Part shown: positions 1-64,000 of the stretch, in pieces
Numbering within the stretch: the stretch's first letter is position 1
Layout of the letters: every line of letters starts with the position of its first letter
From: Hyphomonadaceae bacterium
GTDB taxonomy: Bacteria > Pseudomonadota > Alphaproteobacteria > Caulobacterales > Aquidulcibacteraceae
Reading direction: 5' to 3'
NCBI GenBank assembly: GCA_016791365.1
Contig: JAEUMT010000064.1
Coordinates: forward strand, 1 to 64,000
DNA: 64,000 bases
Position numbers and translations under genes: made by a program
The notes under the pieces: generated by a model
Databases searched by the model: none
What the model was told of the DNA's origin: nothing
What the model saw: the letters and a program-made list of their open reading frames with translations, nothing else

Positions 1-32
1 GGGCTGTTACTGAAAGCGGAATACAAGTTTGC

Positions 33-109
<77 letters not shown>

Positions 110-116
110 AATAAGC

Positions 117-146
117 AACGGCCCCGCAGCAATGCGGGGCCGTTTT
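117..146 (+). terminator. intrinsic terminator after tRNA-fMet
   Basis: An 11-bp perfect stem (117-127 with 134-144, core cggccccgc) closes a 6-nt loop and runs into TTTT. It lies 8 bases past the tRNA CCA end, so it most likely ends the tRNA transcript. Confidence 0.9.
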
Positions 147-214
147 GCGTTGTGGCGCCTTCCTGCATCAGCTAGCGCTGTGCGCACCCCAAAATTCAAA
201 GAAGGCGCGCCGGC

Positions 215-1345
215 ATGACCGATCTCCCGAAAGACAATCTGACCATGCTTTCGCTGGTGAAGGAGAGCGGCGAACTCGAGATCTCGCTCGCGCGCTTGCC
301 GATGCCGTCGCCGCGCGATCACGAGGTGTTGGTGCGTGTGTTGGCGACGCCGATCAACCCGTCGGATCTCGGCCTGCTCGTCGGCGCCGGCGATGTATCT
401 ACCGCACGCGCGTCGACGCGCGATGGACTGCCGCTGATCTCCGCGAGCATTCCGCCTGCCGGCATGCGCGCGATGACCGGCCGCGTCGGCGAAGCTATGC
501 CGATCGGCAACGAAGGTTGCGGCACGGTCGTGAAAGCCGGCGCGTCGCCGGAAGCGCAAGCGCTGCTTGGCAAAACCGTCGCCCTGCTTGGCGGCTCGAT
601 GTACGCGCAATATCGCTGCTTGCCGGCCGCGATGTGCATGGAGCTTCCCTCCGGCACTGACCCCGCGGATGGCGCTTCGTGCTTCGTCAATCCGCTGACG
701 TCGCTGGCGTTCACCGAAGTGATGCGCCGCGAAGGCCACACTGCGCTCGTGCATACCGCCGCGGCCTCAAATCTCGGACAGATGCTGGTGAAGATTTGCG
801 CGGCCGACAATATTCCGCTCGTCAGCATCGTGCGCAGCGCTGAACAAGTGGCGCTGCTGAAAGGCATTGGGGCCAAGTACGTCCTGAACTCTTCAACCGA
901 GTCATTCCAGGACGACCTCACCGCAGCATTGATCGAAACCGGCGCGACGCTCGGCTTCGACGCGATTGGCGGCGGCAAGCTCGCGAGCCAAATCCTGGGC
1001 GCGATGGAAGTTGCGGCCGTGAAGCGCATGAAGACCTACAGCCGCTACGGCTCCGATACGCACAAGCAAGTCTATATCTACGGCGCGCTTGATCTCGGGC
1101 CGACGGTGCTCACGCGCAGTTTCGGCCTGTCATGGGGCTTGTCGGGTTTCTTGCTGACGCCGTTCATGGCGAAGGCCGGAATGGAGACGGTCGCAAAGAT
1201 GCGCAAGCGCGTGGTCGATGAACTCACGACCACATTCAAGAGCCACTACAGCCACAGGATCTCGCTCACCGAGGCGCTCGATCCGGCTGTGCTTGCCGCT
1301 TACAACGCCAAGCGCACCGGCGAAAAATACCTCATCCAGCCTTGA
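215..1345 (+). CDS. MDR-family (zinc-independent) oxidoreductase
   Basis: This 376-aa protein belongs to the medium-chain dehydrogenase/reductase superfamily. An N-terminal GroES-like part (HEVLVRVLATPINPSDLGLL, residues about 38-57) precedes a Rossmann part near residues 165-270 (HTAAASNLGQM, then IPLVSIVRSAEQ and FDAIGGGK). The cysteine cluster of the structural-zinc lobe is not evident, so it resembles NADPH-dependent quinone or enoyl reductases more than alcohol dehydrogenases. The substrate cannot be told. The chosen ATG follows an AAGAAGG stretch; ATG at 245 (MLSLVKES) is an alternative that fits the family N-terminus. It stands alone between the tRNA and the sensor kinase gene. Confidence 0.85.
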   Translation: MTDLPKDNLTMLSLVKESGELEISLARLPMPSPRDHEVLVRVLATPINPSDLGLLVGAGDVSTARASTRDGLPLISASIPPAGMRAMTGRVGEAMPIGNEGCGTVVKAGASPEAQALLGKTVALLGGSMYAQYRCLPAAMCMELPSGTDPADGASCFVNPLTSLAFTEVMRREGHTALVHTAAASNLGQMLVKICAADNIPLVSIVRSAEQVALLKGIGAKYVLNSSTESFQDDLTAALIETGATLGFDAIGGGKLASQILGAMEVAAVKRMKTYSRYGSDTHKQVYIYGALDLGPTVLTRSFGLSWGLSGFLLTPFMAKAGMETVAKMRKRVVDELTTTFKSHYSHRISLTEALDPAVLAAYNAKRTGEKYLIQP

Positions 1346-1574
1346 GGCAATCGCGCCGGCTGGCGCGCTCGCGGACTTGTGTTCAACCGCTGCGCTTTTG
1401 CGCTTGCGAGCGCGCGCGAAAAGCGTTGCCGTCAGTGTGCGCTGTTCCACGCGGGCGAAGACAAGTCGCTGACAGGAAGTCACGACGAAGCGACCAAAAA
1501 CAGCGACGAATGGTTGGGCCGATTACTGTGGTTGCCGGTACCCATCCTTGGGCTTCATTCGCTAGGTTTGTTGA

Positions 1575-2711
1575 ATGACTGGAAGGGAGGATTCAAGCAG
1601 CGCCGCGCCGACTGCGACGCAGAGCTTGCTTGATCACCCCGCGTGGACGCGTTGGGGCGCGCATCTCGCGTTCTGGCTGATGTACCTGGTCGTCCGCACA
1701 GCCGCCGCCGCCGCCGACCCGCCGGAAGACGCTTCGGATTTTCCGTATTTCTTCAACCGGCTCTTGGTCGTCGCCAGCTACTTCATGCTCACCGGCGTGT
1801 TGCTGGCGCTGATTGCGGGCATTCGCGCAAACCGATCGAACTGGGCGCGCAATCTGGCGCTGGTCCTTTGCGCTTTGGCGATCGCGCCGATCACGCAATA
1901 TAGCGAGCAATTCTGGCCGCAAATGCTCGCGGGCTTTTCGCCGGATCCATATCCGTTTGTGATCTATCTCTTCCAGTTCGGCTGGGCGTTGCCGCTATGG
2001 GGCCTGACGCAAGCGCTGCTCGGCTATCATTTCGAGACGATGGCGCAGGCGCGCGCCGTGGCTCGCGCCCAGTCGCTGGCGTATGATGCGCAATTGCGGA
2101 TGCTCCATTATCAGATCAATCCGCATTTCCTGTTCAACACGCTCAACGCCATTTCGACGCTGGTGCTGGAAAAGCGCAACGATGCGGCCGAGAGCATGCT
2201 GTTGAAGCTCGCGGGCTTCCTGCGCTATTCGCTGGATCGTCAACCGACCGCGCTTGCAAATCTCAAAGCTGAACTTGAAGCGCAGCGCAAATATCTTGAG
2301 ATCGAGCAGACGCGCTTCGAGGATAAACTCAAGGTTCATTGGAACATCGAGCCCGGGCTGGACGGCGCTAAACTGCCGAGCCTCATTCTGCAGCCCATTC
2401 TCGAAAATGCGATCAAGTATGCGATCACGCCCAGCGTCGATGGCGGGTCGATCGACGTTTCAGCGCGCCGCGATGGCGACGTCCTTCGCATCGTTGTCGA
2501 AGATGACGGCCCGGGTTTGCCGGCCGGCGACGCGCTTCCGCGCCGGCGCGGCGTTGGGCTCGCCAATATCCGTGAACGGCTGGAACTGATCTATGGCCAA
2601 CGCGCAGGTCTTATTGCGCGGAACCGCGAGCCGCACGGCTGCCGCGTGGAACTCTATTTGCCCCTGGAGGAAGACGTTGTCCGCTCAACCCCTGCGCCTG
2701 CTCTTAGCTGA
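1575..2711 (+). CDS. LytS/YehU-type membrane sensor histidine kinase
   Basis: This 378-aa protein has about four hydrophobic segments in residues 25-150, then a His_kinase domain of the LytS type. The phospho-acceptor motif is INPHFLFNTLNAIS near residue 180, and a C-terminal HATPase follows with N-box QPILENAIKYA and G-box DDGPGLP and GVGLANIRERL. Kinases of this class signal to LytTR regulators, and exactly such a gene follows with a 35-base overlap, so the two are translationally linked. No Shine-Dalgarno is obvious before 1575, so the start is less sure than the rest. The 229 bases before it hold no convincing gene or RNA. The signal is unknown. Confidence 0.9.
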   Translation: MTGREDSSSAAPTATQSLLDHPAWTRWGAHLAFWLMYLVVRTAAAAADPPEDASDFPYFFNRLLVVASYFMLTGVLLALIAGIRANRSNWARNLALVLCALAIAPITQYSEQFWPQMLAGFSPDPYPFVIYLFQFGWALPLWGLTQALLGYHFETMAQARAVARAQSLAYDAQLRMLHYQINPHFLFNTLNAISTLVLEKRNDAAESMLLKLAGFLRYSLDRQPTALANLKAELEAQRKYLEIEQTRFEDKLKVHWNIEPGLDGAKLPSLILQPILENAIKYAITPSVDGGSIDVSARRDGDVLRIVVEDDGPGLPAGDALPRRRGVGLANIRERLELIYGQRAGLIARNREPHGCRVELYLPLEEDVVRSTPAPALS

Positions 2712-3471
2712 CGATGAGCCCCTGGCGCTCCGCCGCATCAAGCTTGCGTTGCAGGCTATACCCGACGTCGAGATCGTCGGCGCCGCAAGCGATGGAGCGC
2801 AGGCGATCACGCAAATGCGCGATCTGCGTCCCGATGTTGTCTTGCTCGACATCCGCATGCCGTTGGCTGACGGCTTTGAAGTCGCCAACGCCGTTGAAGA
2901 TTCCGGTGGGCCGGAAGTGATCTTTGTATCGGCGTTCGACTCGTACGCGGTGCAGGCGTTCGAGACTTCCGCGGTCGACTATTTGGTGAAGCCGGTTGAG
3001 TTCGAGCGGCTGGCCTCGGCGCTCGGGCGCGCCCGCGAACGGCGCGCCGCCAAGGACGCCGGCAGGCGCGCCGAGGAACTCGCGGCAGTGCTTGACGCGC
3101 TGAAACGCGAAGCTGATGAGCGCGACGGGCCGCGTTACGAAAAGGAGTTTTGGATCCGCGACCGTGGCCGCTTCCTCCGCGTGCCTGTCGCCGATGTTGA
3201 GCGCATCGAGGCTGAGCGCGACTATGTGCGGCTCTATTGGGAGGGGCGCACGCTGCTGCATCGCGAGACCATGTCTCACCTTGAAGAGAAGCTCGATCCG
3301 AACCTGATGCTGCGCGTTCACCGTTCGGCGTTTGTGAATTGGAAGCGGCTAAAGGCTGTGCGCCGCGACGCCAACGGGCGCCTCATGGCGGTGCTTGAGA
3401 GCGGCGATGAGGTGCCGGTGAGCCGCGCCTACGCCCAGCGCGTCATGCAGGAAATGAAGACCCGGACCTAA
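2677..3471 (+). CDS. LytTR-family response regulator
   Basis: This 264-aa protein has a CheY-like receiver (LLADDEPLALRRIKLAL; phospho-Asp in VVLLDIRMP; Lys in VDYLVKPVEF) and a C-terminal LytTR DNA-binding domain (RFLRVPVADVERIEAERDYVRLY, MLRVHRSAFVNW). I place the start at TTG 2677 because GGAGG at 2666-2670 sits 6 nt before it and the receiver begins at once. Upstream in-frame ATGs would give unrelated sequence that overlaps the kinase far more. It is the cognate regulator of the preceding LytS-type kinase; its targets are not visible. Confidence 0.9.
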   Translation: MSAQPLRLLLADDEPLALRRIKLALQAIPDVEIVGAASDGAQAITQMRDLRPDVVLLDIRMPLADGFEVANAVEDSGGPEVIFVSAFDSYAVQAFETSAVDYLVKPVEFERLASALGRARERRAAKDAGRRAEELAAVLDALKREADERDGPRYEKEFWIRDRGRFLRVPVADVERIEAERDYVRLYWEGRTLLHRETMSHLEEKLDPNLMLRVHRSAFVNWKRLKAVRRDANGRLMAVLESGDEVPVSRAYAQRVMQEMKTRT

Positions 3472-3480
3472 TCGAAAAAG

Positions 3481-3514
3481 GAGCGGGCGGTTGCGCCGCC
3501 CGCTCTGAAGTTTT
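3481..3514 (+). terminator. intrinsic terminator after LytTR operon
   Basis: A perfect 10-bp GC-rich stem (gagcgggcgg with ccgcccgctc, 3481-3505) encloses a 5-nt loop. A short TGAAG gap and TTTT follow. It begins 9 bases after the regulator stop codon. Confidence 0.85.
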
Positions 3515-3614
3515 CGAACAACGATACGTATCGTGGCTTGATGATGCCGGCAGGCGCGGTTTCGGATGCATGCGCCAGGCCGCCGCGCTAAGACGCCCAC
3601 CTCAGGAGGCGCGC

Positions 3615-4292
3615 GTGCAAGGCAAAGTTGTTGTTATCACGGGCGGGTTCGGCGCCTTGGGGCGCGCGGCCGCAAATGTTGTCCGCGACGCAGGCGCGAC
3701 GCCGGTGCTCATCGATTTTGCGCCGGTCCCTGATGATCTCAAAACCGGAGCGCTCGCTTTTGGCGGCGCCGATCTCACGAAGGCCGACGCCGCGGCAAGC
3801 GTCATGACATCCGCCCACGGCGCCGCCGGCCGTATCGACGCGCTCTTTAACATTGCCGGTGGCTTTGCCTGGAGCACCGTTTCAGACGGCGGTCTCGAAA
3901 TTTGGGAGAAGATGTTCGCGATCAATACCAAGACCGCAATCAACGCCAGTAAGGCGGCGCTGCCGTTCCTGATCGAGACCAAGGGGGCGATCGTCAATGT
4001 CGGCGCCAACGGCGCGTTGAGGGCCGGCAAAGGCATGGGGCCGTACGCGGCGTCAAAGCAGGGCGTGCACAAGCTGACCGAAGCGCTGGCCGAAGAGCTC
4101 AAGGCAAAGGTGCGCGTCAATGCGGTGTTGCCATCCACGCTGGACACCCAGGCCAATCGCCGGGAGATGGCCGATGCGGACTTTTCGTCTTGGGTGCAGC
4201 CGGCCGATTTGGCGAAGGTGATGCTGTTCCTTGCGTCCGATGATGCGCGCGATGTAACCGGCGCGCTCATTCCGGTTCTTGGGCGCGTCTAG
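3615..4292 (+). CDS. short-chain dehydrogenase/reductase (SDR)
   Basis: This 225-aa protein shows the classical SDR pattern: the dinucleotide-binding TGGFGALG near residue 8, NIAGG near residue 80, the active-site serine region NVGANGAL, and YAASK with the catalytic Tyr and Lys. The GTG start at 3615 is preceded by AGGAGG at 3604-3609 with a 5-nt spacer and begins directly at the Rossmann strand. A longer reading from 3570 would add 15 residues without family resemblance. The substrate is not known. It is convergent with cysNC; the two stop codons overlap in a CTAG palindrome. Confidence 0.9.
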
Positions 4293-6178
4293 CCGGTCAA
4301 TCTGGTGACGATCAACGCCGCGGCGGCTTCGGCATCGAGCTTGGTCGTATCAATATGGATTTCCGGATTTTCTGGCCGCTCATAGGGGCTATTGACGCCG
4401 GTGAAATTTTTGAGCTGACCGGCGCGCGCCTTTGCGTAGAGCCCCTTCACATCCCGCTTTTCTGCGTCGGCTAGTGACGTGTCGACGAACACTTCAAAGA
4501 ATTCGCCGTCAGCCATGAGCCGTCGCGCCAGATCCCGCTCAGCGCGGAAGGGCGAGATGAATGAGACGAGCACGATCAGGCCGGCGTCGGCCATCAGCTT
4601 GGCGACCTCAGCGACGCGGCGAATGTTTTCGACGCGGTCCGCGTCGGTAAAGCCGAGGTCGCGGTTCAGGCCATGGCGGACATTGTCGCCGTCGAGCAGC
4701 ACGGTGTGCTTGCCGAGAGAGTGCAGTTTCTTGTCGACCAGGTTGGCGATCGTCGATTTGCCGGCGCCGGAGAGGCCGGTGAACCACAGCACCGCCGGTT
4801 TTTGATTCTTGATCTCCGCGCGCGCGCTGCGTGTCACGTCGATTGACTGCCAATGCACGTTCTGCGCGCGTCGAAGCGCGAAATGAATGAGCCCCGCGGC
4901 GACGGTGGCGTTGGTCGTCCGATCAATCAGAATGAACCCGCCCATGTCCGGGTTGGCGTCGTAGGTGTCGAACGCGATCGCCTGATCGACGCTGATGTTC
5001 GCGACCGCGATCTCGTTGAGGTCGAGCACTTTGGCCGCGAGCTCCTCGAGCGTGTTCACGTTGATCTTGTGCTTGATCTCGGTGATCGAGGCCGAAACCG
5101 TGCGCGCGCCGATTTTCAGCCAATAGGGCCGGCCAGGCAACGCAGGCTCGTCCGACATCCAGACAAGGGTCGTTTCAAACTGGTCGGATGCTTCCGGCGG
5201 GTCCGTCGCCGCCGCGATAACGTCGCCGCGCGAGCAATCGATCTCGTCTGTGAGCGTAAGTGTCACCGATTGGCCGGCGACTGCTTCGCGCAGATCGCCA
5301 TCCTTGGTGACGATGCGCGCGATCGTGCTCAACTTGCCCGAGGGCGCGATGCGAATGGTGTCGCCGGGGCGAACCGCGCCGCCGACGATCTGGCCGGCGA
5401 AGCCGCGAAAATCGGCGTTTGGTCTGTTGACCCACTGCACCGGCATGCGGAACGGGCCATTGATGCGACGTTGTTCGTCGATCTCGACCTCTTCGAGGTG
5501 CTGCATCAAAGCCGGCCCCTCGTACCACGGCGTGAGCGGGCTCTTTGACGTGATGTTGTCGCCGGTCAGTCCTGAGAGCGGCATCGCGACGATGTTCTGG
5601 AGACCAATGCGGTCGGCAAAGCCGGTGTAATCGGCGACGATTTTATCGAACGTGTCTTTGGACCATTCGACGAGGTCCATCTTGTTCACCGCCAGCACCG
5701 CGCGGCGAATGCCCATCAATTGAACGAGGTAGGAATGGCGGCGTGTTTGCGTCAACACGCCCTTACGTGCGTCGATCAGGATGATGGCGAGATCGGCGGT
5801 CGATGCGCCGGTGACCATGTTGCGGGTGTATTGCTCGTGCCCGGGCGTGTCGGCGACGATGAATTTGCGCTTGTCGGTGGAGAAGAAGCGGTAGGCCACA
5901 TCAATGGTGATGCCTTGCTCGCGCTCCGCCGCCAGGCCATCGACAAGCAGCGCCAGATCGAGCGCGCCGCCGCGCGTTCCGGCGATTTTGGAATCAGCCT
6001 CCAGCGCCGCCAGCTGATCTTCGAAGATCATCCTGGAATCGTAAAGCAAGCGGCCAATCAGTGTGGACTTGCCGTCGTCAACGCTTCCGCAGGTGATGAA
6101 CCGCAGCAGCGACTTGTGCTGATGCTGTTTGAGGTAGGCTTCGATGTCCTCGCCAACGAGATTTGAAACGTGGGCCAT
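4289..6178 (-). CDS. cysNC: bifunctional sulfate adenylyltransferase subunit 1 / APS kinase
   Basis: This 629-aa fusion joins two steps of sulfate activation. Residues about 20-430 form an EF-Tu-like GTPase (P-loop [24 protein letters not shown]) that drives APS synthesis with CysD. Residues about 455-629 form APS kinase (P-loop [14 protein letters not shown], then [15 protein letters not shown]), which makes PAPS. The CysN-CysC fusion is common in alphaproteobacteria. Its ATG overlaps the cysD stop by one base (TGATG), so the subunits are translationally coupled. All hallmark motifs are present and the length is normal. Confidence 0.97.
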
Positions 6179-7116
6179 CAGAAATAGCCCTCTTGCTTCT
6201 TCTTCTCCATCGAGGCGCCCTGATCGTGATCGATGACGCGCCCCTGGCGTTCGCTCGTCGTTGTCAGCAGCATTTCCTGGATGATTGCGGTTAGCGTCTC
6301 GGCGTTGCTCTCTACCGCGCCCGTCAAGGGGTAGCAGCCCAGCGTGCGGAAGCGCACTTTCAGCGTCTCCGCCTTTTCCCCGTCGCGGAGCCGCATGCGA
6401 TCGTCATCGACCATGATGAGCGCGCCATCGCGACGCACGACCGGGCGTTCGGCGGCGAAATACAGCGGCACGACCGGGATGTTCTCAAGCTGGATGTATT
6501 GCCACACATCGAGCTCGGTCCAATTCGAGATCGGAAACACGCGGATCGATTCGCCCTTGTGCTTCCTGGCATTGTAGAGCCGCCACAGCTCCGGACGCTG
6601 GTTCTTCGGATCCCAGCGGTGATTGGCGGAACGAAAGGAAAAGATGCGCTCCTTGGCGCGGCTCTTTTCCTCATCGCGCCGCGCGCCCCCGAATGCGGCG
6701 TCGAAGCCGTAAAGGTCGAGCGCCTGTTTTAGTCCTTCGGTCTTCCAAAGATCGGTGTGGAGCGAACCGTGGTCGAAGGGGTTGATTCCGCGCGCAAGCG
6801 CGTCCGGATTTTTGTGCACCAACAGCTCAAAACCCAGCTCCGCCGCCATACGTTCGCGCATTTGGTACATTGCGCGGAATTTCCAGGTCGTATCGACGTG
6901 CAGAAGGGGGAACGGCGGGGGCGAGGGGTAAAACGCCTTGGCCGCCAGGTGCAGCATGACGGCGCTGTCTTTGCCGATGGAATACAGCATCACCGGCTTG
7001 GCGCATTCGGCGGCCACTTCGCGCATGATGTGGATGCTCTCGGCTTCCAGGCGCTGAAGGTGCGTCAGGCGCGGCGGTGAAAGCGTGTCCGTTTGTGGGG
7101 CGCGACGGCTCGACAT
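6178..7116 (-). CDS. cysD: sulfate adenylyltransferase subunit 2
   Basis: This 312-aa protein is the ATP-pyrophosphatase subunit of ATP sulfurylase. It carries the PP-loop [13 protein letters not shown] near residues 45-57, LHVDTTWKF, a conserved Arg-rich stretch ([15 protein letters not shown]) and the family tail ending in KKKQEGYF. It forms the heterodimer with the CysN part of the next gene. The ATG lies 145 bases from the old dusA start on the other strand, so the interval 7117-7261 must hold two divergent promoters. Confidence 0.97.
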
Positions 7117-7261
7117 GGGGCCTGTCTAGAGGTCCGGCCCGCTTGCTGCAAACGCCTCCGCCAGCCGCGGCGCCATGTTCGCCGCGCAGGTGAGTATGGA
7201 TAGGTCGTATGAGGCGCAGGCGTTGATGGCGTTGGCGGACTGCCGCTAAGACTGCCTGACA

Positions 7262-7336
7262 ATGAGCAAGGTCGATCGCCGTTTCAGTATTGCGCCCATG
7301 ATGGATTGGAGCGAAAAACCAGTCTTTTCAATGTGA
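7262..7336 (+). pseudogene. dusA: orphaned 5' end of the original dusA
   Basis: The ATG at 7262 opens MSKVDRRFSIAPMMDWSEK, the N-terminus expected of DusA, then leaves the family after the IAPMMDW motif and stops at 7336 after 24 codons. The intact dusA at 54849 has the same IAPMMDW motif at its start. This is the host gene's own beginning, cut off when the element inserted, while the element now supplies a replacement start at its other end. Confidence 0.9.
7289..7310 (+). repeat. left attachment site (attL core) of the dusA element
   Basis: The 22 bases match 54879-54900 with a single difference at the ninth base (C here, T there). The core contains ATGATGGATTGGA, which encodes the MMDW motif of DusA. 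Similarity ends abruptly on both sides. Integrases of dusA-targeting elements are known to recombine within this part of the gene. Confidence 0.9.
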
Positions 7337-7345
7337 ATGCAGGCC

Positions 7346-7366
7346 GCGTGTGCACATTGTGTGCAT
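7346..7366 (+). repeat. arm-type integrase-binding repeat, left end
   Basis: The stretch CGTGTGCAC-(2 nt)-TGTGTGCA is found 36 bases inside attL and recurs twice near the right end (54739-54759 and, inverted, 54795-54815). Such repeats near both ends usually bind the N-terminal arm domain of tyrosine integrases. The region 7337-7489 holds no gene; a weaker look-alike (GTGTGTCAGCGTGTGCAG) lies near 7390. Confidence 0.6.
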
Positions 7367-7489
7367 GCCTTCGCGGCGGACGCCGTTTGGGTGTGTCAGC
7401 GTGTGCAGTTCGCTTTGCGTGATGCAGCGCGGGATGTTGTGGGACGAGAAGGGGGTTCGATCTGACGGCGCGAGCGCCGCTGCACACAA

Positions 7490-7852
7490 TTACGCCAGGC
7501 GGCTGCGAAGTACGCGGTTAGACTTGATAGTGCCCGTGTGACGACCGGTGACAAAGGGCAGCGCGATGGCGACGAGCGCGCGAACGAGGTCGAGCCCTAC
7601 CAGCAAGGTCTTGCGCGGCACGTTGGCGGCGATCGCACTCGCGATCGGCGCCACGCCGACATAACAGACCATTTTGATCGCAAGCGCCGCGCCGAGAATT
7701 TCGCCCGCCTGCGCACCAGCCAGATCATACGCCAGCAGCCCCAAGGCGATCGTCGCCAGTCCCGTCCCCCAGAGCGCGGAGACCTGGGCGTTGAAGAGGT
7801 GGCGATAGGCGGCGTTGGCGAGCGGGGACAGCATGGAGAACGATAGTCTCAC
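7490..7852 (-). pseudogene. MFS transporter, N-terminal fragment
   Basis: These 120 residues look like the first third of a major facilitator permease (about three transmembrane helices, with NVPRKTLLVGLDLVRALVAIALPFVT as in the loop 2-3 region), after which the sequence becomes charged and stops. Full permeases have about 400 residues. The GTG start overlaps the chrA stop in a GTGA arrangement, so it was the last gene of the chromate operon. It is cut off about 150 bases from the element's left edge, which suggests end erosion or deletion. Function is unlikely. Confidence 0.75.
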
Positions 7853-9165
7853 AAGACCACGAGGCGCACGAGCCCGGCCAGAGCGCTCGCCAGTATCACC
7901 AGCAGGACATTGGCCTTGAACCGCATGAGCGCGATGGCCGCGCCCAAGGCGATCAGCGCCGCGAGCGGCTCGAAGCTCGCGAATTCAGGCGCTGCGATGG
8001 TGCGTCCCCAGGGCGTTGCGAAGGCAAGGTCGCGCGCGAAGATGACGTGCAAGCCAAACCAAAGCGCAAGGTTGGCGATGACGCCCAGAACGGCCGCCGT
8101 GATTCCCGCGAGCGCGCCAGCCGCAAAGCGGTTCTGACGCAGGCGCTCTGCGTATGGCGCGCCGGCGAAGATCCAGAGATAGGACGGCGCGAACGTGCAC
8201 CAGCTCGCCATCGCGGCGCACGCAACCGCTAAACCAAAGCTGCCGCCTTGCGCCTGCCAACCGGCGAGAAAGGCGACAAACTGATTGACCAAAATGAGCG
8301 GGCCGGGCGTCGTCTCCGCCAGCCCCAGACCATCGATCATCTGGCCGGCGCTCAGCCAGCCATGCGCATCAACGGCCTGCTGCTGCAAATAGGCGAGAAC
8401 GGCATAGGCGCCGCCGAAGGTCACAACCGCCAACTCGCTGAACAGGATGCCGACATCGGTCAGCACATGCCCGCGCCCGAGGACGACGAACGCAATGGCC
8501 AAAGGAGCGAGCCAGAGAACACCCCATATTGCGGCGGCGCTGAGAGCGCCGCGTGCGGATGCTTTGTCGATGCCGGCCATCGGCGTAAGGATCGGAGCGC
8601 TTCGTGCGCGCACCAAGCCGAACACTCCAGCACCAATCACCACAAGCGGAAACGGCACGCCGAAGAGATAGAGGGCGATGAAGGCGAGCCCGGCGATCCA
8701 GAGATCGAGGCGCGTCTTCAACGCGCGCTTGCCGACTTTCACGAGCGCCTCAACGACGAACGCCAGAACGGCGGCTTTGACGCCGTAAAGCAGCGCGGCG
8801 ACCAATGGCGTTTGCGCATGGAGAACGTAGAGCCACGATAATCCAAAGACGACGAGCGCGCCGGGGAGCACGAACAGCGCGCCAGCGACGAGCCCGCCGC
8901 GCACGCCATGCAGCAGCCAGCCCACATAGGTGGCGAGCTGTTGCGCCTCCGGGCCGGGCAGAAGCATGCAATAGTTGAGCGCATGCAGATAGCGCGGCTC
9001 ATCGATCCATTTTTTCTCATCGACAAAGATGCGATGCATGAGCGCGATCTGACCGGCCGGACCGCCGAAGCCCAGGCAACCGATCTTGAAGCTGGCGGCA
9101 ACGAGTTCCGCGAAACTGGGCCGAGCGGTCGCGATCGCTTCTGCTTGGATAGATGCGTCACTCAA
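7849..9165 (-). CDS. chrA: chromate efflux transporter ChrA (two-domain)
   Basis: This protein of about 438 residues is a bidomain CHR transporter. The first half has SFKIGCLGFGGPAGQIALM and LPGPEAQQLATYVGW; the second half repeats the fold with FSELAVVTFGGAYAVLAYLQ and ETTPGPLILVNQFVAF. About ten or more hydrophobic helices follow the motifs. It exports chromate from the cytoplasm. I use TTG 9165 because GGAGG lies 7 nt before it and it overlaps the upstream stop; a longer reading from 9237 starts with non-family sequence. It is the third gene of a SOD-hydrolase-chrA operon. Confidence 0.9.
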   Translation of the reverse strand: MSDASIQAEAIATARPSFAELVAASFKIGCLGFGGPAGQIALMHRIFVDEKKWIDEPRYLHALNYCMLLPGPEAQQLATYVGWLLHGVRGGLVAGALFVLPGALVVFGLSWLYVLHAQTPLVAALLYGVKAAVLAFVVEALVKVGKRALKTRLDLWIAGLAFIALYLFGVPFPLVVIGAGVFGLVRARSAPILTPMAGIDKASARGALSAAAIWGVLWLAPLAIAFVVLGRGHVLTDVGILFSELAVVTFGGAYAVLAYLQQQAVDAHGWLSAGQMIDGLGLAETTPGPLILVNQFVAFLAGWQAQGGSFGLAVACAAMASWCTFAPSYLWIFAGAPYAERLRQNRFAAGALAGITAAVLGVIANLALWFGLHVIFARDLAFATPWGRTIAAPEFASFEPLAALIALGAAIALMRFKANVLLVILASALAGLVRLVVL

Positions 9166-10007
9166 TGCCGCGCCTCCATCACGGCATTGGCCGCATAGAA
9201 GTCTTCGAGGTCGCGGCCGAATACACGCCAATCCCACGGCACGTCGTGATCGACGGCGGGATAGGCGATGAAGTGGGCATTGCCGCCCGCGAGTTCGGCG
9301 AGGCGCCGTCCCTGGCGCACCGGCACGATTTCATCGGCTTCGCCATGGACAAGAAGAATGGGTCCGCCATACGCGACGACGGCGCGCTCGTTGTCGAACC
9401 GATCGCGCGCCAATGCGCCGGGCAAATGGTAGCGGCCGAAGAGCGCGGGCAAATTGCGAAACGCGGAAACCATGACCAGCGCCCGCACAGGTCGTCGCGT
9501 GGCGAGCCCCGCCGCGATTGCGGCGCCGAGAGAATGTCCGTGTACGACGATCCGCGTTGCATCGATCTCCGGTCGTGCTGCCAGCCAATCGAAGAACGCA
9601 TCCGCGTCCGTCGCCAGCGTGACCTCGCTTGGATCGCCGGTAGAGCGCCGATAGCCGCGATACTCCACCATCAAGCAGGCGAAGCCGCGACGTGTGTAGA
9701 AGTCGGCGTATTCGAGTTTGGTTTCGATATAATCCGAATTGCCATGGAAGAAGATCACGGCAGGAACCGTTGCATCGGCGGACGCGCCGGCTGGTAGAAA
9801 GAGCCAGCTCTCGACGCGGGCGCCGTCGGATGTATCAAGCCAATGCTGAACGGCGCCAGTCGGGGGCGGCCGATCCATTGGGCCTTCTGCGGCATTGGGA
9901 AAGACGAACTCGTTTTGCAACGAGTAGGCGGCTGCGCATCCCGCCAGCACTGCGCCGACCAGAAGCATCGCCGCCCACGCGCCAAAGCGCCTCCAGCTTT
10001 TCATCAT
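9162..10007 (-). CDS. alpha/beta-hydrolase lipoprotein
   Basis: This 281-aa protein has a lipoprotein signal (positive N-terminus, hydrophobic run, lipobox VLAGC at about residues 19-23) and an alpha/beta-hydrolase fold of the BEM46-like type. Visible elements are an HGNSDY oxyanion region, the nucleophile elbow GHSLG with the catalytic serine, an acidic residue near GEADEIVP and a late histidine in VDHDVPW. It is probably membrane-anchored and faces the periplasm; the substrate is unknown. Both ends overlap neighbours by 4 bases (SOD upstream, chrA downstream). Confidence 0.85.
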   Translation of the reverse strand: MMKSWRRFGAWAAMLLVGAVLAGCAAAYSLQNEFVFPNAAEGPMDRPPPTGAVQHWLDTSDGARVESWLFLPAGASADATVPAVIFFHGNSDYIETKLEYADFYTRRGFACLMVEYRGYRRSTGDPSEVTLATDADAFFDWLAARPEIDATRIVVHGHSLGAAIAAGLATRRPVRALVMVSAFRNLPALFGRYHLPGALARDRFDNERAVVAYGGPILLVHGEADEIVPVRQGRRLAELAGGNAHFIAYPAVDHDVPWDWRVFGRDLEDFYAANAVMEARH

Positions 10008-10717
10008 CCCCTCGCACGCGCGACCGCTTGAAACGCCGCATCGGCGTTCGACCAGCGTGCGGCCTCCATGAAGGCGTCAACATAGGCGCCAGCGCGCGCG
10101 CCATAGTCGATGGCGTAAGCGTGTTCATACATATCCAGCGCAAGCAGCACCGCGCCGTCGGCGGCGGTCATCGTGTGGTCAGCAGCCCAACTATTGATCA
10201 ACCGTCCGGCGCGCGGCGACCACGTGAGCAACACCCACCCTGAACCGCCCCCTTGCGCTTTGCCCATGCCCGCGAATTCCGCGCGCCAACGATCGAACGA
10301 ACCGAAATCGCGTTCGATCTGTTGCCCAAGTCTCGAACCTGGCGAGCGCGCATCGCCGACGAAGCCGGCAAAATAGATCTCGTGGAGGATCATTGAATTG
10401 AGCGCGATGAGTTCTTCGCGTTTGAGCCCGTTGATCTGGAAGCCTGGCGCGGTGGCGAAATCGAGCCCTGTTAGTTGGGTCTGGATGGCGCCCAAACGGC
10501 GCACGGCGCCGGCGTAATTGTTGTCATGGTGGCTCGTCAGCATCGGCGCCGAGAGGCCGGTGATGCGCGCCGCATTGAACGGCAAGGGCCGGATTTCATA
10601 GACGGGCGCGGCGGTGGGTGATGCGGGTTGGGCCATGGCGGTCTCCTGGGTCGTGAGCGTCGCGCCAAGCGCGAGAGCGGCGCCCAGTGCGGTGCGACGG
10701 TCGATATCTGCGGTCAT
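10004..10717 (-). CDS. exported Fe/Mn superoxide dismutase-like protein (copy 1)
   Basis: This 237-aa protein has an N-terminus with twin arginines (DRRTALGAALALGAT), a likely Tat signal ending near AMAQ. The mature part aligns with Fe/Mn-SODs: LTSHHDNNYAGAV gives the first ligand histidine, MILHEIYF the second, and ALDMYEHAY the Asp and final His. The insertion of Asn-Asn for the usual Lys-His and the Tyr for Trp in DMYEHAY are unusual, so full SOD activity is not certain. It is the first gene of a SOD-hydrolase-chrA operon, and a chrB fragment lies just upstream. A close paralog sits at 16198-16908. Confidence 0.85.
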   Translation of the reverse strand: MTADIDRRTALGAALALGATLTTQETAMAQPASPTAAPVYEIRPLPFNAARITGLSAPMLTSHHDNNYAGAVRRLGAIQTQLTGLDFATAPGFQINGLKREELIALNSMILHEIYFAGFVGDARSPGSRLGQQIERDFGSFDRWRAEFAGMGKAQGGGSGWVLLTWSPRAGRLINSWAADHTMTAADGAVLLALDMYEHAYAIDYGARAGAYVDAFMEAARWSNADAAFQAVARARG

Positions 10718-10733
10718 GAATGGCTCCGTGGGT

Positions 10734-10840
10734 TAGGCGCCGGGGCGCCAGTCGTGGCGTTCGCCTTTGGCTTTGGTCGCCCATGCGTAGAGCCCGTCAT
10801 AGATGATGAGACCTTGCGCGAGCAGGGCTTGATCTTCCTA
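10734..10840 (-). pseudogene. chrB: 3' fragment of chrB upstream of SOD copy 1
   Basis: Read on the minus strand this stretch encodes the C-terminal tail of the ChrB-domain protein (ending ATKAKGERHDWRPGA and TAA). It matches the 3' end of the complete gene at 19585-20094, with about 8 mismatches in 105 bases. It stops 16 bases before the SOD start, the spacing expected of an operon partner, and has no 5' part. The bases 10841-11023 beyond it carry no gene. Confidence 0.85.
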
Positions 10841-10961
10841 GCGCGGGTTTTGCTCTTCGCCCATTCACGTCCACCGACGCCGAGGTCGAGGAATCGGCGA
10901 AACCGAACTGGAGCCGCGTTCGAGTGAGTCGATCCGATCGGCGCTTCTCGCCACGCGTTTC

Positions 10962-10989
10962 AAGCCCGAAGGCTCGGGGGCTTCTTTTT
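10962..10989 (+). terminator. terminator-like hairpin with T-run
   Basis: The stretch aagcccgaaggctcgggggctt can fold into a GC-rich hairpin, followed by TTCTTTTT on the plus strand. No plus-strand gene ends just before it. It lies at the left edge of the block flanked by the chrB duplication and past the ABC ATPase stop, so it may be left over from DNA once joined here. Confidence 0.5.
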
Positions 10990-11023
10990 GACATGGGGTT
11001 CGATGCCTCAAGAGACTGGTCGA

Positions 11024-11776
11024 TCATGCTTGTCCCGACTGCGACGTTCTGACTTCCGTCGCCCCGCGTGCAAACGCGTTTGCGAAAGGCGTTGCCGGTT
11101 TAGAGGATATCTCATCCAGCGTCCCGTGCTGGGCGACGCGTCCCCCCTCCAAGATGATGACGCGCGCAGCAAGCGTTGCGGCGTCGCGCGGCTCGTGCGT
11201 GACGCACAATGTGGGCAGGCGTCGCTCCGCGAGCAGATGCGCCAGCAAGCCGAGGATCTCGTGCTTGAGCAGGATGTCGAGACTGGCGAACGGCTCGTCC
11301 AGTAGCAGCGCGCAAGGGTCAAGCACTAGAGCGCGGGCTATGGCGACGCGTTGGCGTTCGCCGCCAGAGAGTTGACCGGGCCGCTTGTCGGCTTTGCCAT
11401 CGAGTCCAACCCAGGCAAGCGCCGCCGCGATGCGTCGCTCGCGTTCGTCTCTGGCTACTTTGCGCGCGTTGAGCCCGAAGGCGAGGTTGCCGCGCGCGGT
11501 TAGGTGCGGCCAGAGCGCAAGATCTTGAAACACCATGGCGATGTTGCGGTGCTCTGGAAGCACAACCAGTCGCCCCGGCGCGCTGACAACTTGCCCATGA
11601 ATCCGAACTTCACCCTCGGCTGGTGTTTCGAGTCCCAAAAGCACACGCAAGAGCGTGGTCTTGCCGCAGCCCGACGGGCCAGCGAGCGCCACTACCTCAT
11701 CGCCAATGGAGAGATTGATGCGGTCAAGGATGGTCCGGCCGCCCAGGCGCACCGTCACGTCATGCATCTCAATCAT
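11024..11776 (-). CDS. ABC transporter ATP-binding protein (iron/polyamine-type)
   Basis: This 250-aa protein is a complete ABC ATPase: Walker A GPSGCGKTTLL at about residue 34, Q-loop MVFQDLALW, signature LSGGERQR, Walker B ALLLDEPFASLD and the H-loop CVTHEP. Its length and motifs match the FbpC/PotA-like subfamily that energises uptake of ferric iron, thiamine or polyamines; the regulatory C-terminal domain is short. It is the last gene of a seven-gene minus-strand operon, overlapping the permease gene by 8 bases. Confidence 0.9.
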   Translation of the reverse strand: MIEMHDVTVRLGGRTILDRINLSIGDEVVALAGPSGCGKTTLLRVLLGLETPAEGEVRIHGQVVSAPGRLVVLPEHRNIAMVFQDLALWPHLTARGNLAFGLNARKVARDERERRIAAALAWVGLDGKADKRPGQLSGGERQRVAIARALVLDPCALLLDEPFASLDILLKHEILGLLAHLLAERRLPTLCVTHEPRDAATLAARVIILEGGRVAQHGTLDEISSKPATPFANAFARGATEVRTSQSGQA

Positions 11777-13322
11777 GCCGGCTTCCTTGACCGAGCGTCA
11801 GCCATGCGAGCCCGATCGCGCCGAAGGTGATGAGCACATGCAGGACCGCGAGCGCGGAGACGACTCCAGGCGGCCCGTTGGCTTCGAGTGTGAAGATGCG
11901 CGCGGTCAGGGGTTCACCGCCCGGCGGATAGAGCAACACCGCAGTCTCAAGATCGCGCAGGCTAAATACGAGCGTTAGCGCGAACGCGCCCAAGAGCGCC
12001 TGCGGCGCAATGCCGAATTGCAGCTTGAGCCGCTCCAGATAACCGGCCCCTATGGTTCGTGCCGCGTTGTCCAAGGACCGCGGGGTTTGGACGATCGCCG
12101 CAGCCACCGTACGTGTCGCCAGCGCGCTGTAACGCGCGACATACGCGACGACGAGCACCAACACGCTGGCATAAAGCCAATTGGTCGCTGAATGATTCCA
12201 GGCAATGGCGACGCCGATGCCCAGGATTGCTGACGGAAGCAAGAAGACAAGCACGGTGAAACGGTCGAACCAGACGCCGGTCACGCCGCGCCATGCGAGC
12301 GACACACCGAGAACAGCGCCGGCGGCGGTCATCAACGCAGCAGCGAGCGAGGCGGCGAGCACACTGTTGAAGGGCGCCGCGCCAATCCAGCGCGATGCCT
12401 CGACAAAACCACCGTTCTCGGCTCCATGCGCGAGCAGGGCCGCAACCGGGGCCAGCGAAGCGCAGGCCGCGAGCACGCTGAAACCTAGCATCACTGGATG
12501 GAAGGCAAAGAGGGGCGCACGTGCGCGTAAGCCTCCGCCCAGGGCGGCGACTGCGCGCCCGCCAGCGAGACGTTGTTCGATCCACATGAGCGCGCCCGCC
12601 AGAACAACGAGTGGCAGTGCGAAGGCCGCGGCTTCGCCCGGCGCGAAATCCATGCCCCCCAAACGAGAGAACACAAGCGCCGGATATACATCCGTGCGCA
12701 AGAACATCGGCACGCCAAGCTCTGAAAACGCTAACGCGAAGACAACAACGCCTGCGAGCGCGATGGCCGGCGCCGCGTTCGGCGCAACGACGAAGGCGGC
12801 CGCACGCCAGGGCCCGCCTGCGATGCGCGCGGCCTCCTCAAGCGAAGCGTCCACCCCGCGCGCGCCGATAGCAGTGAGCGCGGTGACGGCAGGCAGGAGT
12901 GTAATGGTCAGCGCAAGCGCGCAGCCGAGGTCACTGAACAGGAGCGCGGCGGACAAAGGCCCGCCGAGATAGCCCTCCCTCCCGAAGAGATGAAACAGGC
13001 CTAGCGTCGGCAGGAACGGCGGCAGAAACAGGATGGAGACATGCGCGCCGAACAACAGGCGCTGGAACGGCATCCGCGCGCGCGCGAAGGTAATCCCAAG
13101 CGGAACGCCGATGGCGAGGGCAAGCGCAGTCACTGTCGCAGCAAGCAAAAGCGAGCGCACGAGAAGTCGCCACACTTGGACCGTTGCGAAGGGCGCCAGC
13201 GCATCACCGACGCCGATGAGTTGGCCGAGCGTCGCGACGAGCGGCGGCCCAATGGCCACGACAATGACCGCAGTGGCGCCTGCAATGATCAGCGGCTGCT
13301 GCCACTTGTCGCGCGCTACCAT
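11769..13322 (-). CDS. ABC transporter permease (FbpB-type, double domain)
   Basis: This protein of about 517 residues has roughly twelve transmembrane segments in two halves, each with a binding-protein-dependent permease domain. EAA-like loops are visible near SLEEAARIAGGPWRAAAFVV and SLDNAARTIGAGYLERLKLQ. The doubled arrangement is typical of ferric-iron and related importers. The start at ATG 13322 overlaps the stop of the binding-protein gene (TGATG); ATG 13337 would add five residues. It pairs with the ATPase and the periplasmic binding protein on either side. Confidence 0.88.
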   Translation of the reverse strand: MVARDKWQQPLIIAGATAVIVVAIGPPLVATLGQLIGVGDALAPFATVQVWRLLVRSLLLAATVTALALAIGVPLGITFARARMPFQRLLFGAHVSILFLPPFLPTLGLFHLFGREGYLGGPLSAALLFSDLGCALALTITLLPAVTALTAIGARGVDASLEEAARIAGGPWRAAAFVVAPNAAPAIALAGVVVFALAFSELGVPMFLRTDVYPALVFSRLGGMDFAPGEAAAFALPLVVLAGALMWIEQRLAGGRAVAALGGGLRARAPLFAFHPVMLGFSVLAACASLAPVAALLAHGAENGGFVEASRWIGAAPFNSVLAASLAAALMTAAGAVLGVSLAWRGVTGVWFDRFTVLVFLLPSAILGIGVAIAWNHSATNWLYASVLVLVVAYVARYSALATRTVAAAIVQTPRSLDNAARTIGAGYLERLKLQFGIAPQALLGAFALTLVFSLRDLETAVLLYPPGGEPLTARIFTLEANGPPGVVSALAVLHVLITFGAIGLAWLTLGQGSRHD

Positions 13323-14341
13323 CAAAGGCCGACCCATTGTCGCAGCCAGTCCTGCTGCGCCTCAATTTGCTCGGCGACACGCGCATAGTCGACCTGCATG
13401 GCGCGCAGCTGCGATGCGGAAGGCACATGAGACGGCGTCGGCACGCCTTCGCGCAGCGGCATGTGCGCTGCGCTTTCAGCCATTTGGCGCTCGACATCGG
13501 CCGACAGGAGATAGTCGATCAGCACGCGCGCTGTCTCTGGGCGTTGCGCGCCGCGCATCAGGACGACAGAGGTGGGGATGACCAGCGTCCCCAGTTCGTC
13601 CTGGTCAGGATAGATCACGCTGACATCGGCGCCTTCCCGGCGCGCTTCATTGGCGTCGTCGGAATCCGTAAGGCCGAGAGCGACTTCGCCGCCAGCAACG
13701 AGTCGCTTCACCTCCCCATTGCTGGACGCGATGCGAACGCCGTTGCCTCTGAGATCGACGAGGTAGGCGCGCGTGCGCTCTTCCCCCCAGATCGAGAACA
13801 GAGCGCCGATATGCATGGTGGTTGTGCCGTAGAGAGGATTGGCGATGGATATCTGGCCGCGCCAGCGCGGGGACACCAGATCGGCTACGCCGCGCGGCGG
13901 AGTGGGGGCGTCCTGGCCGATGGCCAACCGGCTCGCCATTAGCACGCGCGCGCGCGCGGCGAAGCCGGTCCAAGTCCCATCGGCGGCCTTGAAGGCGTCG
14001 GGCAAGCCAGCGCTTTCTGGTGAGATGTAGGGTTCAACGAGATTGCGCCGGATGAGCTGGAACGGACGCACAGGATCGCCGGACCAGAACACGTCCGCTT
14101 GCGGGTTTTGCGCTTCGGCGATCAGGCGATTGAGAACGCCCGTGCTCTTAGTCTCTTCGGTGTCATAGACTACGCGCACGCGAATGCCGGACTGGCGCTC
14201 GAACGCTCGGAACACCGGCTCCGAAAACACCTGATCCACGGAGGTGTAGGCCACGACCTGGCGGCTGTTGCCAGAACACGCGGCGATTGGCGCCAGGGCT
14301 CCCGCTGCGGTAGCAAGTGCGAGCAAGCGTCGTCGGTTCAT
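13322..14341 (-). CDS. ABC transporter periplasmic substrate-binding protein (Fe3+-type)
   Basis: This 339-aa protein begins MNRRRLLALATAAGALAPIAAC, a twin-arginine lipoprotein signal, then the extracellular solute-binding fold of the FbpA/AfuA group (VVAYTSVDQVFSEPVFRAFERQ, RVVYDTEETKSTG, PQADVFWSGDP, LTDSDDANEA). The late Tyr pair that binds iron in FbpA cannot be assigned with confidence by eye, so iron is a family-based guess. AAGGA lies 6 nt before ATG 14341, which decides the start. It hands its ligand to the permease encoded next. Confidence 0.88.
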   Translation of the reverse strand: MNRRRLLALATAAGALAPIAACSGNSRQVVAYTSVDQVFSEPVFRAFERQSGIRVRVVYDTEETKSTGVLNRLIAEAQNPQADVFWSGDPVRPFQLIRRNLVEPYISPESAGLPDAFKAADGTWTGFAARARVLMASRLAIGQDAPTPPRGVADLVSPRWRGQISIANPLYGTTTMHIGALFSIWGEERTRAYLVDLRGNGVRIASSNGEVKRLVAGGEVALGLTDSDDANEARREGADVSVIYPDQDELGTLVIPTSVVLMRGAQRPETARVLIDYLLSADVERQMAESAAHMPLREGVPTPSHVPSASQLRAMQVDYARVAEQIEAQQDWLRQWVGL

Positions 14342-14380
14342 GCGGTGTCCTTGGGGCAAACTGAAAAATAATAGGGCGCG

Positions 14381-15112
14381 TCAGAGCGGCGTTATGCGGA
14401 GTTCGTCGAAATACGTCACCGAGTCCGCCTTGGTCCAAAGGCCGACTCGGCCGGTATCGACAAACGTGGCGTCGCGATGATCGATCACGAGCTGGTCGTC
14501 CCAGAACACGCGCAGGTGATCGCCCTGCACTTCGAACCGGTAAGCGTGCCAAGTGTTGGCCGTGACAGCGCCGCTCCAGGTGGCGATCTGCTGCCTGCGG
14601 CCGTTGCGCACGTAATAAAGACGGATGTTATTCTCGATCGCGTTGGCGCGGGTGACGTAGTAATTGTCCTCGTCGCGATAGCGCGCCACCAAGCCGCACG
14701 CTTGGTCCACCTCGCCCGACACCATCCGGCATTGCACGCTGACGCGGACATCGCTCACGCTCGGCGCTTCGAGCACGGCGAGCGGATAACGGTCGTCGGT
14801 GCGATCGGCGTCGAGTTGCGCCAACACATTGGCGCCGCTTGGAGCGCCAGCTTCCGCACGGACGTGCCATTGGCCAAGCTGGCCTCCGCCAGTGCGGGCG
14901 AACAGGAACCCGGGCGGGGGCGCGTTTGCGGCGTCTTCATCGAACCCTCGTGTTACGCCGGTCTGCGCCGCGCTCGATCCCGCATCGGTTTGGCGAGGCG
15001 CCGGGGGATTGTCAGCTTGCGTTGTCCCCGGCGGTGTCGCGGACCCGTTCGGGCTGCAGGCGATGACGAGTACGACGGCGACGGCGAGGGAGACGAATCC
15101 TAGGCTTCTCAT
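14381..15112 (-). CDS. lipoprotein with concanavalin-like (DUF1080/LamG-like) domain
   Basis: This 243-aa protein starts MRSLGFVSLAVAVVLVIAC, a lipoprotein signal. A Pro/Thr-rich linker of about 60 residues follows, then a beta-sandwich-like domain (CGLVARYRDEDNYYVTRANAIENNIRLYYV, TWHAYRFEVQGDHLRVFWDD, GRVGLWTKADSVTYFDELRI). The pattern matches domains of the DUF1080/laminin-G type that often bind sugars. No catalytic residues are assigned. GAGGAG lies 6 nt before ATG 15112. It is in the operon with the iron-type transporter, and its role there is unclear. Confidence 0.72.
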   Translation of the reverse strand: MRSLGFVSLAVAVVLVIACSPNGSATPPGTTQADNPPAPRQTDAGSSAAQTGVTRGFDEDAANAPPPGFLFARTGGGQLGQWHVRAEAGAPSGANVLAQLDADRTDDRYPLAVLEAPSVSDVRVSVQCRMVSGEVDQACGLVARYRDEDNYYVTRANAIENNIRLYYVRNGRRQQIATWSGAVTANTWHAYRFEVQGDHLRVFWDDQLVIDHRDATFVDTGRVGLWTKADSVTYFDELRITPL

Positions 15113-15170
15113 GACGATCTCCTCTTGAGAGCAAGTGCTCATGGTTGGTGCGCATGCGGCAGACTAACGA

Positions 15171-16169
15171 TCAAGCCGGCGCAAAAGCGACACCCTCGGG
15201 CGCCGCGCCGACGCTTATCTCGCCGAGCACTCTGTCGGTTGTCACGTCGATGACGGAGACCGAAGCTCTTCCGGTATTGGTGACGAACATCAGGCCGCTT
15301 GCCGGGGCATATGCAATCCCGTGCGACCCAGCGCTTGCGCCGATCAGGATTCGCGCGACAACCGCGCGGGCGCTAAGATCGATCTTTTGCACCGTGCCGG
15401 CGCCGTCATTGGCGACATAGGCAAAACGCTGATCGGGCGTCACCGTCACCTGCACCGGTCCAGCGTCCGTTTGAATGAGGGCCTCGACGGCAAGCCGCTC
15501 GACATCAATCACGGCGATACAATTTGCGTTATGGCAAGCCACCAAGACGCGTGCGCCGTCACGGGTGGCGCTTGCTCCCAGCGGGCCTGTGCCGACTGCG
15601 ATGTGCGCCAGCAGATCGCCGGACGCGCGATCAAGGGCGGAGACGGATGCGCCGCCGAAGTTCGTTACGAACAACTTGTCTCCGACGACAATCGGGAAAT
15701 GGGGCATGTGGCCAACTGCCAGCCGCCGCCGCACTTCGCGCCCAATGGGGTCGACCTCGGCGACGGCGTCATCGAACTCCAATGTGACGTAGGCGCTTGA
15801 CCCATCTGGGCTGAAAAAGGTGTGGCGCGGGCCTCCGCCGAGCATCAGCGTTGCGCTGACTTCATCGGATGCGGCGTTGATGATCGAAACGCTTCCGCTG
15901 TTGTTGTTTGCAACCCAGGCCGCGCTACGATCGGGGCTCAGAAAGACATTGTGATCATGGACGCCGACGCCAATGGTCTTTGTGACGGCGCCGCGGCCAA
16001 GGTCGACGACCGAAATCTCACCCCCGAACCAGGAGGTGACATAAAGCTTTCCTGCACCGAACCTTGGAGGGGCCAGCGCTGGCGTTGCGCAGGCTGAAAG
16101 CGGCAGCGCTGCGCCGGATGCGAGCATCATCGCGAGAGCTGCACGCCGGTCGAAGTCAAAGCCCACCAT
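15171..16169 (-). CDS. YVTN-type beta-propeller lipoprotein
   Basis: This 332-aa protein has a twin-arginine lipoprotein signal (FDFDRRAALAMMLASGAALPLSAC). Seven-bladed-propeller repeats follow with the usual pattern KLYVTSWFGGEISVVDL, AAWVANNNSGSVSIINA, SAYVTLEFDDAVAEVD, KLFVTNFGGASVSALD, VACHNANCIAVIDV, FAYVANDGAGTVQKID and LMFVTNTGRASVSVID. Such proteins act as extracytoplasmic scaffolds or binders; no enzyme signature is seen. AGGGAG precedes ATG 16169, and the longer reading overlaps the SOD gene in an unrelated sequence. It sits between the SOD and lipoprotein genes. Confidence 0.88.
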   Translation of the reverse strand: MVGFDFDRRAALAMMLASGAALPLSACATPALAPPRFGAGKLYVTSWFGGEISVVDLGRGAVTKTIGVGVHDHNVFLSPDRSAAWVANNNSGSVSIINAASDEVSATLMLGGGPRHTFFSPDGSSAYVTLEFDDAVAEVDPIGREVRRRLAVGHMPHFPIVVGDKLFVTNFGGASVSALDRASGDLLAHIAVGTGPLGASATRDGARVLVACHNANCIAVIDVERLAVEALIQTDAGPVQVTVTPDQRFAYVANDGAGTVQKIDLSARAVVARILIGASAGSHGIAYAPASGLMFVTNTGRASVSVIDVTTDRVLGEISVGAAPEGVAFAPA

Positions 16170-16197
16170 TACGAACTCCCTGTGAGAGTGGCGAAGG

Positions 16198-16908
16198 TCA
16201 GCCGCGCTCGGCGGCTGCGCGAGCGTACAATCGGTCGGCGTTGCTCCAATCGAGCGCGACCATGTAAGCATCGACATAAGCTGCGGCGCGGGCGCCGAAA
16301 TCGATGTGATAGGCGTGCTCGTACATGTCGAGCGCGATGAGCGCGCGTCCGTCGGCCAAGACCATGGTGTGATCGAACGCCCATTGGTTGACGAGCCGGC
16401 CGACGCGCGGCGACCATGTGAGCAGCACCCAGCCTGAACCGCCGCCCAACGCCTTGCCCATGGCGACAAATTCTGCGCGCCAGCGATCATGGCTGCCGAA
16501 ATCGGATTCGATGCGACGCGCCAGCGCCGCGCTGGGGCGGCCGCCGCCGCGCCCGAGCGAGGCGAAGTAGAGTTCGTGTAGGATCATCGAATTCGTCGCT
16601 AGCAATTCCTCGCGCTTCAATCCATTGAGGAGAAAGCCGGGCGCGGTTGCGAAATCGGTTCCTGCTAACTGGGCCTGGATGGCGCCGAGACGGGCAACGG
16701 CGCCGGCATAGTTGTTGTCGTGATGGCTGGTTAGCAGCCGCTCCGAAAAGGCGGGAACGGCGCGAGGGTCGAACGGAAGCGGCTGCGGCGTGTACCTGGG
16801 CGGGGCTGGCGGCGGCGCTTGTGCGGCGGCGTCTGTTGCGGCGAGGGTTGCGCCTGCAGCGATGAGTGCCGCGCCGGTCATCAAGTCGCGCCGATCAAGT
16901 TCGCACAT
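16198..16908 (-). CDS. exported Fe/Mn superoxide dismutase-like protein (copy 2)
   Basis: This 236-aa protein is a close paralog of the 10004-10717 product; the blocks TSHHDNNYAGAV, FATAPGF, NGLKREEL, NSMILHE, GSGWVLLTWSPR and DMYEHAY are shared. The twin-arginine leader is LDRRDLMTGAALIAAGATL. Metal ligands are kept as in copy 1: two histidines, then DMYEH. It belongs to a different operon, behind a PepSY protein and before the beta-propeller and iron-type ABC genes. This suggests extracytoplasmic handling of superoxide or a metal cofactor. Confidence 0.87.
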   Translation of the reverse strand: MCELDRRDLMTGAALIAAGATLAATDAAAQAPPPAPPRYTPQPLPFDPRAVPAFSERLLTSHHDNNYAGAVARLGAIQAQLAGTDFATAPGFLLNGLKREELLATNSMILHELYFASLGRGGGRPSAALARRIESDFGSHDRWRAEFVAMGKALGGGSGWVLLTWSPRVGRLVNQWAFDHTMVLADGRALIALDMYEHAYHIDFGARAAAYVDAYMVALDWSNADRLYARAAAERG

Positions 16909-17016
16909 GGGGACCTCATAGCGGCTGGGCGCTGACGTTTGCGCCGGCAGGTTTAGGGCAGTCTTGCGGGACGATCCCGACGTCCGAAGCCTCCGCAGCT
17001 GGCGCCGGCGCCAGCT

Positions 17017-17313
17017 TCAATCTTCCGTCACTTCGCCGCTGACCGGGTCAACGCGGAGTCCGACCTCTTCGCCTCCAGCACGACGCGCTTCGATTTCCCA
17101 TTCGCCGTCCTCAAACTCGACTTCTGTGATTTGCCGATACCCGCTCTCTTCGAGCGCGCGAATGATCTCGGACAAAGGCTTGGCGTTGGCCGGCGGGAGT
17201 GCATCCTGGAACCAGTTTCCGAACCAAGCGGTCTGCGCTGCAGCGGGACCAGAGAGCGCCAAGGCAACCAGTACACCGAGCGTGGCCACGAGGCGGAGGG
17301 TGGTGCGTGACAT
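17017..17313 (-). CDS. small secreted PepSY-domain protein
   Basis: This 98-aa protein has a Sec-type signal peptide (about residues 1-27, ending PAAAQ) and one PepSY domain (LSEIIRALEESGYRQITEVEFEDGEWEIEARRAGGEEVGLRVDPVSGEV). Small PepSY proteins are often encoded beside OmpR/QseBC-type two-component genes, as here. They may modulate sensor kinases or peptidases in the periplasm. It is the first gene of the minus-strand operon that runs to the ABC ATPase. Confidence 0.88.
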   Translation of the reverse strand: MSRTTLRLVATLGVLVALALSGPAAAQTAWFGNWFQDALPPANAKPLSEIIRALEESGYRQITEVEFEDGEWEIEARRAGGEEVGLRVDPVSGEVTED

Positions 17314-17508
17314 GCGTGTGAGCCTTCATTCATCAGCCGACGCCCGAGAGGCCGCTCGGCCAAGCGCCGGCGGAGATATTCACCTCCAAGTTTAACGCAG
17401 AATGACGGGCTCGGAGCGCTTGGATGCGCGCGGCCTTTCGTCATGCCGCGGTAAGGTGCACGGTGTTTTCTTCCCGCTTGGATGGCGGTCATGACGCTTA
17501 GGTGACGG
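17314..17508. promoter_or_regulatory. divergent promoter region, PepSY operon / two-component genes
   Basis: This 195-base gap separates two divergent transcripts. It holds no gene. Short T/A-rich patches around 17390 (agtttaacgcag) are plausible promoter elements, but I could not define a clear -35/-10 pair or repeat for the response regulator. Autoregulation of both operons from here is inferred from the arrangement. Confidence 0.5.
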
Positions 17509-18182
<674 letters not shown>

Positions 18183-18186
<4 letters not shown>

Positions 18187-19559
18187 CGCAGGGGCCGGCG
18201 CATTCGCTCCAGTTCCGTCTCGCCATACGCTTGGCGCTCGTTTACGCGCTTGCAGCGATCATTGGCATCGTCGCCATCGCAGTGCGGGCGTACGATGTAG
18301 AGGAGACACTTAGAGATCGCGAATTGCGCTTGCGTGCAATGGACATTTCTCGCTCGGTCGTCATCGACGCCGCTGGCGTCGTCCGCCTCGAATTGCCACC
18401 CAGCCTGGCGGGCGCCTACGCATCGACGGGAGAGGAAGTTTTTGCCATACGGACTGCCGATGGTCGCGTCCTTGCGGCGCAGCCGCGCGCATTCGGCGAC
18501 CAAGTCGCCCGCTGGCCATTGGCGACGGATGAGCCAAGCTGGTTCCAAGTGAAAAATGGAGACGATCCTTCCATCGATCTTTCGGGCCTCAGTGTTGCGA
18601 TCGACAGTCCAGCCGGTGCGCTCTCCATCACGGTCGCTCAAGCTAGCGGGGCGCACGCGCTGGTCGAATCGGTCGTGAACGACTTCATTTTCGACGCAGT
18701 TCGTTGGATTCCTTTGCTGCTCGTCGCCACACTGGGCGCCGGCGTTTGGGCAATCCGCAGCGGTTTGGCGCCGATAAGCCAAGTGTCGCATATCGCGGCC
18801 AAAATCGGGCCAGACGATACGAATGTGCGACTGCCTGAACACAATGTTCCTGTGGAGATCGCCCCCCTTGTAGCGTCTATGAATCGCGCGCTTGATCGGC
18901 TTGATCGTGGCTTTGCCGTGCAACGAGAATTCACGGCCAACGCTGCTCACGAATTGCGCACGCCGCTGGCGATTCTGACGGCGGCGCTTGACGGTTTGCC
19001 TTCGAGCGGGGAGGTGGACAAGCTCAAAGCGGATGTCGCACGCATGAACCGACTAGTGGAGCAATTGATGCGCGTGGCGCGCCTCGATGCGCTCCCGCTC
19101 GACATAACGAGCGACGTTGATCTCCACGAAATAGCCGCTTCAGTTGTCGCTGCTGTAGCGCCGTTGGCGATCATGAACCGCCAGACCTTGGAACTGATCG
19201 CCGACGAAGGCCCAACTTTCGTGAAAGGCAATGTACATGCCATCGAGGATGCGATCCGCAACTTGATTGAGAACGCAATGGCGCACTCTCCCGAAGGAGC
19301 GCCGATAACGGTGAAGGTCGGTCCGCCAGACAGCGTCAGCGTCAGCGATAGAGGGCCGGGCATTTCTGCCGAAGACCGCGCGCGAATATTTGAAAGATTT
19401 TGGCGCGGCTCCGACGCGCGCGCTGGCGGCGCAGGATTGGGGCTCTCCATCGTCGGGGAGATCATGAAGGCGCATCAAGGAACGGTCAGCATCGAGGACA
19501 ATCCTGATGGGGGCGCCGTCTTGAAGCTTAGCTTCAGGCGTGCATCGGGGCCGAGCTAG
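18183..19559 (+). CDS. QseC-like sensor histidine kinase
   Basis: This 458-aa protein has two transmembrane segments (about residues 15-35 and 175-195) enclosing a periplasmic domain, then HAMP-like sequence, the H-box FTANAAHELRTPLAIL, N-box NLIENAMAHSPEG, G1 VSDRGPGIS, F-box RIFERFW and G2 GGAGLGLSIV. It is the cognate kinase of the preceding regulator. The stimulus is unknown; metal or oxidative stress fits the neighbours. Its stop lies 26 bases from the convergent ChrB-domain gene stop. Confidence 0.93.
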
Positions 19560-19584
19560 TCTTTGTACATTTGACGCGACAAAC

Positions 19585-20094
19585 TCAGGCGCCGGGGCGC
19601 CAATCGTGGCGTTCGCCTTTGGCTTTGGTCGCCCATGCGTAGAGCGCGTCATAGACGATGAGGCCCTGCGCAAGCAGGGCTTGGTCGTCGGAGAATGTCG
19701 CGCTCAAACCGAGAGAGAGGGCGTGCAATCCAGCGGCTTCCGGGGCGAAGTCGTGGCGATCGGTGTCAGCGCCGCGCACGATCGGCGCGAGCGCCGCCAG
19801 TCCCGGAGCGTCGAGCGCAAAGCGGTCGATGAAGGCGTCGAAGCTACACTGGTCGCCGACATGGCTGAACGGCGCGCCCGGAATGTCGAACGCGACCGCG
19901 CCATCGCGTTTGACGACATCGAAAACCGCCTCGGTCGGGACGTAGAGAATGACGGCATCCGGATCGACAAATCGCCGTATCAGCCAGGGGCAGGCGATAC
20001 GATCGATCTTCGGACGCTCGCGCGTCACCCATTTCGTCGAGCGCTGTTCGCCAAAGAGCGAATTGCGAACGGCTGCAATATGGTTCTGGTCCAT
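19585..20094 (-). CDS. chrB: ChrB C-terminal-domain protein
   Basis: This 169-aa protein corresponds to the C-terminal domain of the chromate-resistance regulator ChrB (TKWVTRERPKIDRIACPWLIRRFVDPDA, FDIPGAPFSHVGDQCSFDAFI, LYAWATKAKGERHDWRP). The N-terminal half of full ChrB is absent, but stand-alone versions are common in alphaproteobacteria. Its role in chromate tolerance is accepted; the mechanism is not settled. The last 105 bases are duplicated at 10734-10840. It now ends against the sensor kinase rather than leading the SOD-chrA operon. Confidence 0.88.
   Translation of the reverse strand: MDQNHIAAVRNSLFGEQRSTKWVTRERPKIDRIACPWLIRRFVDPDAVILYVPTEAVFDVVKRDGAVAFDIPGAPFSHVGDQCSFDAFIDRFALDAPGLAALAPIVRGADTDRHDFAPEAAGLHALSLGLSATFSDDQALLAQGLIVYDALYAWATKAKGERHDWRPGA
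19586..19689. repeat. direct repeat, chrB 3' end (partner at 10735-10838)
   Basis: About 104 bases match 10735-10838 in the same orientation at roughly 92 percent identity. Both copies end at the chrB stop codon. The interval between them, about 8.8 kb, holds the PepSY-SOD-ABC operon and the two-component genes. Confidence 0.85.
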
Positions 20095-20228
20095 GATACG
20101 CGCGCTCCTTCCCCGTTACGGGGGCCGAGCGGGTCTTGGACGATGGTTGTCTAACCGGGCGCCCACGTGCCCGATGCAGCGCTTATCTCATCCCACCTCC
20201 TCGTAGGCAAGCGGATCGCGTTGCGGCG

Positions 20229-21425
20229 CTAGCGCTGCAGCAGCGAGCGCAGTCCCGTTTGCCGTGTTTGTGCCTCCGCACCGCGTTGCACGGTGCGTTC
20301 GTTGACCAGGCGTTTGCGGATATCGAGGTGCATCTCCATCGCGCCCAGCCGCTCTCGCCAGTCTGATTGGAAGCTCAGCACATTGCGCTTCACCTCGCTT
20401 GCAAGACCGAGCCGTTGCAGTTCGCGCGCCCGCGCCTTGAGTGCATTGGTCACGTTCGGGTCGCCGTTGGCCGCCGCCAAATCGGCGACGCGCACGCGAC
20501 CATCGGGTCCGATCTGGCCAGCGATCATGCCGTCCAACCGGGTAGGGCGATGCGCGCGCGTCTCGCGATCGAGCGCCTGACGCTCATCGTCCCGCGTGCG
20601 GTTTCCGAGCCGGTCCGTGGCGACATCGCGCGCCGCTTCGCGAAAGCCGTGCTTCACGAACTCACGCGGAATGACCAGATCGCGACCATCCCGCGTCTTC
20701 CCGCGAAGGATGATGTGGGTGTGGGGATTGTCGGTGTCCCAATGGTTCACCGCGACCCATTCAAGGCGCGTCCCGAGCGCCGCCTCAGCCCGCTGCATGA
20801 CCTCTCGTGTGTAGGCATTGAGGTCGCCGATCGCCGCGCCATTTTCGGGCGCGAGGATGATGCGGAAATGCCGGCGGTCGGTCTTGGCCCATGCCGCCGC
20901 CTTGCTGGCGCCATCCACGCCTTCGCCGCCGGCGTCATAGAAGACGCTTCGGTCGGCGTCATCGCCGCGCGCCAGATAGGCGGCGTTGGCGCGCGCCTGC
21001 GCCTCTTTCGCGTCGGCGCCTGGTTCAGCGTCGAGCGGCGGCTCCTGGGCTGGCCCGTCTCCGCGGGCTGCGGCCTCGCGCACCACGTAGCGCGCGTGCG
21101 CTTGAAGCGCGCCGCCACCGCCGCCGCCATGGCCGAAATAGTGGAGCTTCACGATCGCCCGCTGGCGCGGATCGAAGGCGTAAGCGCCGGCGCCGCCGTC
21201 GCTGAACCCGAAGCGGCGCGGCCCTCCAAGTCGCTCGGCGAGCTTGTGCGAGAGCGTTCCGCGCCCGCCGCCACCGCCCTGCGTTCTGCCGCTCTTCGCC
21301 TTGCCGACAAGCTCGTCGCGTTCAATCGCGCGATGAAAACGCATGGAGCCGAGCGACGCGATCGCGACCGCGTCGCGGTGCAGACGCTGAGCCCGGAATA
21401 TTTGATTGAAGCTCGTTGCGCTCAT
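20229..21425 (-). CDS. MOB-type relaxase (VirD2/TraI-like), apparently short at the C-terminus
   Basis: The protein of about 398 residues carries the relaxase core: RQRAIVKLHYFGHG and HARYVVREAA (candidate catalytic Tyr) in the N-terminal part, HFRIILAPENG, and the metal-binding histidine motif VAVNHWDTDNPHTHIILRG. It should nick oriT and pilot the strand. Related alphaproteobacterial relaxases with a DUF3363 domain usually exceed 550 residues; this one ends soon after the domain junction (LSFQSDWRERLGAMEMHLDIRK), right at the border with the chromate cargo. The start is uncertain: ATG 21425 has AAGGG upstream; 21485 and 21344 are alternatives. Confidence 0.82.
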   Translation of the reverse strand: MSATSFNQIFRAQRLHRDAVAIASLGSMRFHRAIERDELVGKAKSGRTQGGGGGRGTLSHKLAERLGGPRRFGFSDGGAGAYAFDPRQRAIVKLHYFGHGGGGGGALQAHARYVVREAAARGDGPAQEPPLDAEPGADAKEAQARANAAYLARGDDADRSVFYDAGGEGVDGASKAAAWAKTDRRHFRIILAPENGAAIGDLNAYTREVMQRAEAALGTRLEWVAVNHWDTDNPHTHIILRGKTRDGRDLVIPREFVKHGFREAARDVATDRLGNRTRDDERQALDRETRAHRPTRLDGMIAGQIGPDGRVRVADLAAANGDPNVTNALKARARELQRLGLASEVKRNVLSFQSDWRERLGAMEMHLDIRKRLVNERTVQRGAEAQTRQTGLRSLLQR

Positions 21426-21485
21426 GGAAGCGGGCCCTTGATGCGGATTTGAACAGCACCGTGTCCGCACCGTTCGAGTCCACAC

Positions 21486-21555
21486 CGCACCGTGCGAAAA
21501 AGCAAAGGCGCACAGGCAATTGGTGTGCGAAAACGGTGCGCTTTATCTTGCCCTA
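21486..21555 (+). other. candidate origin of transfer (oriT)
   Basis: Just upstream of the relaxase gene, an outer inverted repeat cgcaccgt/acggtgcg (21486-21493 and 21533-21540) encloses an inner one, cgcaca/tgtgcg (21509-21514 and 21524-21529). Next to the outer arm lies TTTATCTTGCCC (21542-21553), close to the TATCCTG|CCC nick site of IncP-type oriT. If the nick falls at 21550/21551, the strand would enter starting with the rightward region. The rest of 21426-21720 shows no gene. Confidence 0.5.
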
Positions 21556-21720
21556 AAAATTCTCTCTTCCCGCATCATCCCGCTTCTTCACTTCACCAAT
21601 TTCTCTCACGATTCCGTTGCAGAAATCACGCGACGAAAACTGATCTCGCCTTCGCCCCTGCACGCGGCCCAACTTCCTCAGCGCGTGTTCCGCTCTAATC
21701 TCTTCACGAACCGCGATCGA

Positions 21721-22128
21721 CTACGTGTTCGCTCGAAATCGCAAAGTCACAGTGGTCGCGATTAGGGCGAAGGCGATCATCGAGAGCAGCAACGGCGTTC
21801 CTGACACACCGCTTGATCCGACAATCGCAAACCCGCTCAGCAAGCCGAACGCACATGCGCCCGCGGCCTCCAGGGCGATCAAAGTCGAGCGCCAACGCGT
21901 CGCAACAATGAGCCGGTCGAAGAGCAGTGCGACAGTGGCTAGCGCTGCGAGCCCGACCAGGATCGTTATCGTCACATCGCCTTCCAAGCGCCATGCAAGC
22001 CAGGCCGCGCCCACACTCAAGGCCAGCGGCAACGCGCGCCGCGCACCTGTGGCGAGCAGCGACCAGACCACCAAAACGAAGATGAAGGAGAGCACGATCA
22101 TGACGATTATCCGCGCCCATCCCGGCAC
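21721..22128 (-). CDS. small membrane protein of unknown function
   Basis: This 135-aa protein has four predicted hydrophobic helices (IIVMIVLSFIFVLVVWSLLA, ALPLALSVGAAWLAW, ITILVGLAALATVALLF, LLLSMIAFALIATTVTL) and short loops. I do not recognise a family. It uses a GTG start at 22128, or possibly a later ATG at 22101, and lies between the candidate oriT and the TraF-like peptidase gene. Genes in this spot are often linked to conjugation. Confidence 0.6.
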   Translation of the reverse strand: MPGWARIIVMIVLSFIFVLVVWSLLATGARRALPLALSVGAAWLAWRLEGDVTITILVGLAALATVALLFDRLIVATRWRSTLIALEAAGACAFGLLSGFAIVGSSGVSGTPLLLSMIAFALIATTVTLRFRANT

Positions 22129-22159
22129 GCGGAAAAGAACAAGTCAAGAACCAGAGTGC

Positions 22160-22675
22160 CTAGAAAAGGGGCCGCCAAACGCCATCGATCGCGGTCAGGC
22201 GCACAGGCCCCCAATAGCGGCTGTCGAAAGAATCCGCCGTATCGCCGAGCAGGAAAACCTCGTCGGTGGCCAAGGTCCGGCATCCGTCCCAAGACGGCAG
22301 AACCCGACCGGCCGTGTCCCGCGCCAGCCGCGCCACGACACCCCGGCCGGGCACTGTCACAAGGTCGCCCTCGGCGCAAATTCTCGTCCTGCCAACCGCC
22401 GCCACGCGCTTGATGAAGCGATCGTTGCGATCCGTGAAGTCCCGCGCCCGCGCGTAAGCCGGGGAGGCGTCCGCCGCTCGCAATGTCACAAAGGCGCCGA
22501 CCCCCACTGGCCGGTGATCTCGGACATAGAAGCCGCGCGGCACGCTCGGCGATGGATTGTAGATCATCGCCGGCGCCGGATGTGCGAACACAGCCGCGCC
22601 GCCAATGGCGCCGACCACAGCCAGCGCTGCCGCCAGCCGCCACCGCGTCCTTGCCTTGGTCGTCCTCGCACCCAT
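22160..22675 (-). CDS. traF: TraF-like conjugative signal peptidase (S26)
   Basis: The roughly 171-aa protein has one N-terminal membrane segment (LAAALAVVGAIGGAAVF) and the S26 catalytic pair: Ser in NPSPSVPRGFYVRD and Lys in DRFIKRVAAVG, followed by GDNAD-like FLLGDTADSFDSRYWGPV. In RP4-type systems TraF trims and cyclises the TrbC pilin. TrbC is encoded at 44695. The start could also be an in-frame codon at 22720 (45 bases upstream). Confidence 0.88.
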   Translation of the reverse strand: MGARTTKARTRWRLAAALAVVGAIGGAAVFAHPAPAMIYNPSPSVPRGFYVRDHRPVGVGAFVTLRAADASPAYARARDFTDRNDRFIKRVAAVGRTRICAEGDLVTVPGRGVVARLARDTAGRVLPSWDGCRTLATDEVFLLGDTADSFDSRYWGPVRLTAIDGVWRPLF

Positions 22676-22764
22676 TAACCCGGCCATGCATCGCCCGCGC
22701 CAGTGCAGGCGAAGACGCACGGTGGCGCACGGCGTTAACCCAACAGCGCGGACTTTCCCGTCGC

Positions 22765-23715
22765 CTAATCCTCCCTGTCCAAATCGGGGCGGCAGCCCAT
22801 GAGACCGAGCAGGTAATCGGCGGCGGCCTGCGCCTTGCCGGCGGCGCTCAGGAAGGCGGAAGGGGATTGATCCAGCACCGTGAGCCAGGAGGCGATATAG
22901 GCGGCATGGTCTTCGACATGCTCGCCGGGAAAGCCGAGCACGGCGCCCAGGATCGCGGCGGAGAGTTCAGCTACCAATTCCTCCAAGGCGTAGCCGGCGT
23001 CGCCAAACCGCTTCTGACCGAAATCACGGTCGAGCCGTGATGGCGCACGGGTCCAATGCCCCAGTTCGTGGCCACGCGTGGCAAGATACGTCCCGAGGTC
23101 GCGAAACGCGCCGCGTTCGGGTAGACAGACCAGATCCGCACGCGGGTCATAGAAGGCCCGTGCTCCACCGTGCCGAACGAGCGCGGGCACGCGCTCTAGC
23201 AGACCTACAAGCTCAGCCTCGCGCCCATCGAGCGGCGCCGCCGGCAAAGGCGCCGCATAGAAGTTCTCGGGAAGCCCCTCGATCTGATCGGCTGAGAACA
23301 CAGTGTAGCCGCGCAGGATGCGCCGCACGCCAACCTCGGATTCATCCTCGGTCGAGGCGTCGGCAGCGGATTTCTTCTCCGCGTAGAACACCACGAACGA
23401 CCCGCGTTCGTCCTTGCGCACGCAGGCGTCCAAGGCGAGCGCCTGCTTGAACGTGAACCAGAACGGCGAGCGATAGCCACGTTCCACCGATGCCGCCCAC
23501 AACGCGACGACGTTGACACCCCGATAGGCAAGACCGTTCGCACGGCGCGGCAAGACAAAGCCAACGCCGCCATCGTCCCATGGCTTGATCCAGGGACGCA
23601 CGCCGCGTTCGAGCGCGGCCTTGATCTGCGCGGTGACGCGCTGTGCCGGCGAAAGTCGAGCTTCGGCAGCAGGAGGCGAGACAGCGAGCGAAGGTGAGGA
23701 GGCGGCAAGCGACAT
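22765..23715 (-). CDS. ardC: ArdC-like antirestriction protein (ssDNA-binding, zincin)
   Basis: This 316-aa protein has the ArdC N-terminal ssDNA-binding part (AQRVTAQIKAALERGVRPWIKPWD, then GLAYRGVNVVALW, residues about 18-65) and a C-terminal metallopeptidase-like part with HELGHWTRAPSRLDRDF (HExxH near residue 217) and a later Glu in ALEELVAELSAAIL. ArdC proteins shield entering plasmid DNA from restriction. I choose ATG 23715 because GGAG lies 8 nt upstream and homology starts there; the reading from 24057 runs through a large inverted repeat. It is well placed in the leading region. Confidence 0.88.
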   Translation of the reverse strand: MSLAASSPSLAVSPPAAEARLSPAQRVTAQIKAALERGVRPWIKPWDDGGVGFVLPRRANGLAYRGVNVVALWAASVERGYRSPFWFTFKQALALDACVRKDERGSFVVFYAEKKSAADASTEDESEVGVRRILRGYTVFSADQIEGLPENFYAAPLPAAPLDGREAELVGLLERVPALVRHGGARAFYDPRADLVCLPERGAFRDLGTYLATRGHELGHWTRAPSRLDRDFGQKRFGDAGYALEELVAELSAAILGAVLGFPGEHVEDHAAYIASWLTVLDQSPSAFLSAAGKAQAAADYLLGLMGCRPDLDRED

Positions 23716-23750
23716 GATCAGAACTCCGGCGCGTGCGGAGTTCGATCCCG

Positions 23751-23894
23751 ATGATCGAGCCCCGACGGCGGAGCCCCTCAAGCGAGGCGCGGGCGCGGCA
23801 TGCACCGAAGGCCGTAACGAAGTGGAGGACGGCGCTCGCCGTTGCGGGCCGCGTTCGCGCCTCGCGGGCTCCGATCGGCGGCGGGGCTCGATCA
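23751..23894. promoter_or_regulatory. large imperfect inverted repeat upstream of ardC
   Basis: Three paired segments form one hairpin: 23751-23763 with 23882-23894 (13 bp, atgatcgagcccc), 23769-23776 with 23866-23873 (8 bp), and 23782-23791 with 23856-23865 (10 bp). The loop is about 64 nt. The near arm lies 36 bases from the ardC start. The stem with internal mismatches resembles promoters that work on folded single-stranded DNA. The remaining bases to 24074 hold no gene. Confidence 0.65.
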
Positions 23895-24074
23895 TTGGGA
23901 TCGCTGGCAAGCGGTCGGCGACCAAGGCGCAGGTGCAAGACGACGATTGCTCGACAGACTGGCTAACGAATGAAGCAGAAGCGTCGGTCGTCTTTGAGTG
24001 CGTCTTTGGTGCAGCCTCATACGGGCTTGAAGACGCGTCGATCGCGCTCCAACGCATCGTTCATGCGGTTCAAA

Positions 24075-25478
24075 CTAACAGGGCGACAAAGATTCGAGGC
24101 GCTCTGTGAGATAGTCGGCCAAATCGCTCAACAACGCGTGCTCGTCGCCTGTGGCCGACTGCAATAGGTCATTGGTTTGCAGCAGCGCTTCCGGAAGTGT
24201 GAGCCATGGCTCGCCGCCTTCCGCCGTGCCACGCAGCCGAATGGCGAACTCTGCCTCCAACTCAGCGCGCATCTCGGGAAGCAAGGCGTCAGGTCGCTCT
24301 GCGTAAATCAAGCGCCGTCCGAGCATTTTGTACCGTTCATCGCTTAGGCGTCCGAGGACTGCGTCGCGATCTTCCCATGGTGCTTTGTGAAATTCTTCCA
24401 ATAGTGCGGTGTCGCCAGATTCCAGAAATCCATCGTAGATCATTTTCTCAACATGAATCGCGGGCTCGTACTCCTTTTGAACCGAGCGATAGACGGTTAA
24501 TGCGTGCGCCACAAAATGCTTGTTGTTGTTTAGCCACGCCAATTGCGCCTCCACCATCTGTTGCGAAGGCAGGCGGCCATGCAAATGTTCTGGAATATCG
24601 TCAAGGTGCATCAGTTGCGGAGCGCTATTTATCTTCAAGCGACGAATGGGCTTCGGCGACCCCTTCAGCTTCGCGGCCAGCTTTTTGTCATCGAGCGCGG
24701 ATAGGGCTTGGAGATCAGTGCCCAAGTCCCAGACGTATGCGAGGGAGGACTGTTCCTCGTCAAACTCGATGAGCGAGACAACGTAGGGGCACGGCTTGTT
24801 GAAGAAGTGTTCAGTGAGCAAAAATGCAGACTCTTCGGTGACAAAGTCAGCGACGGCGGCCTTTTGCGCAAACCGCGTGAAATTCGACCAGGCGTCGGGC
24901 GCGCCATCACGAATGAGTCGGCACAGATGGATGGTCGCCTCAACGTCGGCGAGTGCGTCGTGGGCGTTCTCGTGATTGAAGCCATTTGTCGGGGCGACAC
25001 GGTCCAACTTGAATATTGGCTTGCCTTTGTCGCCGGTGGGGATTGTCAGCACACCGGGCGAAAACAGTGCGGTGCATTGCGCGAGTTCCAGCACATCAGC
25101 GCGACAATTGCCTTTTGATTGGGTCAGGTAGGGCGGATGAAGGGTTTGATAGAGCGCTTGTCGCAAAAGCGCTTCATCGAAATCCATGCTGTTGTAGCCG
25201 GCAAAAATAGCCGGCGACCATGACAGCAGTTTGTCCCGAATGGCGCGCACCATCTGATAGTGAGACGGCAGGGCTGGATCAGTAAGCTGCGCCACGGTTA
25301 CGCCCGTTACGCGCATCGCGCCTGGCGACGGCGCCATGTGGCCGTGCAAGCGGCAGCGAATATCAAACCGGTCCAGCTCGTTCAGGTCAGCGTCGGTTCG
25401 AATCGCCGCGAACTGAAGAACTTGGTCGAAGCTGGTATCAATTCCCGTGGTTTCTGTGTCGTAGAAGACAAAACTCAT
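24075..25478 (-). CDS. sbcB: exonuclease I (3'-5' ssDNA exonuclease)
   Basis: This 467-aa protein starts with the DEDD exonuclease motif FYDTETTGIDTSFDQVLQFAAI and continues with AGYNSMDFDEALLRQALYQTLHPPY and NAHDALADVEATIHLCRLI, matching the ExoI catalytic Asp/Glu residues, then the SH3-like and helical ExoI C-terminal parts. Length agrees with E. coli ExoI (about 475). It digests single-stranded DNA from the 3' end. It follows the ImmA and XRE genes by only 7 bases, so it is in their operon, which is unusual for sbcB. Confidence 0.92.
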   Translation of the reverse strand: MSFVFYDTETTGIDTSFDQVLQFAAIRTDADLNELDRFDIRCRLHGHMAPSPGAMRVTGVTVAQLTDPALPSHYQMVRAIRDKLLSWSPAIFAGYNSMDFDEALLRQALYQTLHPPYLTQSKGNCRADVLELAQCTALFSPGVLTIPTGDKGKPIFKLDRVAPTNGFNHENAHDALADVEATIHLCRLIRDGAPDAWSNFTRFAQKAAVADFVTEESAFLLTEHFFNKPCPYVVSLIEFDEEQSSLAYVWDLGTDLQALSALDDKKLAAKLKGSPKPIRRLKINSAPQLMHLDDIPEHLHGRLPSQQMVEAQLAWLNNNKHFVAHALTVYRSVQKEYEPAIHVEKMIYDGFLESGDTALLEEFHKAPWEDRDAVLGRLSDERYKMLGRRLIYAERPDALLPEMRAELEAEFAIRLRGTAEGGEPWLTLPEALLQTNDLLQSATGDEHALLSDLADYLTERLESLSPC

Positions 25479-25485
25479 GTGTCGC

Positions 25486-26028
25486 TCAGGATTTTTCCAG
25501 CCACCGCTGAAGGCGGAATTGCATCGTCACGGTGCTAACCTTGAAGCGTTTTGCGAGGGCTTCAATCTGCTCGTCGTCGAGGTGCCGGCTACTGGGCACT
25601 GTTTGCTCCAGCAATACGTCGGGCACTAACAAGAGTGCGGCGAACTGATTGGCCTCCATTTCAATTGGATCGATTCCCTTGCCCGCCAATGCGTCGCGGC
25701 GAAGGACGGCCAGTTCCTTGTCCACATGCACGCCTGTCTCGATCTTCGTGCGATGGAGCATGAGGTGTCCCAACTCGTGCGCAATCGTGAATCGTTGCCG
25801 GTTTGGGTGATGGAGGGAGTTCACGCCGATGATCGGCACACTATCCTTGAAAAACACCATGCCGGACAATTCGTTGTCCAACGGTCCGAATTGGATGCGT
25901 GCGCCTTCTTGCTTTGCAATGCGCTCTACGGGAACGGCCGGCGCGATAACCTTGTGCTTTTCGAGAAGCCCGTAAGCCATTTGCTCTTGTTTTGTAGGCG
26001 CGCGCGTTGGTGTGCTTTGCGGGGGCAT
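25486..26028 (-). CDS. ImmA/IrrE-family metallo-endopeptidase
   Basis: The roughly 180-aa protein has the ImmA/IrrE zinc site RFTIAHELGHLMLH and a downstream Glu in IEMEANQFAALLLVP, with a C-terminal segment containing a helix-turn-helix-like stretch (LAKRFKVSTVTMQFRLQRW). Relatives cleave partner repressors such as ImmR in ICEBs1. The partner XRE gene lies immediately upstream. I use ATG 26028 just past the XRE stop; an ATG at 26073 would overlap it by 44 bases. It may release repression when DNA is damaged or phage enters. Confidence 0.9.
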   Translation of the reverse strand: MPPQSTPTRAPTKQEQMAYGLLEKHKVIAPAVPVERIAKQEGARIQFGPLDNELSGMVFFKDSVPIIGVNSLHHPNRQRFTIAHELGHLMLHRTKIETGVHVDKELAVLRRDALAGKGIDPIEMEANQFAALLLVPDVLLEQTVPSSRHLDDEQIEALAKRFKVSTVTMQFRLQRWLEKS

Positions 26029-26029
26029 G

Positions 26030-26386
26030 TTAGCTGCCGCGCCGTTGACGGCGTTTGGGCGATGAGTTGGCAACGAATGCCATGACTTCTTCCTGTTGCT
26101 TGTTGTTCAATGGGTCGCCGCTCAGCAGAGGGCGAACAGCTGTTACAGCCGTCGCTGGCGCAGCGCGGGCGGGAAGCAGGGCTTCAACGCCCGGCAGCTC
26201 CAGGACAGATGCCAGCCGATAGAGGTAATGCAGCAAAATTTTCTGCCGGCCGGTTTCGATATTGGCGAGCGAAGCGCGCGACAGGCCAACTTTGTTCGCG
26301 ATCTCATCTTGCGTGCATTTGAGTTCGCGTCGGCGAAGGGCAATCGCCTCGCCGACTCCCTTGTAGAGCGCTTCTTCGTTCATCAT
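26030..26386 (-). CDS. XRE-family transcriptional repressor
   Basis: This 118-aa protein has an N-terminal helix-turn-helix (VGEAIALRRRELKCTQDEIANKVGLSRASLANIETGRQKI, residues about 10-50) and an Ala/Pro-rich tail. It is likely the repressor controlled by the adjacent ImmA-like protease. Two ATG codons in a row (26386 and 26383) give an uncertain start. A 10-bp inverted repeat overlaps the start (26386-26431), a good autoregulatory operator. It faces away from the ubiquitin-like operon and could also control it. Confidence 0.9.
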   Translation of the reverse strand: MMNEEALYKGVGEAIALRRRELKCTQDEIANKVGLSRASLANIETGRQKILLHYLYRLASVLELPGVEALLPARAAPATAVTAVRPLLSGDPLNNKQQEEVMAFVANSSPKRRQRRGS

Positions 26387-26431
26387 TTGTTTATGACTTG
26401 ATATGGGCAATGTGTCAACTACATAAACAAA
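26386..26431. promoter_or_regulatory. inverted repeat operator in the XRE/multi-ubiquitin intergenic region
   Basis: tttgtttatg (26386-26395) and cataaacaaa (26422-26431) are perfect inverted copies, 26 bases apart. One half-site overlaps the XRE start. The surrounding 26400-26470 is strongly A/T-rich compared with the rest of the window (ataaacaaacgtgtataaag), as expected of divergent promoters. A phage-type XRE operator pair is the simplest reading. Confidence 0.65.
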
Positions 26432-26570
26432 CGTGTATAAAGCAAACATTACAAAAGTAAAAACCGTGTGTATGATTGACATTACGGTGTTGGAGGGCCT
26501 ATAGGAGCTGCGCGGTCGCGAATTTCGCCGCGGCCTTCGAGCAAATGCCTCTGAAAGATTGGAGTTTTCC

Positions 26571-27281
26571 ATGACTGGAACGGAGATCGCCGACGACCAG
26601 GGCCAGCGCGCCCGCGGTGACCGGCACACGGTTGAAATTGCGGGCGCGGATTTGATCTTCCGCCCCGTGGAGCTGCGCGATCCGGTGCCGACCGGGCGTC
26701 AAATCGCGGCGGCGTTCGGATTTGAAGACGCCGACGCGGTGATTGTGTTGCAGCAGTTGCCGAACCGAGAACTAGAAGAATTGCGCCCGTCGGAAACGAC
26801 GGACATTCGCGCGCGCGGCATCGAACGCTTCATAGTGATCGTTAGCGATCGCAGTTTCCGGTTCGTGGTGGACGGTCTCAAGCTCGAATGGCCGCTGGCC
26901 AATCCCACGGCGATGCTGGTGAAAACGCTCATCGGCAAGGGCGACGACTACGAGCTGGTTCAGGAACGCGAAGATTGCCCGGATAACGTCATCGAGGATG
27001 ATGAAGTGATCCACCTGCAAGGGCGGGGTACGGAGCGTTTCAAGACGCGCCATAAAACGTCGCGCCACGTTACGGTTACCTACAACCACGAGCGCCGCGT
27101 GTTGGAGGCGCGCATTTATACGACCGAGGAATTGCTTGCCGTCTTCGGGGTGGAGCATGGATACGTGCTCGATCGCATCGCCCACGACGGCGAATTTATC
27201 GAACTCCAGCCGGGCGCACATATCCGCATCAAGGAAGGCATGGCGTTTGTTTCACACGCCCCGTGCGGTGGTTCTTCGTGA
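26571..27281 (+). CDS. multi-ubiquitin domain protein (ubiquitin-like modifier)
   Basis: This 236-aa protein appears to contain three ubiquitin-like repeats: residues about 18-85 (HTVEIAGADLIFRPVELRD), 85-150 (SFRFVVDGLKLEWPL with DNVIEDDEVIHL) and 160-232 (RHVTVTYNHERRVLEARI). Each repeat has the beta-grasp spacing and a hydrophobic-acidic late strand. The C-terminus is CGGSS, so removal of two residues would expose Gly-Gly. The order with E2-like, JAB and E1 genes, all overlapping by 4 bases, matches bacterial ubiquitin-like operons described for multi-ubiquitin families. GGAG precedes ATG 26571 by 6 nt. Confidence 0.85.
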   Translation: MTGTEIADDQGQRARGDRHTVEIAGADLIFRPVELRDPVPTGRQIAAAFGFEDADAVIVLQQLPNRELEELRPSETTDIRARGIERFIVIVSDRSFRFVVDGLKLEWPLANPTAMLVKTLIGKGDDYELVQEREDCPDNVIEDDEVIHLQGRGTERFKTRHKTSRHVTVTYNHERRVLEARIYTTEELLAVFGVEHGYVLDRIAHDGEFIELQPGAHIRIKEGMAFVSHAPCGGSS

Positions 27282-27607
27282 GCCGCGCCGCTGAATTTGC
27301 GCCAGTTGAGGCAGCGTGGCCGGACGCGGAGTATTTCGAGGAAAGCGGCGTGCCGTACGTGTTCTTCCCGGTACTCAAGTTTGATTCCGGAAACACACCG
27401 CACGCTATGCCCGCATTGCTCTGCCCAGCGAATCGCGACGGTTACCCGACGCGACTTTTTCTGGAAAAGAAAATCCCTAGTCGGGGCGACAATTGGAATG
27501 TGTTCCAGATACGAAGCCGCTCATGGTGGGCGTGCTCGTGGAGGGACGTGCCGGCGTCGTTGCCCTGGCTTGCTATCCTTGCCAACCATTTGAGGCCGCT
27601 GCGATGA
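27278..27607 (+). CDS. E2-like ubiquitin-conjugating protein (putative)
   Basis: This 109-aa protein starts at GTG 27278, overlapping the previous stop (GTGA), and ends in an ATGA overlap with the JAB gene. Its sequence (FFPVLKFDSG, GYPTRLFLEKKIP, NWNVFQIRSRSWWACSWRDVP) resembles the small E2-like proteins found with multi-ubiquitin genes. Candidate active-site cysteines are in ALLCPANRDG and WWACSW; I cannot decide which, if either, is catalytic. Position in the operon is the stronger evidence. Confidence 0.6.
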   Translation: MSRAAEFAPVEAAWPDAEYFEESGVPYVFFPVLKFDSGNTPHAMPALLCPANRDGYPTRLFLEKKIPSRGDNWNVFQIRSRSWWACSWRDVPASLPWLAILANHLRPLR

Positions 27608-28113
27608 AGGCTTGCCTGAAAATCGACGGCGCGCTGCTGGACACTATTCGCGACGACTTGCGACGGCCCCATGCGTTCGCGCATGAACGGGTTGGATTTG
27701 TCACGGCCGGCATCATCGCGCTCGCTACGGGCGACCTCACGCTGTTGGCGCGGGACTATCGCCCGGTTGCCGATAACGACTATCTCCGTGACATGAATGT
27801 TGGCGCCATGATCGGTCCGGATGCCATGCGCAAGGGCTTGCAGTTGGCTTACGGCGCGCGTTCGGCGTTGCTGCACGTCCACACCCACGGCGGGCGTGGC
27901 GCGCCGGATTTCAGTGGTGTTGACCTTAGCGAAAGTCAGAAATTTGTGCCGAGCTTCTTCAACGTCGTGCCGTATATGCCGCACGGTATTGTGGTGCTGA
28001 GCGATACATCAGCGCGCGGTCTCTTGTGGCTCGGTCCGAAGATGGCGGCAGTTCCGGTCTTGGAGTTTGTTCGGGTCGGCGCGCCCTATGCTAGATTTGG
28101 AGCCGCCCGATGA
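27604..28113 (+). CDS. JAB/MPN-type isopeptidase (deubiquitinase-like)
   Basis: This 169-aa protein has the JAMM metalloprotease signature: a Glu in HERVGFVTAG, the histidines in LLHVHTHGGRGAPDFSG and the Asp of SGVDLSES. Bacterial JAB proteins in such operons process the ubiquitin-like tail or remove it from targets. The start at ATG 27604 makes an ATGA overlap with the preceding stop; an upstream ATG at 27493 would overlap the E2-like gene by over 100 bases. It precedes the E1 gene, also with ATGA overlap. Confidence 0.88.
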   Translation: MKACLKIDGALLDTIRDDLRRPHAFAHERVGFVTAGIIALATGDLTLLARDYRPVADNDYLRDMNVGAMIGPDAMRKGLQLAYGARSALLHVHTHGGRGAPDFSGVDLSESQKFVPSFFNVVPYMPHGIVVLSDTSARGLLWLGPKMAAVPVLEFVRVGAPYARFGAAR

Positions 28114-29000
28114 GTTGGTTGAAACGGCAGAGCTTCCTTGGGCCGAATAGCGAAGATCTACTGCGAAATGCGACAGTGGGAATCGTCGGGCTTGGCGGCG
28201 GCGGATCGCACATCGGTCAGCAGCTCGCCCATGCCGGAATCGGCAATTTTGTTGTCGTCGATCCCGACACGATTGAGGATCATAACCTCAACCGTCTCAT
28301 CGGCGGTAAATTCAAGTTTTTGAAGCGTGGCAAAGCCAAGGTCGTCATCGCGCGCGATCTGATCCTAGGGATTCAACCGACGGCGCGTGTTCAAATGGAA
28401 CGCTCATTGTGGCAGGTCGCCGCCGAGAGCTTGCGCAGATGCGATGTCATCGTGGGTGGCCTCGATAGTTTCCGCGCCCGCGATGAACTGGAGCGCTTCT
28501 GCCGCCAGAACTTAATTCCGTACATCGACATGGGCATGGACGTAACCAAAGTCGGCGACGGATTCCTTGTTGCCGGTCAGGTACTTTTGTCATCGCCTGG
28601 CGGGCCATGCCTTCGGTGCGTGGGCGTTGTCACCGATGAGCGCTTATCTGAGGAAGCCGCCAAATACGGCGCGGCCGGTGGCAAGCCACAGGTCGTGTGG
28701 CCTAACGGTGTTCTGGCCTCTATCGCGGTCGGATTGCTCATGCAGCTGATTGCGCCGTGGCATCGCAAAGCTGTCGCGTCAGTCTATCGCGAGTTCGACG
28801 GAAACACGCACATTGTGCGCGAAAGCCCGAAATGGAAGTCGCTGGAAGGGCGGTCGTGCCCGCATCATCCCGCCAATGAGCGAGGCGATCCGACATTTGA
28901 TATTCGGCGATGGCTCGAAATGCCCGTGATATCGCCCAAGAAGCCACCATTCTGGCGCGCCATGCTTGAACATTTTAGCGCGTGGTGGGCGCAGCGATGA
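28110..29000 (+). CDS. ThiF/E1-like ubiquitin-activating adenylyltransferase
   Basis: This 296-aa protein has the ThiF fold: the nucleotide site VGIVGLGGGGSHIGQQLAHAG near residue 25, the Asp in VVVDPDTIEDHNLNR with the Arg of the family, and late cysteines (GPCLRCVGV and a GRSCPHHP site) that could bind zinc. E1 proteins adenylate the ubiquitin-like C-terminus. It ends the four-gene block, 31 bases before rmuC. The start overlaps the JAB stop by 4 bases. Confidence 0.9.
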   Translation: MSWLKRQSFLGPNSEDLLRNATVGIVGLGGGGSHIGQQLAHAGIGNFVVVDPDTIEDHNLNRLIGGKFKFLKRGKAKVVIARDLILGIQPTARVQMERSLWQVAAESLRRCDVIVGGLDSFRARDELERFCRQNLIPYIDMGMDVTKVGDGFLVAGQVLLSSPGGPCLRCVGVVTDERLSEEAAKYGAAGGKPQVVWPNGVLASIAVGLLMQLIAPWHRKAVASVYREFDGNTHIVRESPKWKSLEGRSCPHHPANERGDPTFDIRRWLEMPVISPKKPPFWRAMLEHFSAWWAQR

Positions 29001-29031
29001 GCGTGATGGATATCAAGTGGGGAATATTCAC

Positions 29032-30654
29032 GTGCTAGGCCTTGCTCTGCAAATAGCAACCATCGTCATCCTGTTGGTGGTGGCATTTCTGGTCTGGCGC
29101 TCGCGCGCACCAGCCGCGGGTAGTGATGCGGGTCTTCGCCAGGTTGAAGCGGCGATGCGAGGCGAGTTTGGATCAAGCCGGACGGAGGCGGCGGTATCTG
29201 CGCAATCGCTGCGAACCGAAGTAGGTACGCAGTTTCGCGAGTTCGCCGATGATATGCGGAAATTGCTCGGCGACGCAGGCGCGGCACAAGCGCTCCAGCT
29301 GACAACCTTCAGCACGGGTCTTGCCGATGGACGAAAAGAATCACAGGCCGCAGCCCAGTCCCTCCGCGAGGAGGTGCTTAAGGCGTTCCAAGCCCTTTCC
29401 GACACGGTGCGCGCCAACCTCGGCCAGATGGCCCAAGGGCAGCAAAACCAATTTGAAGCCTTCGCTGCGACCCTCAATACAAATGGTGTTGCCGCCACCG
29501 CTTCGGCGAAAGAGTTCCGCGAGCAAATGACCGCGACGTTGACGCGGCTTGGTGAAGCGCAGGCCGCGCAGTTCACGCTCCTGGCCAACCAGCAAGGCGA
29601 GCGCCTCGATGAGATTGGCAAAAAATTGGCCGAACTTACTGCCAAAAATGAACAACGCTCAGAGGAATTGCGGAAAAGCGTCGAGGAGCGTCTTGAAAAA
29701 CTGCGGGTCGATAATGAGGCAAAGCTCGAACAAATGCGCCTGACCGTCGATGAAAAACTGCAAAGCACTCTGGAAACCCGTCTCGGCGAGTCCTTCAAAC
29801 AGGTCAGCGAACGTCTTGAGCAGGTTCACAAAGGCCTTGGTGAAATGCAAACGCTTGCCACCGGCGTTGGCGATCTCAAGCGCGTCCTGAGCAATGTGAA
29901 ATCCAGGGGCGGCTGGGGCGAGGTGCAGCTGGGTATGCTGCTCGACGACATGCTGACCCGCGACCAATTCGAGGCGAATGTTCGGGTGCGCCCCGATTCA
30001 AACGAGATTGTTGAATTCGCCGTTCGCTTCCCCGGCAAGGAAGATGGGACGCCGCTCTACCTGCCCATAGACGCCAAATTCCCGCAGGAAGACTACGATC
30101 GTCTTCTGACTGCGCAGGAAGCCGGCGTCACTGAAGACATTGATAAGGCTGGCGCGGCATTGGAGCGGGCTATCCGTGGCCAGGCAAAAACGATTTGCGA
30201 GAAATATGTGCATCCGCCCCACACCACAGACTTCGCTATTATGTACCTGCCCACCGAAGGTCTATTCGCAGAAGTGATCCGCCGGCCAGGTTTGGCCACT
30301 GATCTGCAATCGAAGCACCGCATAATGGTGACCGGACCAACGACGTTGGCCGCGCTGCTCAGCAGCTTGCAGATGGGTTTCCGTACGCTTGCAATTGAAA
30401 AGCGCTCAAGTGAGGTGTGGCAGGTCTTGGGCGCTGCGAAAGCAGAATTCAAGAAATACGGTGATGTCTGGGACAAGCTTGGCAAGCAACTGGATACGGC
30501 TAGGAAGACGGTTGAAGACGCGGGCAAGCGAACTCGCGCGGTCGAGCGCAAGTTGCGCGATGTTGAAACGCTTGAGCCAATTCAGGGCGCAGCCGACATT
30601 TTGGCCCTCGCGGCGCCGGATGATGATGATGACGAGCCCCATGAGGAGGGCTAG
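29032..30654 (+). CDS. rmuC: RmuC-family DNA recombination protein
   Basis: This 540-aa protein has an N-terminal membrane helix (LALQIATIVILLVVAFLVW), a long coiled coil over about residues 40-290, and the RmuC nuclease-like domain (VGDLKRVLSNVKSRGGWGEVQLGMLLDDML, LPIDAKFPQEDYDRLL, FAIMYLPTEGLFAEV, ALLSSLQMGFRTLAIEKRS). RmuC limits recombination between short repeats. It is usually chromosomal; here it sits 31 bases past the E1 gene, apparently in the same operon. The GTG at 29032 was chosen because the membrane helix starts there. Confidence 0.9.
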   Translation: MLGLALQIATIVILLVVAFLVWRSRAPAAGSDAGLRQVEAAMRGEFGSSRTEAAVSAQSLRTEVGTQFREFADDMRKLLGDAGAAQALQLTTFSTGLADGRKESQAAAQSLREEVLKAFQALSDTVRANLGQMAQGQQNQFEAFAATLNTNGVAATASAKEFREQMTATLTRLGEAQAAQFTLLANQQGERLDEIGKKLAELTAKNEQRSEELRKSVEERLEKLRVDNEAKLEQMRLTVDEKLQSTLETRLGESFKQVSERLEQVHKGLGEMQTLATGVGDLKRVLSNVKSRGGWGEVQLGMLLDDMLTRDQFEANVRVRPDSNEIVEFAVRFPGKEDGTPLYLPIDAKFPQEDYDRLLTAQEAGVTEDIDKAGAALERAIRGQAKTICEKYVHPPHTTDFAIMYLPTEGLFAEVIRRPGLATDLQSKHRIMVTGPTTLAALLSSLQMGFRTLAIEKRSSEVWQVLGAAKAEFKKYGDVWDKLGKQLDTARKTVEDAGKRTRAVERKLRDVETLEPIQGAADILALAAPDDDDDEPHEEG

Positions 30655-30837
30655 GTCGCGTCTTGCGCCCGTCCAAGCGGAACTCGATGGCGCGGGCGTC
30701 GATCGCAGACCTAGTGCTCTGCGCCGCGTTGGGGTGTTTGGGTTCGCCCGGATCGCGTTCGCTAGAGAGCTAACTGCGCATGAAACCCGAGACGTAGGGA
30801 CCGGCGCCCCGAAGGAGACGCCGGCCCAAGTGAAGGA

Positions 30838-31248
30838 CTAGGCGGCGGCTGTTACAGCTTTACCGCGCTTGGCGCGAGGGCCTGGTTCGTCGCTCTCAGC
30901 TTGTTCGCGCGGTTTCCCGCGCGCGAGAACCTCAAAGTCGCCGAACGGTCCGACCACAAACTCGACGGTGTATTTCGTGCGACCGGTGTTGTCCTCGTAG
31001 GAGCCAGGCCGGATTTGGCCAACGAGCCTGACGCGCGTGCCTTTCTGCACGAGGGTTTCGATGCGGGCGACTTTGGCGGCGGGAAAAACCGCGACGCGAT
31101 GCCAATAGGTCTTCTCGGTCCATTCGCCGTCTTCGCGCTTCCAGCGTTCCGAGGTGGCGACTGAAAGGAGGGCGAGCTTGCCGTTCTTGATTTCCTTGAT
31201 CTCGACCTTGCCGACATTGCCGACGATTTCAAATTGCGCACGATCCAT
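30838..31248 (-). CDS. ssb: single-stranded DNA-binding protein
   Basis: This 136-aa protein is an OB-fold SSB (VGNVGKVEIKEIKNGKLALLSVATSERWK, TYWHRVAVFPAAKVARIETLVQKGTRVRLVGQI, TKYTVEFVVGPFGDFEVL). The tail is short and basic (RAKRGKAVTAAA) and lacks the acidic DDDIPF end of housekeeping SSB, as in element-borne versions. GGAG lies 8 nt before ATG 31248. It would coat the strand arriving in the recipient. Its long upstream leader carries a strong inverted repeat. The 183-base gap after rmuC (30655-30837) shows no gene. Confidence 0.92.
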   Translation of the reverse strand: MDRAQFEIVGNVGKVEIKEIKNGKLALLSVATSERWKREDGEWTEKTYWHRVAVFPAAKVARIETLVQKGTRVRLVGQIRPGSYEDNTGRTKYTVEFVVGPFGDFEVLARGKPREQAESDEPGPRAKRGKAVTAAA

Positions 31249-31336
31249 GATCTTTACTCCGTTCCCGGAGGACCAGTTCCGCCGGGGTCGCGCTCGCGAC
31301 GCCCTCGAACAGCGGACGGAGAGCAAGCGCAGGCGG

Positions 31337-31400
31337 CGCCGACGCAAGAGGTTGGTGCGGCGCGCAGGCGTAGCCGAGCACTCGGCCTCTTGCGTCGGCG
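31337..31400. promoter_or_regulatory. inverted repeat in the ssb leader
   Basis: A perfect 15-bp inverted repeat (31337-31351 cgccgacgcaagagg with 31386-31400) closes a 34-nt loop, and a nested hairpin gccgag-ca-ctcggc (31373-31386) lies inside. It is about 90-150 bases before the ssb start. The stretch nearest the ssb start repeats motifs seen in the ParB leader (the GCGACCCCGGCGG-type block and a CCGGG hairpin). No gene lies in 31249-31584. Confidence 0.65.
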
Positions 31401-31584
31401 TGCGACGGCCGCAGGGCATGGGCGGCGAAACGAGAGCGCGTCCCCGAGTGGATTGGTTGCAGGGACGGAAGATCATGCCGCGGCAAATGAAAGTGGCGGT
31501 TGTCGGTCGAGTTGGAAGCGAAGGGCGAGGCAAAACAATTTGTCGCTCGGCGACGTCAGACAAGCAGCGGCGGCGGCCAATCCT

Positions 31585-34500
31585 CTACGCCTCGTCGTCC
31601 GGCGCGTCGTCCAATGGGAGGTCTTCCGCGTCGTTCAATCCAGCGGGGGTAAAGGGCATGCGAGGTGGTGCAGTACGCCACATCAGCGCGACTTCTTCCG
31701 GGGTCAGGCTGTAGGCGGCATTCACGAGGTCAGAAAGCTGCTTCTCCAACGAGAAAATTTCGGCGCGTGCACGGCGCGCCGGCTCGATCGTGGCAGCGTG
31801 CTCACGCTTTAGATCAGCAATATCGGAGGCGGAGAGCTTTTGCCGTTTAGGCAGGGCGGCCATAACAGCGGCGACGAAACCATTCGGGTCGAGCGCTGCA
31901 ACATTCGACAACGCGGTGGTGGCACGCTCGATGCCCCGCGTATGTCGGAGCCAGTCAACGACAATCGTATTTGCGTTCTGCACCGTAGAGGTCTTGGTGC
32001 GGACCTCGCCGACGAGTTCTTGGGCCGTCGACGCTGCGCTCGCCGAAAACGGCGCGAGCGGCAGATTGTCCATCATATAGCCCATGGGGGACAACGCTTC
32101 GTCCTTGAGGTGCGTGAGGTAGCGCCAATTGTGCCACCACGTGATCGGGGCGTTGAGCGCGGCAAGCACTGAAAGGTCGTCCGTTGGTAAAATGAAGGTC
32201 TTATCGTTTCCAAAGCGACCTTTATCATCGAAGGCGTACGACGGATGGAACTGGATCACTTGGTAGATGATTTTCGGACGCTCGAAGGCCTGCCAATAGT
32301 CAACGGCGTCCTGAATTTCATACCAGGCATATGTACCTTCCTTCCGTCCACTCCATTTTTCATTGGGATCGGACGATTTCCAGTTCTTCGGCTTGGGGTG
32401 TAGTTGGGATTCAAATGTCTGAAGGTGTCGGAGGACTGAAGGGTAATCAGCGATCTTGATGCCGCGACGGGCAAAGATCATCCAAAGGTTGGCCCATGGT
32501 GCGTTCCAGCGGTCAACATCTTGGCCGCGGAGATAGGGCTTGATGATTTCGTCGGCCTTCGCATCCTCCGCAATCAAGCGATCGCGAGTCGGTGTGTCGA
32601 TGAGGAATGCTTCATTGAATCCGGTTTTGATGCCGTATTGTGGACTTACGCGAGCATAGTCCTTGAGCGGAACTCCCTTCGCTTTGAGCTTCAAGAGAAG
32701 CGCAACAACATTCGGAGGTTCAAGTGTCCAGCCCTCTTTGGAAAAGTGTGCACGCGGCAATGAATACGTAGCGGCGATAACGGCTTCGTGCAGTCCCTTC
32801 TCGGGAACGTCGTCGCGTGGAATGACGCAAACGTCTGACGCGCTGGGTGTTGCTCCAGCTTGCGGCTTCCTCACCACGACCACGGATGGGAAAACATCTG
32901 CATCCGGGAAAAATTTCTTCGCGTGACCGAAGTCCGCGACGAATTCGAGCCAAGCCCGTTCGGCGAACATTTCGCGCAGGCCCTCGGCGTAGCCTGCGCG
33001 CATCCATTTGTTCGTTACGACATAAGAGAGACGCCCACCCGGGCGGAGCAAGGTCAGGCCCTGTTCGTAAAAATAGACGTAGAGGTCGGCTGAGCCATCA
33101 TAGGTGGCAGGAAAGCCGCGCTTCAGCGCCGGCTTAATTGGCATTATCAGTTCATGGCGCACATAGGGCGGGTTGCCGATGACGGCGTGGAATCCGCCCT
33201 GCAGCGCTGGCTCTTCCCATTGGCTCCAGACACCGGGAAAGGCGACCTGCCAATGGTGGAAGCGCTCATCGCGTACGATGGTGCGAGCGCGGCTCAGCAC
33301 AGACGCAAACCGTTCAGCGTCTTTGCGCATTGACGCGGGTACGCGATCAAGTTGGTTGCGGCCCTCTGTGCGGGGATCGCCTGCGTCGCTGGCGCCCAGT
33401 CGCACGCGCCCGCGCGCAATGTCGAAGGGGTCGCCAAACTGCCCATCAAGCCAGGCGCGCACGGCAGCGTTGTCTTCCTTGTCGAGTTTAAGCCAATCGA
33501 GCGCAAATAGGATGTTCAAGAACGAGCCAAACGGGCGCGTTTCCTGTTCGATCCCGTCGAACAGGGTCTTCGACTGGTGGACTTCAGCGATATCGACGTC
33601 GGTGACGCGCTCAAGCTTCTGCATCGCCACGGCTTGCGCCATCGCCTTTTGCAGGGGCTCGGCGATGAGCAGTGCGGCGCCCAATTTTTCAAGACGCGCG
33701 CGGGCCTGACGAACCCAGAATCCGAACAGAGAATTCCCGCAGCGCAGATGGTGGTCGAGAAAGGAGAGCGGGGCGCCGACCGTAAACGTGTGCAGCCAGA
33801 GCGCCACTTTGGCGAGTTCTACCGCCATCGGGTTCTTATCGACGCCGTAAATGCACCGCTTGAGGATCGTGCGGCGAATAATGTGCCGATCGTCGAGATG
33901 CTCGACGACGAATGGCCATTTGTGCTGGACGGCCTGGCGGATGATGTCTTGACGGGTGGTCTCGACGTTGTTGAGAACCGGCGATCGATATGGCGTCTCT
34001 GACCAATCAACGAGCGATTCAGATTCGGCGATAGCTGCGAGCGTTCGGTCCGCCATCCAGTCAACCAGGCTGACCAGGAAATGCCCCGAGCCCATAGCGG
34101 GGTCGCAGATCTTGAGATCGAGTATGGCGCCGGCCGGATCGAGACCTTGAAGTTCGGCGAGGCGAAGTTCGATCGGGCGTTTGTCGCTCGCTAACGCCGC
34201 CGCGCGTTCGCGAAACGCCTGCAAGCGCTCTTCAACGAACGGGCCGACCGCCTTTTCGATGATGAGCATCACCAAGCTATCCGGCGTGTAGTAGCTGCCG
34301 GATTCGTGGCGCGCCGTGTCGTCCGCCTTGACGACGACGGCGCCCGCATCGACCTGCAGTTCGTATTCGAGCGTGCGTTCGTACACCGTGCCCAATTGCT
34401 GGACCGAGAGGTCACGATAATTGATGTAGCGCGGTTCGCCGTCTTCGATCCGATGCGACAGGCCGTAGATCACGTCGGCGATGGTGGCGTCCGGTAGTTC

Positions 34501-35691
34501 GACGCGGCCGAGCAATGGCGCGTTCTCTTTCGTGAACAGGCCGCCATTGTAGGGCGGGATGCCCAGCGCATCGTCGCCTTCAGCGATCGCCTTGAAGACA
34601 GCGGATAGCTTCGGCCAATAGGTGGCGATCGTCGAGGAAAACACTTGCGCGCGGGCGCGGCGATCGGCGATGTCGAGACGCATCGCTGTCAGCGAATAGG
34701 TTTTGTATGGCTCCCGGCCGTCGGGCAGGAGATCGCGATCTTCCGCATAGACTACGAACAATAGGCGGTAGAGCAGAATGAGCGCGCTCTGGCGCACATC
34801 CTCCAAATACGGCTGCTCGATCGTGGCTGGGCGCGCCGGATCATGTTTCGAGATGGCGGCGACGAGCTTTGGAAACAGCTCGCCGAACACTAGGCGGGAA
34901 AGATCCTTGGTGACCTTTTCTTCCCAGACCTGGCCGGTCTCGCGCGCGAGGTCGTGAAACGTCCGCGCGCCATCCATCGGAAGGAACGCCGCCTTGCCGA
35001 AGAACAGATAGAAGAGACGCAAAGTGTGATCTGGCGTCAGGCGCTCGTCGGCGCGCTCGATCAAGTCGAGCTCATGGCCGGGCAGTTCGAGGGCCTTGGC
35101 GAGGTCGATCTCGAAGAAGTCTTCCGACACTGAAAGCGCACCCTGAAAATAGAGGCGCCACTTTTGGCCGTTGGTGAGAATGCCGAGCCGCACCTTGCCG
35201 CTGGTCTGGATGTCAACGCGGCTCAGATATTGGAGCATCTGAGTTGAGGGGACGCCTTCTTCCTGCTCGTCGCGCTTGTCGGCGCGGTCGAGCGCGCGCG
35301 CCCACCGTTTTGCTTCAACGACGGCGAGCCCGAATTGATAGCGCTTCCACGTCTGCGCCTCGGCGCCGGCCTTGGCTTTCGCATCGGCGTCAGCGAACAG
35401 TAGCGCGTCGGGAACTTGCTTACGTCCCTTCGTCGATAGGATTTCCTGAACTTGGATATCGCTCCAGCCGATCAGTTCGAGCACGGGATAGATGAAGTCC
35501 CGTTCGGTCTGGGCTTCGTTCGGTTTGGTCGTCTTGAGAAACGTCGCCGCGATCTTGGCGAGCGCGGTCTTGAAGGCGGCGAAATCGGCCGCTTTCAAGC
35601 CACGCCAAGTGTCGGAACGGGCGACGCCTTCCAGGAGATAGTCGCGCGTGAAGAGGTTCCCAGCGATCAAGCGAAGCGGCTCCGGCGCCAT
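31585..35691 (-). CDS. type IIG restriction-modification enzyme (Eco57I-like)
   Basis: This 1368-aa protein combines nuclease and methyltransferase. Around residues 90-125, PDALLF...VVEAKRW resembles a PD-(D/E)xK nuclease core. The adenine methylase has motif I DPAMGSGHFLVSL near residue 530 and motif IV IGNPPYVRHE near residue 840, with YCYTPDSL-like GSYYTPDSLVMLIIEKAV between. A TaqI/Eco57I-like specificity region follows (GQDVDRWNAPWANLWMIF, KTFILPTDD). One polypeptide would both cut and methylate. It is transcribed alone, and the divergent gap holds a Phd-type operator. Confidence 0.88.
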   Translation of the reverse strand: MAPEPLRLIAGNLFTRDYLLEGVARSDTWRGLKAADFAAFKTALAKIAATFLKTTKPNEAQTERDFIYPVLELIGWSDIQVQEILSTKGRKQVPDALLFADADAKAKAGAEAQTWKRYQFGLAVVEAKRWARALDRADKRDEQEEGVPSTQMLQYLSRVDIQTSGKVRLGILTNGQKWRLYFQGALSVSEDFFEIDLAKALELPGHELDLIERADERLTPDHTLRLFYLFFGKAAFLPMDGARTFHDLARETGQVWEEKVTKDLSRLVFGELFPKLVAAISKHDPARPATIEQPYLEDVRQSALILLYRLLFVVYAEDRDLLPDGREPYKTYSLTAMRLDIADRRARAQVFSSTIATYWPKLSAVFKAIAEGDDALGIPPYNGGLFTKENAPLLGRVELPDATIADVIYGLSHRIEDGEPRYINYRDLSVQQLGTVYERTLEYELQVDAGAVVVKADDTARHESGSYYTPDSLVMLIIEKAVGPFVEERLQAFRERAAALASDKRPIELRLAELQGLDPAGAILDLKICDPAMGSGHFLVSLVDWMADRTLAAIAESESLVDWSETPYRSPVLNNVETTRQDIIRQAVQHKWPFVVEHLDDRHIIRRTILKRCIYGVDKNPMAVELAKVALWLHTFTVGAPLSFLDHHLRCGNSLFGFWVRQARARLEKLGAALLIAEPLQKAMAQAVAMQKLERVTDVDIAEVHQSKTLFDGIEQETRPFGSFLNILFALDWLKLDKEDNAAVRAWLDGQFGDPFDIARGRVRLGASDAGDPRTEGRNQLDRVPASMRKDAERFASVLSRARTIVRDERFHHWQVAFPGVWSQWEEPALQGGFHAVIGNPPYVRHELIMPIKPALKRGFPATYDGSADLYVYFYEQGLTLLRPGGRLSYVVTNKWMRAGYAEGLREMFAERAWLEFVADFGHAKKFFPDADVFPSVVVVRKPQAGATPSASDVCVIPRDDVPEKGLHEAVIAATYSLPRAHFSKEGWTLEPPNVVALLLKLKAKGVPLKDYARVSPQYGIKTGFNEAFLIDTPTRDRLIAEDAKADEIIKPYLRGQDVDRWNAPWANLWMIFARRGIKIADYPSVLRHLQTFESQLHPKPKNWKSSDPNEKWSGRKEGTYAWYEIQDAVDYWQAFERPKIIYQVIQFHPSYAFDDKGRFGNDKTFILPTDDLSVLAALNAPITWWHNWRYLTHLKDEALSPMGYMMDNLPLAPFSASAASTAQELVGEVRTKTSTVQNANTIVVDWLRHTRGIERATTALSNVAALDPNGFVAAVMAALPKRQKLSASDIADLKREHAATIEPARRARAEIFSLEKQLSDLVNAAYSLTPEEVALMWRTAPPRMPFTPAGLNDAEDLPLDDAPDDEA

Positions 35692-35782
35692 CCGGGCGCA
35701 TTGCGGTTGGCGCGGCGGTCCGCGCGCGTGAATCGGGTCGGACTTTCGGCCAGGGCGCCTGGTTCGACAAATCGCGTTGGAC

Positions 35783-35795
35783 TTATGTTACATAA
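35783..35795. promoter_or_regulatory. palindromic operator of the Phd/PIN module
   Basis: TTATGTTACATAA is a near-perfect palindrome 17 bases before the antitoxin start and 91 bases before the restriction gene on the other strand. Phd-type antitoxins autoregulate from such sites. Confidence 0.6.
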
Positions 35796-35812
35796 GGGCG
35801 TATGTATCAAGG

Positions 35813-36097
35813 GTGTCTCACCTCAGCATCCGCGATCTTCAGAAGATCTCAGGCGAAACCATTGGCGCCTTGCCCGGGCCGACCCCGGTCAAGTCTGGCG
35901 ATCGCACGGTGGGCCTGTTGGTGCCCCTCGTTTCCGCCGATCCGGACCGGCTCGCCGCGATCTTAGGACGTGCGGAAGCGCTGGCGCGTGGGCGCGACGC
36001 CGCGGCTGATGACGCGGCGCTATCGCAATTTGGCGATGTCGATCCGATTGATTGGTCGATTGATGCGGTGCGTTCGCTGACGAGCAAGTCCGCCTAA
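35813..36097 (+). CDS. Phd/YefM-type antitoxin
   Basis: This 94-aa protein has the N-terminal fold of Phd-like antitoxins (HLSIRDLQKISGETIGALPGPTPVKSGDRTVGLLVPL), that is, RDL-K-GE...GPxxVxxxxRxVxxLVP. The acidic tail (AADDAALSQFGDVDPIDWSID) fits toxin binding. I place the start at GTG 35813 because the family fold begins there; an upstream TTG at 35777 lies in the operator. The PIN toxin gene follows 3 bases after the stop. Confidence 0.8.
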   Translation: MSHLSIRDLQKISGETIGALPGPTPVKSGDRTVGLLVPLVSADPDRLAAILGRAEALARGRDAAADDAALSQFGDVDPIDWSIDAVRSLTSKSA

Positions 36098-36100
36098 GCG

Positions 36101-36541
36101 ATGCGCCCGCCTTCATCGACGCTTGTGGTGGACGCCGCCATCCTCATCGCGGCAGTACGCGGGCGCAGTTCTGGGGCGCTGATCGAAGCGGCGCGCTCCG
36201 TTAATCTGGTCACGACGGATCGGGTGGTGCAGGAGGCGCGCCGACGTATCGCGCTCGGCTTGAAGCGGCCTGAACTCATCGAAGTGCTCGATGCGTTGAT
36301 CGGCGAAATGACCATCGTCCCTGTGGCGGCCTTCGGGCCAATGCTGACCGAGGCGGAAATCGCGCTGCGGGATGCCGTGCCGAGCCGCAACGGATCTACA
36401 CGCGACGCTCATGTCGTCGCGTTGGCGTGGGGCGCCGAAGGCGATGTGTGGACGACGGACCGCGACTTCGCCGGGACCGGCGTCGCGTCGTGGTCCACGC
36501 CAAACTTGATGCGCGCGCTGGCAAGCGTCGGCGCGCGCTAA
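36101..36541 (+). CDS. PIN-domain toxin (VapC-like nuclease)
   Basis: This 146-aa protein has the acidic residues of PIN nucleases: Asp in LVVDAAILIAA, Glu in VVQEARRRI, Asp in STRDAHVVALAW and Asp in VWTTDRDF. Such toxins cut RNA, often tRNA. The antitoxin precedes it by 3 bases. The divergent type IIG enzyme suggests a plasmid-style addiction group that keeps the element in the cell. Confidence 0.85.
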   Translation: MRPPSSTLVVDAAILIAAVRGRSSGALIEAARSVNLVTTDRVVQEARRRIALGLKRPELIEVLDALIGEMTIVPVAAFGPMLTEAEIALRDAVPSRNGSTRDAHVVALAWGAEGDVWTTDRDFAGTGVASWSTPNLMRALASVGAR

Positions 36542-36613
36542 CAGAAAACTAGATTGCAGATCGCATGCGCTTCGCGCACGGGCTCGGGCGACACCGAACC
36601 CGTGCGCGTTTGC

Positions 36614-38584
36614 TCAAGCTGCGGCTTCCAACGCGGCGAGACCGGCATCGGTGACCTCAAAGGAGACCGCCTCTGGCATCGGCTTCAATACGTCCGGGAG
36701 CCAGCCGGCGCCATCAAGCGCTTGTTCTACCGCAAGCGCCAACGCGTCCTTCTTCAGTTTTGCGTGTGCTCGAAGGAGAGCCGTCCGCTCGCCCTCATCG
36801 AGCACAGATAGCGCGGGTGAGGCGGCAATCGCGTCGAGCAACATTGCCTTGGGCAGTCTGCTCCAGAACTCCAAATCTGGCTTCCAGAAGTGTGTCATGT
36901 CCAGGTTGATGGCGGTGGCGATTTGATCGCCGATGCCCTGCAGGCGACGATCCGCGACGCCGACGCCTTCGTGGCGCAGATCGATCGTCTCTGCGACCAG
37001 CATCGCGAGGCTGGTCTGGAGATCGTCAGTCGTTTGGTCCATGCACCAGGCAAGCAGATCGGATTCCCCGCCTGGTACGCGATCCGCAAGCGCCGACCGC
37101 GGTTCCTCAAGTGCTTCATGGTCGGATATGCCAGAGGTCTCGGCGCGTACATCAATGCCGTGCGCGCTCTGGTGCGCGAAACTTGACCGCGCCAGAGCGA
37201 AGACACAGAGCGAAAGAGCGATGTCAGGGTTCAGGCTGACCTTAAGCCGGATCGCTCGCGTGCGCGCAAGCGTGAGTTCCGATACGAGAGCCTTCGGCAT
37301 ACGTGGTCCCGCGTCGGGCAAGTCAGCGACGCCATTGGCGTCGTTGCCGAGTTCTGAATCCGCGTTAGCATCATCGGCGTCACCGTCGAGGTCGGACGAA
37401 ACTAAGCGATTGCGTTTCGTTTCCTCCAGCTCGCGCCGGCGACGGATGTCATTGATCTTCTTCTGATCGGCTTTGCGCACGACGCCATAGGCGAAGTTCG
37501 CCGCGCCGTCGTGACCAATCGAGAGGATGACGCCGGCGTGACGCTTCATCTCGACGTCCCATTCCTGTGTGGTTGCGCGGAGGGTTTCGAGTTCGGCGCC
37601 GGCGGCGTCGAGCCGAGCCCAACGCTCGTCATTGTCCTCGGCTTCATCTAGCGCTTCCTCCAGCGCTTCGATCTCTTCACCGAGGCGATCAGATTCGGCT
37701 TGTTCTTCCTCGGTCATCGCGCGCCGCGTTGGCTGGAGTCGCGCGCCATAGGCGCTCTCGAATCGATGCTGGTTGATGTTGACCTCAACCCAGGCCCAAC
37801 CTTGCGAGAGGGCGTCGTTGCGCACGGTGTCAAGCCGGTCATGCGCCAGCTTGTTGATGAGCGCGGGGTCATCGACATAGATGCCGTCGGTCTCGAACAG
37901 ATCACGCTTCAGCGTTCCGCCTGCCGCCTCATAGGCTTCGAGTCCCACGAAACGCGCCAAGCGGTCGGTGTGGCGCATCCGGCCCTGCATGAGTTGGCTG
38001 CGAACCGATCCCGCATGAGTGATCGGCTTCGACAATGACTTGAACACCGCCTCCTGCTTGGAATGATCGTCCACGAGACAGAAGGCGCGCGCGGCGTCGA
38101 GCGTCACATCCCCGCGCCGGTACGCAGCCTTGATTTTCGGAGACAATGACGCGAGCGCCAGGCGCTGTTCAACATGCCGAGCGCCAATGCCGAACCGCCG
38201 CGCGATGTCATCGACAGATTGCCCGGCGTCGGCGAGTGAGGAGAACGCATCGACCTCGTCCATGGCGTCCATCGCCACACGCTGCACATTCTCCGCAAGA
38301 GAGACTTCGCTCGCACCGCCAGACTCGATGATCTGGCAAGGCACAGCAAAGTCGCGTGCAATGGCGCCCGACTTCGCGAGTGATTTGAGGGCGGCATGCC
38401 GGCGTCCACCTGCGACCACGTCGAACTTGTCGGTCTCGGTGGGGCTCACGGTCAGATTTTGAAGCAGGCCGTGTGCGCTGATGGAAGCCGCCAAGGCGTC
38501 GATATCGGCCTTGCGATCCGTGCGCCGGACATTGAGCCTGCTGACGATCAGGCGATTGAGCGGAATGAGTTGTAGATTTGACAT
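36614..38584 (-). CDS. ParB/Spo0J-like nuclease-domain protein
   Basis: This 656-aa protein begins with a ParB N-terminal domain (PLNRLIVSRLNVRR, NLTVSPTETDKFDVVAGGRRHAALKSL, the ENVQR box VSLAENVQRVAMDAMDEVDAF) and a helix-turn-helix region (IARRFGIGARHVEQRLALA). A long acidic middle and an uncharacterised C-terminal half follow. No ParA gene is seen, so true partition is doubtful; related large ParB-like proteins ride on ICEs and plasmids. GGAG lies 7 nt before ATG 38584. It is preceded by a hairpin-rich leader like those of ssb and ardC. Confidence 0.85.
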   Translation of the reverse strand: MSNLQLIPLNRLIVSRLNVRRTDRKADIDALAASISAHGLLQNLTVSPTETDKFDVVAGGRRHAALKSLAKSGAIARDFAVPCQIIESGGASEVSLAENVQRVAMDAMDEVDAFSSLADAGQSVDDIARRFGIGARHVEQRLALASLSPKIKAAYRRGDVTLDAARAFCLVDDHSKQEAVFKSLSKPITHAGSVRSQLMQGRMRHTDRLARFVGLEAYEAAGGTLKRDLFETDGIYVDDPALINKLAHDRLDTVRNDALSQGWAWVEVNINQHRFESAYGARLQPTRRAMTEEEQAESDRLGEEIEALEEALDEAEDNDERWARLDAAGAELETLRATTQEWDVEMKRHAGVILSIGHDGAANFAYGVVRKADQKKINDIRRRRELEETKRNRLVSSDLDGDADDANADSELGNDANGVADLPDAGPRMPKALVSELTLARTRAIRLKVSLNPDIALSLCVFALARSSFAHQSAHGIDVRAETSGISDHEALEEPRSALADRVPGGESDLLAWCMDQTTDDLQTSLAMLVAETIDLRHEGVGVADRRLQGIGDQIATAINLDMTHFWKPDLEFWSRLPKAMLLDAIAASPALSVLDEGERTALLRAHAKLKKDALALAVEQALDGAGWLPDVLKPMPEAVSFEVTDAGLAALEAAA

Positions 38585-38654
38585 GGGAACGCTCCAAGAG
38601 CTTCCCGGCGGCAAAACGCTTCGCCGGGGCCGCGCGTGCGACCCTGGTGAAAAG

Positions 38655-38724
38655 ACGCCCGCGGAGAGGGGGCGGGTCGAGGGCGAAGAGCGGAGCGTCC
38701 CTCGACGCGCGCCCGCGCGGGCGT
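38655..38724. promoter_or_regulatory. nested inverted repeats upstream of the ParB-like gene
   Basis: Outer arms acgcccgcg/cgcgggcgt (38655-38663, 38716-38724) and inner arms gtcgaggg/ccctcgac (38676-38683, 38699-38706) form a 70-base hairpin ending in a 15-nt loop. The gene start at 38584 lies 71 bases away. A further hairpin CCCGGCG/CGCCGGG lies closer to the start. These elements are shared in style and part sequence with the ssb leader. Confidence 0.65.
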
Positions 38725-38786
38725 TGAGAAAAACGAGCTAAGCGCGCCCCCGGCGATGACGCGACGCGGAGCTGGCGGGCTCACTC

Positions 38787-40040
38787 TCAAACGGATGCCG
38801 CCACAGCCTCAGCGCGTTGCATCACGATGTTCGCAAAGCGGCTGAGTTCGGGGGCGTCGAATCCCCGCGCAGCAATGGAGTCCGCCACGTTGCGTGCTTG
38901 ACTGATCGCTGCGGCAGCCAGTTCTGCTGTCCGTCGTCTGACGAAGGCGCCACCAAGCCCAGTATCGGCTGCAAATTGCGTCCAAGGCGCCAGCTTCAAA
39001 TCCTCGATCGTCGCGAGGCCGGCAATCTTCATGGCCAGTTTCGGAGCCACATCGGGATAGGCAATCGTACACATCAAATCGTACAGCGGCGCCAACACCG
39101 TTCCATCTGGTCCATAGAGCAGGCTGTAATTCTTGCCGTGCGCATCCGCGTTGCCAACGATCAATTGAAAGATGGCTGCATCGAGAAGCTTCAACACTTC
39201 CAATGCGGGACGTGATGTTGCGTCGCGCAGCAATTGAAAGCCGACCTTGAACGTCGGTCCGCCTTCAGCGGCGTATTTGTGCTCAGGCGGAATGCTAAGC
39301 GCCTGGCAGAAATCTTCTTGGTGCAGGCGATGGGCAGCGCCAGTGGCGTCGATTACCCGATCGTATCGGATGACAAGAAGAAATGGTCGATCCTTCACGC
39401 GGCGCGGTTCGACACCCGCGACCGACAGGCCGAGAGCCGCAGCCAGACGCATGGCAAAGGCTTCGTTCTCCGTTGTTGCTGGAAAGCGCGTCATCGGCGG
39501 TTTCAGAATGTGCGTGGTCGGCTGGCCGGGCGCGGGTAGAGCGACCTGACCATCGACGAGGACGATCGGAATCTTCGACTGTGCGCCGGCGAGAGAGAGC
39601 CGCAAGCCCTCATCGCCCGCGAGAAACGGACGTGTCGGCAACGCGTCCAGCAAATCGACCAACGCATTGTCGCCCAGCGGTTCGCGTGCAACCGCGCCGT
39701 CATAGACAGGGGGCGTTTCGCCTTCAGGCCACAAAGTCAGCGCGCCAGCCACGTCGCCGCCGAGTGCTTTCAGGAAAGCAAAGTCGTTTCCTTTCGAGAT
39801 GCCAAGCGCGCGCGCGACCGCGTCGCGCTGCGCTTCCTCCGGCAATAAGCCGGCGAAGAACGGCCGCGTGCGCCGACGATCGAATGGCTCGGCTTGCTTT
39901 GGAAGCGACCGTGACAGCGCGGGCGCATTCGGATCAGCAAGCCAATCGGGCGCATAGACGAATGTCGTGTCGCCGTGCTCGTCGAGGCGTAGCGTGCCAA
40001 CGATCGCGCCGTTCCACCAAACGGTGAGGGCGCTCTTCAT
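38787..40040 (-). CDS. hipA: HipA-family kinase toxin
   Basis: This 417-aa protein is a type II toxin kinase. The N-subdomain (LTVWWNGAIVGTLRLDEHG) precedes GISKGNDFAFLKALGGDVAGAL and SLAGAQSKIPIVLVDG. The catalytic and metal sites are in VGNADAHGKNYSLLY and APLYDLMCTI. HipA kinases phosphorylate targets such as a tRNA synthetase and induce persistence. The start overlaps the hipB stop by 4 bases. Confidence 0.92.
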   Translation of the reverse strand: MKSALTVWWNGAIVGTLRLDEHGDTTFVYAPDWLADPNAPALSRSLPKQAEPFDRRRTRPFFAGLLPEEAQRDAVARALGISKGNDFAFLKALGGDVAGALTLWPEGETPPVYDGAVAREPLGDNALVDLLDALPTRPFLAGDEGLRLSLAGAQSKIPIVLVDGQVALPAPGQPTTHILKPPMTRFPATTENEAFAMRLAAALGLSVAGVEPRRVKDRPFLLVIRYDRVIDATGAAHRLHQEDFCQALSIPPEHKYAAEGGPTFKVGFQLLRDATSRPALEVLKLLDAAIFQLIVGNADAHGKNYSLLYGPDGTVLAPLYDLMCTIAYPDVAPKLAMKIAGLATIEDLKLAPWTQFAADTGLGGAFVRRRTAELAAAAISQARNVADSIAARGFDAPELSRFANIVMQRAEAVAASV

Positions 40041-40255
40041 GACCGCGCCGTCGGCGCGTCGATGCGGACTTCGCAGCCGAGCGCATCGAGCACGGCCAAC
40101 GCCTTGCCGATCTGGGCGGTGGGCTTGCCCGCCTCCAGATCCACGATGAAGCGCAGACCGACGCCGGCCGCGCCCGCGAGCTCGTCCTGGCGAAGGCCGA
40201 TAGCGCGCCGCGCCTTGCGGACGGTTTCGCCGAATTGGGTCGGTGTCATGTTCAT
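40037..40255 (-). CDS. hipB: HipB-type helix-turn-helix antitoxin
   Basis: This 72-aa protein is a small XRE regulator (FGETVRKARRAIGLRQDELAGAAGVGLRFIVDLEAGKPTAQIGKALAVLDALG). HipB binds HipA and represses the pair. GGGA precedes ATG 40255; a second ATG at 40249 is also in frame. The first of three palindromic sites abuts its ribosome-binding site. Confidence 0.9.
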   Translation of the reverse strand: MNMTPTQFGETVRKARRAIGLRQDELAGAAGVGLRFIVDLEAGKPTAQIGKALAVLDALGCEVRIDAPTARS

Positions 40256-40259
40256 TTCT

Positions 40260-40371
40260 TTCCCGATCGGGAATATGGGATCGCTTGGACCCTTATCAAG
40301 CAAAATCTTTACCGAACGGGAAAGAAAGCGGTCTTGGGTCGCCAAAGTCCCCGATTATTCCCGATCGGGAA
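40260..40371. promoter_or_regulatory. three equally spaced palindromic operators upstream of hipB
   Basis: TTCCCGATCGGGAA occurs perfectly at 40260-40273 and 40358-40371, and a degenerate copy TTACCGAACGGGAA at 40309-40322. Starts are exactly 49 bases apart. The first overlaps the hipB leader, and the last abuts the LuxR-type gene stop. HipB or the LuxR-type protein could bind them. Confidence 0.7.
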
Positions 40372-40375
40372 TATC

Positions 40376-41116
40376 CTATCGGTCGGGAGCGGCGTCGATC
40401 TGCCCAGAAACGAGTGCGCGGACCAGCGCCTCCGGCCGGGATGCGACCCCCAGCCGAAGCTTGGCCCGGTCGAAGTGCCGGCGGACCGTTGGCAAGCGAA
40501 TATCCAGCGCCGCGCCGATCTCCGCGTCGCCGAGGCCGCGGCCATAAAGGTTAAGGCAAGTCCGTTCGCGGTCAGAAAGTTGCGGCGCTACTCCGCGTCC
40601 GTCCGAAAGCCTCGCAAGCCGACAAACGTGTTCATGCGCAATCACGCTGATCCGCCGCGACGCCTTACACGATAGGGGCGGAATGTCGTTGTGCTCGGAC
40701 GCGAAGAAGCACGCGGCGCGGACATGGATGCTGGAATGCACCGGCACCGCGTAGCCGTGGCCGACATGAAACGCCTTGGCTTCCTCCATCATCCGCAATT
40801 GTTTCGGCGACATGCCGGCGCGCACAATCGGGTCGCCCCAAATGAATGGCTCTAACGTCCGATGGGCACGACTGATAATCGGATCGATGCTCGAATAGCC
40901 GCCATCGTTATAGCGACGGCGCCACTCAGCGGGGTAGTTCGTCAAAAATATTCGAGTGTCCGAGGCTTCGGGAGAGTCGCCACAGAGATATGAAGCGTGC
41001 GGAAATCCCACGCTACGCGCGGCTTCAAACAGCGCGCCCGCAACGTGATCCACAGTCTCTGCGCTTTCACACAGCGCATAGAACTCGCCAATGACGCCCA
41101 GCGTATCCATGCCCAC
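40376..41116 (-). CDS. LuxR-type regulator with autoinducer-binding domain
   Basis: This 246-aa protein has an N-terminal Autoind_bind domain with conserved ligand-pocket residues (Trp in AEWRRRYN, Tyr, Asp in SSIDPIIS, Trp in EPFIWGD) and a C-terminal HTH (LSDRERTCLNLYGRGLGDAEIGAALDIRLPTVRRHFDRAKLRLGV). It is TraR-like. No luxI gene is in the window, so it is an orphan here. It is divergent from the traG-trb operon; an 18-bp dyad lies between. Confidence 0.9.
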   Translation of the reverse strand: MGMDTLGVIGEFYALCESAETVDHVAGALFEAARSVGFPHASYLCGDSPEASDTRIFLTNYPAEWRRRYNDGGYSSIDPIISRAHRTLEPFIWGDPIVRAGMSPKQLRMMEEAKAFHVGHGYAVPVHSSIHVRAACFFASEHNDIPPLSCKASRRISVIAHEHVCRLARLSDGRGVAPQLSDRERTCLNLYGRGLGDAEIGAALDIRLPTVRRHFDRAKLRLGVASRPEALVRALVSGQIDAAPDR

Positions 41117-41237
41117 CCATGGGGCCTGTGCGAATCAGAGCATCCGTACAGACCATGTCCCTAGGGTTGTATTACGCGGTGAGTCACACGTTGGATCAAG
41201 TAATCTCAAACTGGCTCCAATTTTCTCCTCGTCGTCA

Positions 41238-41255
41238 TTGGTGACTTGTCACCAA
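41238..41255. promoter_or_regulatory. tra-box-like dyad before the conjugation operon
   Basis: TTGGTGACTTGTCACCAA has perfect 8-base arms around a 2-base centre, the 18-bp layout of tra/lux boxes. It lies 143 bases before traG and 122 bases before the LuxR-type gene on the other strand. The gap 41117-41397 shows no gene otherwise. Confidence 0.65.
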
Positions 41256-41397
41256 AGAAGAAGGTTACTTTTCCTGCCCCGGCGGGCGCTGCGGATTCCT
41301 TGGTTATCGGGCAGTTGAAAGGTCTCGCGGGAAGCTGAAGGTGCGCGTGTGATCACCCCTCATTCCTCTGCGCAGATGCGCGGAATGGGAGGGGGCG

Positions 41398-43296
41398 ATG
41401 GGCTGGCGTATTGCGAGCGCGCTGATCTTGATGATCGTAGGCTTCACCGCTGCGACGCAATTCATCGCGCACGTGTTCGCTTATCAAGCCGCACTCGGAA
41501 CGCCGATCCTGACGATCGGCGAGACGCGCATCTATGCACCGTGGTCAGTCGCTGCCTGGGATGCGCGCTGGGCCGAGCGTTATACACGGCCATTCGCCAT
41601 CTCACGCCTCATCACTTTTGGGAGTGTCGCTGTCGCGGCGCTGGTCGCGGCGAGCGCGCTGGTAAAGTCGCACGTCCTCAAACCATTCGGCGCCGCCGCC
41701 TGGGGCGGATTCGACGATTGTGAAGCTGCTGGATTGTTCGCGGCGCAGGGGACCGTGCTCGGTAAGTTTGCCGGCGAGATTCTCTGCTTCGATGGGCCGG
41801 AGCATCAATTGCTTGTCGGCGCGTCTCGGTCGGGCAAGGGCCGCGGCCATGTCGTGCCGACGCTGCTAACCTGGCCGCGATCGGCGCTGGTGCTCGATGT
41901 GAAGGGCGAACTCGCCGATGGCGATCCGCGTGTCGGCTTTCCGGGCACCGCCGGTTTTCGCGAGACAATCGGACCAGTGCTGCGCTTCGCGCCCACGCGC
42001 GGGGACTCGATCTCCTTCAATCCGCTCTTCGAGGTGCGCCTCGGCGCCGACGAAGTGCGCGACGTTCAGAATATCGTCGAGATCATTGTCGATCCCGCCG
42101 GCGATGGGCGCCATCAGGACTTTTGGGACCGCTCCGCCAAGCAGGTAATCGTCGGTCTGATCTTGCACGTTCTCTACGCCGAACCACTGGCGCGCAAGAA
42201 CCTCGCTACCGTGCGCGAGAAGCTGCGCGATCTGCAGAACACGGCCAACGAAATGCGCACGACGCTGCATCGGCGCAATCCGGCGACGAACATGCCGGAG
42301 GTGCATCCTGAAGTCCTGCACGCCGCTGAGAGTTTCCTCGCGGGCGAGGAGCGCTTGCAATCGGGTGTCAAGGCGACGGCCGAAAGTTTTTTCGGTCTGT
42401 TTGCCGATCCCATCGTGGCGGCGAAGACGGCGACATCGGATTTCCGTGTCGGCGATCTGATGTGCGGCGCAACGCCGGTGACGTTATTTCTGCAGCCGCC
42501 GCCGTCAGACGCGCAACGCCTGATGCCGTTGATGCGGCTTATTCTGAACCAGATTGCGCGCGCGCTCATGGAAAAGCAGACCCAAGACGCGCAAGGGCGC
42601 GAGAAAAAGCATTCACTGCTGCTCGTCCTCGACGAGTTTCCCCAGCTCGGCCGGATGCCGTTCTTCGAGACGGCTATGGGCGCGATGGCTGGCTACGGGC
42701 TCAAATCCTATTTGGTCTGCCAGAGCCTCAATCATATCACGCGCGCCTATGGCCGCGACAACGTCATCCTCGACAATTGCCATATCGTGACAGCGTTCGC
42801 CGCCGCTGACATGGATACCGCGAAGGCTCTCGCGGCCATGGCCGGCGAAGTCTGGGAGATGCGACCCCAAGAATCGGTGGATCGGCCGCGCGCGCTGCTC
42901 TTTGCGCGGGGCTCGACAACGATGCGCGAAGAGCGGCGGCCCTTGATGCTGCCGGGCGATGTCCGCGCGCTTCCGCGCGACGAGCAATTGACCTTCATCT
43001 CCGGGTCAAAGCCGATCCGGTCGCGCAAGTTGCGCTTCGATCGCGAAGCGATCTTCCAAAGTCGGCTGCGGCCAAGCGCCGGAACAAAGCTCCCGCTCAC
43101 GACGGCGCACGATTGGGTCCAGGTGGCGCCGCTTGGCCGGCTTGTCACCGACAAGAAGGGCGCAACGCGCGTGCAGCCGCCGCCGCCGGCAGGTCAAGCC
43201 GACCTCTTCGGACATTTGAGCAATTCCGAACGCGCGTCGGCGGGGCTTCACCAACCACCGCCGGATGCGCCGCGCCAGCAAGCAACGGGGATCTGA
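41398..43296 (+). CDS. traG: TraG/VirD4 type IV coupling protein
   Basis: This 632-aa protein has two N-terminal membrane helices (about residues 5-30 and 70-90). Walker A is GASRSGKGRGHVVPTLLTWP near residue 145, Walker B is LLLVLDEFPQLGRM near residue 407. It links the relaxosome to the mating channel. GGAGGGGGCG precedes ATG 41398. It leads the mating operon and lies 281 bases from the divergent LuxR-type gene. Confidence 0.95.
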   Translation: MGWRIASALILMIVGFTAATQFIAHVFAYQAALGTPILTIGETRIYAPWSVAAWDARWAERYTRPFAISRLITFGSVAVAALVAASALVKSHVLKPFGAAAWGGFDDCEAAGLFAAQGTVLGKFAGEILCFDGPEHQLLVGASRSGKGRGHVVPTLLTWPRSALVLDVKGELADGDPRVGFPGTAGFRETIGPVLRFAPTRGDSISFNPLFEVRLGADEVRDVQNIVEIIVDPAGDGRHQDFWDRSAKQVIVGLILHVLYAEPLARKNLATVREKLRDLQNTANEMRTTLHRRNPATNMPEVHPEVLHAAESFLAGEERLQSGVKATAESFFGLFADPIVAAKTATSDFRVGDLMCGATPVTLFLQPPPSDAQRLMPLMRLILNQIARALMEKQTQDAQGREKKHSLLLVLDEFPQLGRMPFFETAMGAMAGYGLKSYLVCQSLNHITRAYGRDNVILDNCHIVTAFAAADMDTAKALAAMAGEVWEMRPQESVDRPRALLFARGSTTMREERRPLMLPGDVRALPRDEQLTFISGSKPIRSRKLRFDREAIFQSRLRPSAGTKLPLTTAHDWVQVAPLGRLVTDKKGATRVQPPPPAGQADLFGHLSNSERASAGLHQPPPDAPRQQATGI

Positions 43297-43299
43297 GCC

Positions 43300-43734
43300 A
43301 TGGCGCGCGACAAGATCACCATCTACCTGACAGGCGACCTGCAAGACCGGATTGGCGCCGCGGCGACGCGCCAAGGCAGATCCGTCTCCAGCATCATCGT
43401 GGAGGCGGTGCAGGCGCGCTATGGGCCCAAGGACGGTGATCAGATTGATCCGGCGCTGCGCCAGGTGGCGCGCATGGAAGCGCGGCTCGACAAGGCGATC
43501 CGCGACAACATCATGGTCAAAGAGGCGCTGCTCCTCTTCGTCCGCGTCTGGCTAGAACACAATCCTCCGCTCGATGAGCATCTGGAGGAAAGCGCCGCCG
43601 CCAGTGCGGCGGCGCGCTTCGAGCGCTTTCTGGATTTCGTGGCTCAAGCGATCAGTTCGGGACGCTCTCTGGCGATCTTTGAGCCAGCCAGTACGTCGCC
43701 GTCGAATGGCGCCCTGGAAGAGGTTGCGTCATGA
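43300..43734 (+). CDS. ribbon-helix-helix (CopG-like) protein of the trb operon
   Basis: This 144-aa protein begins with an RHH fold (KITIYLTGDLQDRIGAAATRQGRSVSSIIVEAVQARY) and continues with a helical tail. A CopG-like gene between traG and trbB is a known arrangement in alphaproteobacterial elements. It may bind DNA at oriT or regulate the operon. It starts 3 bases after traG and overlaps trbB by 4. Confidence 0.85.
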   Translation: MARDKITIYLTGDLQDRIGAAATRQGRSVSSIIVEAVQARYGPKDGDQIDPALRQVARMEARLDKAIRDNIMVKEALLLFVRVWLEHNPPLDEHLEESAAASAAARFERFLDFVAQAISSGRSLAIFEPASTSPSNGALEEVAS

Positions 43735-44690
43735 GCGTTCGCTCGATCGGTCTGGTGCGCCGCCGCTCCGCAATCGAGCGGGCCTTGGGCGAGGGTGTCG
43801 CCGCCGCGCTCGCGCGGGCCGACGTGGTTGAAGCGATGATCAATGCTGATGGCGCTCTATGGCTCGACGCGGTCGGCGAGGGGCTGGTCAATACCGGCAT
43901 TGTTTTGAGCGCGCACGACCGCGAAGCGGCGATCAGGCTGCTGGCGCATGAGGCCGGCGAAACCGTCGGCGAGGACCGCCCGACGCTTGCAACAATCCTT
44001 CCCGACACGGCGGCGCGTGTGCAGGCTGTGCTGCCGCCGCTCAGCGCGGCGCCGATCCTGGTTATCCGCAAACGCCCTGACGTGATCTTCCGGCTGGACG
44101 ATTATGTCGCCGCCGGCGTCGCGACCACATTGCAAGCCGATCGATTGCGACAAGCGGTTGCGGAACGGCGCAACATCGTTGTCGCTGGTGGGACGGGCTC
44201 AGGCAAGACGACGCTGCTCAACGCGCTGCTGGCCGAACGCGCCTTCTCGGATGCCCGCGTCGTCATTCTGGAAGACACGGCCGAGCTTCAATGCGCAAGC
44301 GCGAACGTAGTCCAACTTCTAACCAAGCGGACCGATCCTCCCGTCGCCATGCGCGACCTCGTGCAAACGACGTTGCGGCTTCGCCCTGACCGCATTGTCG
44401 TTGGTGAGGTGCGAGACGGCGCGGCGCTTGAAGTGCTCAAGGCGTGGAATACCGGCCATCCCGGCGGCCTTCTGACGCTGCACGCGAACTCCGCGGCCGA
44501 CGCGCTCACGCGGCTCGAAGATCTCTGCCTGGAGAACATCGCGGCTTCGCCGAAGCGGCTCATCGCGAGCGCTGTCGATGTTATCGTCTTCATCACGCGC
44601 CCAAAAATTCATGAAGGTGGGGGCGGGCGCGTACTCACCGAGATCGTGAGCGTCAACGGCCTTCGCGGGGAATCCTATGTCTTGGAGTAA
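43731..44690 (+). CDS. trbB: TrbB conjugal transfer ATPase (VirB11-like)
   Basis: This 319-aa protein is a secretion ATPase with Walker A VAGGTGSGKTTLLNALLAE near residue 145, Asp box VVILEDTAELQ, Walker B-like LRPDRIVVGEVRDGAALEVLKAWNTGHPGG, and the His box LTLHANSAADALTRL. Such hexamers power pilus assembly. It overlaps the RHH gene by 4 bases. Confidence 0.95.
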   Translation: MSVRSIGLVRRRSAIERALGEGVAAALARADVVEAMINADGALWLDAVGEGLVNTGIVLSAHDREAAIRLLAHEAGETVGEDRPTLATILPDTAARVQAVLPPLSAAPILVIRKRPDVIFRLDDYVAAGVATTLQADRLRQAVAERRNIVVAGGTGSGKTTLLNALLAERAFSDARVVILEDTAELQCASANVVQLLTKRTDPPVAMRDLVQTTLRLRPDRIVVGEVRDGAALEVLKAWNTGHPGGLLTLHANSAADALTRLEDLCLENIAASPKRLIASAVDVIVFITRPKIHEGGGGRVLTEIVSVNGLRGESYVLE

Positions 44691-44694
44691 CAAC

Positions 44695-45018
44695 ATGCAG
44701 CGCGCAGAAATCGCCAAAGCACCGAAGGTCGTCGCTATCGCCCTCGCTCTCGCGGCGCTTGCCGCGCCTGCTTACGCGGCAGGCTCTGGCATGCCGTGGG
44801 AAGGTCCGCTGCAGCAGATCGTGGATTCGATAACCGGCCCGGTGGCTCGCGCCGCCGCTGTCATCGCCATCGTGATCGCCGGCATTACCATTATCTTCTC
44901 GGAAGGCGGCGGCGGGGTGCGCAAGCTCGCCTTCGTCGGGCTCGGCATCGCGATCATGTTCGCGGCGGTCAGCTTCTTCATGGACTTCTTCGGCTTCGCG
45001 GGCGGTGCGGTGCTGTGA
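44695..45018 (+). CDS. trbC: TrbC pilin precursor (VirB2-like)
   Basis: This 107-aa protein has a signal peptide (VVAIALALAALAAPAYAAG) and two membrane helices (AAAVIAIVIAGITIIF and LAFVGLGIAIMFAAVSFF), with a tail rich in Gly. It is the conjugative pilin, processed by the TraF-like peptidase at 22160. TTGGAG lies 7 nt before ATG 44695; ATG 44677 is an alternative. Confidence 0.9.
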   Translation: MQRAEIAKAPKVVAIALALAALAAPAYAAGSGMPWEGPLQQIVDSITGPVARAAAVIAIVIAGITIIFSEGGGGVRKLAFVGLGIAIMFAAVSFFMDFFGFAGGAVL

Positions 45019-45281
45019 TGGAGGATGAGCCCGAAGGCTATCGCGTGCCGCTACGCACGAGCTTGACCCGGCCGATCCTGCTCGGCGGCGTGCCGCGTGC
45101 GTTTGCGATCCTCAACGCGACGATCGGCGCCGCCATCGGGTTTGGACTGCAACAGCCTTTGATCGGCTTGCCGCTTTGGGCGATCGCCCAAGGCGCGGCG
45201 GCTTGGGCCGCATCGCGCGATCCCTGGTTCCTCGACACCTGGCCTCGGCATCTCGCCAAGCCAAGCTTCCTCGACGCGTGA
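45018..45281 (+). CDS. trbD: TrbD (VirB3-like) channel protein
   Basis: This 87-aa protein (VPLRTSLTRPILLGGVPRAFAILNATIGAAIGFGL) has the VirB3 pattern: a short cytosolic start, RPxLxxGxP and two adjacent membrane helices. Its ATG overlaps the trbC stop by one base (TGATG). VirB3/TrbD works with the VirB4/TrbE ATPase encoded next. Confidence 0.92.
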   Translation: MEDEPEGYRVPLRTSLTRPILLGGVPRAFAILNATIGAAIGFGLQQPLIGLPLWAIAQGAAAWAASRDPWFLDTWPRHLAKPSFLDA

Positions 45282-45293
45282 AGGCGAACACTC

Positions 45294-47789
45294 ATGCTTG
45301 ACCTGCGCCCCTATCAAAACCGTCCCGCGAAGCTGAGCGATTATTTGCCGTGGGCGGCGCTCATTGCGCCCGGCGTGGTGCTCAACAAGGACGGTGCGTT
45401 CCAGCGCACGCTGGCGTTTCGCGGTGTCGATCTCGATTCATCGACACCATCAGAATTGATGGGCGCAAGCGCGCGATTGAACAATGCGCTACGCCGGTTC
45501 GGCTCGGGCTGGTGCCTGCATGTAGAGGCGCGGCGTTCGCCGGCGCCTGGCTATCCCGATAGCCTCTGGCCCAATGCGCTCGCTTGGCTGATCGATGAGG
45601 AGCGCCGGGCGGTTTTCGAGCACGCTGGCGCGCGTTTCGAGAGCCAATATTTTCTGACGTTGACCTGGCTCCCGCCGGCGGAGCGCCAAGGCAAGCTTGA
45701 GAGCATGTTGTTCGAGGGCGGCGGCCGGACTGGCAGCGCCAACGCAGACATCGCTGCGCCCGTAGATTATCGCGCCCATCTCGAACGCTTCGTTGCCGAG
45801 AGCGAACAGCTCCTCGCACTGCTGGAAACGATGGCGGCAGAGGCGCGCTGGCTCAATGACGAGCAGACGCTGACCTACCTCCATGATTGCGTTTCCGATC
45901 GGCCTCACCGGGTTGTGGCGCCAGAGACGCCGTTCCATCTGGATGCGCTCTTGTCTGATGCGCCGCTGGTCGGAGGCCTCGCGCCAAAGCTGGGCGCCAA
46001 TCATTTGAGAGTGATCTCGGTTCGCAGCTTCGTTACCGAAACCGAACCTGGCCTTCTCGACGCCCTCAATCGCTTGGCCGTCTCGTATCGCTGGGTGACG
46101 CGGTTCCTGCCGCTCGACCGTGAAGAAGCGCGGCGTGAACTGGAGAAGATTCGCAAACGCTGGTTCTCGAAGCGGAAGGGGTTGCTCACGCTGCTGCGCG
46201 AGGCGTTGTTCCGCGAAGAGGCCGCGCTCCTCGACAATGACGCTTCCAATCAGGCCGAGGACGCTGATTCCGCACTTCAGGAATTGGGCGCCGATGCGGT
46301 GTGCGCCGGCTTTGCGACGCTCACGATTGTCGTCGCTGAGCCGAGCGAAGAAGCGGCGAACGAAGCCGTCCGGCAAATCCAGCAGGTCACCGATGGCCTT
46401 GGGTTTGTGACCCAGGTGGAATCCATGAACGCCGTAGAGGCATGGCTCGGCGGCCTTCCTGGGTCGGCCTATGCCGACGCGCGCCGACCGGTGCTCTTGT
46501 CGCCCAGCCTCGCCCATCTGGTGCCGACGAGCGCGGTGTGGGCGGGCGCCGCGCGCAACGCGCATCTGGATGGCCCGCCCTTGATGCTGACCGCGACGGA
46601 TGGCGCAACGCCGTTTCGCTTGAACCTTCATGTCGGCGATGTCGGTCACACGCTGATTGTCGGTCCGACCGGCGCCGGCAAATCCGTCTTGCTCGCCACG
46701 CTCGCGGCTCAATGGCTGCGCTATCCCGACGCGCAACTCTACCTCTTTGACAAGGGGCGATCCGCGCGCGCGACGATTTTGGGATTGCAGGGCGACTTCT
46801 TCGATCTCGGCGAAGAGGGCGCGTTGGGCCTCCAGCCTTTGGTGCGGATCGACGACGAAGACGAACGCGCCTGGGCGCTCGAATGGATCGTTAGCCTGCT
46901 CGCCGGCGCCAAGGTCGCCGTATCGCCGGAGCGAAAAGCAGAACTCTGGCGCACGCTAGAGGTGCTCGCCGGCCGCGCCCGCGAGGATCGCACTCTGACC
47001 TTGTTCGCGGCGCTAGTGCAGGACCGCGACGTGCGGGCCGCACTTCAGCCTTTCACGCATGTCGGACCATACGGCCGGCTTCTCGACGTGGAGCAATCGT
47101 CGTTGGGCTACGGTTCAGTGCAGGCGTTCGAGATGGACGATTTGATGCGCCGGCCAGACGCCGCCGGCGCGGTCCTCGCCGCGCTCTTTCATGCTCTTGA
47201 GCAACGCTTCGATGGCCGGCCGACCATGCTAGTCCTCGACGAGGCCTGGCTCTTCCTGAAGGACGCGTTCTTCGCCGCACAAATCCAGGACTGGCTGAAG
47301 ACGCTGCGCAAACGCAATGTCGCGGTGGTGTTCGCCAGTCAGGAACTGGCGGACGTCGAGTCAAGCCCGATCGCCTCTACCATCATCGAAGCCTGCGCCA
47401 CGCGCATCTTCCTGCCAAACGATCGCGCCCGCGAACCGCGCTCGCGCGCCTTCTATGAGGCGCTCGGGCTCAACGCTCGCCAGATTGGTCTGATCGCCAG
47501 CGCGACGGCGAAGCGCGACTATTATTTCGTGTCACGCGAAGGCTGCCGTCTCTTCGAATTGGGCCTTGGTCCGGCAGCTCTCGCCTTCGTGGGCGCGTCG
47601 CGTCCCGAAGATCACACGATGATGGACCGCGTCGCGGCAGAGGCAGGGCCGGCTGGCTTCGCGGCGGCCTGGCTGGAGGCGCGAGGACTTCGCGATGCGG
47701 CGGACGCCGTTCGGCGGTTCGAGCGCGTCTCAGCGCCAGCGCAATCCGATCCGTCGCCGAAGACCCAACACCTCATTCCCGCAGAATAG
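45294..47789 (+). CDS. trbE: TrbE conjugal transfer ATPase (VirB4-like)
   Basis: This 831-aa protein has an N-terminal CagE/TrbE domain (LSDYLPWAALIAPGVVLNKDGAFQRTLAFRG) and a C-terminal AAA ATPase with Walker A IVGPTGAGKSVLLATLAAQW near residue 462 and Walker B TMLVLDEAWLFLKD near residue 645. It energises substrate transfer and pilus work. It starts 12 bases after trbD. Confidence 0.95.
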   Translation: MLDLRPYQNRPAKLSDYLPWAALIAPGVVLNKDGAFQRTLAFRGVDLDSSTPSELMGASARLNNALRRFGSGWCLHVEARRSPAPGYPDSLWPNALAWLIDEERRAVFEHAGARFESQYFLTLTWLPPAERQGKLESMLFEGGGRTGSANADIAAPVDYRAHLERFVAESEQLLALLETMAAEARWLNDEQTLTYLHDCVSDRPHRVVAPETPFHLDALLSDAPLVGGLAPKLGANHLRVISVRSFVTETEPGLLDALNRLAVSYRWVTRFLPLDREEARRELEKIRKRWFSKRKGLLTLLREALFREEAALLDNDASNQAEDADSALQELGADAVCAGFATLTIVVAEPSEEAANEAVRQIQQVTDGLGFVTQVESMNAVEAWLGGLPGSAYADARRPVLLSPSLAHLVPTSAVWAGAARNAHLDGPPLMLTATDGATPFRLNLHVGDVGHTLIVGPTGAGKSVLLATLAAQWLRYPDAQLYLFDKGRSARATILGLQGDFFDLGEEGALGLQPLVRIDDEDERAWALEWIVSLLAGAKVAVSPERKAELWRTLEVLAGRAREDRTLTLFAALVQDRDVRAALQPFTHVGPYGRLLDVEQSSLGYGSVQAFEMDDLMRRPDAAGAVLAALFHALEQRFDGRPTMLVLDEAWLFLKDAFFAAQIQDWLKTLRKRNVAVVFASQELADVESSPIASTIIEACATRIFLPNDRAREPRSRAFYEALGLNARQIGLIASATAKRDYYFVSREGCRLFELGLGPAALAFVGASRPEDHTMMDRVAAEAGPAGFAAAWLEARGLRDAADAVRRFERVSAPAQSDPSPKTQHLIPAE

Positions 47790-47798
47790 GAGCAGCCA

Positions 47799-48509
47799 AT
47801 GCGCGGATCTTTATCAAAACTCTTGGCGGGCGCGGCGCTTGCCGCATTGATAGCGGTCGGACCGGCACAGGCGCAATTGCCAGTGATCGATCCTGCAAAT
47901 CTGGCGCAAAGCGTCATTCAGGCGGCACACGCGCTCGAACAGATTCACAACCAGGTCCAGCAAATCGAACAGCAGGCCCGGATGCTGGCGCGCAACCCGC
48001 TTCAACTCTCACCGGAACTCACCGCCTCCATTCAACGGGCACGCTCTCTCTTCACTACCGCTCAGGGCATCGCGTTTGATGTGCAGAAGGTCGGGGAAGA
48101 TATTCGCACGCTCTATCCGGATACGTGGGAGAACTTCAATCTCCGCGATATCGTTTCGCGCTCCGATCAATGGATCGCGGAAGATCGCCGCGCCCTTGAA
48201 CGCGCGATGCGCGCCGAAGCGAACGCCGCAGAGGCTGTCGAGACATCCCGTGGTCGCATCGATAGTGCGCTCTCGGCCTCATCCGGCGCGGAAGGCCAAA
48301 CCGGCGCGGTGCAGGCGGGAAACCAGCTCCTCGGTATTCAAGCCACGCAACTCGCCGAAATCCAGGCGTTGCTCGCCGCCCAAAGCCGCGCGCTCACGAC
48401 GGAGAGATTGCAACGCGCTGCGCAAGAGGCGCGAGGCCGTGAAATTCAACGCCGCGCGTTTCCAACTGAATCCACGGGCGACCTGCCGCCCGCGCGCACT
48501 GCATTCTGA
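47799..48509 (+). CDS. trbJ: TrbJ (VirB5-like) minor pilus protein
   Basis: This 236-aa protein has a signal peptide (LLAGAALAALIAVGPAQAQ) and a helical body (AAHALEQIHNQVQQIEQQARMLARN, LLGIQATQLAEIQALLAAQSRALTTERLQRAAQEARGRE), typical of TrbJ. It acts in the periplasm at the pilus tip. No trbK entry-exclusion gene lies between trbJ and trbL. Confidence 0.9.
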   Translation: MRGSLSKLLAGAALAALIAVGPAQAQLPVIDPANLAQSVIQAAHALEQIHNQVQQIEQQARMLARNPLQLSPELTASIQRARSLFTTAQGIAFDVQKVGEDIRTLYPDTWENFNLRDIVSRSDQWIAEDRRALERAMRAEANAAEAVETSRGRIDSALSASSGAEGQTGAVQAGNQLLGIQATQLAEIQALLAAQSRALTTERLQRAAQEARGREIQRRAFPTESTGDLPPARTAF

Positions 48510-48521
48510 GGATAGCGCGCC

Positions 48522-49556
48522 ATGGACCCGTCGACAGTCAATTCCTTCCTCGACCAGTTTCTGGCGGTGGCGGATTCCGGCTTCGGTCTGATCCGCGGCG
48601 ACGTCAACTTCGTGCTCAATGCGCTGATCGTGATCTCGATCGTGCTGGCCGGCGCCCAATGGGCGCTGGCGGGAGAAGCGCCGATGGCGCCGTTCTTCCG
48701 CAAGGTGTTGTTCATCGGGCTGTTCGCGTTCCTCATCAACAATTGGGACGCGCTTGCAACCGCGATCAATCAATCGGGCGCGATGCTCGGCCTGCGCGCC
48801 GGCGGCGGATCGATGACAATGGCGGACCTGCACAATCCCGGCCGCGTTGCGCGCATTGGCATGGATCTATTCGGCCGGACGGTCGCGCTGTCGGAAGGCA
48901 TGAACATCCTCACCGATTTTATTCCCATGGTGACCATCCTGCTGGCGGCGGTCCTGGCGATGATCGGGTTCTTCGTTCTGGCGCTGCAAATCTTCGTCGC
49001 GCTGATAGCATTCAAGCTCGGCAGCCTTGCGGCGTTTGTCGCGCTGCCTTGGGGCGTATTCAGTGGCACGTCCTGGGTGGCCGAACGCCCGCTTGGTTGG
49101 GTGGCGGGCAGCGCGATCCGGCTCTTCGTTCTGGCGCTGATCGCCTCCGTGTCGCTGACCTTTGTGAATACCTTGCCCGCGACGCTGACGCTCGACGCGG
49201 GCGGCGCGCTCAACGTGTTGCTGTTCGGTTTGACGGTGCTCGCGCTCGCGTGGTTTGGACCGATGCTGGCGAGCGAAGTGATGCAGGGCCAGCCGCATCT
49301 GTCGGGCGCCGACGCTGTGCGAACCACGGTCGGCGCCGCCGCGACCGGGATCGGCGCGGCCATGACCGCCCGCTACGTCGCGGTGAGTACGTTCAATGCG
49401 GTCAAGAGCATCGGGCAGCTCGGGCGATCGGGAAAGAGTGGCGGAGGCGGCGGCGGAGGGGGCCGCGGCCGTGCATCGCCGCCGGTCAATTATGCGGCGA
49501 TGCAGCCCAAGCCCGCACCACCCGCCAATCCTAACGCCTCTGGGGGACGTCCATGA
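48522..49556 (+). CDS. trbL: TrbL (VirB6-like) polytopic channel protein
   Basis: This 344-aa protein has about six membrane segments (VNFVLNALIVISIVLAGAQWAL, MVTILLAAVLAMIGFFVLALQIF, IRLFVLALIASVSLTFVNTL and others) and a Gly/Pro-rich cytosolic tail after residue about 305. It forms part of the inner-membrane pore. It overlaps trbF by 4 bases. Confidence 0.9.
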   Translation: MDPSTVNSFLDQFLAVADSGFGLIRGDVNFVLNALIVISIVLAGAQWALAGEAPMAPFFRKVLFIGLFAFLINNWDALATAINQSGAMLGLRAGGGSMTMADLHNPGRVARIGMDLFGRTVALSEGMNILTDFIPMVTILLAAVLAMIGFFVLALQIFVALIAFKLGSLAAFVALPWGVFSGTSWVAERPLGWVAGSAIRLFVLALIASVSLTFVNTLPATLTLDAGGALNVLLFGLTVLALAWFGPMLASEVMQGQPHLSGADAVRTTVGAAATGIGAAMTARYVAVSTFNAVKSIGQLGRSGKSGGGGGGGGRGRASPPVNYAAMQPKPAPPANPNASGGRP

Positions 49557-50236
49557 ACATGCCATTTCGCTCGCCGGCGAAGAGCTTCGCCGCTGATCCG
49601 CCCGACACGCCTTATCGCCGCGCGGCGCAGGAATGGGACGCGCGCATGGGTTCGGCTGTGCTCTCCGCACGGACCTGGCGCATGATGGCGTTCGTCAGCC
49701 TCGCGCTCGCGGGATTGCTCGGCGCTGGCTTGACGGCTGTCGCTATGCAGCGGCGTACCTTCGTCCACGTCGTCGAGGTGAGCCCCGAAGGGCAGGTGCT
49801 TTCGGTGCGCAGCGCCGATGGCCGATGGTCGCCGACGCAAACGCAGATGGCATATCACCTTGGCCGGTTCGTGCGGCTTGTGCGGTCGTTGCCGACCGAT
49901 GGCGTCGTGCTGCGCGAGAATTGGCTCGACGCGTATAAGTATCTGACGCCGGCGGCCGCGACGCAGCTCACCGAGATGGCCCGCTCTGACGATCCGTTTA
50001 TGAGCCTCGGCCGCGTCGGACGCACTGTGCATATTCGATCGATCATCGCGCGGTCCGATCATGCTTGGGAGGTCAGCTGGATCGAGCGTTCGACCAATGA
50101 GACCGGCACGCCGGAGCCTCAGCTCTATACCGGCGTGTTCACCGTTACGACGCGCGCGCCGCGTAACGCCGACGAGATTGCATCAAACCCGCTTGGGCTC
50201 TTCATCACTGACTTTAGCTGGAGCCGTGAGCGATGA
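49553..50236 (+). CDS. trbF: TrbF (VirB8-like) assembly protein
   Basis: This 227-aa protein has one N-terminal membrane helix (MMAFVSLALAGLLGAGLTAVAM) and the VirB8 fold (VRLVRSLPTDGVVLRENWLDAYKYLTPAAATQLTEM, AWEVSWIERS, YTGVFTVTTR, NPLGLFITDFSWSRE). It nucleates the inner-membrane complex. Overlaps of 4 bases join it to trbL and trbG. Confidence 0.93.
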   Translation: MNMPFRSPAKSFAADPPDTPYRRAAQEWDARMGSAVLSARTWRMMAFVSLALAGLLGAGLTAVAMQRRTFVHVVEVSPEGQVLSVRSADGRWSPTQTQMAYHLGRFVRLVRSLPTDGVVLRENWLDAYKYLTPAAATQLTEMARSDDPFMSLGRVGRTVHIRSIIARSDHAWEVSWIERSTNETGTPEPQLYTGVFTVTTRAPRNADEIASNPLGLFITDFSWSRER

Positions 50237-51144
50237 TCTGTCGTCCTCTGTTGCTCGGCGCGACGCTTATGTTTTTGAGCGGATGCGCAACCAGCGGCGC
50301 CGCTCAACCGGCGCTGCCGCCGCCGCCTGTGTCCGTCGCAACGATCGCACCGCCGGCTCGCATCGCGCCACCTGTGCCTCGGCCGTGCGTGTCAACGCGG
50401 CGGGTTCGGTGTCCAACCCCCGTCGATGTGCTCGCAGCCGCTAACGGCGCAGCGCGCCAGCAGCCAATCGCCGGCGGCTTCACGGAGGCGCGGCACGTTT
50501 ACGCCTATGCGCCAGGCGCAATCTACGAACTCTATACAAATCCCAGCTTCATCTCGACGGTCCTGCTCGAACCGGGCGAGACGATCAACGCCATCGCCGC
50601 AGGCGACACGTCCCGCTGGATGGTGACGGAAACCAACGGCGAATCCGAAGGCGAGGGACGCACGATCGTTCTGGTGAAGCCGCAGACGATCGGATTGCGC
50701 ACGAACATTGTGCTCATCACCGATCGGCGGACTTACACGATCGAAGCCAGCTCTTCGGCTGGTGCAGTCTATTCCGCGCAGATCGCTTGGTCCTATCCTG
50801 CTATTCAAGGTGAAGCAGGCGCGGCGATAGCGCGTCCGATGAACGAGAACTATCGCGTTCGCACCGTACGCGGCCTGCGCCCCTCTTGGTTGCCAACGCG
50901 CGTCTATGATGACGGCCGGCGCACCTGGCTGGAGTTTCCCGAATCCGTCGGTTCCGCAGACATGCCTCCGCTCTTTGTAATTACGCCAGAGGGCGCCGAA
51001 CTCGTGAACTACAGAGTTCAGGGACGGCGTTACATGATCGACCGCATCTTCGATGTCGCCGAACTGCGGTTCGGTACGCGCGCGCCCATAGTGGTTCGCA
51101 TTGAGCGACGAGCAACCCGCGCCGTTCGGGGAGCGCGGTCATGA
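50233..51144 (+). CDS. trbG: TrbG (VirB9-like) outer-membrane complex protein
   Basis: This 303-aa protein has a lipoprotein-like signal (LLLGATLMFLSGC) and the VirB9/CagX fold (GFTEARHVYAYAPGAIYELYTNPSFISTVLLEPGE, LVKPQTIGLRTNIVLITDRRTYTIE, ARVYDDGRRTWLEF). It forms the outer-membrane core with TrbI and interacts with the pilus. The Pro-rich part near residues 25-50 may cross the wall. Confidence 0.93.
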   Translation: MICRPLLLGATLMFLSGCATSGAAQPALPPPPVSVATIAPPARIAPPVPRPCVSTRRVRCPTPVDVLAAANGAARQQPIAGGFTEARHVYAYAPGAIYELYTNPSFISTVLLEPGETINAIAAGDTSRWMVTETNGESEGEGRTIVLVKPQTIGLRTNIVLITDRRTYTIEASSSAGAVYSAQIAWSYPAIQGEAGAAIARPMNENYRVRTVRGLRPSWLPTRVYDDGRRTWLEFPESVGSADMPPLFVITPEGAELVNYRVQGRRYMIDRIFDVAELRFGTRAPIVVRIERRATRAVRGARS

Positions 51145-52313
51145 GACTGGTCGCTGCAAACGAGACTGGTACTGGTGACGCCGCGGGTGTCGCGATCCGA
51201 GCCAAGCCGCCGTCGCCGAAGCGCCTATCGCGCAAGGTCCTGCTGACGGGTTGCTTGGTCTTTGGCGGCGTCGTCGCCTTCGCGCTGGTGAACGGCCTCA
51301 GCGAACGGCCTGATCGCCGCGCCGCCGACCAAGCGCAGAACATCGGCGCTGCATCTGGTCCGCCGGATTCCATTCGGTCCGCAAGCTCGGATTACTCAGT
51401 TGGCGATCTGCCTCGCGCCGACGCGCTGGAAGCGCCGCGCGACATGCTGTGGGGCGATCATCCCCCGCCCGAGGGCGCGGCACGAGGCGCGGACCTTGGC
51501 CCGCCGGTGGATGCCGCATGGGCTGAGCGCGGCGCGTCAACCGCGCGCACTGCGGAAGGGCCAGTTGCTGACCCGCAAGCAATCGCGCGCACGTCGCCGA
51601 TCCTGTTCGGCGATGGCGGCGATCGAGCGGCGGGGTCACTCGCAAATGGCGATGGCGCTTACGGCGGTCCGCGAGGGGCGTTCCTCGCAAGTCAGCGCGG
51701 CGTATCTGCTGACCGATTGGATAGCGCGCTAACACCGCCAAGATCGGCAAATGAGATTCTCGCTGGTTCGGTTATTCCGGCGGCGTTGGTGACGGAACTC
51801 AATTCCGATCTGCCGGGGCGCGTGATCGCGCAAGTGACCGCGCCAGTTTACGACAGCGTGACGGGCGGTCGCCTGCTCATTCCACAGGGCGCACGCCTCA
51901 TGGGCACATACGACTCCGCCAACGCCTACGGTGATCAGCGGCTTCTGTTAGTGTGGAACCGTCTCATCATGCCTAATGGGTGGTCGATTGCTCTACAGGG
52001 CATGGAAGGCGCCGACCCATCGGGCGCCGCGGGTCTGCGCGACCGTACCGATTTCCACTTGGGCCGTCTTGCCGGCGCGGTGGGACTCTCCGCGATCATT
52101 AGCGTTGTCGCGAACAATTCGGAAAATGATCAACGTACCGGAAGCTTCGCGCAAACAGTCGGCGACGCCGCTGCACAAGAAGCAGCGCGCACCGGAGGAC
52201 GCATCGTCGATCGCGAATTGTCGGTGCGGCCAACTCTGCGCGTCCGCGCCGGCGCGTCGGTGCGGGTCCTCGTGACGCGTGACATTCGCCTCAGACCCTA
52301 CCCAACGCAGTAA
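51141..52313 (+). CDS. trbI: TrbI (VirB10-like) core complex protein
   Basis: This 390-aa protein has an N-terminal membrane helix (KVLLTGCLVFGGVVAFALVNGL), a long linker and the VirB10 domain (ILAGSVIPAALVTELNSDLPGRVIAQVTAPVYDSVTGGRLLIPQGARLMGTYDSANAYGDQRLLLVWNRLIMPNG). It spans both membranes. It is the last core gene and overlaps trbG by 4 bases. Confidence 0.94.
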   Translation: MRLVAANETGTGDAAGVAIRAKPPSPKRLSRKVLLTGCLVFGGVVAFALVNGLSERPDRRAADQAQNIGAASGPPDSIRSASSDYSVGDLPRADALEAPRDMLWGDHPPPEGAARGADLGPPVDAAWAERGASTARTAEGPVADPQAIARTSPILFGDGGDRAAGSLANGDGAYGGPRGAFLASQRGVSADRLDSALTPPRSANEILAGSVIPAALVTELNSDLPGRVIAQVTAPVYDSVTGGRLLIPQGARLMGTYDSANAYGDQRLLLVWNRLIMPNGWSIALQGMEGADPSGAAGLRDRTDFHLGRLAGAVGLSAIISVVANNSENDQRTGSFAQTVGDAAAQEAARTGGRIVDRELSVRPTLRVRAGASVRVLVTRDIRLRPYPTQ

Positions 52314-52325
52314 GGAGCGAGACCC

Positions 52326-52541
52326 ATGTTGCGGGAGAGACAAGCGGCCAGTTTCCTCGGCGTTGCGCCCAAGACCCTCGCCAATTGGCGATCACAAGGG
52401 AAGGGGCCGAAGTTCTGCAGGCTCGGCCGCGCGATCGGCTATCGACAAGAGGACCTCGATGCCTTCGTCGAACAGAGTTTGTCGGACCCGAGCGACGCGC
52501 TCGATCGGCGCACACCGCACCCGATAGTGTCAGCGACGTAG
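52326..52541 (+). CDS. AlpA/excisionase-like helix-turn-helix protein
   Basis: This 71-aa protein reads RQAASFLGVAPKTLANWRSQGKGPKFCRLGRAIGYRQEDLDAFVEQ, the MerR-like fold of excisionase family proteins. It lies 12 bases after trbI, so it is probably made with the transfer genes. Such proteins bend DNA to bias integrase toward excision. This one could link conjugation and excision; a transcriptional role is the other option. Confidence 0.8.
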   Translation: MLRERQAASFLGVAPKTLANWRSQGKGPKFCRLGRAIGYRQEDLDAFVEQSLSDPSDALDRRTPHPIVSAT

Positions 52542-52613
52542 TCATGTCGCGGCAAAAAAGCCACTGCTGAGCGCGGAATTTTACCTGCGTCGCAGACGTG
52601 ATACTCTCCGGCC

Positions 52614-53300
52614 ATGTTTGTCCCACGTTTTGAAGAGCGCTGTATATCGTGTTTGAAAACTCCGCCGTTTGATGACGGCACGGGGCTCACCAAGGAGCAC
52701 GTCATTCCACGTGCGTTGGGCGGCATCCTCCAATGCGAATTTCTCTGTCACGCATGTAACAAAGAGTTCGGCCACACCTTCGAGCGGAAGACCCGTCGCG
52801 ATCCGGCCATTCGTCGCGCCATCTATGCGCTGAGGAACGAGCTTCCTCAGCTCTATCGAAGAATCGAAAAGGATCAGCCGAAAATACAGTCCGCAAATGG
52901 CGAGATACTTCCCGATCTCAGCAAAGGGGAAACCCTGACCCCGCTGATTTCGCTAAAGATCGCGTATGAGTTCGCGGTGTTGAGCTTCGGCTCCCCGATG
53001 CTTGCCAACGACAATCCCGCCCTACGCGAAATCCGCCGCGCGCTCATTCAGGGCGACGAACGGGCGCCGGTGTTTAACGTACAAGAGATGATCGCAAAGG
53101 ATCGGACGCCGCGCCCCTTCCATGGGATCGCCTTCGAAGGCAATGACCCTCACGCTGTGATCCAAGTTCGACTCTTCGGCTACCTCGCCTATCGGGTTCA
53201 CTTTCCGAACCTTGCAATTGACAAAGAGCCATTCGGTTACACACACACGCTTGACCATGGGCAAGAGTGGTTGAACCCACGAGATCAAGAAGCGGCGTAG
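52614..53300 (+). CDS. HNH-type endonuclease domain protein
   Basis: This 228-aa protein has an HNH core with two CxxC pairs (ERCISCLKTPPFDDGTGLTKEHVIPRALGGILQCEFLCHACNKEFGHTFE): the zinc Cys residues, the His of EHVIP and the LGG and NK elements match. The C-terminal half is unlike anything I recognise. It is isolated between the excisionase and integrase and may be a defence or cargo gene. Confidence 0.82.
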   Translation: MFVPRFEERCISCLKTPPFDDGTGLTKEHVIPRALGGILQCEFLCHACNKEFGHTFERKTRRDPAIRRAIYALRNELPQLYRRIEKDQPKIQSANGEILPDLSKGETLTPLISLKIAYEFAVLSFGSPMLANDNPALREIRRALIQGDERAPVFNVQEMIAKDRTPRPFHGIAFEGNDPHAVIQVRLFGYLAYRVHFPNLAIDKEPFGYTHTLDHGQEWLNPRDQEAA

Positions 53301-53369
53301 CGTTTCACCGAATGCCCAGGCACAGGATTCGCGGTTGCGTTGCGCACGGCCCCAGCCAAATACTCGCGG

Positions 53370-54665
53370 TTAATCGCCCTCGCGCGGCACCCGCCGGGGC
53401 AATGCGTCGAGTTTCTTGTCATAGGCGGCTTTTCCGGTCGTGGTCTGCTTCTTGTTCCGCTCGCGACGGACGCGCTCTTTGCGGCTCATACGCGCTGAGT
53501 CCAGATCGTCGTCACCCTCAAGTTCGACAACGAAGGCGTTCTGCACGCGCTGAGGGCGGAGCGAAGATTTCGCGCGGGGCGCAGTGGCGCGGCCCGCCTT
53601 CAATTCCTTGGCAGTCGCATGCAAACCCTCCGGTCGCAGATTGGTGTAGCGCTTCAACATCTTCCAATCCTTGTGCCCGGTTACCAGCGCGACTTGCTCG
53701 ATCGCGAAGCCAGCCTCGAAGAGGCGACTCGCTGCTTCATGGCGCAGGTCGTGGAAGCGGAGATCTTCGATCTCGAGTTCGCGGCATCCGCGTCGGAACG
53801 CGGCTGAGACGGATCGGGAATCATAGGGAAAGATGCGCTCGCGGTGACCAGTGATTTTTCCTTGCTCCTGCAAGAGCGCCCAAGCGTCGTACCCCGTCGC
53901 ATCGAGCAATGGCACGCGTTGGTGGTTGCCTTCCTTGTGACGCGGGTCCTTCCGGTCGCGGACAGTGACAGTGCGCTTGCGCTCATCAACGTCCGCCCAG
54001 CGGATGCGGCAGATTTCTTCGATCCGCATCGCGGTCGCCACCGCGAAGCGGGCCATGCGTCCGGCGGGAATGCCCTGGCGAGGATTGCCATCGAGAAAGG
54101 CGGTGAGGTGATCCAACTCGTCCTGGGTTGGGCGGCGATCCCGCTCGGTCGATTTGCCGACAAGCCCAAGGCGGGAAAGGGCGGCGCGCGCCAGTTTCAC
54201 CTGCTCGGTAGAGGTTGGAACTCCATGCACGGCGGCGGCGTGGGTCAGAACCGTATTGAGGAAGGCGAAGTCGATCGCGAGCGTTGCGGGACCGGCGCCG
54301 CCCCGTGCACGCTTGCGCCCGTACTCGACGAGCCGCTCGCGGGTGAGCGCGTCGTGTGCGGTGTTGCCGAATTCATCCTTGAGCAGTTCAAGGGTGAAGC
54401 GCTTGGAGCGCTGGACCACCCGTTTGACGTCGGCCATGTCCTGGAGGTGCTGATCAACGAGGTCGCCGAACGACACCACGCCCTTGCGCTTGGCGGTCGG
54501 CTGTCCACGCCGGGGCGGTTTGATCCCGCCATCGATCGCGAGTTCGGCCTCGCGCGCCCACGCCAGCGCTTCGGTTTTCCGAAGGAAGGACTCTGCGACA
54601 TAGGCGCCTTTTCGACGAACCTGGGCGCGCCAAGCGCCCGATTTGAGTAGCGTGAAAGTCGCCAT
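53370..54665 (-). CDS. int: tyrosine recombinase (dusA-type integrase)
   Basis: This 431-aa protein has an N-terminal arm-binding part (LLKSGAWRAQVRRKGAYVAESFLRKTEALAWARE), a core-binding domain (GDLVDQHLQDMADVKRVVQRSKRF) and the catalytic domain with Arg in AMRIEEICRIRWADVD, HDLRHEAASRLF, TGHKDWKMLKRYTNL (His and nucleophile Tyr). It faces away from the attR site, 214 bases off, and is likely the enzyme that put the element in dusA. Catalytic residues are all present. Confidence 0.95.
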   Translation of the reverse strand: MATFTLLKSGAWRAQVRRKGAYVAESFLRKTEALAWAREAELAIDGGIKPPRRGQPTAKRKGVVSFGDLVDQHLQDMADVKRVVQRSKRFTLELLKDEFGNTAHDALTRERLVEYGRKRARGGAGPATLAIDFAFLNTVLTHAAAVHGVPTSTEQVKLARAALSRLGLVGKSTERDRRPTQDELDHLTAFLDGNPRQGIPAGRMARFAVATAMRIEEICRIRWADVDERKRTVTVRDRKDPRHKEGNHQRVPLLDATGYDAWALLQEQGKITGHRERIFPYDSRSVSAAFRRGCRELEIEDLRFHDLRHEAASRLFEAGFAIEQVALVTGHKDWKMLKRYTNLRPEGLHATAKELKAGRATAPRAKSSLRPQRVQNAFVVELEGDDDLDSARMSRKERVRRERNKKQTTTGKAAYDKKLDALPRRVPREGD

Positions 54666-54738
54666 GTTCCTTGTGTCCCCACTACCCGAGCCAACATTAC
54701 GAGGGTCGCGCCTATGCCGGTCGCTCCCAATGAATTTC

Positions 54739-54815
54739 CGTGTGCACTATGTGTGCACTCAGCCCGGGATGTGCCGGGACGTTCCGGGAACGCTAGTGCA
54801 CACAGAGTGCACACG
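54739..54815. repeat. inverted pair of arm-type integrase repeats at right end
   Basis: CGTGTGCACTATGTGTGCA (54739-54757) and, in reverse, AGTGCACACAGAGTGCACAC (54795-54814) share the left-end motif at 7346-7366. They lie between the integrase start and the new dusA start, so integrase bound here could also shade the dusA promoter. The gap 54666-54848 holds nothing else. Confidence 0.6.
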
Positions 54816-54848
54816 TTCGCGGTTTGAGCCTTGGAATCTATCGAAAAT

Positions 54849-55844
54849 ATGTCGTTAAATCAACAGCATAGATTTTGCATTGCGCCTATGATGGATTGGA
54901 CGGATCGGCATTGCCGCGCGTTCCATCGCACGATGACGCGCGGCGCATTGCTTTATACCGAAATGCTCACCGCCGACGCGGTCATCCATGGCGATCGTGG
55001 GCGGCTGTTGGGTTATTCGGACGCTGAACATGCTGTCGCGCTGCAGCTTGGCGGCAGCGATCCCGCGAAGATGGCCGAAGCCGCCGCCATTGGCGCCGAT
55101 CTTGGTTATGACGAGATCAATCTCAACATCGGCTGCCCGTCCGACCGTGTGCAGTCCGGGCGCTTCGGCGCCTGCCTCATGCGCGAGCCCGATCTGGTCG
55201 CCAGGCTATGGTCCGCCGCTCAGGCGGCGGCGCCGCGGATTCAGGTCACGATCAAGTCGCGCATCGGCGTTGATGATCAGGATCCGAGAGCGGCGCTGTT
55301 CGCGCTCGTTGACGCCTGCGCGCGGGAGGGGTGTCAGAGTTTCACCGTGCATGCGCGCAAGGCATGGCTGAGCGGTTTGTCGCCGAAGGAAAATCGAGAC
55401 GTGCCGCCGCTCGACTATGCGCTCGTGCGCGAGCTGAAACGCGAACGGCCAGACCTTGAGATCATCCTCAACGGCGGATTGCGCGATCTGGATCACGCGC
55501 TTGCCGAGATGCACGGCGTTGATGGCGTCATGCTGGGCCGTTCCGCTTACCAGAACCCGGCTTTGTTGCTCGACGTCGATGCGCGCGTGTTCGGGCGGGA
55601 TCAGCCCTGCGCGACACGGGAGGCGGCGGTTGAAGCCTATATCCCGTACATTGAACGCAATCTCGCGGGCGGTTCGTCGCTGCATGCGATGACGCGGCAC
55701 ATGCTCGGCCTTTTTTCCTCGCGTCCTGGCGGTCGCTTGTGGCGGCGCGTTCTTTCCGAGCACGGCGTGCGCCCCGGCGCCGGCATTGAGGTGGTGCGCG
55801 AAGCGTTGGCGCAGGTCAGCCGGGCGCACGCGCGCGCCGCATGA
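54849..55844 (+). CDS. dusA: tRNA-dihydrouridine synthase DusA (hybrid 5' end)
   Basis: This 331-aa FMN enzyme reduces U20 of tRNAs to dihydrouridine. Visible motifs are IAPMMDWTDRHCRAFHR, YTEMLTADAVIHGD, ALQLGGSDP, NLNIGCPSDRVQSGRFGACLM (catalytic Cys near residue 100) and VKSRIGVDD-like IKSRIGVDDQD, then FTVHARKAWLSGLSPKENR and NGGL. The first 11 or so residues (MSLNQQHRFC) come from the element, replacing the original MSKVDRRFS. It is otherwise full length, so activity should persist. Confidence 0.95.
   Translation: MSLNQQHRFCIAPMMDWTDRHCRAFHRTMTRGALLYTEMLTADAVIHGDRGRLLGYSDAEHAVALQLGGSDPAKMAEAAAIGADLGYDEINLNIGCPSDRVQSGRFGACLMREPDLVARLWSAAQAAAPRIQVTIKSRIGVDDQDPRAALFALVDACAREGCQSFTVHARKAWLSGLSPKENRDVPPLDYALVRELKRERPDLEIILNGGLRDLDHALAEMHGVDGVMLGRSAYQNPALLLDVDARVFGRDQPCATREAAVEAYIPYIERNLAGGSSLHAMTRHMLGLFSSRPGGRLWRRVLSEHGVRPGAGIEVVREALAQVSRAHARAA
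54879..54900 (+). repeat. right attachment site (attR core) inside dusA
   Basis: The 22 bases match attL (7289-7310) with one difference. The core covers codons 11-17 of the present dusA, encoding IAPMMDW. DNA to the left belongs to the element, to the right to the host. Confidence 0.9.
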
Positions 55845-56656
55845 ATCCTGAACTTTTCTGGTTTGCGCTTGGTCTGACCGCGGCGGGGCTGGTCGCCGGT
55901 TTCGTTGGCGGGTTGTTCGGTATCGGCGGCGGCATTGTGATTGTGCCGGCGCTCTATTTTGTGTTCACCGCGCTTGGCGTCGATGAAGCGGTGCGCATGC
56001 ACGTCGCCGTCGGCACTTCGCTCTCGACCATCATCGCGACGTCATGGCGGTCGCTGGCGGCGCATACCAAAGCCGGCGCCGTTGATTTCGCGGTGCTACG
56101 ATCATGGACGCCGTGGATTTCGCTGGGAGCTTTGATTGGCGCTGTGACGGCCGGCGCCGTGAATACAGAAGTGCTGCTCATTATCTTCGGCGGCGGGCTC
56201 TTGCTGATCGCGGCGCAGATGGGTCTCGCCAATCCAAACTGGCGTTTGTTTGCGGAGTTGCCGACCGGCATGGTTCGCGCATTCATTGCGGGCGTGCTCG
56301 GTCTATTGTCGGCGATGATGGGCATTGGCGGCGGCGCTATCGGCGTCACGGTGATGACGCTGTGCGGCCGGCCAATTCATCAAGCGGTGGCGACGGCCTC
56401 CGGCTTCGGCGCCGCGATCGCGATCCCTGCCGTGATTGGCTACGCGGTCACCGGTTGGACTCGCGCGGGTTTGCCGCCGTTCTCGCTGGGCTTCGTCAAC
56501 GTGCCGGGCTTCATCTTTCTGGCGTTGTTGACAACACTCACGGCGCCGGTTGGCGCACGCCTGGCGCATCGATTGCCGCAGCTGACGTTGAAGCGCGCGT
56601 TCGCGGTGGTCCTTGCGCTGCTTGCCGCGAATATGCTGCGCGAAGCGTTCATCTGA
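55841..56656 (+). CDS. TauE/SafE-family sulfite/organosulfonate exporter
   Basis: This 271-aa protein has about eight membrane helices and the paired TauE motifs (VAGFVGGLFGIGGGIVIVPALYF near residue 17 and FIAGVLGLLSAMMGIGGGAIGVTVMTLCG near residue 150). The family exports sulfite or sulfoacetate. It overlaps dusA by ATGA. Substrate specificity cannot be deduced. Confidence 0.9.
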   Translation: MNPELFWFALGLTAAGLVAGFVGGLFGIGGGIVIVPALYFVFTALGVDEAVRMHVAVGTSLSTIIATSWRSLAAHTKAGAVDFAVLRSWTPWISLGALIGAVTAGAVNTEVLLIIFGGGLLLIAAQMGLANPNWRLFAELPTGMVRAFIAGVLGLLSAMMGIGGGAIGVTVMTLCGRPIHQAVATASGFGAAIAIPAVIGYAVTGWTRAGLPPFSLGFVNVPGFIFLALLTTLTAPVGARLAHRLPQLTLKRAFAVVLALLAANMLREAFI

Positions 56657-56873
56657 AAAACGAGGCGAGCCTTACCCAAAAGTCCGCGCCTTGCGCCAAG
56701 AGCAGCACGACCAAGAAGATCGCCGCCCACAACGCCAAGGAAAGCAGCACGCCTGGGCCTTTGGCATTGGCGTCAAGCGCGCGCCGCCGCGCCGACACGA
56801 CCGCGCCGCCAGCGAGGATGAGCGCCATCGCCGCCCAGATCAGTGTTTGAAGATCGAGACCGTTGCCGATCAC
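56649..56873 (-). CDS. small two-helix membrane protein
   Basis: This 74-aa protein has two hydrophobic helices (LIWAAMALILAGGAVVSA, VLLSLALWAAIFLVVLLL) and a basic loop (ARRRALDANAKG). It resembles small conserved membrane proteins of alphaproteobacteria but I know of no function. It overlaps the DUF1289 gene by 4 bases and converges on the TauE gene with 8 bases of overlap. Confidence 0.7.
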   Translation of the reverse strand: MIGNGLDLQTLIWAAMALILAGGAVVSARRRALDANAKGPGVLLSLALWAAIFLVVLLLAQGADFWVRLASFFR

Positions 56874-57058
56874 GGCGCTGGCGCCGGGGCCGTCAGCCGG
56901 CCCGCTAGTTCCGCCATGATCGCCCTGCGCTCGTCTTCATCCATCCGGCCCCAGCGCGCTATTTCGGGCAGGGTGCGGCCGCATCCGATGCATTGGTTGG
57001 TCATGCCGCTCACAGCGCAGACTTTGATGCAGGGCGTGGAGATCGGCTGAGCGGACAT
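56870..57058 (-). CDS. DUF1289 family protein
   Basis: This 62-aa protein has the DUF1289 cysteine pattern (TPCIKVCAVSGMTNQCIGCGRTLPEIARW), likely a small metal-binding fold. The function is unknown. ATG 57058 starts at the family N-terminus; the reading from 57100 adds 14 unrelated residues. Confidence 0.88.
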   Translation of the reverse strand: MSAQPISTPCIKVCAVSGMTNQCIGCGRTLPEIARWGRMDEDERRAIMAELAGRLTAPAPAP

Positions 57059-57274
57059 CGCAAAGCTAGCTAAGCGCTTGAAAAGCAGCGCGCAAATCAA
57101 CCTCTTTACCCTATGTATCGATTTTCGATAAATTCACATTGACTATCGATGCGCCTTATCGTATATCGATATCAGCCTGAAATCGCGGCAAGGACGCATC
57201 CAACGCCAGCCGGCGCTGCATCCAAGAAGCGAGACGGGCTGGAAGGCTAAACCAGTTATTGGAGGGACTATCTG

Positions 57275-57625
57275 ATGCGTTTCGCTCTCATCGCCACCAC
57301 CGCCGCTGCTGTGGTCGCCGTTCCGTTCGCGCTTGCCGCGGCGGGGCCGCAGATGTCGAGCAGCGAGTTCATCGAGGCCGTGCGCTGCACGGCTTACGAG
57401 GATGTCGCCGGCGCCCGGGTCTCGGAGGCCAAATACCAGTTGAACGCCGAGGGCGCGCGCCAATCGGCCGAAACCTTCGCTGCGGCCAGGGCAGCCGCGA
57501 GCGCGGTCGCTCGCCAAGCCGTGAACAGCCAAACCCCCGCCGATCAGGCTATGCTCCGGTCGCAGCGAGCCGCCGCCTGCTCACAAGAGCTGGCAATCGG
57601 CGCGGGGGAAGATAACGAAGCCTAA
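57275..57625 (+). CDS. secreted hypothetical protein
   Basis: This 116-aa protein has a signal peptide (FALIATTAAAVVAVPFALAAAG) and an Ala-rich mature part with two cysteines that could bond (VRCTAYEDV and AAACSQELA). No family is recognised. GGAGGGAC at 57260-57267 precedes the ATG. The gap 57101-57274 contains AT-rich promoter-like sequence (TATCGATTTTCGATAAATTC with several CGATA repeats). Confidence 0.7.
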   Translation: MRFALIATTAAAVVAVPFALAAAGPQMSSSEFIEAVRCTAYEDVAGARVSEAKYQLNAEGARQSAETFAAARAAASAVARQAVNSQTPADQAMLRSQRAAACSQELAIGAGEDNEA

Positions 57626-57679
57626 GGCTCGCAACAGCGCGCGGGTCCGCTTGAAGGCTCGCGCGCGGAGGGGAGAGAC

Positions 57680-57958
57680 ATGAGAGTGTTGGTTTTGGCC
57701 GGTCTGATGACTGCCGCCACAGTGTCGTTCGCGGCCGCCGAAGAGAGCGTGATCGATTGCCAGTTCACCGATGTGAGCAGGGCGCAGGCCGATCAGCGTC
57801 TCGACCAACCGCCCGCCGCGCCGACGCCCACGGCGCGTCCGGTGATCGTGCAGCGTGAAGCAGCGGAAGCGCCGCGCCCGGCCACGGCCGCCGAACGGCG
57901 CCGCAGCGGCAAGCCAATCCCGGACGCGCAATTGATCCAGCCGCGCGGCGCGCTCTGA
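57680..57958 (+). CDS. secreted hypothetical protein, Pro/Ala-rich
   Basis: This 92-aa protein has a signal peptide (LVLAGLMTAATVSFAAAE) and a Pro/Ala-rich, charged mature part ending in KPIPDAQLIQPRGAL. No family is recognised. GGAGGGGAG lies 7 nt before the ATG, which supports a real gene. Confidence 0.65.
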   Translation: MRVLVLAGLMTAATVSFAAAEESVIDCQFTDVSRAQADQRLDQPPAAPTPTARPVIVQREAAEAPRPATAAERRRSGKPIPDAQLIQPRGAL

Positions 57959-58026
57959 GTTGAAGCCAAATCGAGTGTGTCTATAGTCGCCGCTGCGCAT
58001 GGTCGCGCGCGTGGGCCTGACACATC

Positions 58027-59214
58027 ATGGATCTGAATTTTTCGAAGGAAGAGATCGCGTTCCGCAATGAGGTGCGCGCGTTCATCGATGAGAATTATCC
58101 GAAGCACTTGAAAGGCAAGGTGCTGCGCGAAGACCTCTCGAAGGACGACTTCCTCGCCTGGCACAAAATCCTCGGCAAGAAGGGGTGGTCGGCGCCGGCT
58201 TGGCCGAAGGAATATGGCGGCACCGGCTGGACCGCGACGCAACGCTACATCTGGCTCGAAGAGAACGCGCGCGGCGAGACGATTCCGCCGTTGCCGTTTG
58301 GCGTCTCGATGGTCGGTCCCGTTATCTACACGTTCGGCACGCCTGAGCAGAAGCAGCGCTATCTGCCGGGCATCCTTTCGGGCGATGTCTGGTGGTGCCA
58401 GGGATACTCTGAACCTGGCGCCGGCTCCGACCTAGCGTCTTTGAAGACGCGCGCCGTCCGCGAGGGCGACCATTACATCGTCAACGGCCAGAAGACCTGG
58501 ACCACGCTCGGCCAGCACGCCGACTGGGGCTTCTTCCTCGTCCGCACCGATCCGGGTGCGAAAGCGCAAGAAGGCATTTCCTTCTTGCTTATCGACATGA
58601 AGTCGCCCGGCGTTTCCGTGCGCCCGATCAAGCTGCTCGACGGCGGTTACGAGGTAAACGACGTTTTCCTTGAGAACGTGAAGGTGCCGGTCGATCAACG
58701 CATCTACGAAGAAAACAAAGGCTGGACCTGCGCCAAATTCCTGCTCGCGCACGAGCGCGCCGGCATCGCCGGCGTCGCGCGCTCGAAGCGCAATGTCGAG
58801 CGTCTGAAATCGATCGCCAAAGCCGAGATCGGCGATGACGGCAAACCGCTCATCGAAGACGACGAATTCCAGCGCAAGCTCAGCGAACTCGAGATCGATC
58901 TTTCGGCGCTGGAGATGACCGAGTTGCGCACATTGGCGCGCGAGCAAGCCGGCAAGGGCCCCGGCCCCGAAAGCTCGCTGCTGAAAATCAAAGGCACCGA
59001 AATCCAGCAGCGCCTCACCGAGCTCACGCTCGAAGCCGTCGGCAATTACGCGCAGCCTTATCCGCGCGGGTTGGGCGGCAACGAGTTTGCGGTCGGTCCG
59101 GAATATTCGGGCGCTGCGGCGCCCGTGTACTTCAACTGGCGCAAAGCCTCGATCTATGGCGGCTCCAACGAAATCCAACGCAACATCATCGCGAAGATGG
59201 TGCTGGGGCTTTGA
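58027..59214 (+). CDS. acyl-CoA dehydrogenase family protein (first)
   Basis: This 395-aa FAD enzyme has the family order: helical N-domain (DLNFSKEEIAFRNEVRAFIDENYPKHL), middle FAD site (WWCQGYSEPGAGSDLASLKTRA, VNGQKTWTTLGQHADWGF), and the C-domain (GGSNEIQRNIIAKMVLGL). It probably works with the next gene on one substrate, perhaps steroid or branched acyl-CoA, as adjacent pairs often do. The substrate is inferred only weakly. No Glu base is assigned. Confidence 0.92.
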   Translation: MDLNFSKEEIAFRNEVRAFIDENYPKHLKGKVLREDLSKDDFLAWHKILGKKGWSAPAWPKEYGGTGWTATQRYIWLEENARGETIPPLPFGVSMVGPVIYTFGTPEQKQRYLPGILSGDVWWCQGYSEPGAGSDLASLKTRAVREGDHYIVNGQKTWTTLGQHADWGFFLVRTDPGAKAQEGISFLLIDMKSPGVSVRPIKLLDGGYEVNDVFLENVKVPVDQRIYEENKGWTCAKFLLAHERAGIAGVARSKRNVERLKSIAKAEIGDDGKPLIEDDEFQRKLSELEIDLSALEMTELRTLAREQAGKGPGPESSLLKIKGTEIQQRLTELTLEAVGNYAQPYPRGLGGNEFAVGPEYSGAAAPVYFNWRKASIYGGSNEIQRNIIAKMVLGL

Positions 59215-59250
59215 TGGCCTCGCAAACAATAAGAATACGGGAAACGCGCG

Positions 59251-60393
59251 ATGAACTTTGACTACACCGACGAACAGAATGCCATTCGTGACTCGCTCTC
59301 GAAGTGGGCGCAGCAGCAATACGATTTCGACAAGCGCCGCGAAGCACTGAAGAGCGAAGGCGCGTGGAAGTCCAATTGGGCGACGTTTGCTGAACTCGGC
59401 CTGTTGATGGCGCCAATCGCGGAAGAGTATGGCGGCCTTGGCGGCGGCCCGATCGATGTTAGCGTCGTCGCCGAAGAGTTTGGCAAGGCGCTCGTTGTGG
59501 AGCCCTATATTCCGACTGTGGTGATCGGCGGCGGCGCGCTCAAATACGCCGGCAGCGCCGCGCAGAAAGAAGAGCAACTCAACGCCATCGCCAGCGGCGA
59601 ACGCGTCATCGCCTTCGCGCAAGCCGAGCCGAAGAGCCGCTGGGCGCTGAACGATGTGTCCACGACCGCGAAGAAAGATGGCGCAGGCTATGTGCTCAAC
59701 GGTCAAAAGGCCGTCGTGCTCGGCGCGCCGCAGGCTGATCATTTGCTCGTCACCGCGCGCACGGGCGGCGGTCAGCGCGATTCCAAGGGCGTCTCGCTCT
59801 TTCTCGTGCCGAAGAACGCCAAGGGCGTGACGACGCGTGACTATCCGACCATGGACGATACGCGCGCCTCGGAAGTCTATTTCGAAAACGTCAGTGTCGG
59901 CGCCGAGGCGCTGCTTGGCGCCGCCGATGGCGCGCTGCCGGTGATCGAACGCATCGTCGATGAAGCCAACGCCGCATACAATCATGAGGCCGTCGGCTGC
60001 ATGCGCATGATGACCGATCTGACGCGCGAGTACGCCAAGACGCGCCAGCAATTCGGCAAACCGATCGCCACTTTCCAGGTGCTGCAACACCGCATGGTCG
60101 ACATGTTCATGGCGGCTGAGGAAAGCTACTCGATGGCGCTGCGCGCCACGATCAAGCTCCACGAAAGCGATGAGGAGCGGTCGAAGGCGGTGGCTGCCGC
60201 GAAGGTTTCGATCGGCAAGCACTCGCGTTTCGTCGGCCAGGCGGCGGTGCAAATTCACGGCGGCATGGGCGTCACCGACGAAATGCGCGTCGGCCACTAT
60301 TTCAAGCGCACGACAATGCTCGACGCCACTTTCGGCAATGTCGATTATCACCTGCGCCGGTTTACGGCGTTGAACGCGAAGGCGGCGGCTTAA
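59251..60393 (+). CDS. acyl-CoA dehydrogenase family protein (second)
   Basis: This 380-aa protein is a diverged paralog (MNFDYTDEQNAIRDSLSKWAQQQYDFDKRR, IAFAQAEPKSRWALNDVSTTAKKDG, VLNGQKAVVLGAPQADHLLV, VQIHGGMGVTDEMRVGHYFKR). The pair lies 36 bases apart and should be cotranscribed; heteromeric acyl-CoA dehydrogenases are known. Whether this one has a catalytic base was not determined. Confidence 0.92.
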   Translation: MNFDYTDEQNAIRDSLSKWAQQQYDFDKRREALKSEGAWKSNWATFAELGLLMAPIAEEYGGLGGGPIDVSVVAEEFGKALVVEPYIPTVVIGGGALKYAGSAAQKEEQLNAIASGERVIAFAQAEPKSRWALNDVSTTAKKDGAGYVLNGQKAVVLGAPQADHLLVTARTGGGQRDSKGVSLFLVPKNAKGVTTRDYPTMDDTRASEVYFENVSVGAEALLGAADGALPVIERIVDEANAAYNHEAVGCMRMMTDLTREYAKTRQQFGKPIATFQVLQHRMVDMFMAAEESYSMALRATIKLHESDEERSKAVAAAKVSIGKHSRFVGQAAVQIHGGMGVTDEMRVGHYFKRTTMLDATFGNVDYHLRRFTALNAKAAA

Positions 60394-60394
60394 G

Positions 60395-60440
60395 CACCCG
60401 TTCCCGGGACGATGCGCAGCATCGGGCCCAGGAACGGGTG
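60395..60440. terminator. bidirectional terminator between convergent genes
   Basis: cacccgttcc (60395-60404) and ggaacgggtg (60431-60440) form a perfect 10-bp stem, with an inner hairpin cgatgc-gca-gcatcg. It fills the interval between two convergent stop codons. Confidence 0.8.
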
Positions 60441-62216
60441 TTAGGCGGTCCGTCTTCTAAATACCCGCCGCACCAGCCAGATCACGCCGCTAAGCAACAG
60501 CAACGCACCGAGTCCAATCCCCGCGAAGATCCACCAATAGCGCTGGTAGGTCTTCATCCGCGTGTTGTGCGCGACTTGCGCTTGCGGATCGTAGCCGGGC
60601 GGCAGATCGAGCACGCCATTGCGCTGCGCGTAGGCGTGATAGTCGGCGCGCATCGAGGCGACCAAGTCGGGCTGTTCGGCGGCGAGGTTGGTGGTTTCGC
60701 CTGGGTCGGCGACGATGTTGTAGAGCCGCCATGAATCATCCCCGAGCGGCAGAGGTGTGCGCACCAATTTGTAGTCGCCGCGATAGAGCGCCGAGTGGCC
60801 CGACACCTCCACGCCAAGCGGTGTGTCGGCATCGCGCACAAACGTCGCTTGCCCGTTCAGCAGCGGGTTCATGCTGACGCCGTCCATCGCCGGCGCATCG
60901 AGCGGCACGCCCGCGCGCTCCAGCAGAGTGGGCGTCACATCGGTCACGAAGGCGCGCGCATCGATCCGCGCCGGCGCGATGCCCGGCCCCGCGATGATGA
61001 ACGGCACATGCAGCCCGCCTTCGCCTGCTGTGAACTTGAACAATGAGCCTGTACCGGTCGCGTTTGCATTCTCAGGCCCGATCATCACGAACGAGCCGCG
61101 TTCACCCAAATTTTCGATCTGGCGCGTATAACCAGTTAGCCGCATCCAACGCCGGAAGTCCGCATCGGCGATCGGGTTGCTCGGCTCCGGCCCGTTATCG
61201 GATGTCACGATAAAGATCGTGTTCTCCGCCAGCCCGCGGCTCCGCAGATAGGCGATGAAGCGCCCGATATGGTGATCCATCGCCTCGATCATGCCGGCGT
61301 GGACTTCCATGCTGCGCGCATAGAGCGCCTGCTCGTCGTTGGAGATCGCTGACCACGGCCGGAAGCTCGGGTGTGGGGCATCGATCCGCGCCGTCGCCGG
61401 CAGCAAACCCAAATCTTGCGCGCGCCGCCAGCGCTGCGCCCGCAATTGCTCCCAGCCGCCGTCATACACGCCGCGATAATGATCGCGATATTCCGCCGGC
61501 GCCTGCACTGGAATGTGCACCGCTTGAAATGCGAGATATGCAAAGAACGGCTGGTTCGCGTCGTTCGCATTCGCATTGGCGTCCATGTAGTGGATCATGC
61601 GATCGACGATGAACTCGCTTGAGTAGAAGTTCTCCGGCAGGTGCGCGCGCTGACCGTTCTCGAACCAATCGGCCGTCGCGTAGTACGGCACGTACGTGCG
61701 CTCTTCCCAATTGTCAGCGCCCGACGCGTCGAGCACGAACGAATGGTCGAAGCCGTGTGAGTTGGGGAGATCGCCTTCGCCATGGCCCAAGTGCCACTTG
61801 CCGGTGGCGTATGTGCGATATCCATTGCGCTGCAAGCGCGTCGCAAGCGTGACGACGCCAGGTTCAAGTCGCATCGTGTAGCCGGGGCGGCCGCGCATCG
61901 CCGGCGGCAGCACTTCGATGATCGTCGAATGGCCGGTGCGATGGTTGTCCATCCCTGTCAGCAGCATCGCGCGCGACGGCGAACACAGCGGCGAGGAATA
62001 ATAACGCGAGAATTGCGCGCCGCGCTGCGCCAGCGCGTCGATGTTCGGCGTTCGCGCTTCGCCTCCGTAGGCGCCGAGATCGGTGAAACCGACATCGTCG
62101 GCGACAATCACGACGATGTTCGGACGTTGTTGTTGGGCGTCGGCTGCTGATGTCGCGCATGCAATCAGCGCCAGGGTCGCCAATGTTCGGTGCGCCCAGC
62201 CCCCGATTTTCCCCAT
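60441..62216 (-). CDS. secreted arylsulfatase-type sulfatase
   Basis: This 591-aa protein has a signal peptide (LATLALIACATSAADAQ), the sulfatase start (RPNIVVIVADDVGFTDLGAYGGE), the formylglycine motif SSPLCSPSRAMLLTGMDNHRTG with the Cys to be oxidised, and metal sites including TSDNGPEPSN. A C-terminal membrane helix (WWIFAGIGLGALLLLSGVIWLVRRVFRR) suggests anchoring. It would hydrolyse sulfate esters in the periplasm. GGAGG lies 8 nt before ATG 62216. Confidence 0.92.
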   Translation of the reverse strand: MGKIGGWAHRTLATLALIACATSAADAQQQRPNIVVIVADDVGFTDLGAYGGEARTPNIDALAQRGAQFSRYYSSPLCSPSRAMLLTGMDNHRTGHSTIIEVLPPAMRGRPGYTMRLEPGVVTLATRLQRNGYRTYATGKWHLGHGEGDLPNSHGFDHSFVLDASGADNWEERTYVPYYATADWFENGQRAHLPENFYSSEFIVDRMIHYMDANANANDANQPFFAYLAFQAVHIPVQAPAEYRDHYRGVYDGGWEQLRAQRWRRAQDLGLLPATARIDAPHPSFRPWSAISNDEQALYARSMEVHAGMIEAMDHHIGRFIAYLRSRGLAENTIFIVTSDNGPEPSNPIADADFRRWMRLTGYTRQIENLGERGSFVMIGPENANATGTGSLFKFTAGEGGLHVPFIIAGPGIAPARIDARAFVTDVTPTLLERAGVPLDAPAMDGVSMNPLLNGQATFVRDADTPLGVEVSGHSALYRGDYKLVRTPLPLGDDSWRLYNIVADPGETTNLAAEQPDLVASMRADYHAYAQRNGVLDLPPGYDPQAQVAHNTRMKTYQRYWWIFAGIGLGALLLLSGVIWLVRRVFRRRTA

Positions 62217-62332
62217 ATCGTCCGCCTCCGTGCGGACCATGGGTACGGGAGCCCGGAACGGGCGTAAAGCGGCTGCACAACGGTGTCCGAATCCGGCGAG
62301 ACGAGCGGGGCGAAACGGCCCATATTCGCCCT

Positions 62333-63763
62333 ATGATGTTGGACGCCGATACCTGCCACGCGGCATGCGACGCGAAAGACCGCCGGTTTGACGGGCGCTT
62401 CTATGTTGGCGTGCTGTCGACCGGCATCTATTGCCGCTGCATCTGTCCGGCGCGCACGCCAAAGCGCGTGAACCGCACCTTCTGGCCGTCCGCCGCCGCC
62501 GCCGAAGCCGCCGGTTTCCGTCCATGTCTCCTGTGCCGTCCGGAACGCGCGCCTGGGCTTGCGCCGATCGACGCGCCAGCGCGCCTGGCGGCTGCCGCCT
62601 ATGCACGTATCGAAGCCGGCGCGCTCGAAGAACATGGACTGGAAGCGCTTGCCGACGGTCTCGGCGTCACGTCGCGCCATCTACGCCGCGTGATGAACGC
62701 GCAGTTCGGCGCAAGCCCGATCGAGATCGCGCAGACCGGCCGCTTGCTTGCAGCGCGGCGTTTGCTCAATGAGACCGCGCTCTCGATCACCGAGATTGCG
62801 TTCGCTTCCGGCTTCCGCTCGCTGCGCCGTTTCAACGCGACGATGAAAGACCGCTATGGCGCGCCGCCCTCGAAGATGCGCGGTCGCAAAGCGCTGACCC
62901 GTGGCGAGACCTTCACCGTCAGCCTGTCGCCGCGCGGCGACTACAACATCGCGCCGATGCTCGACTTTCTCGGCACGCGCGCCTTGCCCGGAGTCGAGCG
63001 CGCCAATGGGAAGACCTACGCACGCGTTCTGAAGTGGGGTGATGCGCTCGGCTGGCTAGAGGTCGGCATGGGTCCGAAAGGCCTGGCGTTGACGCTGTCA
63101 GAAAACCTCGCGCCGCATCTGCGCCCACTCGTGGCGAATGTTCGCGGCGCCTTCGATCTCGACGCGGAAATGACCGCCGTCGACGCGCATCTGGCAACCG
63201 ACGCCTCGCTCGCAAGAGATGTAAAGCGCGAACCTGGTGTTCGCGTCCCCGGCGCGCTGGATGGCTTTGAAACGGCAATCCGCGCCGTGCTCGGCCAACA
63301 AGTGACGGTGCAGGGCGCGCGCACGCTCACCGAACGCCTGGTCGCCAAGTACGGCGCCCCGCTGGAGCGCGGCCCCGAAGGATTGGACCGCGCATTTCCG
63401 GATGCGATGGCGCTCGCGAACGCGGGCGCGGCGGCAATTGCCAAGATCGGCCTGCCGATGAAGCGCGCCGAAACGCTGCATCGTCTCGCGGTCGCTTCTT
63501 GCGACGGCAAATTGCCGCTTGCACGCGGCGCCATCGCTTCGGGGCGCGCCGCCCTCGCAGAAATCTCCGGCATTGGCCCGTGGACGATTGAGTACGTCGC
63601 TATGCGTGCGCTCGGCGATCCCGACGCGTACCCTGCCACCGACATCGCGCTCATCAACGCGCTCGGCCGCAAGGGCGAGACGCTCGAACACTTGAAGCCA
63701 TGGCGTGCGTATGCCGCGATCCGCTTGTGGCGGCGCATCGCCAAGAAAGGAATTCAGACATGA
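62333..63763 (+). CDS. alkA: Ada/AlkA-type DNA-repair protein
   Basis: The 476-aa protein joins an N-terminal Ada zinc domain (FYVGVLSTGIYCRCICPARTPKRVNRTFWPS...FRPCLLCRPE), an AraC-type HTH (LEALADGLGVTSRHLRRVMNAQFGASPIEIAQTGRLLAARRLL, SITEIAFASGFRSLRRFNATM) and an AlkA glycosylase with HhH and catalytic Asp (AEISGIGPWTIEYVAMRALGDPDAYPATDIALINAL). It may both sense methylation and excise 3-methyladenine. ATG 62333 or 62336 is the start. Confidence 0.9.
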   Translation: MMLDADTCHAACDAKDRRFDGRFYVGVLSTGIYCRCICPARTPKRVNRTFWPSAAAAEAAGFRPCLLCRPERAPGLAPIDAPARLAAAAYARIEAGALEEHGLEALADGLGVTSRHLRRVMNAQFGASPIEIAQTGRLLAARRLLNETALSITEIAFASGFRSLRRFNATMKDRYGAPPSKMRGRKALTRGETFTVSLSPRGDYNIAPMLDFLGTRALPGVERANGKTYARVLKWGDALGWLEVGMGPKGLALTLSENLAPHLRPLVANVRGAFDLDAEMTAVDAHLATDASLARDVKREPGVRVPGALDGFETAIRAVLGQQVTVQGARTLTERLVAKYGAPLERGPEGLDRAFPDAMALANAGAAAIAKIGLPMKRAETLHRLAVASCDGKLPLARGAIASGRAALAEISGIGPWTIEYVAMRALGDPDAYPATDIALINALGRKGETLEHLKPWRAYAAIRLWRRIAKKGIQT

Positions 63764-64000
63764 TCAGCGCCATCTATGATAGCCCGATCGGCCCGCTCAC
63801 GCTCGCCTCGAACGGCAAGGCGCTGATCCAGGTCGAGTTCGAGGGTGGCAAGTACCCGCTGCCGCAATACGAACTCGGCAACGACAAGATTATCGATCAA
63901 GCGCGCCGCGAGCTGGATCAGTATTTCGCCGGCAAGCTCGTCGCGTTCAAAGTGAAGGTCGATCCGCAGGGCACCGAGTTTCAGCGCAAGGCATGGGCCG
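63760..64000 (+). CDS. ogt: methylated-DNA-cysteine S-methyltransferase (partial, runs off the end)
   Basis: The 80 visible residues (AIYDSPIGPLTLASNGKALIQVEFEG, YFAGKLVAFKVKVDPQGTEFQRKAWA) match the N-terminus of the Ogt/MGMT family. The active-site PCHR motif lies past the window end. The start overlaps the alkA stop in ATGA, forming one repair operon. Confidence 0.88.
   Translation, partial: MISAIYDSPIGPLTLASNGKALIQVEFEGGKYPLPQYELGNDKIIDQARRELDQYFAGKLVAFKVKVDPQGTEFQRKAWA

Follow-up and report, generated by a model that had tools for sequence, protein, structure and literature searches.

Two operons face each other in a Hyphomonadaceae genome, one resembling a ubiquitin-like (Ubl) conjugation pathway followed by rmuC and the other carrying XRE, ImmA and exonuclease I (ExoI) genes. 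Which of these genes belong together, and what might the assembly do? The window analysed was a stretch of 64,000 nucleotides (contig JAEUMT010000064.1, positions 1 to 64,000). A sequence-only reading had taken the whole set, RmuC included, as an arrangement not known as a described system.

Positions 26571-29000 of the + strand hold multi-ubiquitin, E2-fold, JAB (JAMM) and E1 (ThiF) genes, which match BubA-BubB-BubC-BubD in order and thus agree with the conjugation operon originally proposed. The 4-base overlaps assigned to them are exact (GTGA/ATGA at 27278-27281, 27604-27607 and 28110-28113, read from the sequence), and the coordinates hold for the rmuC gene that follows. When the conserved neighbourhood suggested as a check was sought, the four-gene order was found again in bacteria of several phyla, and is therefore not due to chance. 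Comparisons were made across 78 loci, consisting of the window, 7 plasmid loci and 70 genome contigs. The plasmid loci are 7 of the 9 records covering ≥80% of JAB; the two left out are a replicate and a split R. leguminosarum record. The tree alignment contained 72 different rows, upstream class was read from four selected genes before the operon, and structure alignments (58 rows for E2, 49 for JAB) covered the window and genome-contig loci. BLAST positive controls (L103, L104, L106 and L138) gave matches, and two loci (L093 and L066) appear truncated. Since 10 loci have <2.5 kb upstream and 9 have <2 kb downstream, all neighbour counts given here are lower bounds.

The first gene (26571-27281, +) encodes a BubA-like multi-ubiquitin modifier precursor of 236 aa. 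It matched PF14452 in 3 stretches (Pfam, 3.5e-30), as expected from the three beta-grasp repeats attributed to it, and multi-ubiquitin proteins are its closest relatives in the PDB (9d59, 4.7e-39). A multi-ubiquitin profile matches 72/78 loci. The window protein ends in ...PCGGSS, and of 71 loci in which the C-terminus was read, 70 have G-x-[SA]-[SA] there. The second gene (27278-27607, +) encodes a BubB-like protein of 109 aa that was without a match in a Pfam search including Prok-E2_E (PF14462). Its description as E2-like was nevertheless borne out by the E2/UEV-type fold of its predicted model, for which the best solved-structure match is Citrobacter BubB (Foldseek E-value 0.12); a profile comparison with BubB relatives gave a weak match (24%, E 8e-4). 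The TSG101 UEV, a UEV being itself an inactive E2 fold, was rejected as a rival fold on a Z lower than that of BubB. Conserved residues include W73, W83, S87 and H104; there is no invariant Cys, and no Cys column exceeds 40/78 in the E2 alignment.

The third gene (27604-28113, +) encodes a free-standing, BubC-like JAB/JAMM peptidase. It too lacked a Pfam match, so that the family searches recommended earlier recovered the multi-ubiquitin protein and neither the E2-like protein nor JAB. Its invariant residues (E28/H93/H95/S104/D107) and the JAMM fold of its predicted model identify it, with BubCD as best model match (9ea4, TMq 0.81) and BubC matched by profile (98.4%, E 4.2e-15). A search for JAB in phage records gave no match. 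The fourth gene (28110-29000, +) encodes a free-standing, BubD-like E1/ThiF adenylyltransferase (PF00899, 1.7e-29) whose best PDB match is Citrobacter BubCD (5.6e-19; profile match 99.9%). Y186 is conserved in 77/78 loci, and no conserved catalytic Cys was recognised. In two related loci, L100 and L101, JAB and E1 form one ORF. Because both E1 and E2 are without a conserved catalytic Cys, conjugation might not work or might rely on a different chemistry.

Facing the four-gene operon on the - strand, as had been described, are an XRE repressor (CapH-like, 26030-26386; HTH_3, 1e-9), an ImmA/IrrE metallopeptidase with an HELGH motif (CapP-like, 25486-26028; PF06114, 4.3e-23) and an SbcB-like exonuclease I of the DEDDh type (24075-25478; PF08411 and PF00929). 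ImmA may start at ATG 26028 or TTG 26073, and the 26030-30654 interval to which attention was first drawn leaves out most of ImmA and ExoI. The suggestion that XRE–ImmA acts as a switch is plausible, as the pair matches CapH/CapP (PADLOC capH 3.2e-8, capP 8.8e-34). HExxH is present in 47/47 loci with an ImmA match, and ExoI residues D7, E9, D101, H173 and D178, which we take to be catalytic, are conserved in 17/17.

Grouping ExoI with XRE–ImmA proved to be the most informative detail of the sequence-only reading. The three genes are present in 17/78 loci of the Ubl branch, and in 16 of these 17 ExoI is grouped with the repressor and the protease and is encoded opposite to the Ubl operon; in L065 the cassette shares the strand of its Ubl operon. 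The same trio lies opposite one DUF6791/BubE operon, three CBASS operons and two other ThiF operons; in L139 the cyclase is ~2.4 kb away from the cassette. The ExoI clade has modest support (82.8). ExoI is missing in 61/78 loci, some of whose contigs end early, and the Ubl operon therefore does not need it; in a class sample, 10/14 ImmA genomes were without an ExoI match. Among the literature matches listed, no link between ExoI and the CapH/CapP controller was found, and ExoI as third gene of the XRE–ImmA controller is apparently unreported there. ExoI may thus have been overlooked as a component of a DNA-damage switch.

A shared operator between the divergent operons had also been proposed. 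The XRE/multi-ubiquitin intergenic region contains a single exact 10-nt inverted repeat (TTTGTTTATG/CATAAACAAA, 26 nt apart, at 26386-26395/26422-26431), and a repeat of equal length arose in 2/200 shuffles. L033, the nearest relative, has an identical first arm and 8/10 matching positions in the second, and it retains TGTGTCAACTACA beside a repeat arm. The repeat and its partial conservation thus speak for the proposal; operator function is suggested only, and the element spanning 26386-26431 is designated a candidate. As a general feature the shared operator was rejected: among 16 upstream regions (L065, with its same-strand cassette, was left out), the longest repeat was matched in ≤6/200 shuffles only for the window, L033, L058 and L081, and the other 12 showed no unusual inverted repeat.

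Taken together, these data favor, with a probability of roughly 0.62, a DNA-damage-inducible Ubl conjugation operon of a BubE-less, unfused, Bub-related branch, carried on a conjugative element and served by an ExoI that clears ssDNA. During normal growth, the CapH-like XRE repressor would keep both divergent promoters shut. Single-stranded DNA arising from phage attack or other damage would activate the CapP-like ImmA protease, and cleavage of XRE would then allow expression of both operons. JAB is predicted to cut behind the invariant Gly (position -4) of the Ubl precursor, removing x-S-S; E1 would adenylate the new C-terminus, the E2-fold protein would help transfer Ubl to its putative targets, and JAB could reverse the conjugation. 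Co-induced ExoI would degrade ImmA's ssDNA activator, thereby setting a threshold or ending the response. A bolder version, in which a portable XRE–ImmA–ExoI module is swapped among CBASS, Bub-like and other ThiF operons with ExoI as off-switch, and Cys-free conjugation proceeds via E1 Tyr and E2 Ser, strikes us as doubtful.

An alternative that deserves a minority share of belief is that ExoI is an effector: it would destroy the 3' single-stranded ends of DNA entering the cell as an invader, and the Ubl operon would act alongside it by modifying host or phage proteins. The intact acidic and His residues of ExoI would fit such a role, and other nucleases beside some loci (SbcCD, AddAB, RmuC) would then do the same job: SbcCD-type genes lie downstream in L040, L044 and L050, and AddAB-type genes occur on the same strand in L026 and L058 and on the opposite strand in L025 and L049. 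These nucleases are sporadic, however. ExoI keeps company with the repressor and protease, mostly opposite to the Ubl operon, and the same controller with ExoI is found at CBASS operons that already have their own effectors.

It is also conceivable, though we would not expect it, that the operon serves stress responses or maintenance of the element (for instance control of its transfer or stability after damage) and not antiphage defence. The window operon lies within an integrase/type IV secretion element, and the Ubl operon occurs on plasmids too; a comparison of the integrase/dihydrouridine synthase junction with the rest of the window revealed no convincing direct repeat (best 14 nt) marking the element end. 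RES and/or Xre toxin–antitoxin type genes lie upstream in at least 10/78 loci, and phage protection by Bub operons is, according to PMC13373217, so far not demonstrated. Against maintenance as the purpose, a controller of this kind also faces CBASS operons, and IetAS-matching genes (PADLOC; models tested on L029 only) follow the Ubl operon in at least 10/78 loci. ExoI and IetAS share 0/78 loci; because each shows a clustered distribution on the tree (4 and 2 changes), no conclusion is drawn from this exclusion.

A non-conjugative role, with E1 and Ubl acting in sulfur transfer or in some other small-molecule reaction, would suit an E1 of ThiF/MoeB size with no conserved catalytic Cys. We consider it very improbable, as 78/78 loci encode both an E2-fold protein and a JAMM peptidase, Bub enzymes are the best structural matches, and no metabolic gene appears among the annotated recurrent neighbours, which represent a minority of neighbour clusters.

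RmuC (29017-30654, +; PF02646, 1.9e-74) is probably co-transcribed with the Ubl operon here. Its GTG start at 29017 lies 16 bases past the E1 stop (29000) on the same strand, probably without overlap; an in-frame upstream TTG at 28966 is a possible alternative start. Contig C38 of the genome encodes another RmuC, which is dissimilar. Because tblastn with the operon's RmuC misses this protein, a profile was built from 28 RmuC proteins; among ORFs of the 78 loci it matched the window's RmuC (4.4e-22) and no other at E≤1, and none was found in 18 kb of L033. RmuC is therefore a neighbour, not a component, and the proposal of one integrated defence system of RmuC, Ubl operon and ExoI cassette is scarcely credible, even though RmuC domains are known from described defence systems such as Shield (PMC10952713).

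The operon class itself is known, contrary to the initial impression: it comprises polyUbl operons (PMC1779556), named Bub (bacterial ubiquitination-like) in PMC13373217. Enterobacter/Citrobacter BubAB-BubCD-BubE operons share the order Ubl–E2-fold–JAB–E1, three window proteins have BubB and BubCD as best structural or profile matches, and CapH/CapP-type genes adjoin in both; PMC13373217 gives CapW or CapH+CapP beside 219/544 Bub operons. The window differs in having separate JAB and E1 genes, unfused Ubl and E2, and a shorter E2 that PF14462 does not match. A search of the ORFs of 78 loci, with a profile that finds 5/8 comparison loci outside its building set, revealed no BubE (DUF6527) next to the operon. 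A PF20137 search gave no match anywhere in 65/78 genomes or records behind the loci; DUF6527 occurs somewhere in the other 13, on contigs not matchable to loci. Since no BubE was found, we regard the window operon as a related branch and not a canonical Bub operon.

PolyUbl operons of row 6e (Table 1 of Iyer et al. 2006, PMC1779556) likewise combine tandem Ubl repeats, JAB, E1 and mobility, and in some an inactive E2/RWD-like protein has a gene of its own; the window has the same tandem repeats, Cys-less E2-like protein and E1. Most 6e operons, however, carry a JAB–E1 fusion, and the row also names a metal-binding protein (Y). BilABCD antiphage operons also unite Ubl, E2, JAB and E1, but BilB has a catalytic Cys according to PMC11354881, whereas the window E2 has no conserved one. 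A compact branch is thus added to bacterial Ubl pathways, with separate JAB and E1, no BubE and no conserved catalytic Cys, and simple enough for reconstitution.

The window ExoI matches the RT-associated SbcB model (PADLOC DRT, RTasSbcB) over its length (1.1e-119), yet no reverse transcriptase family was detected among 18 window proteins scanned (Pfam). The CapH–CapP controller, in which ssDNA activates CapP and CapH is cleaved (PMC13373217 and PMC10904395), likewise places an XRE repressor and an ImmA/IrrE metallopeptidase beside an immune-type operon, but the window and other loci add exonuclease I as a third gene on the same strand. The damage controller of several immune operons may therefore carry its own ssDNA-degrading enzyme, which makes the shut-off of such inducible immunity a directly testable question.

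Two divergent operons were delineated in the window, a ubiquitin-like (Ubl) set on the plus strand and an XRE/ImmA/exonuclease I (ExoI) set on the minus strand. Pfam matched the multi-ubiquitin gene (26571-27281) in three stretches and named the E1/ThiF gene (28110-29000), rmuC, which follows E1 on the plus strand after what is most likely a 16-base gap, and all three minus-strand genes; the same scan of window proteins returned no family for the 109-residue E2-like protein (27278-27607) or the JAB protein (27604-28113). These coordinates bear out the 4-base overlaps between successive genes, from multi-ubiquitin to E1, described in the sequence-only reading. In PADLOC, XRE matched capH (3.2e-8), ImmA matched capP (8.8e-34) and ExoI matched RTasSbcB (1.1e-119).

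Relatives were collected using the window JAB. Searches with tblastn matched 17 plasmid records, 9 of them at a coverage of at least 80%, and an alignment-based scan of a genome collection yielded 70 loci; the window, 7 plasmid loci and these 70 make up a 78-locus set. Conservation of the neighbourhood, proposed earlier as a check, was evident: E2, JAB and E1 were recognised in 78/78 loci and multi-ubiquitin in 72/78. Hosts, judged by record title, are predominantly Alphaproteobacteria, the others being Beta-, Gamma- and Deltaproteobacteria, Acidobacteria, Verrucomicrobia, Nitrospira and Bacteroidetes. Of 385 genomes sampled from the window's class, JAB was found (E<=1e-10) in one, the window's own, so that the branch is rare and its distribution patchy. 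Six loci (L077, L085, L088, L089, L091, L092) carry a single-domain Ubl of 86-108 aa with the same E2–JAB–E1 genes, and five of the six end in G-x-S-S. In two Bacteroidetes loci (L100, L101) JAB and E1 form a single ORF, which in L100 also includes Ubl and E2; these fused ORFs connect the window's branch to fused polyUbl operons.

The JAMM residues of JAB are retained throughout (E28, H93 and H95 in 78/78; S104 and D107 in 77/78, with one gap). In the E2-like protein W73 and W83 are present in 78/78 loci and S87 and H104 in 77/78, and no Cys column of the 78-locus alignment exceeds 40/78. S87 is located between the last strand and last helix of the predicted structure and pairs, in a weak profile match, with BubB's W-S-R-H serine; we infer that it marks the counterpart of the E2 catalytic Cys position. 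The only near-invariant Cys residues of E1, C167 and C170 (77/78) and C250 (76/78), probably form a zinc site; C111 (70/78) and C131 (46/78) are less conserved. E1 Y186 (77/78) lines up by eye with Y370 of BubCD; the profile alignment has a gap there and does not make the pair. Y370 is the residue altered in structure entry 9eav, according to the entry title. The Ubl C-terminus reads G-x-[SA]-[SA] in 70/71 loci and G-x-S-S in 65/71, and the solved BubA construct terminates at G229, its junction with BubB. JAB is predicted to cleave Ubl after the Gly at -4.

The suggestion that RmuC is a partner joined to the multi-ubiquitin operon was not upheld. RmuC is an accessory neighbour, because it adjoins the operon in the window alone among 78 loci and because a separate genomic RmuC exists (contig C38 of the same genome, G000:C38:32930-33793), as do RmuC matches in 30 of 31 searched relatives' genomes. 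The two RmuC proteins of the window's genome are so unlike that tblastn with the operon copy at E 0.01 did not recover the other. Downstream neighbours vary: an IetAS-type pair is present in 10/78 loci, identified by PADLOC in L029, the single locus scanned (IetA 9.9e-80, IetS 2.4e-37), and by clustering in the others, and SbcCD-type (L040, L044, L050) or AddAB-type (L026, L058) genes occur elsewhere. The AAA ATPase and S8 protease of the IetAS-type pair directly follow E1 (L028, L029, L053, L054, L062, L063, L064, L074, L075, L078); these ten loci have no ExoI, and their ImmA ORFs are mostly longer.

Both operons seem to lie inside an integrative conjugative element, with type IV secretion genes at 41398-54665 and a phage-type integrase adjoining a dihydrouridine synthase gene at 54831-55844; its other end was not found in the window. 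Two further minus-strand genes encode a 1368-aa Eco57I-type methylase (31585-35691; nearest in PADLOC to the models for DrmMI and type IIG enzymes), a clustered relative of which adjoins the IetAS locus L075, and a HipA-type kinase (38787-40040).

A shared operator had been proposed between the divergent operons. The intergenic region contains one exact 10-nt inverted repeat, a length reached in 2 of 200 shuffles. In the nearest relative, L033, TTTGTTTATG is conserved, as is TGTGTCAACTACA, after which 8 of the second arm's 10 bases are retained; identity across the concatenated proteins is 62%, yet the repeat elements are kept. An unusual inverted repeat was present in only 4 of 16 comparable regions; the window's repeat is a candidate operator, and such repeats are not a general feature.

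Genes upstream of the 78 operons are XRE–ImmA–ExoI (17), XRE–ImmA (30), XRE only (9), RES and/or Xre toxin–antitoxin type genes (10, both in 8) or other (12). The RES/Xre genes replace XRE–ImmA in L025, L027, L030, L040, L044, L046, L049, L056, L059 and L093; the RES label comes from plasmid annotation, as Pfam named the Xre partner only. The ExoI-containing cassette faces the operon in 16/17 loci and precedes it on the same strand in L065, and ExoI residues D7, E9, D101, H173 and D178 are kept in 17/17.

We determined how often ExoI recurs with ImmA in the same 385 class genomes, with identical handles in both searches. ExoI (E<=1e-10) matched in 32 and ImmA (E<=1e-15) in 14; both occurred in 4, the window's included, and were adjacent in 4/4, the partner being missing at these limits from 28 ExoI and 10 ImmA genomes. 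Three of 13 regions, taken from 12 of the 31 other ExoI genomes, contained the cassette. The operon that it faces in L138 is of DUF6791-E1/DUF6527 type and has a weak multi-ubiquitin match; in L139 the cassette faces a CBASS cyclase and phospholipase-type effector (~2.4 kb apart, with intervening ORFs without assignment), and in L141 a CBASS cyclase and HNH–SAVED effector (small ORF intervening). On plasmids, ImmA adjoins ExoI in all of the best 7 ExoI matches among 41 records; four are JAB-type operons, three of them from near-identical R. leguminosarum plasmids, while the cassette is opposite DUF7665/ThiF operons in L151 and L152 and opposite CBASS, across a small ORF, in L153. All six non-JAB cassettes are upstream on the opposite strand. 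The ThiF operons (L151 4048-6949, L152 4098-6937), which encode small unnamed proteins besides a DUF7665 protein, are perhaps another ubiquitin-like system. In an ExoI tree, 23 cassette copies split from the 10 standalone copies fetched (branch support 82.8), and the three CBASS-linked copies fall among Ubl-linked ones, which suggests that the cassette has exchanged partner operons.

The best reading of the controller, from family resemblance, is an ssDNA-triggered switch that would turn on the Ubl conjugation pathway. XRE–ImmA, earlier suggested as a pair that could switch the system on, resembles capH/capP, and activation of the operon is putative. Homology to Bub makes Ubl conjugation the best reading of the chemistry, which would proceed without a conserved catalytic Cys. 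ExoI is best read as a putative remover of the ssDNA signal, from its position alongside the other controller genes and from the known chemistry of the enzyme.

No account of a portable XRE–ImmA–ExoI cassette was found in the literature searched, which did not include the full text of key papers. PMC13373217 gives an association with CapW or CapH+CapP for 219 of 544 Bub operons and describes CapP as an ssDNA-activated enzyme that cuts CapH; PMC10904395 agrees on CapP. A DNA-damage switch on Bub-type operons is therefore already known: the XRE–ImmA pair is like the CapH/CapP-type controller at those operons, and the point of difference is ExoI, which is added in the window's cassette.
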